A DNA stretch of 64,000 nt from NCBI GenBank assembly GCA_030268105.1, contig BSDZ01000115.1, positions 124,001-188,000 on the forward strand. The letters run 5' to 3'. The notes under the pieces were generated by a model. It saw only the letters and a program-made list of their open reading frames with translations. It searched no databases and was not told where the DNA came from. Numbering within the stretch: the first letter of the stretch is position 1; each line of letters begins with the position of its first letter. Both the position numbers and the translations under genes were made by a program. Shown one piece after another: positions 1-64,000 of the stretch. The DNA is from Volvox africanus (lineage: Eukaryota; Chlorophyta; Chlorophyceae; Chlamydomonadales; Volvocaceae).

Positions 1-687
1 TTATCATTCACGACATCGCGCTGTCGGTCAACATGTTTGACTCGAAGCTGATATGGATGCACGAACCCATTATGGCATAATATATCAAGTAATCATATTT
101 CAAATATTATTACATCATTCGTATCATGAGCCACACGCGGATGTGGAAACGTGACGATAGCAATGGTTGGGTCGGCAACCGAATATCGATATTCGGACCT
201 TTGCACACTGCATACGTTGCATCCATTAATATCACGAATTACGCGATATTTAGGACAGTGCTACAATAGTACTCACACTTGAGATCGGAATCCAGTGAGA
301 CTTGTACTGCACATCGGTATCGCGAGCGTGATAGGTGCGAGGACGGCCGCCTAGAGACCGAAGTCCGCTCAAAGCTACTTTGGATTAAGTACCCACGTAC
401 TTAACTCAATCTGATTCCCATATATACGTTTTACTCAATTATTATCGGCCTGAGCTATTTCGGCATATCACTTCCAGCCGTATGATGAACGCTGCCCGCG
501 GGGTCTGACGGCAGACTTCTATTTTGCAATTGAAGATCATTGTAAGTTGAATCTTTCCTTATTGATAAGTCTTCCGCTGTCACATTGCTCGCATTGAATC
601 GTCTTGCTGTTTGTAAGCATGATGCACGTGTAGCTAACACTCGAACGTGCAGATTCAGTGCATGATTGAAGAAGGAAGGATACAACT
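1..687 (+). mobile_element. Solo LTR, family A (left end outside the window)
   Basis: This is the 3' part of the solo LTR found whole at 3129-3942. It is recognised by LTR-A landmarks: the palindromes around AATATT and CCGAATATCGATATTCGG, the GCGAGGACGGC block, the GTAAGTT site and the 3' end GAAGGAAGGATACAAC. Confidence 0.85.
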
Positions 688-1885
688 GCTGGCAACAGCT
701 GGCAACGCCATGCACATAATACCGATCTTGCGGATTTATCAATGTGTGATTATGTTAATATTTACAGATATAGATGTAGTGGTCACAATGCACTCAATTA
801 CGGGGTCACTGATTGTCTTGCCAGGTCGCATCAACCAACACATCCACGATAATTGAGCCGTTATACAGCAGCAGTGATACCCAAACTTATGTGTGTAGGA
901 TAGGGGGGTACATCACCCGTGGCCACTAACCTGGCAGTCCCTACCTTCCCCGGTGTTTCGGGGCACCCTCATCCAGTCTCCCATGCCGACTTCTCCAAAA
1001 TCCGTGGTTTTCCCAGGTTCAGCACCCACCACCAGCATCCAGCGGAATCTGCCGAATCAACTAAGGCGTCAACTCCGCTACTGGTCAGCTCGCAGTTCAC
1101 CCAAACTGTATCACACAGCCACTTAGCTTGGGCAAGTAATGAGTGCTTCTTTACATGCTACTTCAGCACCCCTGGTTCGCCTTCCATTCTGATGTCTGAT
1201 CTGCTTCATTGTTTGGTATCATGTGTGGTGTATCATTCCTTGGAATCATGCTGCAAGCTGGTGGTCTACGTGTCAACACCATGATGAAGCAAGGCATGAT
1301 TTCTAAGTAAATGTCCGACTACTGATCTTATAAATGATGTATATGAATGTAAAGCTTCTTTTGACAGCTAGCTGATGGCATTGCCTGTTGCTTGGTGCAA
1401 TGATACATAGTGATAGATGATGTATCACGTTTGATGATCCAATGATGATGACGCGTCAGTCAGATGCATAGTGATAGAGCTGAAGATAGGTTGGCAGCAC
1501 ATGAATGCATCAGCCCAATACACACACATAGCTAGAAAGCTGTATGGCAATACATAAGTACGATGATGTCTCTAAACTAACATCTTTAGTCAGCGTAATG
1601 TAGGCATTGGCAATGCGAGTTCAAAACAAAATAAGGCTGTGATGTTATCATATATTCATCACAAGAGTACCATCGATCAACAAGACCACCCCAGCCACCC
1701 ACTCAAGCACGTGTGTGACAACGTGAGATATCATCATCATCTGCATGCTTGTAAGCTATCATTGAATGTGGTGGCGGGACTTCCAGCAGTACCTCTTATG
1801 GTGTTGTGGCAAGAGAGATCATCTGTCACCCTGAGCCTCCCTGCTGACCAGGTGTTTCCTTCTTCCCAATGTGTGTATGTGTAAT

Positions 1886-2215
1886 AGGAAGATAGATAGA
1901 AAGATAGATGGACAGATACGTAGAAAATAGATGGATGAAAATAGATAGATATAAATTGAAATATAATTAGGTGGATAGAAATAGATGGATAGAAATAGAT
2001 GGATAGAAATAGATGGATAGAAATAGAAGTACATAGAGAACTAAATAAAGATAGAGAGTTGGAGAGATAGAGAGATAGTGAGACAGAGAGATAGAGAGAT
2101 GAGAAGAGATAAGGAGAAGAGAGAAATTATGAAGAGAGACATAGAGAAATAGAGAACTGTAGGTAGAAATATAAGTATAGATAGAAATGTAGATGGCTTG
2201 CGAGAGAGAGAGGGA
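1886..2215. repeat. Purine-rich minisatellite and microsatellite tract, unit 1
   Basis: About 330 bp of nearly pure A/G/T sequence built from GATA, GAGA and a 14-bp motif GGATAGAAATAGAT. The 14-mer occurs four times in a row at 1973-2028. The reverse strand gives long low-complexity reading frames rich in Ser, Tyr, Ile and Leu; these are repeat artefacts. Confidence 0.9.
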
Positions 2216-2389
2216 TACAATGTTTTGGTTGCCTCCCTCTCCCCCATGTCGCTGCAACATTTTGCTGGGACAGGGGCATTTGTCCCTGTGTTCATTGTTG
2301 TCATCAAATTCCTGATTGTTCGCAACACCTTATATATGTCGTTTAGCTCTCCTCTGTTTACGGAGAGGCTTGCCAAGGTACCTTGGCCC

Positions 2390-2486
2390 GCACCTGTGCC
2401 GGAGTGGTCTAACGGGTGGGTCTCAAGCTTGATGGAGGGGCATTCCCATAGCGAAAGCTGCGTGAGATTGAACCTCACCGGGTGCA
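2390..2486 (+). tRNA. tRNA-Leu(CAA)-like gene with a 15-nt intron (unit 1)
   Basis: The acceptor strands GCACCTG and CGGGTGC pair with one G-U, followed by discriminator A. An A-box-like D arm with GGAGTGGTCTAA is typical of Leu tRNA. The anticodon loop starts CTCAAG (anticodon CAA). A putative 15-nt intron follows, in which TTG can pair with the anticodon, as in eukaryotic Leu(CAA) introns. The 3' anticodon strand CCCA, a long variable arm AGC-GAAA-GCT and a T stem GTGAG/CTCAC complete the fold. Odd points: the T loop reads ATTGAAC instead of TTCRANN, position 31-39 is a T-T mismatch, and only TTT follows the gene. It may be a decayed tRNA or a tRNA-derived repeat. The folding was done by eye. 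Confidence 0.5.
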
Positions 2487-3128
2487 ATTTAAGCTTATGC
2501 TATGCTTATGCTGCTGCTCTTATCAAGAGCCAGGAACAACCACATGCATGTGGGAACAACCACATATTCATATCACATGTACATAGGTCCGCAGAAGAAA
2601 GCAGAACTTTATATATAAGTCAGAATGATGGCAGGTATGGCTGAATGGAATGAGCTCGCAGGCATTCTTCCCTTCCAGACTCCTAGCAGACGTATCACCA
2701 ATATTCACATGCAGTATATTTATCATTAACAAACCTTCCTGGCATTTATGCAATGCGGTTGGAATGGCCGAATATCAATATTCGGTTGTAGCTGAGCTGC
2801 TGTGGTCGTGGCTACGATTGTATCTCACACCATGACACTTGTTCCCACGTAACCATGGTGCGAATATCAATGCTCATCGGTATGAGTCTAAGTGTGCTTT
2901 TGCATCATTATTCTATGATGCATACGCAAACTTCCCTTAGTCAGTCCCTCAGTCCCTTACCACATTCAAAGTCGCACTTCTCACACTTATGCATGGATCA
3001 TGCAAGCATTGATGTAATAATCTTGCACATATTATTACTTCATGATTTATGTCATTTCAATGCTAAAAAACCATGCATGCCGGCTCAATCCGCGCATTCA
3101 TATGTTATCACATTATTGATCTTGCTGG

Positions 3129-3942
3129 TTTTGTACGCCGGTTCGATCACCGTTTATGTCAAAATAGGCTTACTTTCATCTAAGCATGACTGGACGCGAT
3201 ACTAGCATTTTAGCATGATATATTCGTATATATCTAGCTAATGTAGCATGCCACATTATCATTCACGACATCGCGCTGTCGGTCAACATGTTTGACTCGA
3301 AGCTGATATGGATGCACGAACCCATTATGGCATAATATATCAAGTAATCATATTTCAAATATTATTACATCATTCGTATCATGAGCCACACGCGGATGTG
3401 GAAACGTGACGATAGCAATGGTTGGGTCGGCAACCGAATATCGATATTCGGACCTTTGCACACTGCATACGTTGCATCCATTAATATCACGAATTACGCG
3501 ATATTTAGGACAGTGCTACAATAGTACTCACACTTGAGATCGGAATCCAGTGAGACTTGTACTGCACATCGGTATCGCGAGCGTGATAGGTGCGAGGACG
3601 GCCGCCTAGAGACCGAAGTCCGCTCAAAGCTACTTTGGATTAAGTACCCACGTACTTAACTCAATCTGATTCCCATATATACGTTTTACTCAATTATTAT
3701 CGGCCTGAGCTATTTCGGCATATCACTTCCAGCCGTATGATGAACGCTGCCCGCGGGGTCTGACGGCAGACTTCTATTTTGCAATTGAAGATCATTGTAA
3801 GTTGAATCTTTCCTTATTGATAAGTCTTCCGCTGTCACATTGCTCGCATTGAATCGTCTTGCTGTTTGTAAGCATGATGCACGTGTAGCTAACACTCGAA
3901 CGTGCAGATTCAGTGCATGATTGAAGAAGGAAGGATACAACT
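3129..3942 (+). mobile_element. Solo LTR, family A, with GCTGG target duplication
   Basis: About 814 bp matching the family-A LTRs at 18089-18920, 45909-46612, 49396-50187 and 61332-62147 in the same orientation. The ends are slightly eroded (TTTTGTACG instead of TGTTGTACG, and CAACT instead of CAACA). The flanks are GCTGG at 3124-3128 and GCTGG at 3943-3947, a perfect 5-bp target-site duplication as expected for Ty3/gypsy integrase. No internal element sequence is present, so this is a solo LTR left by LTR-LTR recombination. It was later amplified with the macrosatellite. Confidence 0.88.
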
Positions 3943-5142
3943 GCTGGCAACAGCTGGCAACGCCATGCACATAATACCGATCTTGCGGATTTATCAATGT
4001 GTGATTATGTTAATATTTACAGATATAGATGTAGTGGTCACAATGCACTCAATTACGGGGTCACTGATTGTCTTGCCAGGTCGCATCAACCAACACATCC
4101 ACGATAATTGAGCCGTTATACAGCAGCAGTGATACCCAAACTTATGTGTGTAGGATAGGGGGGTACATCACCCGTGGCCACTAACCTGGCAGTCCCTACC
4201 TTCCCCGGTGTTTCGGGGCACCCTCATCCAGTCTCCCATGCCGACTTCTCCAAAATCCGTGGTTTTCCCAGGTTCAGCACCCACCACCAGCATCCAGCGG
4301 AATCTGCCGAATCAACTAAGGCGTCAACTCCGCTACTGGTCAGCTCGCAGTTCACCCAAACTGTATCACACAGCCACTTAGCTTGGGCAAGTAATGAGTG
4401 CTTCTTTACATGCTACTTCAGCACCCCTGGTTCGCCTTCCATTCTGATGTCTGATCTGCTTCATTGTTTGGTATCATGTGTGGTGTATCATTCCTTGGAA
4501 TCATGCTGCAAGCTGGTGGTCTACGTGTCAACACCATGATGAAGCAAGGCATGATTTCTAAGTAAATGTCCGACTACTGATCTTATAAATGATGTATATG
4601 AATGTAAAGCTTCTTTTGACAGCTAGCTGATGGCATTGCCTGTTGCTTGGGGCAATGATACATAGTGATAGATGATGTATCACGTTTGATGATCCAATGA
4701 TGATGACGCGTCAGTCAGATGCATAGTGATAGAGCTGAAGATAGGTTGGCAGCACATGAATGCATCAGCCCAATACACACACATAGCTAGAAAGCTGTAT
4801 GGCAATACATAAGTACGATGATGTCTCTAAACTAACATCTTTAGTCAGCGTAATGTAGGCATTGGCAATGCGAGTTCAAAACAAAATAAGGCTGTGATGT
4901 TATCATATATTCATCACAAGAGTACCATCGATCAACAAGACCACCCCAGCCACCCACTCAAGCACGTGTGTGACAACGTGAGATATCATCATCATCTGCA
5001 TGCTTGTAAGCTATCATTGAATGTGGTGGCGGGACTTCCAGCAGTACCTCTTATGGTGTTGTGGCAAGAGAGATCATCTCTGTCACCCTGAGCCTCCCTG
5101 CTGACCAGGTGTTTCCTTCTTCCCAATGTGTGTATGTGTAAT

Positions 5143-5500
5143 AGGAAGATAGATAGAAAGATAGATGGACAGATACGTAGAAAATAGATGGATGAAAATA
5201 GATAGATATAAATTGAAATATAATTAGGTGGATAGAAATAGATGGATAGAAATAGATGGATAGAAATAGATGGATAGAAATAGATGGATAGAAATAGATG
5301 GATAGAAATAGAAGTACATAGAGAACTAAATAAAGATAGAGAGTTGGAGAGATAGAGAGATAGTGAGACAGAGAGATAGAGAGATGAGAAGAGATAAGGA
5401 GAAGAGAGAAATTATGAAGAGAGACATAGAGAAATAGAGAACTGTAGGTAGAAATATAAGTATAGATAGAAATGTAGATGGCTTGCGAGAGAGAGAGGGA
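5143..5500. repeat. Purine-rich minisatellite tract, unit 2 (expanded)
   Basis: Counterpart of 1886-2215. The 14-bp motif is present in six copies (5230-5313) against four in unit 1. The array has therefore changed copy number since the two units separated. Confidence 0.9.
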
Positions 5501-5674
5501 TACAATGTTTTGGTTGCCTCCCTCTCCCCCATGTCGCTGCAACATTTTGCTGGGACAGGGGCATTTGTCCCTGTGTTCATTGTTGTCATCAAATTCCTGA
5601 TTGTTCGCAACACCTTATATATGTCGTTTAGCTCTCCTCTGTTTACGGAGAGGCTTGCCAAGGTACCTTGGCCC

Positions 5675-5771
5675 GCACCTGTGCCGGAGTGGTCTAACGG
5701 GTGGGTCTCAAGCTTGATGGAGGGGCATTCCCATAGCGAAAGCTGCGTGAGATTGAACCTCACCGGGTGCA
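5675..5771 (+). tRNA. tRNA-Leu(CAA)-like gene with a 15-nt intron (unit 2)
   Basis: Copy of the 2390-2486 feature one period later, with the same acceptor, variable arm, intron and atypical T loop. As part of the macrosatellite, this tRNA-like gene would be amplified with the array. Confidence 0.5.
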
Positions 5772-6413
5772 ATTTAAGCTTATGCTATGCTTATGCTGCT
5801 GCTCTTATCAAGAGCCAGGAACAACCACATGCATGTGGGAACAACCACATATTCATATCACATGTACATAGGTCCGCAGAAGAAAGCAGAACTTTATATA
5901 TAAGTCAGAATGATGGCAGGTATGGCTGAATGGAATGAGCTCGCAGGCATTCTTCCCTTCCAGACTCCTAGCAGACGTATCACCAATATTCACATGCAGT
6001 ATATTTATCATTAACAAACCTTCCTGGCATTTATGCAATGCGGTTGGAATGGCCGAATATCAATATTCGGTTGTAGCTGAGCTGCTGTGGTCGTGGCTAC
6101 GATTGTATCTCACACCATGACACTTGTTCCCACGTAACCATGGTGCGAATATCAATGCTCATCGGTATGAGTCTAAGTGTGCTTTTGCATCATTATTCTA
6201 TGATGCATACGCAAACTTCCCTTAGTCAGTCCCTCAGTCCCTTACCACATTCAAAGTCGCACTTCTCACACTTATGCATGGATCATGCAAGCATTGATGT
6301 AATAATCTTGCACATATTATTACTTCATGATTTATGTCATTTCAATGCTAAAAAACCATGCATGCCGGCTCAATCCGCGCATTCATATGTTATCACATTA
6401 TTGATCTTGCTGG

Positions 6414-7227
6414 TTTTGTACGCCGGTTCGATCACCGTTTATGTCAAAATAGGCTTACTTTCATCTAAGCATGACTGGACGCGATACTAGCATTTTAGCA
6501 TGATATATTCGTATATATCTAGCTAATGTAGCATGCCACATTATCATTCACGACATCGCGCTGTCGGTCAACATGTTTGACTCGAAGCTGATATGGATGC
6601 ACGAACCCATTATGGCATAATATATCAAGTAATCATATTTCAAATATTATTACATCATTCGTATCATGAGCCACACGCGGATGTGGAAACGTGACGATAG
6701 CAATGGTTGGGTCGGCAACCGAATATCGATATTCGGACCTTTGCACACTGCATACGTTGCATCCATTAATATCACGAATTACGCGATATTTAGGACAGTG
6801 CTACAATAGTACTCACACTTGAGATCGGAATCCAGTGAGACTTGTACTGCACATCGGTATCGCGAGCGTGATAGGTGCGAGGACGGCCGCCTAGAGACCG
6901 AAGTCCGCTCAAAGCTACTTTGGATTAAGTACCCACGTACTTAACTCAATCTGATTCCCATATATACGTTTTACTCAATTATTATCGGCCTGAGCTATTT
7001 CGGCATATCACTTCCAGCCGTATGATGAACGCTGCCCGCGGGGTCTGACGGCAGACTTCTATTTTGCAATTGAAGATCATTGTAAGTTGAATCTTTCCTT
7101 ATTGATAAGTCTTCCGCTGTCACATTGCTCGCATTGAATCGTCTTGCTGTTTGTAAGCATGATGCACGTGTAGCTAACACTCGAACGTGCAGATTCAGTG
7201 CATGATTGAAGAAGGAAGGATACAACT
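6414..7227 (+). mobile_element. Solo LTR, family A (copy in macrosatellite units 2/3)
   Basis: Same solo LTR as at 3129-3942, shifted by one 3285-bp period, with the same eroded ends and GCTGG flanks. It was amplified as part of the array and is not an independent insertion. Confidence 0.87.
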
Positions 7228-8308
7228 GCTGGCAACAGCTGGCAACGCCATGCACATAATACCGATCTTGCGGATTTATCAATGTGTGATTATGTTAATA
7301 TTTACAGATATAGATGTAGTGGTCACAATGCACTCAATTACGGGGTCACTGATTGTCTTGCCAGGTCGCATCAACCAACACATCCACGATAATTGAGCCG
7401 TTATACAGCAGCAGTGATACCCAAACTTATGTGTGTAGGATAGGGGGGTACATCACCCGTGGCCACTAACCTGGCAGTCCCTACCTTCCCCGGTGTTTCG
7501 GGGCACCCTCATCCAGTCTCCCATGCCGACTTCTCCAAAATCCGTGGTTTTCCCAGGTTCAGCACCCACCACCAGCATCCAGCGGAATCTGCCGAATCAA
7601 CTAAGGCGTCAACTCCGCTACTGGTCAGCTCGCAGTTCACCCAAACTGTATCACACAGCCACTTAGCTTGGGCAAGTAATGAGTGCTTCTTTACATGCTA
7701 CTTCAGCACCCCTGGTTCGCCTTCCATTCTGATGTCTGATCTGCTTCATTGTTTGGTATCATGTGTGGTGTATCATTCCTTGGAATCATGCTGCAAGCTG
7801 GTGGTCTACGTGTCAACACCATGATGAAGCAAGGCATGATTTCTAAGTAAATGTCCGACTACTGATCTTATAAATGATGTATATGAATGTAAAGCTTCTT
7901 TTGACAGCTAGCTGATGGCATTGCCTGTTGCTTGGGGCAATGATACATAGTGATAGATGATGTATCACGTTTGATGATCCAATGATGATGACGCGTCAGT
8001 CAGATGCATAGTGATAGAGCTGAAGATAGGTTGGCAGCACATGAATGCATCAGCCCAATACACACACATAGCTAGAAAGCTGTATGGCAATACATAAGTA
8101 CGATGATGTCTCTAAACTAACATCTTTAGTCAGCGTAATGTAGGCATTGGCAATGCGAGTTCAAAACAAAATAAGGCTGTGATGTTATCATATATTCATC
8201 ACAAGAGTACCATCGATCAACAAGACCACCCCAGCCACCCACTCAAGCACGTGTGTGACAACGTGAGATATCATCATCATCTGCATGCTTGTAAGCTATC
8301 ATTGAATG
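6541..8308. repeat. Macrosatellite unit 3 (partial, about 1768 bp)
   Basis: Third unit, in register with unit 2 up to about 8308, where homology stops abruptly and integrase sequence of a different retroelement begins. It carries the complete solo LTR but lacks the minisatellite and the tRNA-like part. The base that differs between units 1 and 2 near 1400/4655 has the unit 2 state here, so units 2 and 3 are the closer pair. Confidence 0.93.
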
Positions 8309-8310
8309 CC

Positions 8311-8961
8311 AAGCACCCCAACTGGGAGCCCGCTAACCCGTCGGTCACATTGTTCATGATCGACCGCGAAATTGCGCTCTCCCAAGCCAAGCTGCATGTC
8401 AAGGCCGCACAACACCGCCAGGCTGCCTACGCTGACAAGGGACGTGCAGATCACACCTTCGCGGCAGGCGACATGGTGCTCTTATCCACGGCCCACCTCA
8501 AGCTGGTAACGGGCGACTCCCGCACGAAATTCAACTCGTGCTATGTCGGCCCCTTCACCATCGAGGCCATGGTTTCCAAGAATGCAGCGCGGCTGAAGCT
8601 CCCGGCGCACATGCGCATCCACCCGGTCGTCAACGTGAGACAACTCCACCCATTCAGGACGGCGGACGACGCTTTTCCGGACCGAGCCGTGGCCCAAGCC
8701 ACACCTGAGCCCTTCGTCAACTCCACTGGAGACCTGTGGTGGCATGTGGAGGCCATAGTCAGCCGCCATATTACCCCCATCACTGGTCGTGTCACATATG
8801 GCGTCAAGTTCAAGGGCTATGATGAGTCCGAGAACATCTTCATCGACGAGGCTACCCTACTGGAGGATGTCCCGGAACTGATTGCACAGTACGAACGCGA
8901 TCACCCCCGTTCTGTGGCCAAAACCCAGCAGCGACGCAGCAGTTTTCGCAAACGTAAATAG
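8311..8961 (+). pseudogene. 3' fragment of chromovirus pol (integrase C-terminus plus chromodomain), LTR-D family
   Basis: About 217 codons of open frame. The N-terminal part (NWEPANPSVTLF..., KAAQHRQAAYADKGR) is the end of a Ty3/gypsy integrase. It is followed by a GPY/F module (YVGPFTIEAM, then RLKLP and HPVVNVRQLHPF). The C-terminal chromodomain has WHVEAIVSRH, YGVKFKGYDESEN and DVPELIAQYE. The rest of pol, gag and the 5' LTR are missing: sequence switches to macrosatellite at about 8308. The reading frame happens to stay open across that junction, so a longer predicted protein starting near 8179 would be a chimera. The protein differs clearly from families A and B, so this is another chromovirus lineage. 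Confidence 0.85.
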
Positions 8962-9042
8962 CCCCTTGGTCATTTCAACACGCCTGTTACCTACCACTTC
9001 GTGGAGTTTGCTGGAGTTAGAGTTGCGGGGACGCAACCCTTC

Positions 9043-9057
9043 GCGGAGGGGGGATGG
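9043..9057 (+). other. Polypurine tract of the LTR-D element
   Basis: GCGGAGGGGGGATGG lies directly 5' of the LTR start TGTAACAG, where the plus-strand primer of LTR retrotransposons sits. Confidence 0.75.
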
Positions 9058-9476
9058 TGTAACAGGGTGAATGGCGCAGAAGCGCCAGAACGAGTGAAAC
9101 TGATTTGTCGTATTTGGCTTTTATGACAATAACTTAATTGCGTTATAATAGATTACTTATTATAAATCTAACGCATAGAACTTGGACAAGTCGCATGGGA
9201 CTACTGGCGTGCAAGCATTTGTACAACGGTGTCAGTTGTAGAATGTGCGCCAGTTTTGAATAGACGTAAGGCCCCCTTACGAGCCAGGTAACGCTATTTA
9301 AGGCGCCTGGATCATTTAGACATACAACTTCTTATACTTCTTCTTCTTCTTTCTTTGTAATTACTACTATAATGTAATCTATAAGGAGTCACCCTTACGC
9401 CGCGTGCCCTACGGCACAATGACTCGGAGCTCGCCGATATAGCTATCCCCAACAGCTAGGCGCTCCCTCTGTTACA
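9058..9476 (+). mobile_element. 3' LTR of the LTR-D chromovirus (419 bp)
   Basis: It starts TGTAACAG and ends CTGTTACA, a perfect 8-bp terminal inverted repeat of TG...CA type. It follows a polypurine tract and the chromodomain stop codon. It contains a TATTTAAGG box near 9295 and a pyrimidine-rich CTTCTTCTTCTTC run around 9335. The right end abuts an LTR-C copy that lacks its own left end, so this element probably inserted into LTR-C. The matching left flank is lost, so no target duplication can be read. Confidence 0.88.
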
Positions 9477-9997
9477 CAGTGGTCGATCGGCAACCGGATA
9501 TTGCTATTCGGACTCTTGTATCTTGCGGACGCTATGAAGGCTTAATTGTCGGAATACGCAGATATTGAAGCCCTGCGTTAGGGTTATCACACTTAGGATT
9601 GACCTCCTAGTGTGAGTTGTACTGCATATCGATATCGCACGTATATTAGATGCGAGGACGGCCATGTAGAGCAGAACATTTTCGTATACTATTGGAACAC
9701 GCCTGTGTTCACCTGGACTATTGCAATTTGCTCTGCTATTTTAGTCCGAGCTAAGCCCGAGCTTCACCATTCGCTATTCGCCAATCGCCGTATCATGATT
9801 GCCGCCCGCTGGGTCTGACGGCCGATCATACCATTGTATCCTTTCATCATTGTAAGTTATATCTTTCCTCTTTCTCAAGTCTTCCGCTGTCTCTTGCTGC
9901 TTCCAAGTGCTTTGTTGTACTTGCAAGCGTTTCGTGCTATTGTCTAAGCCCCAGACATGCAGACAATTTATGGGCAAAACTGAGGAGAGATACAACA
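9477..9997 (+). mobile_element. LTR-C, 5'-truncated
   Basis: About 521 bp with the LTR-B layout but clearly diverged. It has a palindrome CCGGATATTGCTATTCGG near 9497, the ATGCGAGGACGGCC block near 9650, the CTTCCGCTGTCTC block, GTAAGTTATATCT at 9852 and the 3' end GAGAGATACAACA. The first roughly 300 bp are missing because LTR-D abuts it. Its right end lies directly against LINE coding sequence. No internal region is attached, so it is either a solo LTR or a rearranged remnant. Confidence 0.75.
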
Positions 9998-10614
9998 CTG
10001 GGCATGCTCCACGGAAGAGCCAAGCCTGCACAGGAGCGGTTTTAGCGTGTTGGTTAGGGTCCCTGTGCTGCCCAGGGTGACGATTTGCGCCTCAGTGTAG
10101 TGCACCTTCCAGCCTGCTTTCATGAGTTCCTCTGTTAGCCGTGCGTGTTGTGCAGTTTTCTGCTCGAGTTTATCGGTGTGTTGCAGGTCGCTAGTGTAGC
10201 CCACTTCGACAATGTACACATCGTGCATGAGCTTGCATTCCGTCCCCTGGTACCGTTTGCACTGGGTTCTGCGCGTGGGGAGGTTGGGAATGAACATGAT
10301 GTCTTGGCGGAGGCGGCGGATTTCCTCGTCTCCTAGGTGTGGCAGCATCCATTTGGGGACGCGCATCCCGCTACAGTACGGTGGGAGATCCACTTCTTTA
10401 CCGGCGTCCATAATCATGAAGCCACCACGGTTACGGCCCCCGTGGACGCAGTCAGCAATAGTGCGCGTCGCTTGGTTATGCCGGTTGATGTACATGCCTT
10501 TCATGGTTGGGTGGGGGCATCCGCCGAGTATGTGGGCTCCTGAGTCGGGTGTGGGGCCGGTCGTTCCGCAGCTGCGGCAAATAGGGCAGTTTCCATCTCC
10601 GCCACGTCCGTAAA
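9998..10614 (-). pseudogene. LINE C-terminus: CCHC zinc knuckle plus restriction-like endonuclease (RLE)
   Basis: Reading down from about 10614, a zinc knuckle has CPIC and RSC followed by HILGGC (H-X4-C, bases 10517-10588), then RHNQA. The R2-type RLE pattern follows: RQDIMFIP (the usual R/K-PD-I motif with Q for P), VYIVEVGYTSD (catalytic Glu strand), EQKTAQHARLTEEL and GWKVHY, then IVTLGSTGT. This order is the R2/NeSL/Dualen arrangement. The domain is normally C-terminal and nicks target DNA. The frame runs into LTR-C at 9997, so the last residues are lost. A one-base frameshift near 10615 separates it from the upstream frame. Confidence 0.7.
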
Positions 10615-11719
10615 GTTTCTGCAGCTTAGCATTGAACAGTAGTCCGATCGAGCTTTCAGTATTTGCAGTTTGAGCCAGTGGGGCGTCTTTGGGTTGCTAA
10701 GGAAGGCATCGCTGGTTTTGGGGTCTAATTTCAAGGCGGTATTACACCATTTTTCAGTTAGAATTGTGTCATTTGTACAGCCTGCGAAGGTATCCTGCTG
10801 GAGACACTTCTAGAGGCCTTTGTTCAGGTCACTAATGTAAAAGCAAGTGTCACGCTGTTTTAGCCAGAACACTTTATCGAACGGGACGCTGTCTGCCTTT
10901 TCAGTAAAAGTTGCCGGAATCTCGCCTTGTGCGACAGATGTTGCTCCCTTGTCAGCTTTGTCATTACCATCAAGGCCGGTATGCGATTTCACTTTCAAGA
11001 AGTGGACGGTTATGTTCTGGTGGGCGTAGTCGTACAGTAGTTCGGTGATATCCATGAGTAAGGCTTTGTGCTTGGAAATGTGCAGTTTACTCGGATCGTT
11101 TATTGCTCTTTTGATAAGATCCAGTGATGCTTGTGAATCAGTGGCAATTGTTAGGGCGCTGTTCACTTCCTTTTGCGTTGATAGGGCCACGCGTATTGCC
11201 GCCAGCTCTGCCCATTGAATGGTATTGGTGCATCCGACGCCTGCTGGGTCGATGTACAATGTTATTCCGGTGGGTCCACAGCACGCAGCCGCACCCAACT
11301 TGTTCGGGCCGTCGTTTTCAGCCGGTTTAATGCAGCTACCGTCAGTCCAGATGATATCTTGTGGGTACACGCGGAGTGGTATTTGTCCGGGGAAAGCTGC
11401 TGTCAAGCGCTGCTGGAGCATCTGTCCGTCCATTTGGTGGACTATGGCGGTGGGTCTGGGTCCAGGCGGCTTTGAGGCCATCATTTTGCGTATGATCTGA
11501 GCAGCTTTGCTTGGGTAGGGACGCTGGATGTCGACGTATTGGGTGCCCTCGGGCGTGTCCCGCATGCGCAGATGTATTTTGGGGAGGCCGACGGCGTCCA
11601 TCGCTTTGAGTTCGGTTAGGAGCGCCTTCATGGAGCGGGCATTTATTCCTCGGATCGCCGTGTCGTTGGCCACCACGACGAGGTCCAGGCCTCCCTTTGG
11701 ATTTGGATTTGACCGTCAG
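10615..11719 (-). pseudogene. LINE RNase H domain and downstream linker
   Basis: A type-I RNase H fold is read from about 11340 to 10870. Its acidic residues lie in WTDGSC, IQWAELAAIRVAL, IATDSQASLDL and KSHTGLDGNDKADKGA, covering the D-E-D-(H)-D set. It would remove RNA from the RNA:DNA hybrid during target-primed reverse transcription. Upstream, GGLDLVVVANDTAIRG joins the previous domain after a frameshift near 11700. A TAG codon at 10810-10812 interrupts the linker. Beyond it, LDPKTSDAFLSNP and WLKLQILKARSDY lead to the zinc knuckle, as in other algal LINEs. Confidence 0.8.
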
Positions 11720-12626
11720 TTCCCGTCCCGATGGTGAGCATGCACGCTTCACCGCGGCTCAGTTGCGCAAGATGGAAGACGTACGGTGTGTTGTAAAGCT
11801 GTGTGTGGGGACCGGTCCGGCTGTGCGGGACAATGAGTAGTGTGGCGGTGGGCAATGCGGATGTCATTGTGTGTGATGCGCCTGTGATTGCCCACATTAC
11901 CGCCTTTTTGACGCTGGTGGGGTCGGGGTTCGGGTGTGCTATCGAGAGGCCTGTAAATGGCTGGGAGAATGCATCTATGTTCGCCCCGAAGAGTTGGTCT
12001 TCTGCATGGGCGCTGAAGTAGTATTGCACCTCTTCGCCGCAGTTAAGCGGGGATGAAAACCTTTCGACAACTGGGCCGGCGTCTAGGGTGTGCAGGGCGT
12101 CAACCAACGTGCGGCGCAGTTGTCTATTCATGGTCGCCTGCGACCGTGGCAGGTCTTTCGACTCTCGCCCATTGGGATCCTTTCTGTACCGCAGAAGAAG
12201 GCATGCGACGTCTTCGGCGAAGTCGCCCTGGGGGGATAAGCTTCTGTGTACCTCCGGGTAGGTTTCGTTCGTGTGTTGGTATCGCATTCTGAGGGTCTCT
12301 AAGCGTTGCAGGGTGAGGGTGCCCACGCATTTCCCTCTCGGGTCATAGGCAAAGGCCACGTTCCCTTCGGTTGAGCTGCCCTCTTTGGTTAGCAGTCCTA
12401 TCTGGATTCGGTACTTTCCCGTGGGGCACGTGTCCGTGTATGGATTGCATGGCGCGGTCTCAAAGGTAGTGTTCGCTCGAATAAGGCGTGCCCGCTGGGT
12501 TTGCTCCAAGGGGGGCGGGTCCCATCGGCCCTGCCGCTGAGGGGTCGTTAGATTGCTGTCCTTGGGTTTTGGGTATTTCGAGAGGGGGTTCACCCTCTGT
12601 GATCTCGTTTGCTCATATCTCTCCAT
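11643..12626 (-). pseudogene. LINE domain of unknown function, possibly methyltransferase-like
   Basis: Open frame of 327 codons between RT and RNase H. I do not recognise a named family with confidence. Visible motifs are EVQYYFSAHAEDQLFGANID, AFSQPFTGLSIAHPNPDP, VKKAVMWAITGA, ATLLIVPHS and PYVFHLAQLS. An acidic 'FGANxDAFS', then an 'NPxP' loop, then an A-rich helix and a hydrophobic 'LLIVP' strand could be a decayed N6-adenine methyltransferase core. This is inference only. The N-terminal part is Pro/Arg/Gln-rich and looks disordered. A frameshift joins it to RNase H near 11700. Confidence 0.45.
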
Positions 12627-13467
12627 CGCCTGGTCCGTTGGGCAACCTTCCGAGTTGTGTTGCGGGGATATCAGACGGCTCCCATATTACTCTGCGGAAG
12701 TGGCGGTCGATCCGCGTGCCATAGAGGCCTGTCACTGGCAAGAGCTGCTTGGGCACGTATCCCATACTGGCATAAGCGCCGACGATAGACTTCGGGGTAA
12801 TAGTGTCTTTCCAGCGAACTGTGTAGTATTGTTCATGGGTTGAGGTCGTATCCGCCCCAGTTTTCCGTTTCCTGGGGGGTTTCACCTTTGAAGGGACGGT
12901 ACGTTTTGTGATTGGGCCCGCGAGTATTTCCGCGATGTCCTCTGCGTCGTTGTATAGGTCGTAAACTATCTGTTGTTGCCCCGTTGTATCCTTTGCTTGT
13001 CCTTTTCCAGGCTTCCAGGGTATCCGGTCTTCCAGGATTTGATCGCGGGTAACCTTCCATCAAGGTCTCCACCATTGTGGGGTGAGGTGCTCTGGTGGCT
13101 TCGGTGTCCCTGGTAGCGCTCCGGCCGGTTCGGGTGTAGGTGGGTGACCGGCGTATTTCCTGGCGGTGATGCTCGATCCAGCCCGTGTCACACCCGTGCC
13201 TGTGCTGGCGCGGGAGTGACTTGGCGCTACCGGCGTGCAGTCAAGTCCCTTTTCAGCGAGGTATGCCAGCACGGGGTTTGGGGTGCCGGTTTCTCCTGGC
13301 ACGGGGGTCATACCGATGTTTAGTGTGCGACAGGTTTGCCGGCTTGGCCCCTGGACGATAGGCCCGGGAGGGTTTCCTAGGTTGGGTACACTCCTACGGG
13401 TGTCTTTTTGCAGGGCTGCCATGACACGTCTCGCTTCTATATACAACGTGCATTGTGGGGCCGGGTC
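12627..13467 (-). pseudogene. LINE inter-domain linker (broken)
   Basis: Several short overlapping frames. Frame 13446-13060 is Pro/Gly/Thr-rich (PPTPEPAGALPGTPKPPEHL) and looks like a disordered linker. Frame 12885-12613 has a compact segment (YYTVRWKDTITPKSIVGAY, then RRVIWEPSDIP) that could be a small chromo-like or SH3-like fold, which I cannot assign. Frame changes near 13060 and 12880 show decay. The segment is kept as LINE sequence because coding continues in the same direction on both sides. Confidence 0.5.
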
Positions 13468-14491
13468 TCAGAGTTGCGCGCCGTGGATGGCTGCAGAATC
13501 TGTTCTCACGTTGCTGTTGTCACAGCGTGTATTGTTGTTGATGAAGTCCTGTTGCCGCTGATAGGCGGATCTTGTGCGCTTCCGTCCTGTGCATGCTGGA
13601 TCCGCAGGGCGGCTCGGCGGCGCTGGCGAGTCGCTCTTCATGTCGTCTGGCTTGGTGTGGGGATGGTGAGGTTTCTGCGTGGTCTTACACCACACGATAG
13701 GTGTATTACGGCGTACATGTGGGTCGAGGGATGGTGCTAGTATTGGGTTGGGAAGACTTGCTTTGTGCCGGAGGCCGGTGAATGGCAGGTCGCTGGGAAT
13801 CTCGCGGAGGCGTCTGTCTTCCAGAGGTAGCACGGACGACCAGCAACGCGGGTCATGTGCCTTAGTGTGTGGGGCTTGGGGGCATTGGGCACTTATCGCT
13901 AGGCTTAGTCGATTCAGTGCAATCTTGTGCCGGTGTTGCACCTTGCCCCGGGGGAAAAGCCTCTGGAGTTCGGTGGTGGTGATGAGGTGTTGTGTTGTGT
14001 TCTTGTCAATGAGCGCGTGCATGTCTAAGCCCAGCTCTGTTAAGGGGAGCAGGCACCGGAATGGCAGGGTTCCGGGCTTTGTGTCCTGCCGTGCGTTGAT
14101 GACGGAGGCGGCCGTCATGAGAGTGTTTAGGGATGTGTTGTACGGCATCCCCTTGTCTGTGATCGTGATGCCGTGGTCTCGCGCCAGGGTCAGCTGTTTT
14201 AAGGCGGTATAAAAACTGCTCTCACGTTTCAACATGTGCATCCTGGTGTCGGCCGCCAGACGACACTGCAGCTCAAGCATGGCTCTTGTCACGACGCCTA
14301 GCCGGCCTTCATCATTTAGGGATAAGACCAGCGCACGTACTGCCATGCGCACGTAGATCGGTAGCAGGGACCCAACTCCCAATCCATACTGTTCCGCTGG
14401 TAGCAGCACGGCACGTGTGGGGAAACTGGTGGGCAAGCCGTAGCAGCGTCGGGCTACGCGTGCTATCATCGCGTCCAAAAGTTTGATATCG
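13468..14491 (-). pseudogene. LINE region C-terminal to reverse transcriptase
   Basis: A 336-codon frame continues RT after a one-base deletion near 14495: restoring one C gives AYTPNDIKLLDAMIARVARR in register. Motifs RRCYGLPTSFPTRAVLLP, GLGVGSLLPIYVRMAVRAL and LNDEGRLGVVTRAML are typical of the thumb and C-terminal segment of algal LINE polymerases. The tail is Pro/Lys-rich and probably disordered. Confidence 0.7.
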
Positions 14492-15931
14492 TTAGGTGTA
14501 TGCCATGGTGGGGAAGCTGTACGACACTACCGGTTGTATACAAGTCTGTATGATTCTGATGCATTGGTCCGGCGATGCTAGGGAGCCCTGAAGTAGGTCA
14601 CCCTTGTCCCTCACCGTCTTGCAGACATGGGCCATCTGTGCACTCCAGTTGAGGGTCATCGTCACGTGTACCCCAAGGTATTTGTAGGGCTCCGTGGGGG
14701 GTAGGTACGGCACTGCCTGGCCGCTTATCTTGATTTTTTCCTCCAGGGCTGACTTGAGTGTGCGTGTACAAGTGGGTCCGTTCAGGCCTCGGTCAGCCCA
14801 AGCTCTGTGGTGCAGGATGCCCGTCACTGCGCTTTTTTTGTGGTTTACGTGCAGGCCCGCCCATTTTGAGTACAAGCTGATTTTGTCGCATTGCATTTGT
14901 AGGTCTTGTGCGTTGTTGGTCATCACAGCGAGGTCGTCGGCGTATGCGCCTGAGCTTCCGTGGTATCTGGCGTTCAAGCTGTCAAAGAGGCAGCCATATT
15001 TGTACCCTCGTCCGCCTGCATGGAGCCATCGGAGGAGTGGTTCGAGGAAGATGATGAATAGCACCGGCAAAAGCGTGTCTCCCTGAACCGTGCCGCGTTC
15101 GATCATTATTGATGCTGTGTGGCCGTGCTCTGTCCGTATAGTGGTCCGTGCCTGGCTGTAAAGGTCCCGTACGACATAGATGAGGTCTTCGGGTAGCCCC
15201 AAGTCGTACATGATCTGTAGCAGCAGGTCGTGGTTGATGGTGTTGAATGCCGAGGAGAAGTCGACATATAGCAAGTAGAGATCTTTGTGTGCGAGGCCAG
15301 CATCCTCAATCACATGGAGCAGGTATTGGATTTGCCTTTCCGTGTTTCTGTACCGGAGGAACCCTTCTTGCGCCTCACTGAACAATGCGAGTTTGGGAGC
15401 GACGTCCCCGATGGACACTGTGACGAGGCTAGTCCATAGCTTATAAAGGGTGTTGGCGAGGGCAATGGGTCTCTTGTTGCTCAAGAGGAGCGCATCCCCT
15501 GCTTTCGGTAGGAGGACCATGACGGATTCAGTCCATGTCTTCGGTGTGCGGGCCTGGACCCACATAACTTTCAGGCGGTCATGGATGGTGGTCTGTAAGG
15601 TAGCAGGCAATGCCCTCAGCAACTCGTTAGGTAGTCCATCTGGTCCCGGCGTCTTATTACGGGCTAGGTGTTGGATACATTTGTTAAAGTTAAACGAGTC
15701 GGCGACGCTGCAAAGCAAGACTTTATCCGTGGCCTGTCTCAGGCTGGTTAGGGAGAAGGCGTCTGGTGCGGTGTTCTGCAGGAATGGGTACGATCGTGGG
15801 ATTTCCTCGGGGTGGTACCGTCCAGTCTTTGGAGCGCTAATGGGGGCGGCCTGCTTCTGGTAGTACTGGTGTACAGCTTCAAGGATGGATTTGGGTTCCG
15901 TGCACACTTTTCCTGAGACTGGGTGTTTCAC
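14492..15931 (-). pseudogene. LINE reverse transcriptase domain
   Basis: A 479-codon frame with the classic non-LTR RT blocks: NKTPGPDGLPNELL, RPIALANTLYKLW, SEAQEGFLRYRNTERQI, YVDFSSAFNTINHDLL (first catalytic Asp), RGTVQGDTLLPVLF, AYADDLAV (catalytic YADD) and YKYLGVHV. All catalytic residues are present. The frame breaks at 14492 by a one-base deletion and does not connect to the endonuclease. The segment 15932-16251 carries coding-like linker, interrupted by a TGA near 16090. Its product would copy LINE RNA at the nicked target. Confidence 0.88.
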
Positions 15932-16251
15932 CGCAGGTAGGCCGCGTTCGAGTTCATCCTTGCTGAAGATGCCTTGGTGAGCCCGACGAGGGCGTGTGGC
16001 AATCAGATGTTGGGTTCGGCGTCACGCTGCAGCTATGTTTTTCCGGCGTTCTATTGTTAGCGCCTGTCGTATTTGGCTACCGACCCATCAAATCGTGTCA
16101 CGTAGTTGCTCCAGCAAGCCCCTCGCATCGGGAGGTGTGTGGGTGCTGTTCGATGCCGACCCATTAGGGCTTGTTGAGTTATCCGCGCAATCAGGCTGTT
16201 GGTATCCAGGGGCGGCCTGCATCCGTAGTTCCCTTTCGTATTCGTGTTTGA

Positions 16252-17084
16252 TGTTGTGCTACGGTTCGTTTCTGCCAATGAGTAGGTCGATGCGACGCTA
16301 CGAGGCGAAGTGCTGTCTTGATGAACGCATGAATGACTTATGCATATGAATGAACTTGCATGACATAAATGTATCCGCATACATTTATGTATGTATTTTG
16401 CATGTTACCATTATCCATCGCGACATCGCATCATGGCTGATCCGCCTAGCATGCATGAAATCCCAAACGATTGAGATGTGCATTATGCTCGTGCTATGGA
16501 ACGATAAGTAATATTATCTGGTATAATATTACTTCATTACAGCACACGTTGAGAGCGCCGCACTCGTCACGATACATGCCTTGCAACTGAATATCGTTAT
16601 TCGGACCCTTGCATCATGTGAATGCTGGAAAGGCTTATCGGTTGTTATACATAGACATCGCCTATACGCAGTAGGGTTGTCACACTTAGGATCGGCCTCC
16701 TAGTGTGAGTAGTATGGCGTCGTGATGCTGCAAGTATAACAGATGCGAGGACGGCTAAGTAAGACAAGACATTTGATACCGGAGAACACTCGTGTGTTTG
16801 ATATTATTATTGCTATACGCTCTTCTACTTAGCCCTAGTGAAGCCTGAACTTCACTTATCACCGCCGCGTGATGATTGCTTGCTTCCGGTGCTGACGGTG
16901 ATCTCGTCCATTGCATCGCTTCGGTCTGTAAGATTGTAAGTTATATCTCTTCTTGTCTTGAAGTCTTCCGCTGTCTCTGTTTGCTTTCGCTTGCCTTGCT
17001 GTACTTGCAAGTGCTCGCGCATCGGTGTCGAAAGCTTTCAGACGCGCAGATATTTATGAGCAAACCCGAAGGAGAGGTACAACA
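16252..17084 (+). mobile_element. Solo LTR, family B, with TTTGA target duplication
   Basis: 833 bp starting TGTTGTGCTACGG and ending GGAGAGGTACAACA, the family-B LTR in plus orientation. The flanks are TTTGA at 16247-16251 and TTTGA at 17085-17089, a perfect 5-bp duplication. Removing the LTR and one TTTGA rejoins the LINE frame for about 60 codons, so it inserted when that part of the LINE was still open. Internal landmarks: palindrome at 16507-16533, CTGAATATCGTTATTCGG at 16587-16604, the GATGCGAGGACGGC block near 16743 and GTAAGTT at 16936. Confidence 0.95.
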
Positions 17085-17089
17085 TTTGA

Positions 17090-18088
17090 GCCGGGTGTGT
17101 TCTCTGTGTAGCTTTTTCAGTCCTCTGCTGACTGTGCGTTTGGTGTGTATTTTGCCCGTATGTGGTGGTTTCTGCGGGCACAGGTCTAGTAGGATGTCTA
17201 GTCCCTTGTTGAGGGTTGTTTGAAGCATTGCTGCCGCAATCTCTACATTGACCGCCGTGATGCTGTCGTGGTCGCGAAGTAGTGTCATCAAGTGGATGGC
17301 TGTCATATCAGTGGGGTCCTCGGTGTGTTTCGCAATGCCAGCCTCAATCTCATGGACGGCTGGGCGGAGGTATTTCTGGAGGCTGAGGATGTCCGACGTG
17401 AGCGAGGCATCCATCTTTGATTGCGCTGCAGGGATTGTGGTGTTCGGAACCGGTAGTATCACGTTTTTCCATTTAATTAGGACCCCGTCTCCGTCTTGGT
17501 TCTTTGGGGTCACCGGTCTCTTGGCGTCCCACAGGCGGATAGTGTCGGTGGGCAGGCGGACATGTACGGGGTTATGGTCGAAGTTTCCTCCGGCGACAGA
17601 GACAGTGCAGTATGCTTGTGGTGTGTTCCCGTTTGCAGGTGTCCCCGCTTCTATGCTCGCGTGTAGAGCGGGGCACATCAGGATATCATCTATTCGGCTT
17701 TGGTGTGTACAGCGTTCCTTGCTCCATTGTTTGAAGGACAGGTGGCGGGGGGAGCGGTTTTCAGGCACTGGTGTGAGCATGTTATCGGTGATGAATTTGA
17801 GGTGTAGTCGGTCTGCTGTGTCAAGCAGGCCTGTGCTGCGGTCATCAGGGTTCAGGACGGCATTAAAGTCTCCGGCCAGGATTACATGTTCCCCGTTATT
17901 CTTGGCCTGTCTTAGAACTGTCTGGCAGTGCGTGTATATGTGGGTTCGGACTAAGGTGTCTTCCGGACAGTAGATGCCCAGCACGTGTAGGGGGGTACTT
18001 GCTGACGTGGAGATCTTGCATTGGCACAGGTGCCCATGTAGCGGGAGCGGCGGTGGTATGTGTGTCACTTGTCCTGCACGGGTGTAAC
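17090..18088 (-). pseudogene. LINE APE-type endonuclease (N-terminally truncated)
   Basis: The minus-strand frame ends at the insertion point of the solo LTR. Motifs: PLHVLGIYCPED (strand before the metal site), HVILAGDFNAVLNPDDRST (GDFN), THQSRIDDILMCPA (SRIDDIL) and GGNFDHNPVHVRL (catalytic His region, usually SDH, here FDH). This is the exonuclease-endonuclease-phosphatase fold used by LINEs to nick DNA. About the first third is missing because LTR-A starts at 18089. Downstream, a long helical Arg/Lys-rich linker (KKLHREHTRLK) continues across the solo-LTR insertion. Confidence 0.85.
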
Positions 18089-18920
18089 TGTTGTATGCCG
18101 GTTCGATCACCGGTTGCACCGAAATAGGCCGCAATGCATTTGAACATTATGAAGCATAATACAATCATATTAGCATGATATACTCGAGTATATCTAGCTA
18201 ATCAGGCATGTCGCATTATCATCTACGACATCACACTGTCGGTCAACATGTTTGACTCGAGGCTGATAATTAATGCGTGATCTATCCATTGGCATTTTAT
18301 ATCACGTAATAATACTTTAAATATTATTACCTCATTTACATCATAAACCATACGCGTATGCGAGAATGCGATGATCGCGACGGTTGGGTCGGCAACCAAA
18401 TATCGATATTCGGTCCTTTGCATATTACATGCGTTGCATCCAATAATATCACGGATTACGCGGTATTTAGGACAGTGCTATAAAGGTACTCACACTTGAG
18501 ATCGAAATCCAGTGAGACCTGTACTGCACATCGGTATCGCGACGTGATAGGTGCGAGGACGGCCGCCTAGAGACCGAAGTTGGCTCGTGCTACTTTGGAC
18601 TAAGTACTTGTGTACTTAATATAAATGAGTATAACGTATGTATGCAAATTCGCATACATACGTTATACTTATTTATATTCGGCCTGAGCTATTCTAGCAT
18701 CCCATCTGCAGCCGAGTGATGAACATTGCCCGCGGGGTCTGACGGCCATCTACCAATTTGTAAACGAAGACTATTGTAAGTTGGATCTTTCCTCATTCTT
18801 GAGTCTTCCACTGTCACTTTGCTCGCATTGGATCGCCTTGCTGTTCGCAAGCTTGGTGCGCACTAGTTAACATCCAGACGTGCAGATTCAGTGCATGATT
18901 GAAGAAGGAAGGATACAACA
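18089..18920 (+). mobile_element. Family-A LTR (5' LTR of a plus-strand element)
   Basis: 832 bp starting TGTTGTATGCCGG and ending GGAAGGATACAACA. A primer-binding site follows directly, so this is a 5' LTR whose internal region was cut after 30 bp. It interrupts the LINE endonuclease. The 5 bases before it are GTAAC. I could not find a matching duplication at the likely partner LTR end (46612). Confidence 0.88.
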
Positions 18921-18924
18921 AATT

Positions 18925-18939
18925 TGGTATCCAGACAGG
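18925..18939 (+). promoter_or_regulatory. Primer-binding site (tRNA primer) of the plus-strand family-A element
   Basis: TGGTATCCAGACAGG starts 4 bp after the LTR end. The other copies read TGGTATCGAGACAGG. The complement ends in ...TACCA, and its implied acceptor begins with an A-U pair, as in eukaryotic initiator tRNA-Met, whose known plant PBS starts TGGTATC. Only 30 bp of internal sequence remain before the next LTR at 18951. Confidence 0.65.
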
Positions 18940-18950
18940 TTTGTTGCCTG

Positions 18951-19765
18951 TGTTGTATCCTTCCTTCTTCAATCATGTATTAGCTCTGCACGTCTAGGTG
19001 TTAGCTGCGTGCGTACCAAGCTTACGAACAGCAAGGCAAGCCAATGCGAATAGTAGACAGCGGAAGACTCAATAGTAAGGAAAGATTCAACTTACAATGT
19101 TCTTCAGTTACAGAATTACAGTCCGCCGTCAGACCCCGTGGGCAATGTTCATCACTCGGCTGCAGATGGAATGCTAGAATAGCTCAGGCCGAATATAAAT
19201 GATTATATCGTATGTATGCGTATCGGATAGAGTTAAGTACTCGAATACTTGGTCCAAAGTTAGCGTCGCGCCGACTTCGGTCTCTAGGCGGCTGTCCTCG
19301 CACCTATCACATCGCGATACCGATGTGCAGTACAGGTCTCACTGGATTACGATCTCAAGTGTGAGTACCTTGGTAATACTGCTCTAAATATCGTGTCATT
19401 CGTGATATTATTGGATGCAACGCATGCAATATGCAAAGGTCCGAATATCGATATTCGGTTGCCGACCCAACCATCGCGATCGTCGCATTCTTGCATACGC
19501 GTATGGTTTATGACACAGATGAGGTAATACTATTCAAAGTATTATGACGTGATATAATATGCCAATGGATAGATCACGCATTAATTATCAGCCTTGAGTC
19601 AAACATGTTGACCGACAGCGCGATGTCGTGAATGATGATGCGACATGCCTGATTAGCTAGATATACTTGAGTATATCATGCTAATATGATTGTATTATGC
19701 TTCATGATATCTGAATGCATTGCGGCCTTCATAAATGTAAACGGTGATTGAACCCGCGTACAACA
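18951..19765 (-). mobile_element. 3' LTR of the minus-strand family-A element A1
   Basis: 815 bp. Read on the minus strand it starts TGTTGTACGCGGGTTC and ends GGATACAACA. The polypurine tract and chromodomain end lie directly upstream of it in the element's own direction. It is arranged head-to-head with the plus-strand LTR at 18089-18920, with only 30 bp between. Confidence 0.9.
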
Positions 19766-19783
19766 ACTATCCCCCCTCCCGTA
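19766..19783 (-). other. Polypurine tract of element A1
   Basis: Minus strand CGGGAGGGGGGATAGT lies immediately 5' of the 3' LTR. The same tract recurs in every family-A and family-B element here. Confidence 0.75.
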
Positions 19784-19824
19784 TGCAGCGTCCTCGCTGC
19801 ATTGAACAGCATCGACTGCAAGGA

Positions 19825-22800
19825 TCATTGGGTTTGCCTGGCGCGTAGACGAGCTTCCTCCAACAGGGGCTTCATTTCCGGCGAGAAGTTACACATCGGC
19901 TCCCACGAATTATGCTCGCTAGAATAGCCAGTCCACTTGACCAGATATTCATGCACCTTCCGCTTTCGTCGTTGTCGACCAATGCGACGAACCCGATAAT
20001 CCAGTATGCGTTCCACATCATACACCTTTTGCTTGCCTGTGATCCAGGTCTCGGGACCGGGGTCCATTACTGCAGGGGCATCGGTGTCGTTCGTAACGGG
20101 TGCTGTGCCGCGATAAGGGCGAATTAAAGAAATATGAAATGTGGGATGGATATTCATGTCAGAAGGTAGGGATAGCTCCACGGCTACATTCCCTACCATG
20201 CGAACAACGGGATATGGACCGATCCAACGAGGTAACAATTTACGGGAACCGTCGGCGAGCGAACGCAAGTTCTTAGTGCTCAGTAATACCATTTGTCCCA
20301 CCGAAAATGTTACGTCCCGTTTAGATTTATTATAATTCTCCGTCGTCCGTTGTTGTGCCGCGTCCAGGCATGCCTTCGCGTCTGTCATGCGGGATAGGAA
20401 CGACCTGGCAAAGGTTTTAGCCGCAGGGATATTTATCTCCAATTCTCGCCACACGGGTAGCGCAGGATGAAATCCATAATTCAGAAAGAAAGGGCTTTGA
20501 CCTGTAGAGCGGTTAACAGCGTTGTTAAGCGCGAATTCTGCCGAAGTCAGAAACGTATCCCAAACAGAGGGTGTGCGTCCCGCGAAATTCCTCAACATGT
20601 CGCCCAGTGTGCGATTTATGCGTTCAGTTTGCCCATCGGATTGTGGATGATATGCTGTGCTCAAATGAACGCGCATACCAACGAGTTGACATAGCGCTTC
20701 CCAAAACTTAGACGTGCATTGACCGCCGCGATCTGATATCACATTTTTAGGAACGCCGTGTAATCGGACCATGTTATCGAAAAATAATCGTGCTGTTTGC
20801 TCAGCGGTGCAAGACGAGGTGCAGGGGGCTAAGTGAACCATCTTGGTCAAGCGATCGACCATTACGAACACCGAGTCGTATCCCCCCTCAGTTTTGGGCA
20901 GTACGACTACAAAGTCCATAGAAACACTTTCCCAAGGGACATCTGGTATAGGTAAAGGTTGTAATAAACCCTGGCCCTTACCGGATAGTGTTTTATTGCG
21001 CTGGCATAAACTGCACTTTTGCACAAAGTTTTCCGCATCCTTCACCACGCGCGGCCACCAGAACGAGCGTCGTACCAGCTCTGCCAATCGCGTGCTTCCA
21101 GGATGTCCTGCCAACGGGTCCTCGTGGAACCGCGCAAGAATATCGTAGCGCAAAGCGTCGTCGTTTGGCACGACGATTTGTGTGGTCGAGCCATCCTTTC
21201 GTATCCACAAATCGTTGTGCTTGTGCAAATGTTCCACATTGTTGGGCGAAGTGAACCATGGATCCACTTCATACGCCACCTGGAGTCGCTGCGCAAGGTC
21301 CGCTGCTATCGGCACCTCCTGACTGCGCGAACGAGTAACCAGTGCTGCCAAAATTGCAGCATGTAATGATGGATGTCGACTGAGAGCGTCAGCAATATTA
21401 ATCCTGCCGACGATATACTCCCATGTACAGTCGAAACGAGACAGATACTCCATCCACAGGGCTTGTCGTCAGTTAAGCGTAGGGACACTCTGCAAGAATG
21501 TCAGCGGCTTATGATCGGTCTTCAGCATAAAAGGGCGGCCCTCGAGGTAACAACGCCATTCCTTCAAAGCATGTAGAGCTGCCAACAGCTCCTGCTCTCC
21601 GGTTGTATATCGGGTCTCCGCACCCGAAAACTTCTTACTCGTGAAGGCGATCGGTCGTCCTTCCTGCAACAATACAGTGCCGCTTCCATGCAAGGAAGCA
21701 TCCGATACATCTTCAACACGGAACGGCAACGAGTAATCAGGAAAAGAGAGGGTAACGTCGTCGGTGACGATTCGTTTGAGCTCTTCGAATGCCCGCTGAC
21801 ACGCGGATGTCCAGGCTTCAAGAGAAACGAAACCTCCTTTCTTCGTCAAATTCGTAAGTGGGGCCGCAATAATGGAGTAATTTTTAATAAACTTACGGAA
21901 GTAGTTAGTCAAACCCAAGAACTGGCGTAGTTCGGTGAGGTTCTGAGGTGAGGGCCATTCACGAACCACAGCTACCTTCCGTGGATCCATCCTGATCCCA
22001 GTGGCCGACACGATGTGGCCCAAATACTCCACTTGCGGCTGCGCCCAAAAACACTTGGCACGTCTAGCAAACAATTGCTCCTGCTTCATCACCTCAAGCA
22101 CGAGCTCAAGATGCTTCAGGTGCTCCTCGCGCGTTTTGGAATATATTAAAATATCATCCAAATAGCAAACGACGAACCTGTCGATATATGGTCTGAACAT
22201 GCGATCCATCACTGCTTGAAATGTGGCGGGTGCATTAGTAAGTCCAAACGATAAGACAGTGTACTTGAAGTGACCAAAGGGAGTCCGGAAAGCGGTTTTC
22301 GGAATATCAGAGGCAGCGATGCATATCTGATTATACCCTTGTTGAAGGTCAATCGAGGAAAAATAAGCTGAGCCTTTCAGCTTATCGAGCAGGTCATCGA
22401 CGCGCGGCAAAGGGTAGCGATTTTTAATCGTAGTCGCATTCAAGCCCCTATAATCAATGCACATACGCAACGTCCCATCCTTCTTACCGACAAACAGTAT
22501 CGGTGCAGAATATGGCGATGTGCTGGGCCGAATCATACCCTTTGCGAGCAGATCCCTCACTTGCCGTTTCACTTCATCCAGCTCCAACGGGCTTAACCTG
22601 TACATAGGTCATGAAACGGGTTGTGCTCCGGGCACAAGAGGGATAGTATGGTCAACAGGCCGCATAGGTGGGAGCCCTGGGATGTCATGAAAAACATCAG
22701 CATATTTATGCAGGAGGGCTTCGACCTCAAGATCCTTCACGGTGGACTGCGCGGTGGTAGCATTTGATTGCACCCGTGGCCTCACAAGCAACACACGGGC

Positions 22801-23892
22801 GCCTTTCCGTATCATCCGATCGGTTTCCTTGCGCCCAATTAGCTTGGGTTCTTGTTTTCCGCTGACGATCGCCGTCAAAGCGAAGTTAACCTCAGGCTCC
22901 GCAACAATTCCGCCCTCCTCTGGTGTGACATCTTGGTACGACAGGAAACGTACCTTAGTCGATAGGTTCCCTTTGCACAAACTAAGTGTGGTGGACTCCA
23001 TATCGATGCGCGCGCGGTACTGTCGTAATGTCGCGGCACCCAGAATGTACTGTGCTGTCTCCGAGAGACCTTGTAGCACATACGGTTGGGCCCTAACACG
23101 CAGAGGGCCTATCGATAGGCTCAGGGTGATCCTGCCCACGATGGGATGCTTTCCTCCATTATCGAGGGTAACCTGTGCACAATCAGACGACTGAGGGGTC
23201 AACCCCAAATCATTCACCTCCTTTGCCGAGATGAAGTCGTCACTGGCGCCAGTATCCACAAGCGCCTTCACCAGTCGACCTCCGAGGCCGATCTCGATAA
23301 TAGGGACGCGATTCCCTGTCGGAGTCGACTCCGCAGACAATAAAAGGGATCCTATAGCAGGCTCGAACCTGGTAGGACTCAAAAGAGGAGCCTCATACCA
23401 CACTTCAGCAGCGTAAGGTAGTTTAGGCAACATCGTCGGTTTGCCCGTCACATCCACACCGTTAAACAGAGCGGTGCCCGACTCGAATCGGAGGACACAT
23501 TGCATACCTTCCAACAAAGACGCCACTTTACGTTGGCAAAAAGAGGGAATTAATATGCAAGCTGCAGTATCCGGATTTCGACGGCGGTACTTCTTGTACC
23601 TGGCGAGCTGTTCGCACAGCTCACGGAAAGATGAAGGGATTAGTAGAGAAGTGTGGCCCGATAAATTGAGGGAAGAAAGGGGGCAACGTGGCGCAAATAA
23701 ATTACACAACGGGTCGAAGTGGTTTAGTCCCGTGCGTCCGTCGAGTGAAAAACGTTGCTCGATAGCCCGCTCGATTTGTCCGAAAACAGCAGGTAAAAGG
23801 GCCCTCACTGTAGGGCGTAACGACGGCCAGCGGCCACATTCACCTTCTTCTATCCCGGGAGAAGTCCCTTCCTCCACATCCCGGGCAACTTC
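19825..23892 (-). pseudogene. Pol of Ty3/gypsy chromovirus A1 (protease-RT-RNase H-integrase-chromodomain), two nonsense codons
   Basis: One frame runs from the UAG that ends gag (23893-23895) to 19825, broken by TGA at 22609-22611 and TGA at 21469-21471. Both stops replace Arg codons (probably CGA to TGA). Segments: protease with [13 protein letters not shown] with YLDDILIYSK, RNase H with VSDAS-like DVSDASLHG and KTDHKPL, integrase with [10 protein letters not shown] and CSLCQRNK (HHCC), SMDFVVVLPK, ISDRGGQ and QTERINR (D, D, E), [10 protein letters not shown], and a chromodomain with [20 protein letters not shown]. All catalytic motifs survive, so it was inactivated recently. Confidence 0.92.
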
Positions 23893-24213
23893 CTAGGTCG
23901 TCTTCGGTACGAAAGGTGGCAAAAGGGGGCACTCGCGGGTAGGGTGTTCTCCCGCACACCGCAAACAAAGATTAGCAAACTTCCGACGGTCAAACTCCGA
24001 GCGTCGGCACTCCCACTTTTGCATGTACGGATCATCTGTCCGGGGTTTCTTAACACTAGGAGCCGCGTTCTGCATTGCAGCTACAGATGGCGTGCTCCCT
24101 CTTCGTTTGCCTTTAGCATGGCCAGAGCTCGGCCCAGCTCCCGCAGACCCACGATTACTTGGGTTGTGGCGTCCGCGATTGTCATACCGCCTTGTCTGAA
24201 TACACGTAACGTC
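23893..24213 (-). pseudogene. Gag C-terminus of A1 with zinc knuckle (5'-truncated)
   Basis: The frame 24075-23893 ends in a TAG that is in frame with pol. The nucleocapsid segment reads ANLCLRCAGEHPTRECPLLP, a knuckle of spacing C-X2-C-X3-H-X4-C, followed by FVPKTT and the stop. Upstream, basic GHAKGKRRG-type sequence is partly out of frame. The element breaks off near 24213, where plus-strand family-A leader sequence begins. Most of gag, the PBS and the 5' LTR are therefore missing. Confidence 0.8.
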
Positions 24214-25369
24214 CTTTGTGGTTTACTGCAATTGTGGCGTGAGCCTTTGCTCTGAGTTGCAGGTGAAACTAGTGGTCCGGCACCGCTTGCGATAGCTCCT
24301 GGTTACAACTTGCGTTCTAATCAGCTGGAGGCTTTGATCGCGCGGACTACAGGGACCAACTGAATACATATCTGCCATATCTACTCGAAGTCTGCAAGAG
24401 TATTGTCGGTGTGCTGACCAAACTGCTTGTATTCTTGTGCTAGATTCGTGTGAATCGCTTGCACACTTGCTTTAGAATTATGTGCATCGTTTATTGTCAC
24501 GCAATTTGAATATATTGGTCAGTGTTCCATGATGGCGGCACGTGACGACCCGTCGTTTGTAGGCTTGGCATGTCAACCTGAGCTGGGTACCGTTCCTAGA
24601 ATGTTTGATAGGGATCCTGAGACTATTGACACAATTACTGCTCAAGATTCTCTTGTGTTTCAGGCCCCTATCCATCTTACTACGCCACACTTGGCAGCCC
24701 TGACGGTTACAGATGGAATTGCAGATCAACGGGGTTTGCTATCGCCTCAAATGCAAGACCGCGCCAACGGTAATGAGGTGAAGAGGTTTACTATCACAGC
24801 ACCGAAATTATTTATCTTGCATGATATGAATGTTGGACGTGACATTGTAAATGCAACTCGTTTCTATCTACGTGATATTTGGAAGTACCTGCAGTTGGTC
24901 CGTGGCGGTGAACACGATGAGGTGAGGTGTCTCTTTGTTGGGAATACCCTCGAGGGTATAGCAAAGACATGGTATGATCAAGGGATCACTGCATGGGAAA
25001 ACTTCACGTTTGATGAGTTGAATGTCACCCTACTTGCACGCTTTACCCCAGACGCTCAGTCACGTGATATTGAGGCACACTGTTTTTCATGTTTCCGAAT
25101 GAAACTGTAACTGCCTACTAATCACATTTTGAGGCTCTTGTGATGCCAATTGTCCTAAGAGCTGAGATGCGTATTCCAGCTAGACAGAATGCTTTGAGAT
25201 TTGTGCCTCATGTGACTGCCATGCAAGCGCAGGACTCATGACTGACAAAAGGGGAGTGTACACAATCCAAGCTTGTGCGTCGGAAGGAGATCACTCTCTG
25301 TTGGAGATGTGCGGTGGGTTATCTCATGATGGATTGCCATTGTTGCCGCCTTTGGCCCCACGGTCAAAG
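24214..25369 (+). pseudogene. Plus-strand family-A leader and gag fragment
   Basis: It matches 50372-51540 closely. The gag frame starts MMAARDDPSFVGLACQPELG at 24529. It contains the conserved gag core (IVNATRFYLRDIWKYLQLV, RCLFVGNTLEGIAKTWYDQ, NFTFDELNVTLLARFTP) and ends early at 25110. Degenerate gag sequence continues to 25369, including a decayed zinc-knuckle region (TLCWRCAVGYLM-like in the other copy). It is cut by the family-B LTR at 25370. It probably belongs with the LTR/PBS at 18089-18950, separated from it by the insertion of A1. Confidence 0.75.
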
Positions 25370-26192
25370 TGTTGTACCTCTCGTTCGCGTTTGCTCATAA
25401 GTATCTGCACGTCTGGAGACTTTCGACACCGATGCGCGAGCACTTGCAAGTACAGCAAGGCAAGCGAGAGCAAACAGAGACAGCGGAAGACTTCAAGACG
25501 AAGAGAGATATAACTTACAGTCTTACGGATCGGAACGATGCAATGGACGAAATCGCCGTCAGCGCCGGAAGCAAGCAATCATCATGCGGCGGTGATTAGC
25601 GAAGTTCAGGCTTAGCTCGGGCTAAGTAGAATAGCATATAGCAATAGTAATATAGAACACACGAGTGTTCTCCGATATCGAATGTCTCTTCTGGCTTAGC
25701 CGTCCTCGCATCTGTTATACTCGCAGCATCGCAATGCCGTACGATTCACATCAGGAGGCCGATCCTAGATGTGACAACCCTACTGCGTATAGGCGATGTC
25801 TACGCATAACAACGTATATGCCTTTCCGGCATTCGCATGATGCAAGGGTCCGGATAACGATATCCGGTTGCAGGGCATGTGTCGCGACGAGTGCGGCGCT
25901 CTCAACGTGTGCTGTAATGAAGTAATATTATATCAGATAATATTACTTATCGTTTGTAGCACGAGCATAATGCGCACTTCAATGCTTCGGGCTTTCATGC
26001 ATGCTAGGCGGATTTGCCATGATGTGATGTCGCGATGGATAATGACAACATGCCAAATGCATATATAAATGTACACGAATACATTTATATCATGCAGATT
26101 CATTCATATGCAATGTGTTCATCACAATAGCACTTCGCCTTGTAGGGTCGCATCGACCTACGCATCGGCGGGAAACTAACCGTAGCACAACA
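25370..26192 (-). mobile_element. 3' LTR of family-B chromovirus B1
   Basis: 823 bp. The left end TGTTGTACCTC and right end GTAGCACAACA are the family-B termini in minus orientation. It lies directly downstream of the B1 polypurine tract (minus strand, from about 26209 down to 26193). It interrupts plus-strand family-A gag; the flank at the left end is CAAAG. Confidence 0.93.
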
Positions 26193-26251
26193 ATTATCCC
26201 CCCTCCCGTATGCAGCGTCCTTGCTGCTTTATACAGCATCGACTGCAAGGG

Positions 26252-29200
26252 TCATTGGGCTTGCGTGGCACGTTTGCGGGCTTCTTCGAGCAGGGGCTTC
26301 ATGTCCTGCGAGAAGTTGCGTGCCGGTTCCCATGAGTTGTGCTCGCTGGTATACCCTGTCCACTTGACCAAGTACTCGTGTACTGTCCGCTTACGTTGGT
26401 GTCGGCCCACACGACGTGCACGATAATCTAACACCCACTCCACATCGTAAAACTTCTGTTTACCAGCGATCCAGGTCTCGGGTACTGGTTCTATCGCTGC
26501 GGGGGCGTTAGCAGGCTCAGGGACGGGTTCCGTACCACGATACGGACGAACAAGCGATACGTGAAACGTGGGGTGAATGGTCATATCAGCGGGCAATGCA
26601 AGCTCCACAGCCACATTCCCAACCATGCGCACGACAGGATACGGACCAATCCAGCGGGGTAAGAGTTTTCGGGATCCGTCGGCCAAGGAACGCAAGTTCT
26701 TGGTGCTTAGCAACACGAGTTGCCCTTCCAAAAACGTCACATCCTGCTTAGATTTGTTATAGTATTCCGTCGTTCGTTGCTGCGCCGCGTCCAAACACGA
26801 CTTCGCGTCTGTGATTCGGGACATAAAAGACTTGGCAAAAAGTTTAGCAGCAGGCACGTTCACTTCCAACTCACGCCACACGGGTAGCGCGGGATGAAAT
26901 CCGTAGTTAAGAAAGAACGGACTTTTGTCTGTTGAGCGGTTCACAGCGTTGTTAAGCGCGAATTCTGCCGCAGTCAAATATGTATCCCAAACAAGTGGTG
27001 TGCGACCAGCATAATTGCGCAACATATCACCCAACGTGCGATTTGTGCGTTCGGTTTGACCATCAGTCTGCGGGTGGTACGCTGTGCTCAGGTTGACACG
27101 CATGCCAACTAGTTTGCAGAGCGCTTCCCAAAACTTAGACGTGAACTGTCCACCGCGGTCCGAGATCACATTTTTGGGAACCCCGTGTAACCGAACCACA
27201 TTGTCGAAAAACAAACGTGCGGTTTGCTCAGCCGTGCAGGATGATGTGCATGGTGCTAGGTGAACCATCTTAGTCAGACGATCGACCATTACGAACACCG
27301 CATCGTATCCCCCCTCAGTTTTGGGCAGCGCGACTACGAAGTCCATGGAAACACTTTCCCAAGGCGCATCCGGGACAGGCAACGGTTGCAACAACCCATG
27401 GCCCTTACCGGACAAAGCCTTATTGCGCTGGCACAGACTGCATGTCTGGACGAAGTTCGCTGCATCCTTAGCCAAACGAGGCCACCAAAAGGAACGTTGC
27501 ACCAAGTCGATCAATCGCTTGCTACCAGGGTGTCCTGCTAACGGGTCCTCGTGGAACCGCGCAAGGATGTCGTAGCGTAGCGCGTCGTCGTTCGGAACGA
27601 CGATTTGCGTAGCTGCACCCTCCGTCCGTAGCCAAAGGCCATTCTGCTTGCGAAGGTTTTCTACATTAGCCGGGTCCGCGAACCAGGCGTCTGCGTTGTA
27701 GGCAACCTTCAACCGCTCCGCGAGGTCCGTCGCGATCGGTACCTCCTCGCTACGTGGCCGCACGACGGGCGCTGCCAAAATTGCAGTGTGTAGCGACGGA
27801 TGTCGACTGAGAGCATCGGCAATATTCAATTTACCAGAAATATACTCCCAGGTGCAGTCGAACCTAGCTAGGTATTCCATCCACCTAGCCTGACGGCGGT
27901 TCAACGTCGGAACGCTTTGCAAAAACGTTAGGGGCTTATGGTCAGTCTTTAAAGTAAACGGCCGTCCCTCGAGGTAACAGCGCCATTCCTTTAAAGCATG
28001 CAGCACGGCCAGAAGCTCCTGTTCCCCGGTGGTGTAGCGAATCTCCGCACCAGAAAACTTCTTACTCGTGAAGGCGATTGGTTGCCCTTCCTGTAACAAT
28101 ACAGCGCCGCTTCCAAATATTGAGGCATCAGACACTACCTCAACACGAAATGGCAACGAGTAATCAGGGAATGCAAGGGTGACATCTTCGGCAACGATTC
28201 GTTTGAGCTCTTCGAATGCCCGCTGGCATTGCGGCGTCCACGACTCGAGCGAAACGAAAACGCCTTTGCGAGTTAAGTTAGTAAGTGGGGCCACAATGAT
28301 GGAATATTTTTCAATGAACTTTCGGAAATAATTGGTCAAGCCAAGGAACTTACGCAGCTCCGTGAGGTTCTGAGGCGCGGGCCAATCGCGAACCACGGCG
28401 ACCTTCCGCGGGTCCATCTTCACACCGGTGGCCGACACAATGTGGCCCAAATATTCCACCTGAGGCTGCGCCCAAAAGCATTTGGCGCGTTTAGCAAACA
28501 ATTGCTCCCGCCTCATAACGTCGAGCACGAGCCGAAGATGCTCCAAGTGCTCCTCGCGCGTCTTAGAATATACCAAGATGTCATCCAGGTAGCAAACAAC
28601 GAACCTGTCGATAAACGGCCTAAACATTCGGTCCATAACCGCCTGAAACGTCGCAGGGGCATTAGTCAAACCAAACGATAGGACCGTATACTCAAAGTGA
28701 CCGAAGGGCGTCCGAAAAGCGGTTTTCGGGATATCAGAGGCAGCGATGCGAATCTGATTGTAGCCCTGTTGTAAGTCAATTGAGGAAAAATAAGCCGAGC
28801 CCTTCAGCTTATCCAACAGGTCGTCAACGCGTGGCAAAGGGTAGCGATTTTTCACCGTATTCGCATTTAACCCCCGGTAATCAATGCACATGCGCAAGGT
28901 CCCATCCTTCTTACCGACAAACAAAATCGGTGCAGAATACGGGGATGTGCTGGGGCGTATCATACCCTTCGCGAGCAAATCCATCACCTGGCGCTTCACC
29001 TCGTCCAGCTCCAATGGACTCAACCTGTACATTGGCCGGGCCGTAGGCTGCACTCCAGGCACGAGAGGGATTGTGTGATCAACAGGACACATAGGTGGTA
29101 GGCCAGGGATATCTTTAAAGACGTCCTCATACTGCGACAGTAGGGCCTCAACCTCAGGATCCGCAGAAATCTGTGCGGTGGTGACACAACAGCTCACCCG

Positions 29201-29878
29201 CGGCCTTAAAAGCAGTCCGTGGGCACCCTTCCGTAACAAACGGACGGCCTCCTTACGCCCGACTAGCTCTGGTTCGATTCGCGTGGCCATTGCGGTCACA
29301 GCGAAATTAACCATAGGCACCGCCTCAGTTTCGCCCTCCTTTGGTGTGACATGTTCGAACGACAGGAAAGGTACCTTAATCGACAGAGTACCCTTGCACA
29401 TATGCAGGGTTGCGGTCTCCATGTCGATGCGCGTGCGGTACTGTCGTAATGTCGACGACCCCATTATGTACGGTGCAGTCTCTGCTAAGCCCTGCAGCAC
29501 GTACGGCCGGGTCACAACACGCAAAGGGCCTATCGATAGGCTAAGGGTAATCCTGCCCACGATGGGATGCTTACCCCCGTCAGCAAGGGTAACCTGTGGA
29601 CAATCAGACGACTCTGGGGACAACCCCAGCGCATTCACCTCTGCGACAGAGATGAAGTCGTCGCTGGCACCGGTGTCAACAAGTGCCTTCAGAGTACGGC
29701 CATTCAAACCGATCTGAACCACAGGGACACGGTTATCTATGAGCGACTGCCCAGCAGACAACGTCAGTGCACTTAGGGCGGGTCCGTAACCTACGGCACC
29801 CCCGTCAGGAGCTTCGTACCAAACGTCAACTTCAGAAATCCCAGGTGGTGCCCCCTCCGCAGGAACCCGGGCAAGCCC
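26252..29878 (-). CDS. Pol of family-B chromovirus B1 (protease-RT-RNase H-integrase-chromodomain), intact catalytic core
   Basis: Open from the gag-terminal UAG (29879-29881) to 26252. Numbered from the Met at 29761 (1169 residues): protease DTGA at 29-32, RT with SIDLQ Asp 329 and YLDD 391-394, RNase H Asp 545 and TDHK 607, integrase HHCC H737/H744/C774/C777 and catalytic D807, D868 and E904, GPY/F near 1039, and chromodomain about 1104-1155 ([13 protein letters not shown]). It would be made as part of Gag-Pol. Compared with B2 and B3, 435 bp (145 codons) N-terminal to the protease are missing without loss of frame, which may remove a needed spacer or part of the protease flank. It is the longest intact pol in the window. 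Confidence 0.93.
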
Positions 29879-31107
29879 CTATTTCGGCTGAGGTACAAAC
29901 GGCGGCATTAGAGGGCAATCCTTCGTGGAATGGTTCTCCGCACACCGTAGACAAACGTTGGCCAATTTTCGACGCTAGAATTCGGAACGATTGCAATTCC
30001 ATTTTGGCATATACGTGTCGTCCGTGCGAGTCCGCTTCGCATTGGGGTCGGAACGCTGTGCGGCTGCCGTCGACGGCGCACCACCACGCTTCCTGTTTTT
30101 AGCCGGGTCCGAGCTCGGACCTGCTCCTCCTGACCCACGGACACCCGAGCTAGCGCCCCCGCGCGCCTGGCGTTGCCGGTTGCTGCGTCGCGTCGCGGCA
30201 GTAGGCGTGGGGCGGGTCGCTCCGAGTTCCTGGTCGAGAGCTACAGCTTCCCCAAGCGGATCCTGCACTTGCACGGCATTTGCACGAGGGACAGACTTGA
30301 CTTCTTCCTCACCGGCAAGGAGTCGTATCTCCGTGCCCTTAGCAAAAGCGACCAAAGCATCATACGACTTGATCTGCGCTCCAACCAAGTCAGTAGCACA
30401 CCATTTAGCCAAAAGTTTCGTCAGGCCTCGCCTAAACCAAAAGACACGCTCGGATTCAGTGAGGTCAGCAATGGGAGTCACAAGTGCTTCGAAGCGTGAC
30501 TGGTACGCAGGTACATTTTCATCCCGACGCATGTGGTAGCTACCGGCTGCCAAAACCTTACGAGCTTCCACATCGCGTGCTTGAACCTCAGTAGCGAATC
30601 GTGCGAGCAAAGCGGCGACCAACTCGTCAAAAGTATAGTTGCCCCGGGCGTTGGTCCAATTGCGATACCAGTCCTTCGCTGAGCCCTCGAGGGTGTTACC
30701 AACGAAGAGGCACCTGATACCGTCATTATTGCCACCATGAACAGCCTGGAGATACTTTTTAGCGTCACGCACGTACGCACGAGTTGCATCGGCTATGCTA
30801 TGCCCTGGTGTCTTGTCGGTCAGCGAAATATTGAGCCTAGGGACGGGAATCGACAATCTCATCACCTCAGGGATGTCATCATGCCCTCGAGCTTGAGGTA
30901 ATGGCAGAACCCTTGGTCCAGCAGTGTTGTCCATATTCGTGTTTACTGCTGAATGCGGCACAATTAAGTGAGCAGGGGTCTGAAGGAAAAGGGGCTCTTG
31001 AGTGGCTCGCGCGCCAACAGTCTCAAGACCTCTATCCGGTGCTCTAGCAGCCACAACAAAATCGGGTTGGCTAGCTAGGCTAGTGTGCGGCGTATCGTCG
31101 TGTTCCG
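29879..31107 (-). pseudogene. Gag of B1, start codon lost and one nonsense codon
   Basis: Nearly identical to the 411-residue gag of B3. The first three codons are replaced by the LTR that begins at 31108, so the initiation codon is gone. A GAG to TAG change (29975-29977) truncates it before the zinc knuckle (after NRSEF). Core segments IADATRAYVRDAKKYLQAV, CLFVGNTLEGSAKDWYRN and YTFDELVAALLARFATEV are intact. After the nonsense site the knuckle region and the gag-terminal UAG (29879-29881) remain in frame with pol. Confidence 0.88.
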
Positions 31108-31931
31108 TGTTGTACCTCTCGTTCGCGTTTGCTCATAAGTATCTGCACGTCTGGAGACTTTCGACAACGATGCGCGAGCACTTGCAAGTACAGCAAGGCA
31201 AGCGTGAGCAAACAGAGACAGTGGAAGACTTCAAGACGAAGAGAGATATAACTTACGGTCTTACAGGTCGGAATGATGCAATGGACGAAATCACCGTCAG
31301 CGCCGGAAGCAAGCAATCATCACGCGGCGGTGATTAGCGAAGTTTAGGCTTAGCTCGGGCTAAGTAGAATATCGTATAGCAATAGTAATGTAGAACACAC
31401 AAGTGTTCTCCGGTATCGAATGTCTTGTCTAGCTTAGCCGTCCTCGCATCTGTTATACTCGCAGCATCACAGTGCCGTAAGATTTACATTAGGAGGCCGA
31501 TCCTAGATGTGACAACCCTACTGCGTATGGGCGATGTCTACTCGTAACAACGTATAAGCCTTTCCGGCATTCGCATGATGCAAGGGTCCGGATAACGATA
31601 TCCGGTTGCTGGGCATGTATCGCGACGAGTGCGGCGCTCTCAACGTGTGCTGTAATGAAGTAATATTATATCAGATAATATTACTTATCGTTTCGTAGCA
31701 CGAGCATAATGCGCACTTCAATGATTCAGTCATTCATGCATGCTAGGCGGATTTGCCATGATGCGATGTCGCGATGGATAATGACAACATGCCAAATGCA
31801 TATATAAATGTATGCGAATACATTTATATCATGCAGATTCATTCATATGTAATGCGTTCATCACAAAAGCACTTCGCCTCATAGGATCGCGTCGACCTAC
31901 GCGTCGACGGGAAATGAACCGTAGCACAACA
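31108..31931 (-). mobile_element. Family-B LTR with chimeric junctions on both sides
   Basis: 824 bp with perfect family-B ends. On the left it abuts codon 4 of the B1 gag, with no PBS or leader. On the right it abuts protease codons of B2, with no polypurine tract. The flanks GTTCCG and TCTGCG do not form a target duplication. It therefore cannot be the normal 5' LTR of B1 or 3' LTR of B2. Recombination between LTRs at two different insertion sites would give this. Confidence 0.85.
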
Positions 31932-32605
31932 TCTGCGACAGAGATGAAGTCGTCGCTGGCACCGGTGTCAACAAGTGCCTTCAGAGTACGGCCATTCAAA
32001 CCGATCTGAACCACAGGGACACGGTTATCTACGAGCGACTGCCCAGCAGACAACGTCAGTGCACTTAAGGCGGGTCCGTAACCAACGGCACCCCCATCAG
32101 GAGCTTCGTACCAAACGTCAACCGAGTAGGATAGGCGTGGCCACGGAGCCAGCGTACCCTCCCAATCCACACCATTAAACAAAACGGTGCCCGGCTCGAA
32201 CCGGTGGACATGCCGCATACCCCTTAACGATGCCTCTGCCTTGCGCCGACAGAAAGCAGGGAGTAATACACATGCGGCAGTGCCTGGATATTGACGCCTA
32301 CATCTCCTGTATATGGCCAACTGTTCCGACATCTCACGCAGAGACGAGGGGATGAACAAAACCACGTGGTTAGACAGATCGATAGACGACAGGGGACGGC
32401 GAGGTGTAAACAAATTACACAACGGGTCGAAGCAGAGAAGTCCCGTGTGTCCGTCAAGCGTGATGCGTCGCGCAATGACTCGCTCGATGTGTCCAAGTAC
32501 ACAAGGCAACAATGCCTTAACGGCTGGCCGTAAGGATGACCACCGACCACGCGTTAGTTCAGAAATCCCAGGTGGTGCCCCCTCCACAGGAACCCGGGCA
32601 AGCCC
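31932..32605 (-). pseudogene. B2 pol N-terminal fragment (pre-protease and protease start)
   Basis: In frame with the B2 gag through the UAG at 32606-32608. It includes the pre-protease segment ([40 protein letters not shown]) that is deleted in B1. It ends just after the protease active site [15 protein letters not shown], where the LTR at 31931 begins. RT, RNase H and integrase are absent. Confidence 0.88.
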
Positions 32606-33841
32606 CTATTTCGGCTGAGGTACAAACGGCGGCATTAGAGGGCAATCCTTCGTGGAATGGTTCTCCGCACACCGTAGACAAACGTTGGCCAATTTTCGAC
32701 GCTCGAATTCGGAACGATTGCAATTCCATTTTGGCATAAATGTGTCGTCCGTACGAGTACGCTTCGCGTTGGGGTCGGAACGCTGTGCGGCTGCCGACGA
32801 CGGCGCACCACCACGCTTCCTGTTTTTAGCCGGGTCCGAGCTCGGACCTGCTCCTCCTGACCCACGGACACCCGAGCTAGCGCCCCCGCGCGCCTTGCGT
32901 TGCCGGTTGCTGCGTCGCGTCGCGGCAGTAGGCGTGGGGCGGGTCGCTCCGAGTTCCTGGTCGAGAGCTACAGCTTCCCCAAGCGGATCCTGCACTTGCA
33001 CGGCATTTGCACGAGGGGCAGACTTGACTTCTTCCTCACCGGCAAGGAGTCGTATCTCTGCGCCCTTAGCAAAAGCGACCAACGCTTCATACGACTTGAT
33101 CTGCGCTCCAACCAAATCAGTGGCGCACCATTTAGCCAAAAGTTTCGTTAGGCCTCGCCTAAACCAAAAGACACGCTCGGATTCGGTGAGGTCAGCAATG
33201 GGAGTCACAAGTGCTTCGAAGCGTGACTGGTACGCAGGTACATTTTCATCCCGACGCATGTGGTAGCTACCGGCTGCCAAAACGTTACGAGCTTCCACAT
33301 CGCGTGCTTGAACCTCAGTAGCGAATCGTGCGAGCAAAGCGGCGACCAACTCGTCAAAAGTATAGCTGCCCCGGGCGTTGGTCCAATTGCGATACCAGTC
33401 CTTCGCTGCGCCCTCAAGGGTGTTACCAACGAAGAGACACCTGATACCGTCATTATCGCCACCATGAACAGCCTGGAGGTACTTTTTAGCGTCACGCACG
33501 TACGCACGAGTTGCATCGGCTATGCTATGCCCTGGTGTCTTGTCGGTCAGCGAAATATTGAGCCTAGGAACGGGAATCGACAATCTCATCACCTCAGGGA
33601 TGTCATCATGCCCTCGAGCTTGAGGTAATGGCAGAACCCTTGGTCCAGCAGTGTTGTCCATATTCATGTTCACTGCTGAATGCGGCACAATTAAGTGAGC
33701 AGGGGTCTGAAGGAAAAGGGGCTCTTGAGTGGCTCGCGCGCCAACAGTCTCAAGACCTCTATCCGGTGCTCTAGCAGCCACAACAAAATCGGGTTGGCTA
33801 GCTAGGCTAGTGTGCGGCGTATCGTCGTGTTCCGCGGACAT
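32606..33841 (-). CDS. Gag polyprotein of family-B element B2 (intact, 411 aa)
   Basis: Starts MSAEHDDTPHTSLASQPD and ends FVPQPK followed by UAG. Residues about 90-260 hold the retrotransposon gag core (ADATRAYVRDAKKYLQAVHG, CLFVGNTLEGAAKDWYRN, FDELVAALLARFATEVQAR, VFWFRRGLTKLLAKWCATDL). A basic Arg/Gly/Ser-rich stretch about 285-355 is likely RNA-binding. The nucleocapsid knuckle CLRCAENHSTKDC (C388, C391, H395, C400) has spacing C-X2-C-X3-H-X4-C, one residue shorter than the standard retroviral knuckle. It would assemble the virus-like particle. The stop is UAG in the pol frame, so a Gag-Pol fusion by readthrough is likely. Confidence 0.93.
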   Translation of the reverse strand: MSAEHDDTPHTSLASQPDFVVAARAPDRGLETVGARATQEPLFLQTPAHLIVPHSAVNMNMDNTAGPRVLPLPQARGHDDIPEVMRLSIPVPRLNISLTDKTPGHSIADATRAYVRDAKKYLQAVHGGDNDGIRCLFVGNTLEGAAKDWYRNWTNARGSYTFDELVAALLARFATEVQARDVEARNVLAAGSYHMRRDENVPAYQSRFEALVTPIADLTESERVFWFRRGLTKLLAKWCATDLVGAQIKSYEALVAFAKGAEIRLLAGEEEVKSAPRANAVQVQDPLGEAVALDQELGATRPTPTAATRRSNRQRKARGGASSGVRGSGGAGPSSDPAKNRKRGGAPSSAAAQRSDPNAKRTRTDDTFMPKWNCNRSEFERRKLANVCLRCAENHSTKDCPLMPPFVPQPK

Positions 33842-34289
33842 GAAGCACGAAACGATACCCTAGGTTTGCGTAATAGAAGCCGACTTCTATCGCAAAGGCA
33901 AGAGTACAAAGCGATTCGGTGAGCCTACCGACAGTACTCTTGAGAAGATTCAGCAAACTCAGCAAGTAATTGCCCAGCTGAGTCCTGATCTCCGTAGTTT
34001 GGGCAATGAGAGTCGCCAACTGGTCCGGACGAACGCCGGTCTCAGTCGCCGCGGCAAGCAATGCCGGTGCACTGAGATTACCTGCGACTCAGAGCGTACA
34101 CTTACACAACAAGTGCAGCAATCTAAGTAAAAGCAATTAAACAATTACAAACCGGAAGCGGCGGCGTCCAAAACGGAGCGGCCTAAGTCTTCGGCAAAAG
34201 TATCTAGCGGTCCTCGTGGTTCGTCGCTGGAACTCGCCATAGAAAGAACCTACTTCCGATTAGGCAGAGAGAGACAGTTAGGCAACGAA
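33842..34289 (-). other. 5' leader of B2
   Basis: About 450 bp between the PBS and the gag start. It matches the B3 leader at 41938-42388 nearly base for base. No conserved long reading frame. Packaging and dimerisation signals would be expected here, but I cannot point to one. Confidence 0.6.
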
Positions 34290-34304
34290 CCTGTCTCGAT
34301 ACCA
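34290..34304 (-). promoter_or_regulatory. Primer-binding site of B2
   Basis: Minus strand TGGTATCGAGACAGG, 3 bp downstream of the LTR. It is identical to the B3 site and to the family-A site at 50192, so both families use the same tRNA primer, most likely initiator tRNA-Met. Confidence 0.72.
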
Positions 34305-34307
34305 AAT

Positions 34308-35122
34308 TGTTGTACCTCTCGTTCGCGTTTGCTCATAAGTATCTGCACGTCTGGAGACTATCGACACCGATGCGCGAGCACTTGCAAGTACAGCAAGGCA
34401 AGCGAGAGCAAACAGAGACAGCGGAAGACTTCAAGACGAAGAGAGATATAACTTACGGTCTTACAGATCGGAATGATGCAATGGACGAAATCGCCGTCAG
34501 CGCCGGAAGCAAGCAATCATCACGCGGCGGTGATTAGCGAAGTTCAGGCTTAGCTCGGGCTAAGTAGAATATCGTATAGCAATAGTAATGTAGAACACAC
34601 AAGTGTTCTCCGGTATCGAATGTCTTGTCTAGCTTAGCCGTCCTCGCATCTGTTATACTCGCAGCATCGCAGTGCCGTACGATTCACATCAGGAGGCCGA
34701 TCCTAGATGTGACAACCCTACTGCGTATAGGCGATGTCTACGCATAACAACGTATAAGCCTTTCCGGCATTCGCATGATGCAAGGGTCCGGATAACGATA
34801 TCCGGTTGCAGGGCATGTATCGCGGCGCTCTCAACGTGTGCTTTAATGAAGTAATATTATATCAGATAATATTACTTATCGTTTCGTAGCACGAGCATAA
34901 TGCGCACTTCAATGATTCAGTCATTCATGCATGCTAGGCGGATTTGCCATGATGCGATGTCGCGATGGATAATGACAACATGCCAGATGCATATATAAAT
35001 GTATGCGAATACATTTATATCATGCAGATTCATTCATATGTAATGCGTTCATCACAAAAGCACTTCGCCTCGTAGGATCGTGTCGACCTACGCGTCGGCG
35101 GGAAATGAACCGTAGCACAACA
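34308..35122 (-). mobile_element. 5' LTR of B2
   Basis: 815 bp with family-B ends. It is shortened by a 9-bp deletion near 34825 relative to the other copies. Its right end abuts an internal piece of another family-B LTR (35123 onwards), so it lies inside or next to the damaged B3 3' LTR. Confidence 0.9.
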
Positions 35123-36591
35123 GCCGTCAGCGCCGGAAGCAAGCAATCTGTTGTACCTCTCGTTCGCGTTTGCTCATGAGTATCTGCACGTCTGGAGACT
35201 ATCGACACCGATGCGCGAGCACTTGCAAGTACAGCCAGGCAAGCGAGAGCAAACAGAGACAGCGGAAGACTTCAAGACGAAGAGAGATATAACTTACGGT
35301 CTTACAGAGCGGAATGATGCAATGGACGAAATCGCCGTCAGCGCCGGAAGCAAGCAATCATCACGCGGCGGTGATTAGCGAAGTTCAGGCTTAGCTCGGG
35401 CTAAGTAGAATAGTACAAAGAAATAGTAATATAGAACACACGAGTGTTCTCCGGTATCGAATGTCTTGTCTAGCTTAGCCGTCCTCGCATCTGTTATACT
35501 CGCAGCATCGCAATGCCGTACGATTCACATTAGGAGGCCGATCCTAGATGTGACAACCCTACTGCGTCTAGGCGATGTCTACGCATAACAACGTATAAGC
35601 CTTTCCGGCATTCGCATGATGCAAGGGTCCGGATAACGATATCCGGTTGCTGGGCATGTATCGCGACGAGTGCGGCGCTCTCAACGTGTGCTGTAATGAA
35701 GTAATATTATATCAGATAATATTACTTATCGTTTCGTAGCACGAGCATAATGCGCACTTCAATGATTCGGTCATTCATGCATGCTAGGCGGATTTGCCAT
35801 GATGCGATGTCGCGATGGATAATGACAACATGCCAGATGCATATATAAATGTATGCGAATACATTTATATCATGCAGATTCATTCAAATGTAATGCGTTC
35901 ATCACAAAAGCACTTCGCCTCGTAGGATCGCGTCGACCTACGCGTCGGCGGGAAATGAACCGTAGCACAACACAATCATCACGCGGCGGTGATTAGCGAA
36001 GTTCAGGCTTAGCTCGGGCTAAGTAGAGTAGCGTATAGCAATAGTAATATAGAACACACGAGTGTTCTCCAGTATCGAATGTCTTGTTCTTGCTTAGCCG
36101 TCCTTGCATCTGTTATACTCGCAGTATCGCAATGCCGTACGATTCACATTAGGAGGCCGATCCTAGATGTGACAATCCTACTGCGTATAGGCGATGTCTA
36201 CGCATAACAACGTATAAGCCTTTCCGGCATTTGCATGATGCAAGGGTCCGGATAACGATATCCGGTTGCAGGACATGTGTCGCGACGAGTGCGGCGCTCT
36301 CAACGTGTGCTGTAATGAAGTAATATTATATCAAATAATATTACTTCTCGTTTTGTAGCACGAGCATAATGCACACTTCAATGCTTCGGGCTTTCATGCA
36401 TGCTAGGCGGATTTGCCATGATGCGATGTCGCGATGGATAATGACAACATGCCAAATGCATATATAAATGTACACGAATACATTTATATCATGCAGATTC
36501 ATTCATATGCAATGTGTTCATCACAATAACACTTCGCCTTGTAGGATCACATCGACCTACGCATCGGCGGAAAACTAACCGTAGCACAACA
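35123..36591 (-). mobile_element. 3' LTR of B3, partial and interrupted
   Basis: LTR sequence occupies 35123-35148 and 35973-36591, split by the solo LTR above. About 180 bp at its left end (the TGTTGTACC terminus through the GTAAGTT-site region) are missing and replaced by the B2 LTR. The right end GTAGCACAACA is followed by the polypurine tract (36592-36608). Confidence 0.88.
35149..35972 (-). mobile_element. Solo LTR, family B, nested in the B3 LTR, with CAATC target duplication
   Basis: 824 bp. The flanks are CAATC at 35144-35148 and CAATC at 35973-35977, a perfect 5-bp duplication inside the sequence GCAAGCAATCATCACG of another family-B LTR. It is a clean LTR-into-LTR insertion that later became a solo LTR. 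Confidence 0.94.
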
Positions 36592-36650
36592 ATTATCCCC
36601 CCTCCCGTATGCAGCGTCCTCGCTGCATCATACAGCATCGACTGCAGGGG

Positions 36651-39600
36651 TCATTGGGCTTGCGTGGCACGTTTGCGGGCTTCTTCGAGCAGGGGCTTCA
36701 TGTCCTGTGAGAAGTTGCATGCCGGTTCCCATGAGTTGTGCTTGTCGGTATACCCTGTCCACTTAACCAAGTACTCGTGTACTGTCCGCTTACGTCGGTG
36801 TCGGCCCACACGACGCGCGCGATAATCTAACACCCGCTCCACATCGTAAAACTTCTGTTTACCAGCGATCCAGGTCTCGGGAACTGGTTCGATCGCTGTG
36901 GGGGCGTTAGAAGGCTCAGGGGCGGGTTCCGTACCACGATACGGACGAACAAGCGATACGTGAAACGTGGGGTGAATGGTCATATCAGCGGGCAATGCAA
37001 GCTCCACAGCCACATTCCCAACCATGCGCATGACAGGATACGGACCAATCCAGCGGGGTAAGAGTTTTCGGGATCCGTCGGCCAAGGAACGCAAGTTCTT
37101 GGTGCTTAGCAACACGAGTTGCCCTTCCAAAAACGTCACATCCTGCTTAGATTTGTTATAGTATTCCGTCGTTCGTTGCTGCGCCGCGTCCAAACACGAC
37201 TTCGCGTCTGTGATTCGGGACATAAAAGACTTGGCAAAAAGTTTAGCAGCAGGCACGTTCACTTCCAACTCACGCCACACGGGTAGCGCGGGATGAAATC
37301 CGTAGTTAAGAAAGAACGGACTTTTGTCTGTTGAGCGGTTCACAGCGTTGTTAAGCGCGAATTCTGCCGCAGTCAAATATGTATCCCAAACAAGTGGTGT
37401 GCGACCAGCATAATTGCGCAACATATCACCCAACGTGCGATTTGTGCGTTTGGTTTGACCATCAGTCTGCGGGTGATACGCCGTGCTCAGGTTGACGCGC
37501 ATGCCAACTAGCTTGCAGAGCGCTTCCCAAAACTTAGACGTGAACTGCCCACCGCGGTCCGAAATCACATTTTTGGGAACCCCGTGTAACCGAACCACAT
37601 TGTCGAAAAACAAACGTGCGGTTTGCTCAGCCGTGCAGGATGATGTGCATGGTGCTAGGTGAACCATCTTAGTCAGACGATCGACCATTACGAACACCGC
37701 ATCGTATCCCCCCTCAGTTTTGGGCAGCGCGACTACGAAGTCCATGGAAACACTTTCCCAAGGCGCATCCGGGACAGGCAACGGTTGCAACAACCCATGG
37801 CCCTTACCGGACAAAGCCTTATTGCGCTGGCACAGACTGCATGTCTGGACGAAGTTCGCTGCATCCTTAGCCAAACGAGGCCACCAAAAGGAACGTTGCA
37901 CCAAGTCGATCAATCGCTTGCTACCAGGGTGTCCTGCTAACGGGTCCTCGTGGAACCGCGCAAGGATGTCGTAGCATAGCGCGTCGTCGTTCAGAACGAC
38001 GATTTGCGTAGCTGCACCCTCCGTCCGTAGCCAAAGGCCATTCTGCTTGCGAAGGTTTTCTACATTAGCCGGGTCCGCGAACCAGGCGTCTGCGTTGTAG
38101 GCAACCTTCAACCGCTCCGCGAGGTCCGTCGCGATCGGTACGTGGCCGCACGACGGGCGCTGCCAAAATTGCAGTGTGTAGCGACGGATGTCGACTGAGA
38201 GCATCGGCAATATTCAATTTACCAGAAATATACTCCCAGGTGCAGTCGAACCTAGCTAGGTATTCCATCCACCTAGCCTGACGGCGGTTCAACGTCGGAA
38301 CGCTTTGCAAAAACGTTAGGGGCTTATGGTCAGTCTTTAAAGTAAACGGCCGTCCCTCGAGGTAACAGCGCCATTCCTTTAAAGCATGCAGCACGGCCAG
38401 AAGCTCCTGTTCCCCGGTGGTGTAGCGAATCTCCACACCAGAAAACTTCTTACTCGTGAAGGCGATTGGTCGCCCTTCCTGTAACAATACAGCGCCGCTT
38501 CCAAATATTGAGGCATCAGACACTACCTCAACACGAAATGGCAACGAGTAATCAGGGAATGCAAGGGTGACATCTTCGGCAACGATTCGTTTGAGCTCTT
38601 CGAATGCCCGCTGGCATTGCGGCGTCCACGACTCGAGCGAAACGAAAACGCCTTTGCGAGTTAAGTTAGTAAGTGGGGCCACAATGATGGAATATTTTTC
38701 AATGAACTTTCGGAAATAATTGGTCAAGCCAAGGAACTTACGCAGCTCCGTGAGGTTCTGAGGCGCGGGCCAATCGCGAACCACGGCGACCTTCCGCGGG
38801 TCCATCTTCACACCGGTGGCCGACACAATGTGGCCCAAATATTCCACCTGAGGCTGCGCCCAAAAGCATTTGGCGCGTTTAGCAAACAATTGCTCCCGCC
38901 TCATAACGTCGAGCACGAGCCGCAGATGCTCCAAGTGCTCCTCGCGCGTCTTAGAATATACCAAGATGTCATCCAGGTAGCAAACAACGAACCTGTCGAT
39001 AAACGGCCTAAACATTCGGTCCATAACCGCCTGAAACGTCGCAGGGGCATTAGTCAAACCAAACGATAGGACCGTATACTCAAAGTGACCGAAGGGCGTC
39101 CGAAAAGCGGTTTTCGGGATATCAGAGGCAGCGATGCGAATCTGATTGTAGCCCTGTTGTAAGTCAATTGAGGAAAAATAAGCCGAGCCCTTCAGCTTAT
39201 CCAACAGGTCGTCAACGCGTGGCAAAGGGTAGCGATTTTTCACCGTATTCGCATTTAACCCCCGGTAATCAATGCACATGCGCAAGATCCCATCCTTCTT
39301 ACCGACAAACAAAATCGGTGCAGAATACGGGGATGTGCTGGGGCGTATCATACCCTTCGCGAGCAAATCCGTCACCTGGCGCTTCACCTCGTCCAGCTCC
39401 AATGGACTCAACCTGTACATTGGCCGGGCCGTAGGCTGCGCTCCAGGCACGAGAGGGATTGTGTGATCAACAGGACGCATAGGTGGTAGGCCAGGGATAT
39501 CTTTAAAGACGTCCTCATACTGCGACAGTAGGGCCTCAACCTCAGGATCCGCAGAAATCTGCGCGGTGGTGACACAACAGCTCACCCGCGGCCTTAAAAG

Positions 39601-40701
39601 CAGTCCGTGGGCACCCTTCCGTAACAAACGGACGGCCTCCTTACGCCCGACTAGCTCTGGTTCGATTCGCGCGGCCATTGCGGTCACAGCGAAATTAACC
39701 ATAGGCACCGCCTCAGTTTCGCCCTCCTTTGGTGTGACATGTTCGAACGACAGGAAAGGTACCTTAATCGACAGAGTACCCTTGCACATATGCAGGGTTG
39801 CGGTCTCCATGTCGATGCGCGTGCGGTACTGTCGTAATGTCGACGACCCCATTATGTACGGTGCAGTCTCTGCTAAGCCCTGCAGCACGTACGGCCGGGT
39901 CACAACACGCAAAGGGCCTATCGATAGGCTAAGGGTAATCCTGCCCACGATGGGATGCTTACCCCCGTCAGCAAGGGTAACCTGTGGACAATCAGACGAC
40001 TCTGGGGACAACCCCAGCGCATTCACCTCTGCGACAGAGATGAAGTCGTCGCTGGCACCGGTGTCAACAAGTGCCTTCAGAGTACGGCCATTCAAACCGA
40101 TCTGAACCACAGGGACACGGTTATCTACGAGCGACTGCCCAGCAGACAACGTCAGTGCACTTAGGGCGGGTCCGTAACCTACGGCACCCCCGTCAGGAGC
40201 TTCGTACCAAACGTCAACCGAGTAGGATGTGCTTGGCCACGGAGCCAGCGTACCCTCCCGATCCACACCATTAAACAAAACGGTGCCCGGCTCGAACCGG
40301 TGGACATGCCGCATACCCCTTAACGATGCCTCTGCCTTGCGCCGACAGAAAGCAGGGAGTAAAACACATGCGGCGGTGCCTGGATATTGACGCCTACACC
40401 TCCTGTATATGGCCAACTGTTCCGACATCTCACGCAGAGACGAGGGGATGAACAAAACCACGTGGTTAGACAGATCGATAGACGACAGGGGACGGCGAGG
40501 TGTAAACAAATTACACAACGGGTCGAAGCAGAGAAGTCCCGTGTGTCCGTCAAGCGTGATGCGTCGCGCAATGACTCGCTCGATGTGTCCAAGTACACAA
40601 GGCAACAATGCCTTAATGGCTGGCCGTAAGGATGACCACCGACCACGTGTGAGTTCAGAAATCCCAGGTGGTGCCCCCTCCGCAGGAACCCGGGCAAGCC
40701 C
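36651..40701 (-). pseudogene. Pol of family-B chromovirus B3, one 11-bp frameshift deletion
   Basis: In frame with gag through the UAG at 40702-40704. The first frame (40608 down to 38065) covers the pre-protease segment, protease [14 protein letters not shown] and RNase H. An 11-bp deletion at about 38141, between two TAC triplets, shifts the frame just before the integrase. The second frame (to 36651) holds HHCC, the three catalytic acids, GPY/F and the chromodomain. Apart from that deletion I see no other break, and the pre-protease region lost from B1 is present, so B3 is the best template for the full family-B pol layout. Confidence 0.93.
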
Positions 40702-41937
40702 CTATTTCGGCTGAGGTACAAACGGCGGCATTAGAGGGCAATCCTTCGTGGAATGGCTCTCCGCACACCGTAGACAAACGTTGGCCAATTTCCGACGCTC
40801 GAATTCGGAACGATTGCAATTCCATTTTGGCATATACGTGTCGTCCGTGTGAGTCCGCTTCGCATTGGGGTCGGAACGCTGTGCGGCTGCCGTCGACGGC
40901 GCATCACCACGCTTCCTGTTTTTAGCCGGGTCCGAGCTCGGACCTGCTCCTCCTGACCCACGGACACCCGAGCTAGCGCCCCCGCGCGCCTTGCGTTGCC
41001 GGTTGCTGCGTCGCGTCGCGGCAGTAGGCGTGGGGCGGGTCGCTCCGAAGTCCTGGTCAAGAGCTACGGCTTCCCCAAGCGGATCCTGCACTTGCACGGC
41101 ATTTGCACGAGGGACAGACTTGACTTCTTCCTCACCGGCAAGGAGTCGTATCTCCGTGCCCTTAGCAAAAGCGACCAAAGCATCGTACGACTTGATCTGC
41201 GCTCCAACCAAGTCAGTAGCGCACCATTTAGCCAAAAGTTTCGTCAGGCCTCGCCTAAACCAAAAGACACGCTCGGATTCAGTGAGGTCAGCAATGGGAT
41301 TCACAAGTGCTTCGAAGCGTGACTGGTACGCAGGTACATTTTCATCCCGACGCATGTGGTAGCTACCGGCTGCCAAAACGTTACGAGCTTCCACATCGCG
41401 TGCTTGAACCTCAGTAGCGAATCGTGCGAGCAAAGCGGCGACCAACTCGTCAAAAGTATAGTTGCCCCGGGCGTTGGTCCAATTGCGATACCAGTCCTTC
41501 GCTGAGCCCTCGAGGGTGTTACCAACGAAGAGACACCTGATACCGTCATTATCGCCACCATGAACAGCCTGGAGGTACTTTTTAGCGTCACGCACGTACG
41601 CACGAGTTGCATCGGCTATGCTATGCCCTGGTGTCTTGTCGGTCAGCGAAATATTGAGCCTAGGGACGGGAATTGACAATCTCATCACCTCAGGGATGTC
41701 ATCATGCCCTCGAGCTTGAGGTAATGGCAGAACCCTTGGTCCAGCAGTGTTGTCCATATTCGTGTTCACTGCTGAATGCGGCACAATTAAGTGAGCAGGG
41801 GTCTGAAGGAAAAGGGGCTCTTGAGTGGCTCGTGCGCCAACAGTCTCAAGACCTCTATCCGGTGCTCTAGCAGCCACAACAAAATCGGGTTGGCTAGCTA
41901 GGCTAGTGTGCGGCGTATCGTCGTGTTCCGCGGACAT
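40702..41937 (-). CDS. Gag polyprotein of family-B element B3 (intact, 411 aa)
   Basis: Almost identical to the B2 gag: gag core about 90-260, basic low-complexity stretch, knuckle CLRCAESHSTKDC at 388-400 (C-X2-C-X3-H-X4-C), ending FVPQPK-UAG with GGG next. The start codon follows a leader of about 450 bp. Structural role: RNA packaging and particle formation. B3 has an intact gag, a PBS, a polypurine tract, one full LTR and a pol with a single indel, so it is the youngest-looking complete element. Confidence 0.93.
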   Translation of the reverse strand: MSAEHDDTPHTSLASQPDFVVAARAPDRGLETVGARATQEPLFLQTPAHLIVPHSAVNTNMDNTAGPRVLPLPQARGHDDIPEVMRLSIPVPRLNISLTDKTPGHSIADATRAYVRDAKKYLQAVHGGDNDGIRCLFVGNTLEGSAKDWYRNWTNARGNYTFDELVAALLARFATEVQARDVEARNVLAAGSYHMRRDENVPAYQSRFEALVNPIADLTESERVFWFRRGLTKLLAKWCATDLVGAQIKSYDALVAFAKGTEIRLLAGEEEVKSVPRANAVQVQDPLGEAVALDQDFGATRPTPTAATRRSNRQRKARGGASSGVRGSGGAGPSSDPAKNRKRGDAPSTAAAQRSDPNAKRTHTDDTYMPKWNCNRSEFERRKLANVCLRCAESHSTKDCPLMPPFVPQPK

Positions 41938-42388
41938 GGAGCACGAAGCGATACCCTAGGTTTGCGTAATAGAAGCCGACTTCTATCGCAAAGGCAAGAG
42001 TACAAAGCGATTCGGTGAGTACTCTACCAACAGTACTCTTGAGAAGATTCAGTAAACTCAGCAAGTACTTGCCCAGCTGAGTCCTGATCTCCGTAGTTTG
42101 GGCGATGAGAGTCGCCAAATGGTCTGGACGAAAGCCGGTCTCAGTCGCCACGGCAAGCAATGCCGGTGCACTGAGATTACCTGCGACTCAGAGCATACAC
42201 TTACACAACTAGTGCAGCAATCTAAGCAAAAGCAATTAAACAATTACAAACCGGAAGCGGCGGCGTCCAAAACGGCGCGGCCTAGGTCTTCGGCAAAAGT
42301 ATCTAGCGGTCCTCGTGGTTCGTCGCTGGAACTCGCCATAGAAAGAACCTACTTCCGATTCGACAAAGAGAGACAGTTAGGCAACGAA
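41938..42388 (-). other. 5' leader of B3
   Basis: Non-coding leader between PBS and gag. It differs from the B2 leader by scattered substitutions and a short insertion near 42018. No other feature recognised. Confidence 0.6.
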
Positions 42389-42403
42389 CCTGTCTCGATA
42401 CCA
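42389..42403 (-). promoter_or_regulatory. Primer-binding site of B3
   Basis: Minus strand TGGTATCGAGACAGG, 3 bp from the LTR end at 42407. Confidence 0.72.
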
Positions 42404-42406
42404 ATT

Positions 42407-43239
42407 TGTTGTACCTCTCCTTCGTGTTTGCTCATAAGTATCTGCACGTCTGAAGGCTTTCGACACCGATGCGCGAGCACTTGCAAGTACAGCAAGACAA
42501 GCGCGAGCAAACAGAGACAGCGGAAGACTTCAAGACGAAGAGAGATATAACTTACGGTCTTACAGATCGGAATGATGCAATGGACGAAATCACCGTCAGC
42601 GCCGGAAGCAAGCAATCATCACGCGGCGGTGATAGCGAAGTTTAGGCTTAGCTCGGGCTAAGTAGAGTAGCGTATAGCAATGATAATGTAGAACACACGA
42701 GTGTTCTCCGGTATCAAATGTCTTAACTTGCTTAGCCGTCCTCGCATCTGTTATACTCGCAGCATCGCAATGTCGTACAATTCACACTAGGAGGCCGATC
42801 CTAAGTGTGACAACCCTACTGCGTATATGCGATGTCCACGCATAACAACGTATAAGCCTTTCCGGCATTCGCATGATGCAAGGGTCCGAATAACGATATC
42901 CGGTTGCAAGGCATGCATCGCGACGAGTGTGGCGCTCTCAACGTGTGCTGTAATGAAGTAATATTATATCAAATAATATTACTTCTCGTTTCGTAGCACA
43001 AGCATAATGCGCACTTCAATGATTCGGGATTTCATGCATGCTAGGCGGATTTGCCATGATGCGATGTCGCGATGGATAATGGTGTCATGTTAAATGCATA
43101 TATAAATGTATGCGAATACATCTATATCATGCAGGTTCATTCATATGCAATAGTCATTCATGCGTTCATCAAGATAACACTTCGCCTTGTAGGATCGCAT
43201 CGACCTACGCATTGGTGGGAAACGAACCGTAGCACAACA
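42407..43239 (-). mobile_element. 5' LTR of B3
   Basis: 833 bp with family-B ends (TGTTGTACC left, GCACAACA right). It abuts plus-strand family-A RT sequence at 43240, so B3 or the B cluster inserted into a family-A pol gene. Confidence 0.92.
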
Positions 43240-45849
43240 GCAACCACGATTAAAATCGCTACCCTTTGCCGCGCGTCGATGACCTGCTCGATAAGCTGAA
43301 AGGCTCAGCTTATTTTTCCTCGATTGACCTTCAACAAGGGTATAATCACATACGCATTGCTGCCTCTGATATTCCGAAAACCGCTTTCTGGACTCCCTTT
43401 GGTCACTTCGAGTACACGGTCTTGTCGTTTGGACTTACTAATGCACCCGCCACATTTCAAGCAGTGATGGACCGCATGTTCAGACCGTATATCGACAGGT
43501 TCGTCGTTTGTTATTTGGATGATATCTTAATATATTCCAAAACGCGCGAAGAGCACCTGAAGCATCTCAAGCTCGTGCTTGAGGTGATGAAGCGGGAGCA
43601 ATTGTTTGCAAAACATGCCAAGTGTTTTGGGCGCAGCCTCAAGTGGAGTATTTAGGCCACATCGTGTCGGCCACGGGAATAAGGATGAACCCACGGATGG
43701 TAGCTCTGGTTCGTGAATGGCCCGCGCCTCAGAACCTCACCGAACTACGCCAGTTCTTGGGTTTGACGAACTACTTCCATAAGTTTATCAAAAATTACTC
43801 CATTATTGCGGCCCCGCTTACGAATTTGACGAGGAAAGGAGGGTTCGTTTCTCTTGAAGCCTGGACACCCGCGTGTCAGCGGGCATTCGAAGAGCTCAAA
43901 CGAATCGTCGCCGACGACGTTACCCTCTCTTTCCCTGATTACTCGTTGCCATTCTGTGTTGAAGTTGTATTGGATGCTTCCTTGCATGGAAGCGGCGCTG
44001 TATTGTTGCAGGAAGGACGACCGATCGCCTTCACGAGTAAGAAGTTCCGGGTGCGGAGACCCGATATACAACTGGAGAGCAGGAGCTGTTGGCAGCTCTG
44101 CATGCTTTGAAGGAATGGCGTTGCTACCTCGAGGGCCACCCTTTTACGCTGAAGACCGATCATAAGCCGCTGACATTCTTGCAGAGTGTCCCCACGCTTA
44201 ACCGACAACAAGCCCGGTGGATGGAATATCTATCTCGTTTCGACTGCACATGGAAGTATATCGCCGGCAGAATTAATATCGCTGACGCCCTCAGTCGACA
44301 TCCATCATTACATGCTGCGATTTTGGCAGCTCTGGTTACTCGTTCGTGCAGTCAGGAGGTGCCGATAGCAGCGGATCTCGCGCAACGACTCAAGATTGCG
44401 TATCAGGCTGATCCATGGTTTGCTTCACCAAGCAATGTGGAACATTTGCACAAGCGCAATGATTCGTGGATACGGAAGGATGGCTCGACCACACAAATCG
44501 TCGTGCCGAATGACGACGCTTTGCGCTACGATATTCTTGCGCGGTTCCAAGAGGACCCGTTGGCAGGACATCCTGGAAGCATGCGATTGGCAGAGCTGGT
44601 ACGACGCTCGTTCTGGTGGCCGCGCGTGGTGAAGGATGCGGAAAACTTTGTGCAAAAGTGCAGTTTATGCCAGCGCAATAAAGCACTATCCGGTAAGGGC
44701 CAGGGTTTATTACAACCTTTACCTATACCAGATGTCCCTTGGGAAAGTGTTTCTATGGACTTTGTAGTCGTGCTGCCCAAAACTGAGGGGGGATACGACT
44801 CGGTGATCGTAATGGTCGATCGCTTGACCAAGATGGTTCACTTAGCCCCCTGCACCTTGTCTTGCACCGCTGAGCAAACAGCACGATTATTTTTCGATAA
44901 CATGGTCCGATTACACGGCGTTCCTAAAAATGTGATATCCGATTGCGGCGGTCAATTCACGTCTAAGTTTTGGGAAGCGCTATGTCAACTCGTTGGTATG
45001 CGCGTTCATTTGAACACAGCATATCATCCACAATCCGATGGGCAAACTGAACGCATAAATCGCACGCTGGGCGATATGTTGACGAATTTTGCAGGACGCA
45101 CACCCTCTGTTTGGGATACATTTCTGACTTCGGCAGAATTCGCGCTTAACAACGCTGTTAACCGCTCAACAGGTCAAAGCCCTTTCTTTCTGAATTATGG
45201 ATTCCATCCTGCGCTACCCGTGTGGCGAGAATTGGAGATAAATATCCCTGCGGCTAAAACCTTTGCCAAGTCGTTCCTATCCCATATGACAGACGCGAAG
45301 GCATGTTTGGATGCGGCACAACAACGGACGACGGACTATTATAATAAATCCAAACGAGACGTAACATTTTCGGTGGGACAAATGGTATTATTGAGCACTA
45401 AGAACTTGCATTCGCTCGCCGACGGTTCCCGTAAATTGCTACCTCGCTGGATTGGTCCATACCCCGTTGTTCGCATGGTAGGGAATGTAGCTGTGGAGCT
45501 ATCCCTACCTTCTGACAAAAATATTTATCCCACATTTCATATCTCCCTCATCCGTCCTTATCCTGGCACGGAGCCCGTTACAAACAACACCGATGCCCCT
45601 ACAGTAATGGACCCCGGTCCCGAGACCTGGATCGCAGGCAAGCAAAAAGTGTATGATGTGGAGCGGATACTGGATTATCGGGTTCGTCGCATTGGTCGAC
45701 AATGACGAAAGCGGAAGGTGCACGAATATCTGGTCAAGTGGACTGGCTATTCTAGCAAGCATAATTCGTGGGAGCCGATGCGTAACTTCTCGCCGGAAAT
45801 GAAACCCCTGTTGGAGGAAGCTCGCTTACGTGCCACACAAACCCAATGA
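43240..45849 (+). pseudogene. Plus-strand family-A pol (RT to chromodomain), 5'-truncated and broken
   Basis: Starts inside RT ([17 protein letters not shown]) directly after the B3 LTR. RT YLDDILIYSK is present. One-base indels near 43625 and 44050 split RT/RNase H. The integrase is open from 44089 with HHCC, SMDFVVVLPK, ISDCGGQF (usually SDRGGQF) and QTERINR. A CGA to TGA change at 45703-45705 truncates it just before the chromodomain ([12 protein letters not shown]). The element's own stop is 45847-45849. It is probably the 3' part of the element whose 5' LTR is 18089-18920. Confidence 0.88.
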
Positions 45850-45892
45850 TCTCTGCAGTTGATGTTGTCCGATGCAGCGAGGACGCTGCATA

Positions 45893-45908
45893 CGGGAGGG
45901 GGGATAGT
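45893..45908 (+). other. Polypurine tract, plus-strand family-A element
   Basis: CGGGAGGGGGGATAGT lies directly before the LTR start at 45909. Confidence 0.75.
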
Positions 45909-46612
45909 TGTTGTACGCGGGTTCGATCACCGTTCGCACTAATGAAGGCCGCAACACATTCAAGTATTGTGAAGCATAATACAATCATATTAGCATGATA
46001 TACTCGAGTATATCTGGCTAATCAGACATACTGCATTACCATCTACGACATCACGCTGTCGGTCAACATGTTTGACTCAATGCTGATAATGAATGCGCGA
46101 TCTATCCATTGGCATATTATATCATGTAATAATATTTTAAATATTATTACCTCATCTACATCATAAACCATACGCGTATGCAAGAATGCGACGATCGCGA
46201 TGGTTGGGTTGGCAACCGGATATCGATATTCGGACCTTTGCACACTGCATACGTTGCATCCATTAATATCACAGACGACACAATATTTAGAACAGTGCTA
46301 CGAAGGTACTCACACTTGAGATCGGAATCCAGTGAGACCCGTACTGCACATCGGTATCGTGACGTGATAGGTGCCTGAGCTATTCCAGCATATCATTTCC
46401 AGCCGGATGATGAACGCTGCCCGCGGTGTCTGACGGCAGACTCCTAATTTGCAACTGAAGATCATTGTAAGTTGAATCTTTCCTTATTTATAAGTCTTCC
46501 GCTGTCACGTTGCTTGCACTGAAGTGTCTTGCTGTTCGTAAGCACCATGCACGTATAGCTAATACTCAGACGTGCAGATTCAGTGCATAATCGAAGAAGG
46601 AAGGATACAACA
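45909..46612 (+). mobile_element. 3' LTR of the plus-strand family-A element (internal deletion)
   Basis: 704 bp, TGTTGTACGCGG to GGATACAACA. About 120 bp between the GTGATAGGTGC and GCCTGAGCTATT blocks, including the GCGAGGACGGCC motif, are missing compared with the other family-A LTRs. Confidence 0.9.
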
Positions 46613-46881
46613 TACAACAGGCACGGCTTCAAAGGTAAGTGTCTCTGTTTCATCGGGCCCATGCTCATGTTCAGGTATGTGGCTTTCCTATGTATGGTTG
46701 TAGGTTGTATGGTGGTGGACCTTTGATGATGGGCTGAGAGACAGACGGCTATTGGACACCATTGCGCATATCGCTGGGTAATGTACGTCATGGACCGCCT
46801 TCACAAGTAGAATGTGTGTGCGCGCGCGCACGCGCGTGTGTGCATGGTGGTGCGTGTCTGTGTGTGCGTTGGGCTAATAGG
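46613..46881. other. Unassigned unique DNA with a Z-DNA-prone dinucleotide tract
   Basis: No coding or transposon similarity recognised. Bases 46812-46846 form a strict purine/pyrimidine alternation (GT/CG repeats), which can adopt left-handed DNA. It begins with TACAACAGG just after an LTR ending TACAACA, possibly a small duplicated end. Confidence 0.6.
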
Positions 46882-46995
46882 TGGCCCCTATCGGGATCGA
46901 ACCGATGACCTTGGCGTGCCCACCGTGTTCGAGGTTTCCTCACCAGTCTCCTGTCCGTATTAGCACAACGCTCTAACGAGCTGAGCTAAGGGGCC
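46882..46995 (-). tRNA. tRNA-Ile(AAT) with a 40-nt intron
   Basis: Minus strand: acceptor GGCCCCT pairs perfectly with AGGGGCC, discriminator A. D arm TAGCTCAGCTCGTTAGAGC matches the A box. The anticodon loop CTAATA gives anticodon AAT. A 40-nt intron (forward 46920-46959, approximate by a base or two) sits one base 3' of the anticodon, the canonical eukaryotic position. The 3' half reads ACGCCAAGGTC, then T arm ATCGG-TTCGATC-CCGAT, a perfect B box. The mature length is 74 nt. One mismatch lies in the anticodon stem. No run of four T residues directly follows, so the Pol III terminator is unclear. This looks like a functional gene. Confidence 0.88.
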
Positions 46996-47485
46996 TCCGC
47001 TCGTATGTGTGCATTCCGCACCCGAACACATCCCAATCATGTCTGAGTCCCAGCTGTACCTCAGCCACGTATGTAGCATGCGTATCTATGCAGTTCAAGA
47101 AGGCCTGCTCCTCAGCAGGGAGGGCTGCTGCCATGAGTTGGAGAGAATGGATGGGTCAACATGGAGGATTGCCATTTCTAATGGCGAATCTGTGGCCACA
47201 TTGACCAAATCACAGCAGTGACAACAATCAGAGTAGTGGCCCGTGAGCTGACCACCAGGAGCAGGGTTGGCTGCACCATTGATCCGCTAGATTCTGCTGC
47301 TGAATGCCAGTGGGGAGCACACAGCCCATCAACGACATGTTTGTTGGGTTGGAGCTTCGTGCTGTGCTGAAAGCGTTCTGGTTGCAAATGGATGAGGGGC
47401 CTCTGCTTTTGAAAGCTTGATGAGGGGGCCGTTGTCTGCTCCTTGGGTCTTGCTGTCCACCAGGGCTAAATGGAGTGCATGGCAC
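46996..47485. other. Unassigned DNA upstream of the tRNA-Ile gene
   Basis: About 490 bp. Short open frames occur on both strands but show no recognisable domain. No repeats shared with the rest of the window were noticed. This and 46613-46881 are the only stretches outside transposons and the macrosatellite. Confidence 0.5.
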
Positions 47486-47562
47486 TGTTGTATCGCTCCT
47501 TCGTCAATCATGCACTTTTCTGCACGTCTGGGTGTTAGATACTCGTGCCGGAGTGCTTGTGG
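47486..47562 (-). mobile_element. Short terminal fragment of a family-A LTR
   Basis: TGTTGTATCG, then CTTCGTCAATCATGCA and CTGCACGTCTGGGTGTTAG match the end of the LTR that starts 77 bp later. It is a partial duplicate of the LTR terminus lying in tandem with it. Confidence 0.65.
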
Positions 47563-48376
47563 TTTTGTATCGTTCCTTCTTCAATCATGCACTGAATCTG
47601 CACGTCTGGATGTTAACTAGTGCGCACCAAGCTTACGAACAGCAAGGTGATCCAATGCGAGCAAAGTGACAGCGGAAGACTCAAGAATAAGGAAAGATCC
47701 AACTTACAATAGTCTTTGTTTACAAGTCGGTAGATGGCCGTCAGACCCCGCGGGCAATGTTCATCATCCGGCTGCGAATGCTGTGCTGGAAATAGCTCAG
47801 GCCGAATATAAATGAGTATAAAGTATGTATGCAAATTAGAAAGAGTTAAGTACACGAGTACTTAGTCCAAAGTAGCACGAGCCGACTTCGGTCTCTAGGC
47901 GGCCTTCCTCGCACCTATCACGTCACAATACCAATGCGCAGTACAGGTCTCACTGGATTCCGATCTCAAGTGTGAGTACCTTCGTAGCACTGTTCTAAAT
48001 ACCGCGTAATTCGTGATATTATTGGATGCAACGCATGCAATATGCAAAGGTCCGAATATCGATATTTGGTTGCCAACCCAACCATCGCGATTGTCGCCTT
48101 CTCGCATATGTGTATGGTTTATGACGTAAATGAGGTAATAATATTTAAAGTATTATTACGCGATATAATATGCCAATGGATAGATCGCACATTAATTATC
48201 AGCCTCGAGTCAAACATGTTGACCGACAGCGCGATGTCGTAGGTGGTAATGCAGCATGCCTGATTAGCTAGATATACTCGAGTATATCATGCTAATATGA
48301 TTGTATTATGCTTCATAATGTTCGAATGCATTGCGGCCTATTTCGGTGCAGCTGGTGATCGAACCGGCGTACAACA
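47563..48376 (-). mobile_element. 3' LTR of the minus-strand family-A element A2
   Basis: About 814 bp. The left end is eroded (TTTTGTATCG for TGTTGTATCC) and the right end GGCGTACAACA is intact. The polypurine tract (from 48377) and A2 integrase/chromodomain follow in the element's own direction. Confidence 0.87.
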
Positions 48377-48435
48377 ACTATCCCCCCTCTCGTATGCAGC
48401 GTCCTCGCTGCATCGGACAGCATCAACTGCAGAGA

Positions 48436-49395
48436 TCATTGGATCTGCGTGGCACGTAGGCGAGCTTCCTCCAATAGGGGCTTCATTTCCGGCGAGAAGT
48501 TACGCATTGGCTCCCACGAATTATGCTCGCTAGAATAGCCAGTCCACTTGACCAGATATTCGTGCACTTTCCGCCGATGATCCAGTATCCGCTCCACATC
48601 ATACACTTTTTGCTTGCCTGCGATCCAGGTCTCGGGACCGGGGTCCATTACGGCAGGGGCATCTGTGTCGTTTGTAACGGGTGCTGTGCCACGATAAGGG
48701 CGTATGAGGGAAATATGAAATGTGGGATGGATATTCATGTCAGAAGGTAGGGATAGCTCCACGGCTACATTCCCTACCTTGCGAATAACGGGATATGGAC
48801 CAATCCAGCGAGGTAGCAATTTACGGGGACCGTCGGCGAGCGAACGCAAGTTCTTAGTGCTCAATAATACCATTTGTCCCACCAAAAATGTTACGTCTCG
48901 TTTGGATTAATTATAATAGTCCGTCGTCCGTTGTTGTGCCGCGTCCAAGCATGCCTTCACATCTGTCATGCGGGATAGGAACGACTTGGCAAAGGTTTTA
49001 GCCGCTGGATTATTAACTTCCAACTCTCGCCACATGGGTAGCACAGGATGGAATCCGTAATTCAAAAAGAAAGGGCTTTGACCTGTTGAGCGGTTAACAG
49101 CGTTGTAAAGCGCAAATCCTGCCGAAGTCAGGAATGTATCCCAAACAGAGGGTGTGCATCCCGAGAAATTCCTCAACATGTCGCCCAGCGTGCGATTTGT
49201 GCATTCGGTTTGCCCATCGGATTGTGGATGATATGCTGTGCTCAAATGAACGCGCATACCGACGAGCTCACATAGCGCTTCCCAAAACTTAGACGTGAAT
49301 TGACCGCCGCGATCGGATATCACATTTTTAGGAACGCCGTGTAATCGTACCACATTATCGAAAAATAATCGTGCTGTTTGTTCAGCGGTGCAAGA
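48436..49395 (-). pseudogene. A2 integrase C-terminal half and chromodomain (split element)
   Basis: Frames 49353-48907 and 48885-48436 read [29 protein letters not shown] (catalytic Glu kept), GPYPVIRKVG and [21 protein letters not shown] Lys codon is now TAA near 48907, and about 40 bp before the chromodomain are deleted. At 49395 the integrase is interrupted by a plus-strand family-A LTR. The rest of the same gene resumes at 62148. Confidence 0.87.
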
Positions 49396-50187
49396 TGTTG
49401 TACTCTGGTTCGATCACCGTTGGCACCGAAGTAGACCGCACTGCATTCGAGCATGATGAGGCATAATACAATCATATTAGCATGATATACTCAAGTATAT
49501 CTAGCTAATCAGGCATGCTGCATTATCATCTACGACATCGCGCTGTCGGTCAACATGTTTGACTCGATCCATTGGCATATTATATCACGAAATAATATTT
49601 TAAATATTATTACCTCATTTACGTCATAAACCATACGCGTATGCGAGAAGGCGACGATTGCGTTGGGTTGGGTCGGCAACCGGATATCGATATTTGGACC
49701 TTCGCATATTGCATGCATTGCATCCATTAATATCACAGACGACACGATATTTAGAACAGTGCTACGAAGGTATTCACACTTGAGATCGGAATCCAGTGAG
49801 ACCTGTACTGCACATCGGTATCGCGACGTGATAGGTGCGAGGACGGCCGCCTAGAGACCGAAGTCGGCTTGACGCTAATTGGGATCAAGTACTCGTGTAC
49901 TTAACTCGGTCTGATTCTGATATATACGTTTTACTCATTTATTATCGGCCTGAGCTATTCCAGCATAGTATTCCCAGCCGGATGATGAACGCTGTCCGCG
50001 GGGTCTGACGGCAGACTTCTAATTTGCAACTGAAGATCATTGTAAGTTGAATCTTTCCTTATTTATAAGTCTTCCGCTGTCATGTTGCTCGCACTGAAGT
50101 GTCTTACTGTTCGTAAGCACCATGCACGAGTAGCTAATACTCAGACGTGCAGATTCAGTGCATAATCGAAGAAGGAAGGGTACAACA
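49396..50187 (+). mobile_element. 5' LTR of the plus-strand family-A element A3
   Basis: 792 bp, TGTTGTACTCTGG to GGGTACAACA. About 35 bp are missing near 49567 compared with other copies. A PBS and leader follow. The element spans 49396-62147 with its 3' LTR at 61332-62147 and is inserted in A2 integrase. Confidence 0.9.
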
Positions 50188-50191
50188 AATT

Positions 50192-50206
50192 TGGTATCGA
50201 GACAGG
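50192..50206 (+). promoter_or_regulatory. Primer-binding site of A3
   Basis: TGGTATCGAGACAGG, 4 bp after the LTR end at 50187. Same sequence as in family B. Confidence 0.72.
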
Positions 50207-50678
50207 TTCGTTGCCTGATTGTCTAATGATGCTCAATCGGAAGTAAGTTCTTTCTAGGATGATTGTCGACCATGGACGACGTCGCCCACTAGACATTATT
50301 GCTGAAGTACTTGTCCACGCTGTATTAGATACTGTTGTTTCCAAATTGTGATTGCTGTTATACCTTTGTGGTTTACTGCAATTGTGGCGTGAGCCTTTGC
50401 TCTGAGTTGCAGGTGAAACTAGTGGTCGGGCACCGCTTGCGATAGCTCCTGGTTACAACTTGCGTTCTAATCAGCTGGAGGCTTTGATCGCGCGGACTAC
50501 AGGGACCAACTGAATACGTATCTGCCATATCTACTCGAAGTCTGCAAGAGTATTGTCGGTGTGCTGACCAAACTGCTTGTATTCTTGTGCTAGGTTCGTG
50601 TGAATCGCTTGCACACTTGCTTTAGAATTTTGTGCATCGTTTATTGTCACGCAATTTGAATATATTGGTCAGTGTTCC
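50207..50678 (+). other. 5' leader of A3
   Basis: About 470 bp of non-coding leader. Bases 50372-50678 recur at 24214-24528. Nothing else recognised. Confidence 0.55.
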
Positions 50679-51545
50679 ATGATGGCGGGACGTGACGACC
50701 CGTCGTTTGTAGGCTTGGCATGTCAACCTGAGCTGGGTACCGTTCCTAGAATGTTTGATAGGGATCCTGAGACTATTGACACAATTACTGCTCAAGATCC
50801 TCTTGTGTTTCAGGCCCCTATCCATCTTACTACGCCACACTTGGCAGCCCTGACGGTTACAGATGGAAATTGCCGATCAACGGGGTTTGCTATCGCCTCA
50901 AATGCAAGACCGCGCCAATGGTAATGAGGTGAAGAGGTTTACTATCACAGCACCGAAATTGTTTATCTTGCATGATATGAATGTTGGACGTGACATTGTG
51001 AGTGCAACTCGTTTCTATCTACGTGATATTTGGAAGTACCTGCAGTTGGTCCGTGGCGGTGAACATGATGAGGTGAGGTGTCTCTTTGTTGGGAATACCC
51101 TCGGGGGTATAGCAAAGACATGGTATGATCAAGGGATCACTGCATGGGAAAACTTCACGTTTGATGAGTTGACTGTCACCCTACTTGCACGCTTTACCCC
51201 AGAAGCTCAGTCACGTGATATTGAGGCACACTGTATGTTAGCCTTTGGCTCATTTTCATGTTTCCGAATGAAACTGTAACTGCCTACTAATCACATTTTG
51301 AGGCTCTTGTGATGCCAATTGTCCTAAGAGCTGAGATGCGTATTCCAGCTAGACAGAATGCTTTGAGATTTGTGCCTCATGTGACTGCCATGCAAGCGCA
51401 GGACTCCTGACTGACAAAAGGGGAGTGTACACAATCGAAGCTTGTGCGTCGGAAGGAGATCACTCTCTGTTGGAGATGTGCGGTGGGTTATCTCATGATG
51501 GATTGCCATTGTTGCTGCCTTTGGCCCCACGGTCAAAGTAGGGGG
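50679..51545 (+). pseudogene. Gag of A3, frameshifted
   Basis: Starts MMAGRDDPSFVGLACQPELG. One extra base near 50866 shifts the frame. The second frame (to 51279) holds IVSATRFYLRDIWKYLQLV, RCLFVGNTLGGIAKTWYDQ and LLARFTPEAQSRDIEAH. Beyond the stop, degenerate sequence includes a broken knuckle (EITLCWRCAVGYLMMDC), where His is lost. Gag core homology to the family-B gag is clear. Confidence 0.8.
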
Positions 51546-53508
51546 ATGCCTGGATTGATTCGGAGTGGACTCCATCCGGGACAGCTGAACAAATGCATGG
51601 TCGGTGGTCATTCGTATGTCCAACTGTGAAGCATCGTTGCTTTTAGTCCTTGAGAACGTATCGTTTGTTCATCCCCTCATCTCAAAGTGAGCCGTTCGAA
51701 CAGCTGGTCAGGTACAGGAGATGTAGACATCAATGTCCGGACACTCCTGCATGTTTGTGGCTACCATTTCACAGCCAGCGTAGGGCTACCGCTTTGTTAA
51801 ACAGTATGCAACGTGTCCTCTGATTCAAGTCAGGCACTGTATTGATTGATGATGTGAACATGGCGGGATCCGCAGTTCTGTTGCCAGAATTGTCCTATGC
51901 CTTTGATGTCTGGTATGAAGCCCCTGTAGCGGTTCTTGTTAATTTTGAGCCCGCCCTGGAATCACTTTTGTTATCTGTGGAGTCAACTCTGAAAGATTAT
52001 TGTGTTTCCGTTATTGAAGTCAGCCTCGCTGGTCGAATGATGAAGGCACTTGAGGATACTAGTGCCAGTGACGACTTCATCTCAGCAAAGGAGGTGAATG
52101 TGTTGGGGTCGACCCCACAGTCGTCTGATTGTGACAGGTTACCCTCGTTGATGAGGGTAAGCATCCCATCGTGGGCAGGATCACCCTTAGTCGTCGAAGG
52201 TCCCTCTGTGTGTTAGGGCCCAATGAGTGCAACAAGGTCTCTTGGAGACAGCACTACATGGACATTGGGTGCCGCGACATAACGACAGTACCGCGCGCGC
52301 ATCGATGTGGAGTCCAGCACAATTGGCCATTGTGCAAAAGGGAACCTATCGACTAAGGTACCTTGTCTGTCGTACCAAGATGTCACACCAAGGAGGGCGG
52401 AACTGTTGCAGAGCCTGAGGTTAATTTTGCTTTGGCGGCGATCGTCAGCGGAAATCAAGAACCCAAGCTAATTGGGCACAAAGAAACCGATCGGATGATA
52501 CGGAAAGGCGCCCATGTGTTGCTTGTGAGGCCACGGGTGCAATCGAATGCTTCCACCGCGCAGTCCACCGTGAAGGATCTTGAGGTCGAAGCCCTCCTGC
52601 ATAAATATGCTGATGTCTTTGGCGACATCCCAGGGCTCCCACCTATGTTCCCTGCTGACTATACGATCCCTCTTGTGCTCGAGCACAACCCGTTTCACAA
52701 CCTATGTACAGGTTAAGCTGCCAAAGTTGGGCGGATGAAGCGGCAAGTGGGGGATCCGCTCGCAAAGGGTATGATTCGGCCCAGCACTTCGCCATATTCT
52801 GCACCGATATTGTTTGTCGGTAAGAAGGATGGGACGTTGCGTATGTGCATTGATTTTTGGGGCTTGAATTCGACCACGAACAAAAATCGCTACCCTTTGC
52901 CGCGTGTTGATGACCTGTTTGAAAAGCTGAAAGGCTCAGCTTATTTTTCCTCGATTGACCTTCAACAAGGGTATAATCAGATACGCATTGCTGCCTCTGA
53001 TATTCCGAAAACCGCTCTCCGGACCCCCTTTGGTCACTTCGAGTATACGGTCTTGTCGTTTGGACTCACTAATGCGCCCGCCACATTTCAAGCAGTGATG
53101 GATCGCATGTTCAGACCGTATATCGACAGGTTCGTAGTTTGTTATTTGGATGATATTTTAATATATTCCAAGACGCGCGAGGAGCATCTGAAGCATCTCG
53201 AGCTCGTGCTTGAGGTGATGAAGCTGGAGCAATTGTTTGCTAAACGCACCAAGTGTTTTTGGGCGCAGCCTCAAGTGGAGTATTTGGGCCACATCGTGTC
53301 GGCCACGGGAATAAGGATGGACCCACGGAAGGTAGCTGTGGTTCACGAGTGGCCCGCGCCGCAGAACCTCACCGAACTACGCCAGTTCTTGGGTTTGACG
53401 AACTACTTCCGTAAGTTTATAAAAATTTACTCCATTATTGCGGCCCTGCTTACGAATTTGACGAAGAAAGGAGGTTTCGCTTCCCTCGAAGCCTGGACAC
53501 CCGTGTGT
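51546..53508 (+). pseudogene. A3 pol, protease and RT, degenerate and cut by B4
   Basis: Protease-like frame 51842-52216 reads LEDTSASDDFISAKEVN, where the active-site DTG is changed to DTS, so the protease would be inactive. Several frame changes follow. RT is open from 52735 ([43 protein letters not shown]) and stops at LEAWTPV, where the family-B LTR begins at 53509. RNase H and most integrase are missing; the integrase end resumes at 60239. Confidence 0.82.
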
Positions 53509-54332
53509 TGTTGTACCTCTCGTTCGCGTTTGCTCATAAGTATCTGCACGTCTGGAGACTTTCGACAACGATGCGCGAGCACTTGCAAGTACAGCAAGGC
53601 AAGCGCGAGCAAACAGAGACAGCGGAAGACTTCAAGACGAAGAGAGATATAACTTACGGTCTTACAGGTCGGAATGATGCAATGGACGAAATCGCCGTCA
53701 GCGCCGGAAGCAAGCAATCATCACGCGGCGGTAATTAGCGAAGTTCAGGCTTAGCTCGGGCTAAGTAGAATATCGTATAGCAATAGTAATGCAGAACACA
53801 CAAGTGTTCTCCGGTATCGAATGTCTCGTCTAGCTTAGCCGTCCTCGCATCTGTTATACTCGCAGCATCGCAGTGCCGTACGATTCACATTAGGAGGCCG
53901 ATCCTAGATGTGACAACCCTACTGCGTATAGGCGATGTCTACTCGTAACAACGTATAAGCCTTTCCGGCATTCGCATGATGCAAGGGTCCGGATAACGAT
54001 ATCCGGTTGCAGGGCATGCATCGCGACAAGTGCGGCGCTCTCAACGTGTGCTTTAATGAAGTAATATTATATCAGATAATATTACTTATCGTTTCATAGC
54101 ACGAGCATAATGCGCACTTCAATGATTCGGTCATTCATGCATGCTAGGCGGATTTGCCATGATGCGATGTCGCGATGGATAATGACAACATGCCAGATGC
54201 ATATATAAATATATGCGAATACATTTATATCATGCAGATTCATTCATATGCAATGTGTTCATCACAATAGCACTTCGCCTTGTAGGGTCGCATCGACCTA
54301 CGCGTCGGCGGGAAATGAACCGTAGCACAACA
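53509..54332 (-). mobile_element. 3' LTR of family-B element B4
   Basis: 824 bp with intact family-B ends, followed in the element's own direction by the polypurine tract (54333-54349). It interrupts family-A RT/RNase H coding sequence at TGGACACCCGTGTGT. Confidence 0.92.
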
Positions 54333-54391
54333 ATTATCCCCCCTCCCGTATGCAGCGTCCTTGCTGCTTTATACAGCATCGACTGCAAGGG

Positions 54392-57300
54392 TCATTGGGC
54401 TTGCGTGGCACGTTTGCGGGCTTCTTCGAGCAGGGGCTTCATGTCCTGCGAGAAGTTGCGTGCCGGTTCCCATGAGTTGTGCTCGCTGGTATACCCTGTC
54501 CACTTGACCAAGTACTCGTGTACTGTCCGCTTACGTTGGTGTCGGCCCACACGACGTGCACGATAATCTAACACCCACTCCACATCGTAAAACTTCTGTT
54601 TACCAGCGATCCAGGTCTCGGGAACTGGTTCGATCGTTGCGGGGGGCGTTAGCAGGCTCAGGGACGGGTTCCGAACTACGATACGGACGAACAAGCGATA
54701 CGTGAAACGTGGGGTGAATGGTCATATCAGTGGGCAATGCAAGCTCCACAGCCACATTCCCAACCATGCGCACGACAGGATACGGGCCAATCCAGCGGGG
54801 TAAGAGTTTTCGGGATCCGTCGGCCAAGGAACGCAAGTTCTTGGTACTTAGCAACACGAGTTGCCCCTCCGAAAACGTCACATCCTGCTTGGATTTGTTA
54901 TAGTATTCCGTCGTTCGTTGCTGCGCCGCGTCCAAACACGACTTCGCGTCTGTGATTCGGGACATAAAAGACTTGGCAAAAAGTTTAGCAACAGGCACGT
55001 TCACTTCCAACTCACGCCACACGGGTAGCGCGGGATGAAATCCGTAGTTAAGAAAGAACGGACTTTTGCCTGTAGAGCGGTTAACAGCATTGTTAAGCGC
55101 GAATTCTGCGGCAGTCAAATACGTATCCCAAACAAGTGGTGTGCGACCAGCATAATTGCGCAACATATCACCCAACGTGCGGTTTGTGCGTTCGGTTTGA
55201 CCATCAGTCTGCGGGTGATACGCCGTGCTCAGGTTGACGCTCATGCCAACTAGTTTGCAGAGCGCTTCCCAAAACTTAGACGTGAACTGTCCACCGCGGT
55301 CCGAGATCACATTTTTGGGAATCCCGTGTAACCGAACCACGTTATCGAAAAACAAACGTGTGGTTTGCTCAGCCGTGCAGGATGATGTGCATGGTGCTAG
55401 GTGAACCATCTTAGTTAGACGATCGACCATTACGAACACCGCATCGTATCCCCCCTCAGTTTGGGCAGCGCGACTACGAAGTCCATGGAAACACTTTCCC
55501 AAGGCGCATCCGGGACAGGCAACGGTTGCAATAACCCATGGCCCTTACCGGACAAAGCCTTATTGCGCTGGCACAGACTGCATGTCTGTACGAAGTTCGC
55601 CGCATCCTTAGCCAAACGAGGCCACCAAAAGGAACGTTGCACCAAGTCGATCAATCGCTTGCTACCAGGGTGTCCTGCTAACGGGTCCTCGTGGAACCGC
55701 GCAAGGATGTCGTAGCATAGCGCGTCGTCGTTCGGAACGACGATTTGCGTAGCTGCACCCTCCGTCCGTAGCCAAAGGCCATTCTGCTTGCGAAGGTTTT
55801 CTACATTAGCCGGGTCCGCAAACCAGGCGTCTGCGTTGTAGGCAACCTTCAACCGCTCCGCGAGGTCCGTCGCGATCGGTACCTCCTCGCTATGCGGCCG
55901 CGCGACGGGCGCTGCCAAAATTGCAGCGTGTAGCGACAGATGTCGACTGAGAGCATCGGCAATATTCAATTTACCAGAAATATACTCCCAGGTGCAGTTG
56001 AACCTAGCTAGATATTCCATCCACCTAGCTTGACGTCGGTTCAACGTCGGAACGCTTTGCAAAAACGTTAGGGGCTTGTGGTCAGTCTTTAAAGTAAACG
56101 GGCGTCCCTCGAGGTAACAGCGCCATTCCTTTAAAGCATGCAGCACGGCCAGAAGCTCCTGTTCCCCGGTGGTGTAGCGAATCTCCGCACCAGAAAACTT
56201 CTTACTCGTGAAGGCGATCGGTCGCCCTTCCTGTAACAATACAGCGCCGCTTCCAAACATTGAGGCATCAGACACTACCTCAACACGAAATGGCAACGAG
56301 TAATCAGGGAATGCAAGGGTGACATCTTCGGCAATGATTCGTTTGAGCTCTTCGAATGCCCGCTGGCATTGCGACGTCCACGACTCGAGCGAAACGAAAA
56401 CGCCTTTGCGAGTTAAGTTAGTAAGCGGGGCCGCAATGATGGAATATTTTTCAATGAACTTTCGGAAATAATTGGTCAAGCCAAGGAACTTACGCAGCTC
56501 CGTGAGGTTCTGAGGCGCGGGCCAATCGCGAACCACGGCGACCTTCCACGGGTCCATCTTCACACCGGTGGCCGACACAATGTGACCCAAATATTCCACC
56601 TGAGGCTGCGCCCAAAAGCATTTGGCGCGTTTAGCAAACAATTGCTCCCGCTCATAACGTCGAGCACGAGCCGAAGATGCTCCAAGTGCTCCTCGCGCGT
56701 CTTAGAATATACCAAGATGTCATCCAGGTAGCAAACAACGAACCTGTCGATAAACGGCCTAAACATTCGGTCCATAACCGCCTGAAACGTCGCAGGGGCA
56801 TTAGTCAAACCAAACGATAGGACCGTATACTCAAAGTGACCGAAGGGCGTCCGAAAAGCGGTTTTCGGGATATCAGAGGCAGCGATGCGAATCTGATTGT
56901 AGCCCTGTTGTAAGTCAATTGAGGAAAAATAAGCCGAACCCTTCAGCTTATCCAACAGGTCGTCAACGCGTGGCAAAGGGTAGCGATTTTTCACCGTATT
57001 CGCATTTAACCCCCGGTAATCAATGCACATGCCATTCTTCTTACCGACAAACAAAATCGGTGCAGAATACGGGGATGTGCTGGGGCGTATCATACCCTTC
57101 GCGAGCAAATCCGTCACCTGGCGCTTCACCTCGTCCAGCTCCAATGGACTCAACCTGTACATTGGCCGGGCCGTAGGCTGCGCTCCAGGCACGAGAGGGA
57201 TTGTGTGATCAACAGGACGCATAGGTGGTAGGCCAGGGATATCTTTAAAGACGTCCTCATACTGCGACAGTAGGGCCTCAACCTCAGGATCCGCAGAAAT

Positions 57301-58444
57301 CTGCGCGGTGGTGACACAACAGCTCACCCGCGGCCTTAAAAGCAGTCCGTGGGCACCCTTCCGTAACAAACGGACGGCCTCCTTACGCCCGACTAGCTCT
57401 GGTTCGATTCGCGCGGCCATTGCGGTCACAGCGAAATTAACCATAGGCACCGCCTCAGTTTCGCCCTCCTTTGGTGTGACATATTCGAACGACAGGAAAG
57501 GTACCTTAATCGACAGAGTACCCTTGCACATATGCAGGGTTGCGGTCTCCATGTCGATGCGCGCGCGGTACTGTCGTAATGTCGACGACCCCATTATGTA
57601 CGGTGCAGTCTCTGCTAAGCCCTGCAGCACGTACGGCCGGGTCACAACACGCAAAGGGCCTATCGATAGGCTAAGGGTAATCCTGCCCACGATGGGATGC
57701 TTACCCCCGTCAGCAAGGGTAACCTGTGGACAATCAGACGACTCTGGGGACAACCCCAGCGCATTCACCTCTGCGACAGAGATGAAGTCGTCACTGGCAC
57801 CGGTGTCAACAAGTGCCTTCAGAGTACGGGCCATTCAAACCGATCTGAACCACAGGGACACGGTTATCTACAAGCGACTGCCCAGCAGACAACGTCAGTG
57901 CACTTAAGGCGGGTCCGTAACCTACGGCACCCCCGTCAGGAGCTTCGTACCAAACGTCAACCGAGTAGGATAGGCGTGGCCACGGAGCCAGCGTACCCTC
58001 CCGATCCACACCATTAAACAAAACGGTGCCCGGCTCGAACCGGTGGACATGCCGCATACCCCTTAACGATGCCTCTGCCTTGCGCCGACAGAAAGCAGGG
58101 AGTAAAACACATGCGGCAGTGCCTGGGTATTGACGCCTACACCTCCTGTATATGGCCAACTGTTCCGACATCTCACGCAGAGACGAGGGGATGAACAAAA
58201 CCACGTGGCTAGACAGATCGATAGACGACAGGGGACGGCGAGGTGTAAACAAATTACACAACGGGTCGAAGCAGAGAAGTCCCGTGCGTCCGTCAAGCGT
58301 GATGCGTCGCGCAATGACTCACTCGATGTGCCCAAGTACACAAGGCAACAATGCCTTAACGGCTGGCCGTAAGGATGACCACCGACCACGCGTTAGTTCA
58401 GAAATCCCAGGTGGTGTCCCCTCCACAGGAACCCGGGCAAGCCC
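54392..58444 (-). pseudogene. Pol of family-B chromovirus B4, many single-base indels
   Basis: Same order as B3. One-base changes break the frame near 54645 (extra G), 55462 (lost T), 56651 (lost C) and 57829 (extra G); 12 bp are lost near 57030. Protease [14 protein letters not shown], RNase H, HHCC, the catalytic Asp and Glu residues and the chromodomain are all recognisable. It reads back to the gag-terminal UAG at 58445-58447. Most indels are one base in short homopolymers, so read error is a possible cause. Confidence 0.9.
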
Positions 58445-59322
58445 CTATTTCGGCTGAGGTACAAACGGCGGCATTAGAGGGCAATCCTTCGTGGAATGGT
58501 TCTCCTCACACCGTAGACAAACGTTGGCCAATTTTCGACGCTCGAATTCGGAACGATTGCAATTCCATTTTGGCATAAATGTGTCATCCTTACGAGTACG
58601 CTTCGCGTTGGGGTTGGAACGCTGTGCGGCTGCCGACGACGGCGCACCACCACGCTTCCTGTTCCTAGCTGGGTCCGAGCTCGGACCTGCTCCTCCTGTA
58701 CCACGGACACCCGAGCTAGCGCCCCCGCGCGCCTTGCGTTGCCCGTTGCTGTGTCGCGTCGCGGCAGTAGGCGTTGGGTGGGTCGCGCCGAGGTCCTGGT
58801 CGAGAGCTACAGCTTCCCCAAGCGGATCCTGCACTTGCACGGCATTTGCACGAGGGGCAGACTTGACTTCTTCCTCGCCGGCAAGGAGTCGTATCTCCGC
58901 GCCCTTAGCAAAAGCGACCAACGCGTCATACGACTTGATCTGCGCTCCAACCAAGTCAGTGGCGCACCATTTAGCCAAAAGTTTCGTTAGGCCTCGCCTA
59001 AACCAAAAGACACGCTCGGATTCGGTGAGGTCAGCAATGGGAGTCCACAAGTGCTTCGAAGCGTGACTGGTACGCAGGTACATTTTCATCCCGACGCATG
59101 TGGTAGCTACCGGCTGCCAAAACCTTACGAGCTTCCACATCGCGTGCTTGAACCTCAGTAGCGAATCGTGCGAGCAAAGCGGCGACCAACTCGTCAAAAG
59201 TATAGTTGCCCCGGGCGTTGGTCCAATTGCAATACCAGTCCTTCGCTGAGCCTTCGAGGGTGTTACCAACGAAGAGACACCTGATACCGTCATTATCACC
59301 ACCATGAACAGCCTGGAGATAC
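58445..59322 (-). pseudogene. Gag of B4, 5'-truncated at a telomere-repeat junction
   Basis: Frame to the UAG at 58445 includes VFWFRRGLTKLLAKWCATDL, the basic stretch and the knuckle CLRCEENHSTKDC. One extra base near 59046 shifts the frame. The homology to B1-B3 gag ends at GGAGATACTT (59314-59324), within the codons for KKYLQ, and TTTTAGGG-type repeats begin. The start of gag, the leader, the PBS and the 5' LTR of B4 are lost. Confidence 0.88.
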
Positions 59323-59365
59323 TTAGGGTTTTAGGGTTTTTAAAACCCTAAAACCCTAAAACCCT
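59323..59365. repeat. Head-to-head interstitial telomere-like repeats
   Basis: Reading left to right: TTAGGG, TTTTAGGG, TTTT (G-rich strand), then AAAACCCT three times (C-rich strand) from 59342. The G-rich strand points towards the junction from the left and the C-rich strand leaves it to the right, the orientation produced when two chromosome ends join. Both flanks are broken family-B elements. The 8-bp unit TTTTAGGG is the Chlamydomonas-type telomere repeat. Confidence 0.85.
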
Positions 59366-59628
59366 ATAATATATAATAATACTTATCGTTTCATAGCACG
59401 AGCATAATGCGCACTTCAATGATTCGGTCATTCATGCATGCTAGGCGGATTTGCCATGATGCGATGTCGCGATGGATAATGACAACATGCCAGATGCATA
59501 TATAAATATATGCGAATACATTTATATCATGCAGATTCATTCATATGTAATGCGTTCATCACAAAAGCACTTCGCCTCGTAGAATCGCGTCGACCTACGC
59601 GTCGGCGGGAATGAACCGTAGCACAACA
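59366..59628 (-). mobile_element. Family-B LTR fragment (right end only), minus orientation
   Basis: Homology starts at about 59381 (ACTTATCGTTTCATAGCACG) and runs to GTAGCACAACA at 59628. The first bases (ATAATATATAATAAT) look like a damaged version of the LTR palindrome. This is the last 250 bp or so of an LTR and is not continuous with B4. Confidence 0.82.
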
Positions 59629-60238
59629 TGTGTCATTATGCTCGTGCTACAAAACGATAAGTAATATTATCTGATATAATATTACTTCATTAAAGCACAC
59701 GTTGAGAGCGCCGCACTTGTCGCGATGCATGCCCTGCAACCGGATATCGTTATCCGGACCCTTGCATCATGCGAATGCCGGAAAGGCTTATACGTTGTTA
59801 TACGTAGACATCGCCTAGACGCAGTAGGGTTGTCACATCTAGGATCGGCCTCCTGATGTGAATCGTACGGCGCTGCGATGCTGCGAGTATAACAGATGCG
59901 AGGACGGCTAAGCTAGACAAGACATTCGATACCGGAGAACACTTGTGTGTTCTACATTACTATTGCTATACGATATCCTACTTAGCCCGAGCTAAAGCCT
60001 GAACTTCGCTAATCACCGCCGCGTGATGATTGCTTGCTTCCGGCGCTGACGGCGATTTCGTCCATTGCATCATTCCGATCTGTAAGACCGTAAGTTATAT
60101 CTCTCTTCGTCTTGAAGTCTTCCGCTGTCTCTGTTTGCTCGCGCTTGCCTTGCTGTACTTGCAAGTGCTCGCGCATCGGTGTCGAAAGTCCCCAGACGTG
60201 CAGATACTTATGAGCAAACGCGAACGAGAGGTACAACA
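59629..60238 (+). mobile_element. Family-B LTR, 5'-truncated, plus orientation
   Basis: About 610 bp from CATTATGCTCGTGCTAC to GCGAACGAGAGGTACAACA. It faces the previous LTR fragment, giving an inverted pair that shares roughly 45 bp. Its right end abuts family-A integrase sequence. Confidence 0.83.
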
Positions 60239-61272
60239 CAGAAAACTTCGTGCAAAGGTGCAGTTTATGTCAGCGCAATAAAGCACTATCCGGTAAGTGT
60301 CAGGGTTTATTACAACCCTTTATCTATACCAGATACCCCTTGGGAAAGTGTTTCTATGGACTTCGTAGTCGTGCTGCCCAAGACTGAGGGGGGATACGAC
60401 TCGGTGTTCGTAATGGTCAATCGTTTGACCAAGATGGTTCACTTAGTTCATTTGAGCACAGCATATCATCCACAATCGGATGGGCGAACCGAACACAAAA
60501 AATCGCACGCTGAGCGACATGTTGAGGAATTTTGCAGGACCCACACCCTCTGTTTGGGATACATTTCTGAATTCAGCAGAATTTGCGCTCTACAGGTCAA
60601 AGCGCTTTCTTTCTGAATTATGGATTCCATCCTGCGCTACCTGTGTGGTGAGAGTTGGAGATAAATATCCCGGCGGCTAAAACCTTTGCCAAGTCGTTCC
60701 TATCCCGCATGACAGACGCGAAGGCATGTTTGGATGCGGCACAACAACGGACGACGGACTATTATAATAAATCCAAACGAGACGTAACATTTTCGGTGGG
60801 ACAAATGGTATTATTGAGCACTAAGAACTTGCATTCGCTCGCCGACGGTTCCCGTAAATTGCTACCTCGCTGGATTGGTCCATACCCCGTTGTTCACATG
60901 GTAGGGAATGTAGCTGTGGAGCTATCCCTACCCTCTGACATGAATATCCATCCCACATTTCATATTTCCCTCATCCGCCCTTATTGCGGCATGACGCCCG
61001 TTATAAACGACACCGATGCCCCTGCAGTAATGGACCCCGGTCCCGAGACCTGGATCGCAGGCAAGCAAAAGGTGTATGATGTGAAGCGAATATTGGATTA
61101 TCAGGTTCGTCATATAGGTCGACAACGATGAAAGCGGAAGGTGCACGAATATCTGGTCATGTGGACTGGCTATTCTAGCGAGCATAATTCGTGGGAGCCG
61201 ATGTGTAACTTCTCGCCGGAAATGAAGCCCCTATTGGAGGATGCTCGCCTACGTGCCACGCAGACCCAATGA
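60239..61272 (+). pseudogene. A3 integrase and chromodomain 3' part, broken
   Basis: Starts in the integrase zinc region (GKLRAKV in place of the usual KDAENFVQKC, then CQRNKALSG in another frame). [19 protein letters not shown] is present, then about 190 bp including the second catalytic Asp are deleted. Frame 60655-61131 holds NIPAAKTFAKSFLSRMTDAK, GPYPVVHMVG and HPTFHISLIRPY and ends just before the chromodomain. The chromodomain ([19 protein letters not shown]) follows in the next frame, with the element stop at 61270-61272. Confidence 0.83.
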
Positions 61273-61331
61273 TCTCTGAAGTCGATGCTGTCCGATGCAG
61301 CTAGGACGCTGCATACGGGAGGGGGGATAGT

Positions 61332-62147
61332 TGTTGTTCGCCGGTTCGATCACTGTTGGCACTGAAGTAGGCCGCAATGCATTCGAGCATGATGAGGCAT
61401 AATACAATCATATTAGCATGATATACTCGAGAATATCTAGCTAATCAGGCATGCTGCATTATCATCTACGACATCACGCTGTCGGTCAACATGTTTGACT
61501 CGAGGCTGATAATTAATGTGCGATCTATCCATTGGCATTTTATATCACGTAATAATATTTTAAATATTATTACCTCATCTACATCATAAACCATACGCGT
61601 ATGCGAGAATGCGATGATCGCGTTGGGTTGGGTCGGCAACCGGATATCGATATTTGGACCTTCGCATATTACATATGTTGCATCCATTAATATCACGGAT
61701 GACACGATATTTAGAACAGTGCTACGAAGGTATTCACACTTGAGATCGGAATCCAGTGAGACCTGTACTGCACATCGGTATCGTGACGTGATAGGTGTGA
61801 GGACGGCCGCCTAGAGACCGAAGTCGGCTTGACACTAATTGGGATCAAGTACTCGTGTACTTAACTCGGTCTGATTCTGATATATACGTTTTACTCATTT
61901 ATTATCGGCCTGAGCTATTCCAGCATAGCATTCCCAGTCGGATGATGAACGCTGTCCGCGGGGTCTGACGGCAGACTCCTAATTTGCAACTGAAGATCAT
62001 TGTAAGTTGAATCTTTCCTTATTTATAAGTCTTCCGCTGTCACGTTGCTTGCACTGCAGTGTCTTGCTGTTCGTAAGCACCATGCACGAGTAGCTAATAC
62101 TCAGACGTGCAGATTCAGTGCATGATTGAAGAAGGAAGGATACAACA
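61332..62147 (+). mobile_element. 3' LTR of A3
   Basis: 816 bp, TGTTGTTCGCCGG to GGATACAACA, preceded by the polypurine tract CGGGAGGGGGGATAGT (61316-61331). A2 integrase resumes at 62148 with CAGGGGGCTAAG. Confidence 0.9.
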
Positions 62148-64000
62148 CAGGGGGCTAAGTGAACCATCTTGGTCAAACGATCGACCAAAACGAACACCGA
62201 GTCATATCCCCCCTCAGTTTTGGGCAGCGCGACTATGAAGTCCATTGAAACACTTTCCAAGGGGCATCTGGTATAGGTAAAGGTTGTAATAAACCCTGGC
62301 CCTTACCGGATAGTACTTTATTGTGCTGGCATAAACTGCACCTTTGCACGAAGTTTTCCGCATCCTTCACCACGCGCGGCCACCAGAACGAGTGTCGTAC
62401 AAGCTCTGCCAGGTCGCGTACTTCCAGGATGTCCTGCTAACGGGTCCTTGTGGAACTGCGCAAGAATATCGTAGCGCAAAGCGTCGTCGTTTGGTACGGC
62501 GATTTGTGTGGTCAAACCATCCTTCCGTAGCCACAAATCGTTGTGCTTGTGCAAATGTTCCACATTACTTGGTGAAGCAAACCATGGATCAGCCTGATAC
62601 GCCATCTTGAGTCATTGCGCGAGATCCGCTGCTATCGGCACCTCCTGACTGCGCGAACGAGTAACCAGAGCTGCCAGAATCGCAGCATGTAATGATGGAT
62701 GTCGACTGAGGGTGTCAGCAATATTAATTCTGCCGGCGATATACTCCCACGTACAGTCGAAACGAGATAGATATTCCATCCACCAGGCTTGTCGTCGATT
62801 AAGCGTGGGGACACTCTGCATGAATGTCAGCGGTTTGTGATCGGTCTTCAGCGTAAAAGGGTGGCCTTCAAGGTAACAGCGCCACTCCTTCAAAGCATGT
62901 AGAGCTGCCAGCAGCTCCTGCTCTCCGGTTGTTTATCGGGTCTCCGCACCCGAGAACTTCTTACTCGTGAAGGCGATCGGTCGTCCTTCCTGCAACAATA
63001 CAGCGCTGCTTCCATGCAAGGAAGCATCCGATACAACTTCAACACGGAATGGCAACGAGGTGATCAGGGAAAGAGAGGGTAATGTCATTGGCGACGATTT
63101 GCTTGAGCTCTTCGAATGCCTGCTGACACACGGGTGTCCAGGCTTCGAGGGAAGCGAAACCTCCTTTCTTCGTCAAATTCGTAAGCAGGGGCCGCAATAA
63201 TGGAGTAAATTTTGATAAACTTACGGAAGTAGTTCGTCAAACCCAAGAACTGGCGTAGTTCGGTGAGGTTCTGCGGCGCGGGCCACTCGTGAACCACAGC
63301 TACCTTCCGTGGGTCCATCCTTATTCCCGTGGCCGACACGATGTGGCCCAAATACTCCACTTGAGGCTGCGCCCAAAAACACTTGGCGCGTTTAGCAAAC
63401 AATTGCTCCAGCTTCATCACCTCAAGCACGAGCTCGAGATGCTTCAGATGCTCCTCGCGCGTCTTGGAATATATTAAAATATCATCCAAATAACAAACTA
63501 CGAACCTGTCGATATACGGTCTGAACATGCGATCCATCACTGCTTGAAATGTGGCGGGAACATTAGTAAGTCCAAACGACAAGACCGTGTACTCGAAGTG
63601 ACCAAAGGGGTCCGGAAAGCGGTTTTCGGAATATCAGAGGCAGCAATGCGTATCTGATTATACCGTTGTTGAAGGTCAATCGAGGAAAAATAAGCTGAGC
63701 CTTTCAGCTTATCGAACAGGTCATCAACACGCGGCAAAGGGTAGCGATTTTTAATCATGGTCGCATTCAAGCCCCAAAAATCAATGCACATGTGCAACGT
63801 CCCATCTTTCTTACCGACAAACAATATCGGCGCAGAATATGGTGATGTGCTGGGCCGAATCATACCCTTTCCGAGCAGATCCCCCACTTGCCGCTTCATC
63901 CGCTCAATTTTGGCAGCCTAACCTGTATATTGGTTGTGAAACGGGTTGTGCTCGAGCACAAGAGGGATCAGATGGTCAGAAGGTAACATAGGTGGGAGCC
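62148..64000 (-). pseudogene. A2 pol continued: integrase, RNase H, RT (runs off the window)
   Basis: Direct continuation of the integrase cut at 49395: [22 protein letters not shown]-type zinc region (broken), HPGSTR, then RNase H ([14 protein letters not shown]) and RT (CYLDDILIYSK at about 63480; [15 protein letters not shown] at about 63830). Several indels (near 62415, 63182 and 63610) and a Tyr to TAA change near 62935 disable it. Protease and gag would lie beyond the window's right edge. Confidence 0.88.

Follow-up and report, generated by a model that had tools for sequence, protein, structure and literature searches.

Head-to-head telomeric repeats inside a Ty3/gypsy insertion of Volvox africanus, probably left by telomere addition to both sides of a local break

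Telomeric repeats that meet head to head inside a chromosome are usually read as scars of chromosome fusion. Telomerase lengthens 3' ends solely with the G-strand, and two ends lengthened in this way must therefore lie head to head once they are joined. In mammals, telomeric repeats inserted at breaks have been described together with in-register bases and local deletions (PMC2246262, PMC7215372). These s-ITS of primates, rodents, and horse (Nergadze 2007, PMC2246262; PMC7215372) resemble the tract discussed here in their few internal units, their local deletion, and, for the left break, their in-register bases, and also in being post-integration events within unrelated sequence. As described in those papers, an s-ITS typically consists of one array in one orientation, whereas ours holds two arrays head to head in a TTTTAGGG genome of algal look. 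The TERC-ITS of mouse lemur and Xenopus do show two head-to-head stretches like ours (PMC8537989). In that account the head-to-head form is rare among vertebrates (3 of 41 TERC-ITS loci), whereas we count ~37 events in one 141-Mb genome, and its authors ascribe the form to a second telomerase at the break's other side. Copies of telomerase RNA flank the TERC-ITS, whereas none has so far been recognized at our tract. Fusion ITS such as human 2q13 (PMC6410037, PMC7215372) share the orientation, but there the flanks come from two chromosome ends, whereas ours read as one local insertion. In Chlamydomonas reinhardtii, TTTTAGGG units likewise lie inside chromosomes, and telomere ends are reported to be blunt as well as overhanging (PMC6549138). 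The same report suggests end-to-end fusions as a possible origin of its interstitial repeats, whereas the present data, from another genome, favor break repair. A literature search turned up no account of such head-to-head break-repair tracts for green algae. Events of this kind are already known; what is new here is their frequency, their two-sidedness, and the before-state made available by multi-copy elements.

The window, i.e., the whole stretch of 64,000 nucleotides under analysis (C112:124001-188000), belongs to a 141-Mb assembly in 126 contigs and is a nest of Ty3/gypsy elements. At 59325-59364, TTTTAGGG-type units run head to head into CCCTAAAA-type units. The letters of 59315-59372 read, in this order, GGAGATACTT, AGGGTTTTAGGGTTTTT, AAAACCCTAAAACCCTAAAACCC, and TATAATAT, and they bear out the orientation proposed for 59323..59365 by a first-pass annotation made from the sequence alone. 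The pattern TTTTAGGGN{0,10}CCCTAAAA has a single match in the window and is absent from all 100 dinucleotide-preserving shuffles. The tract is a short internal run of the genome's own telomere unit, as in an s-ITS at a double-strand break, and it also consists of head-to-head arrays of that unit, as in a fusion ITS. The features of the interrupted element (E1) and its surroundings are the following.

51961..53508, plus strand: left part of host element A, another Ty3/gypsy family and the insertion target of E1
53504..53508, no strand: left target-site duplication of E1, TGTGT, with the identical five letters at 59629-59633
53509..54332, plus strand: left LTR of E1 (the 3' LTR, the coding strand being minus), 824 bp, TGTTG...CAACA
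54333..59324, minus strand: internal region of E1, pol and truncated gag region; the break at 59324 corresponds to 41580 of an intact copy
55430-56641 and 56560-57834, minus strand: pol ORFs of E1, with an RVT_1 match in 56560-57834
59325..59341, plus strand: G-strand arm, AGGG TTTT AGGG TTTT and one extra T, pointing to the center and extending the TT of 59323-59324
59342..59364, minus strand: C-strand arm, AAAACCCT AAAACCCT AAAACCC; this second telomeric stretch faces the G-strand arm head to head
59365..59379, no strand: A/T-rich stretch at the right break, within the AT palindrome of the LTR and unlike the other LTR variants seen
59365..59628, plus strand: most likely the remaining end of the right LTR (5' LTR) of E1, LTR positions ~560-824, oriented as the left LTR
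59629..59633, no strand: right target-site duplication of E1, TGTGT, matching 53504..53508
59634..60238, minus strand: fragment of a second LTR of the same family (E2; LTR positions 604-1), in inverse orientation
60241..61797, plus strand: right part of host element A, continuing the left part collinearly, with ~765 bp of A absent between them

The family of E1 has the LTRs and the pol with RT, RNase H, integrase, and chromodomain that define Ty3/gypsy elements, its copy at 26252-29761 giving RVT_1, RNase H, integrase, and Chromo matches. The gag ORF at 40702-41937 gives gag-family matches, all of them below the curated cut-offs. In E1 the break at 59324 removes the first 119 codons of the annotated gag reading frame, and intact copies run on past it (window 41580); on the other side, the LTR is cut within its AT-rich palindrome. 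Both flanks are thus what the first-pass annotation had taken them for, namely a gag cut mid-gene and an LTR cut mid-palindrome. Between the two break points, an intact copy holds 826 bp of internal sequence and ~560 bp of LTR, so that ~1.4 kb was lost at the tract. Since integration of a retroelement leaves two full LTRs and the right LTR is partial, this loss came after integration. Two other origins fall away: a tract gained before integration is ruled out, as reverse transcription would have restored the partial right LTR, and so is a tract that forms a normal part of the LTR or gag, since it is absent from 13 other left-site copies and from 11 other LTR sequence variants.

Judged by their sequence, both flanks of the tract are most likely parts of one Ty3/gypsy insertion, in the usual order and orientation. 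Where a host copy reads CCCGCGTGTCAG, the corresponding left flank of E1 reads CCCGTGTGT. The right-hand TGTGT is not LTR sequence; the CA behind it agrees with the host copy CGTGTCAG and precedes the E2 LTR fragment. Matching 5-bp flanks (TTTGA and CAATC) also border two solo-like LTRs of this family, at 16252-17084 and 35149-35972. Such flanks are absent at the solo-like LTRs 31108 and 34308, both of which lie within nested copies, and matching target-site duplications are not universal in this nest. A right LTR inverted relative to E1 was considered and rejected, the inversion being confined to the neighboring fragment at 59634-60238 (E2). Because the flanks appear as two parts of one insertion, with the same 5 bp outside and a collinear host, it was most likely a single local break whose two sides were joined. 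A second deletion scar, separate from the tract and without telomeric repeats, lies next to the element at 59629-60240, where TGTGT and CA are followed by position 604 of the inverted LTR fragment and where ~765 bp of host element A, between the right TGTGT of E1 and E2, are lost.

One result speaks against a single element. The two LTRs of E1 differ at 8 of 256 aligned bases and by one gap, whereas six LTR pairs elsewhere, ~6-7 kb apart, show 0-2 differences over the matching stretch (L065 and L066 hold several LTR copies, and for these the pair at matched positions was used). Six of the differences cluster at LTR positions 743-784, where the left LTR has the states of 3-7 of 39 copies, and the right LTR has fewer differences (2) to other copies than to the left LTR, its presumed partner. 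This divergence could mean that two different elements are involved. The patch at 743-784 in the left LTR is possibly a gene conversion, a reading that leaves some doubt and that we adopt since any other reading would hardly account for the shared host-site letters.

Intact copies show what both break sites looked like beforehand. On the left, TACTTTTTAGCG stands in 12 of the 13 tract-free copies and TACCTTTTTGCG in the remaining one, and the junction itself reads GATACTT/AGGG (the slash marks the join), with its last two bases, TT, in register with the added repeat; the intact left site itself contains TTTTAG. On the right, where the other LTR variants carry AAGTAATATTATATCAGATAATATTACTT or a near match, the junction consists of 15 A/T bases that fit poorly before the GGG of the other strand, the last two (TA) being in register. 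This A/T stretch at 59365-59379 may be either damaged LTR sequence or a short filler.

A similar site lies at C13:3247410 (L078), where a head-to-head tract sits inside a Ty3 element of family A and replaces ~488 bp between collinear flanks. Its left flank corresponds to window 23373 and upstream and its right flank to 22884 and downstream, both on one strand. The left break reads TCCTA/GGG against TCCTACC in the paralogue; the right break lies near TTAA, where register requires one base change. Register with the repeats is clear over 2 nt at the left breaks of E1 and L078 and ambiguous at the right breaks of both. At either place the tract replaces part of a formerly continuous sequence, as in s-ITS, judged by paralogues and not by alleles of the same locus. 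These two are the only ones of the 41 head-to-head places in the genome (see below) at which collinear flanks could be assessed. For L076 and L077, a genome search returned no paralogue across the tract: the former had no copy, and the copies of the latter end ~190 bp before it. Among the other head-to-head loci fetched, which were compared with the window only, none apart from L078 matched across the tract. Pieces of family A also lie in alternating orientation, at a spacing of ~10.8 kb, at C25:1194968-1240066.

Long TTTTAGGG arrays sit at contig ends (the end of C16 and the starts of C19 and C20, among the first 100 of 475 six-unit matches) and TTTTAGGG is therefore the true terminal unit of this genome; a different terminal repeat, by which the first-pass annotation would have had its proposal refuted, is not what the contig ends carry. 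Genome-wide, the head-to-head pattern TTTTAGGGN{0,30}CCCTAAAA gives 48 matches at 41 places. These places amount to ~37 events once copies are collapsed, the three copies of the window junction, a pair on C14, and a pair on C16 each being counted once. The tail-to-tail pattern CCCTAAAAN{0,30}TTTTAGGG, in contrast, is found at 2 places, and controls with reversed patterns return 0 and 3; a binomial test of 37 against 2 has a p of 2.8e-9. When TTTAGGG patterns are used more loosely, with gaps of <=12, there are 56 head-to-head against 6 tail-to-tail matches (the latter at 5 places), with controls of 1 and 8. C20 carries 7 of these 56 matches, six of them of one length (21 bp), which may be copies of one repeat.

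The joins themselves vary. Direct joins (exact runs with <=1 extra base) are seen at 13 of the 41 places, i.e., 11 events, and all 11 fall in a T/A run such as TTTT/AAAA or TTT/AAA, a preference for T-run ends that may, as a guess, reflect where telomerase lets go. A further join, on C37, lies at TTTTAG/CCC and was missed as direct by the script owing to a five-T unit. At the remaining 27 places (28 with C37), 3-25 bases separate the exact runs, and these places may be old, impure, or partly due to chance. One-sided tracts are commoner than head-to-head ones: by hand count, C3 (7.76 Mb) has 10 places with two-unit matches and C8 (5.68 Mb) has 21, against 1 and 2 head-to-head places, respectively. 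Three two-unit telomeric places on C4 (6551674, 6571992, and 6592275) are spaced by ~20.3 kb and are perhaps tandem copies.

In our reading, to which we give a probability of about 0.78, the tract in E1 stems from a local break in one element, telomere repeats having been put on both ends before these were joined. A double-strand break (or a break losing ~1.4 kb) would have occurred inside one integrated Ty3/gypsy element, after which telomerase would have extended both 3' ends by about two TTTTAGGG units each, beginning at one or two in-register bases (TT at the left end, TA at the right one). Once the C-strands had been filled in, ligation of the two ends would have left the head-to-head tract. 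We infer telomerase as the adder, the fill-in, and the end joining from the structure that remains. The core of the earlier proposal, short telomere addition to two broken ends that are subsequently joined, is retained here as the best mechanism, the telomere unit and the orientation having both been confirmed.

The alternatives differ in where the two ends, or the repeats, come from. The main model of the first-pass annotation has two different broken chromosomes capped with short telomeres and then fused, as at human 2q13. Head-to-head orientation and the correct telomere unit are what it expects, and E1's LTRs diverge more than a pair should. The flanks, however, are collinear, with the same TGTGT at both ends and a collinear host element A outside; with the LTR divergence as a caveat, they do not read as the flanks of two chromosome ends. 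The second testable site is collinear too, and ~37 scars would imply dozens of chromosome fusions. We therefore abandon the comparison with 2q13 and hold such a fusion to be very improbable. A further alternative is that end joining captured telomeric DNA already made, in the form of fragments, circles, or reverse transcripts of telomeric RNA, telomerase not acting on the ends. Filler insertion is possible in end joining, and the A/T stretch at the right break is blurred; capture nonetheless predicts that head-to-head and tail-to-tail tracts are equally frequent, which the 41 places against 2 contradict, and we consider it unlikely.

The palindromic motif might also be a selected or mobile element in its own right that has spread through the genome, such as a protein site of telobox type or a very small inverted-repeat element; telo-boxes are known in plant promoters (PMC10167121). 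Its many places with similar centers, including the 11 direct joins within a T/A run, would suit such an element. On the other hand, arm lengths and centers differ from place to place, and at both testable places sequence was replaced (488 bp and ~1.4 kb) in lieu of a clean insertion, so that we give this idea slightly less credit than fusion. Least credible of all is an assembly join between two contig ends, another alternative raised by the first-pass annotation. C112 is indeed short, with the junction ~6.9 kb from the contig end, but a 541-bp junction query has full-length matches at C113:32310-32851 and C30:503270-503811, on contigs of 1.75 Mb and 0.55 Mb, with collinearity over at least 3.5 kb around the junction. 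Across 3545 aligned columns, the window shows 0 and 1 mismatches to C113 and C30, respectively, and 4 gaps to each; a further 2 kb to the left on C113 adds one gap and zero mismatches, and to the right C112, C113, and C30 stay collinear for 3 kb. The copies on C113 and C30 may be recent duplicates or redundant contigs. The presence of this junction on three contigs makes a chance mis-join improbable, though these contigs may share reads; moreover, true terminal arrays reach up to hundreds of bases, against two units at the junction.

Two-sided telomere addition to a broken end pair looks like a recurrent repair outcome in this genome. It is a tentative proposition, somewhat less probable than its opposite, that telomerase regularly takes part in double-strand break repair in this algal lineage, often extending both ends, and that such deletions form a standing class of mutation; if so, head-to-head interstitial telomeres should not be read as chromosome fusions in the lineage. 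For karyotype work, sites of this kind call for caution and are not to be counted as fusions. The tract lies inside what reads as a single retrotransposon insertion whose intact copies reveal the pre-break state of both sides, and with the second site and the 41-to-2 orientation bias, the genome allows the action of telomerase on both sides of a break to be tested directly.

Some further features of the window deserve mention. Positions 46882-46995 (minus strand) give an Rfam tRNA match of 43.4 bits, 114 bases long against 71 in the model and thus with an insert, where ARAGORN reports none. Window 8400-12400 recurs inverted at C112:25048-29048 and C113:51274-55274 at 100% (rounded), as a large inverted duplication or a folded contig, and window 1-8308 consists of ~3.3 kb tandem copies that contain AGAT-type microsatellites and agree at 99.4% of 5053 aligned bases. 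Among the best 120 of 7770 protein matches, the nearest named one is from Astrephomene gubernaculifera (70% identity over 93%), and Haematococcus, Closterium, and Tanacetum follow further down.
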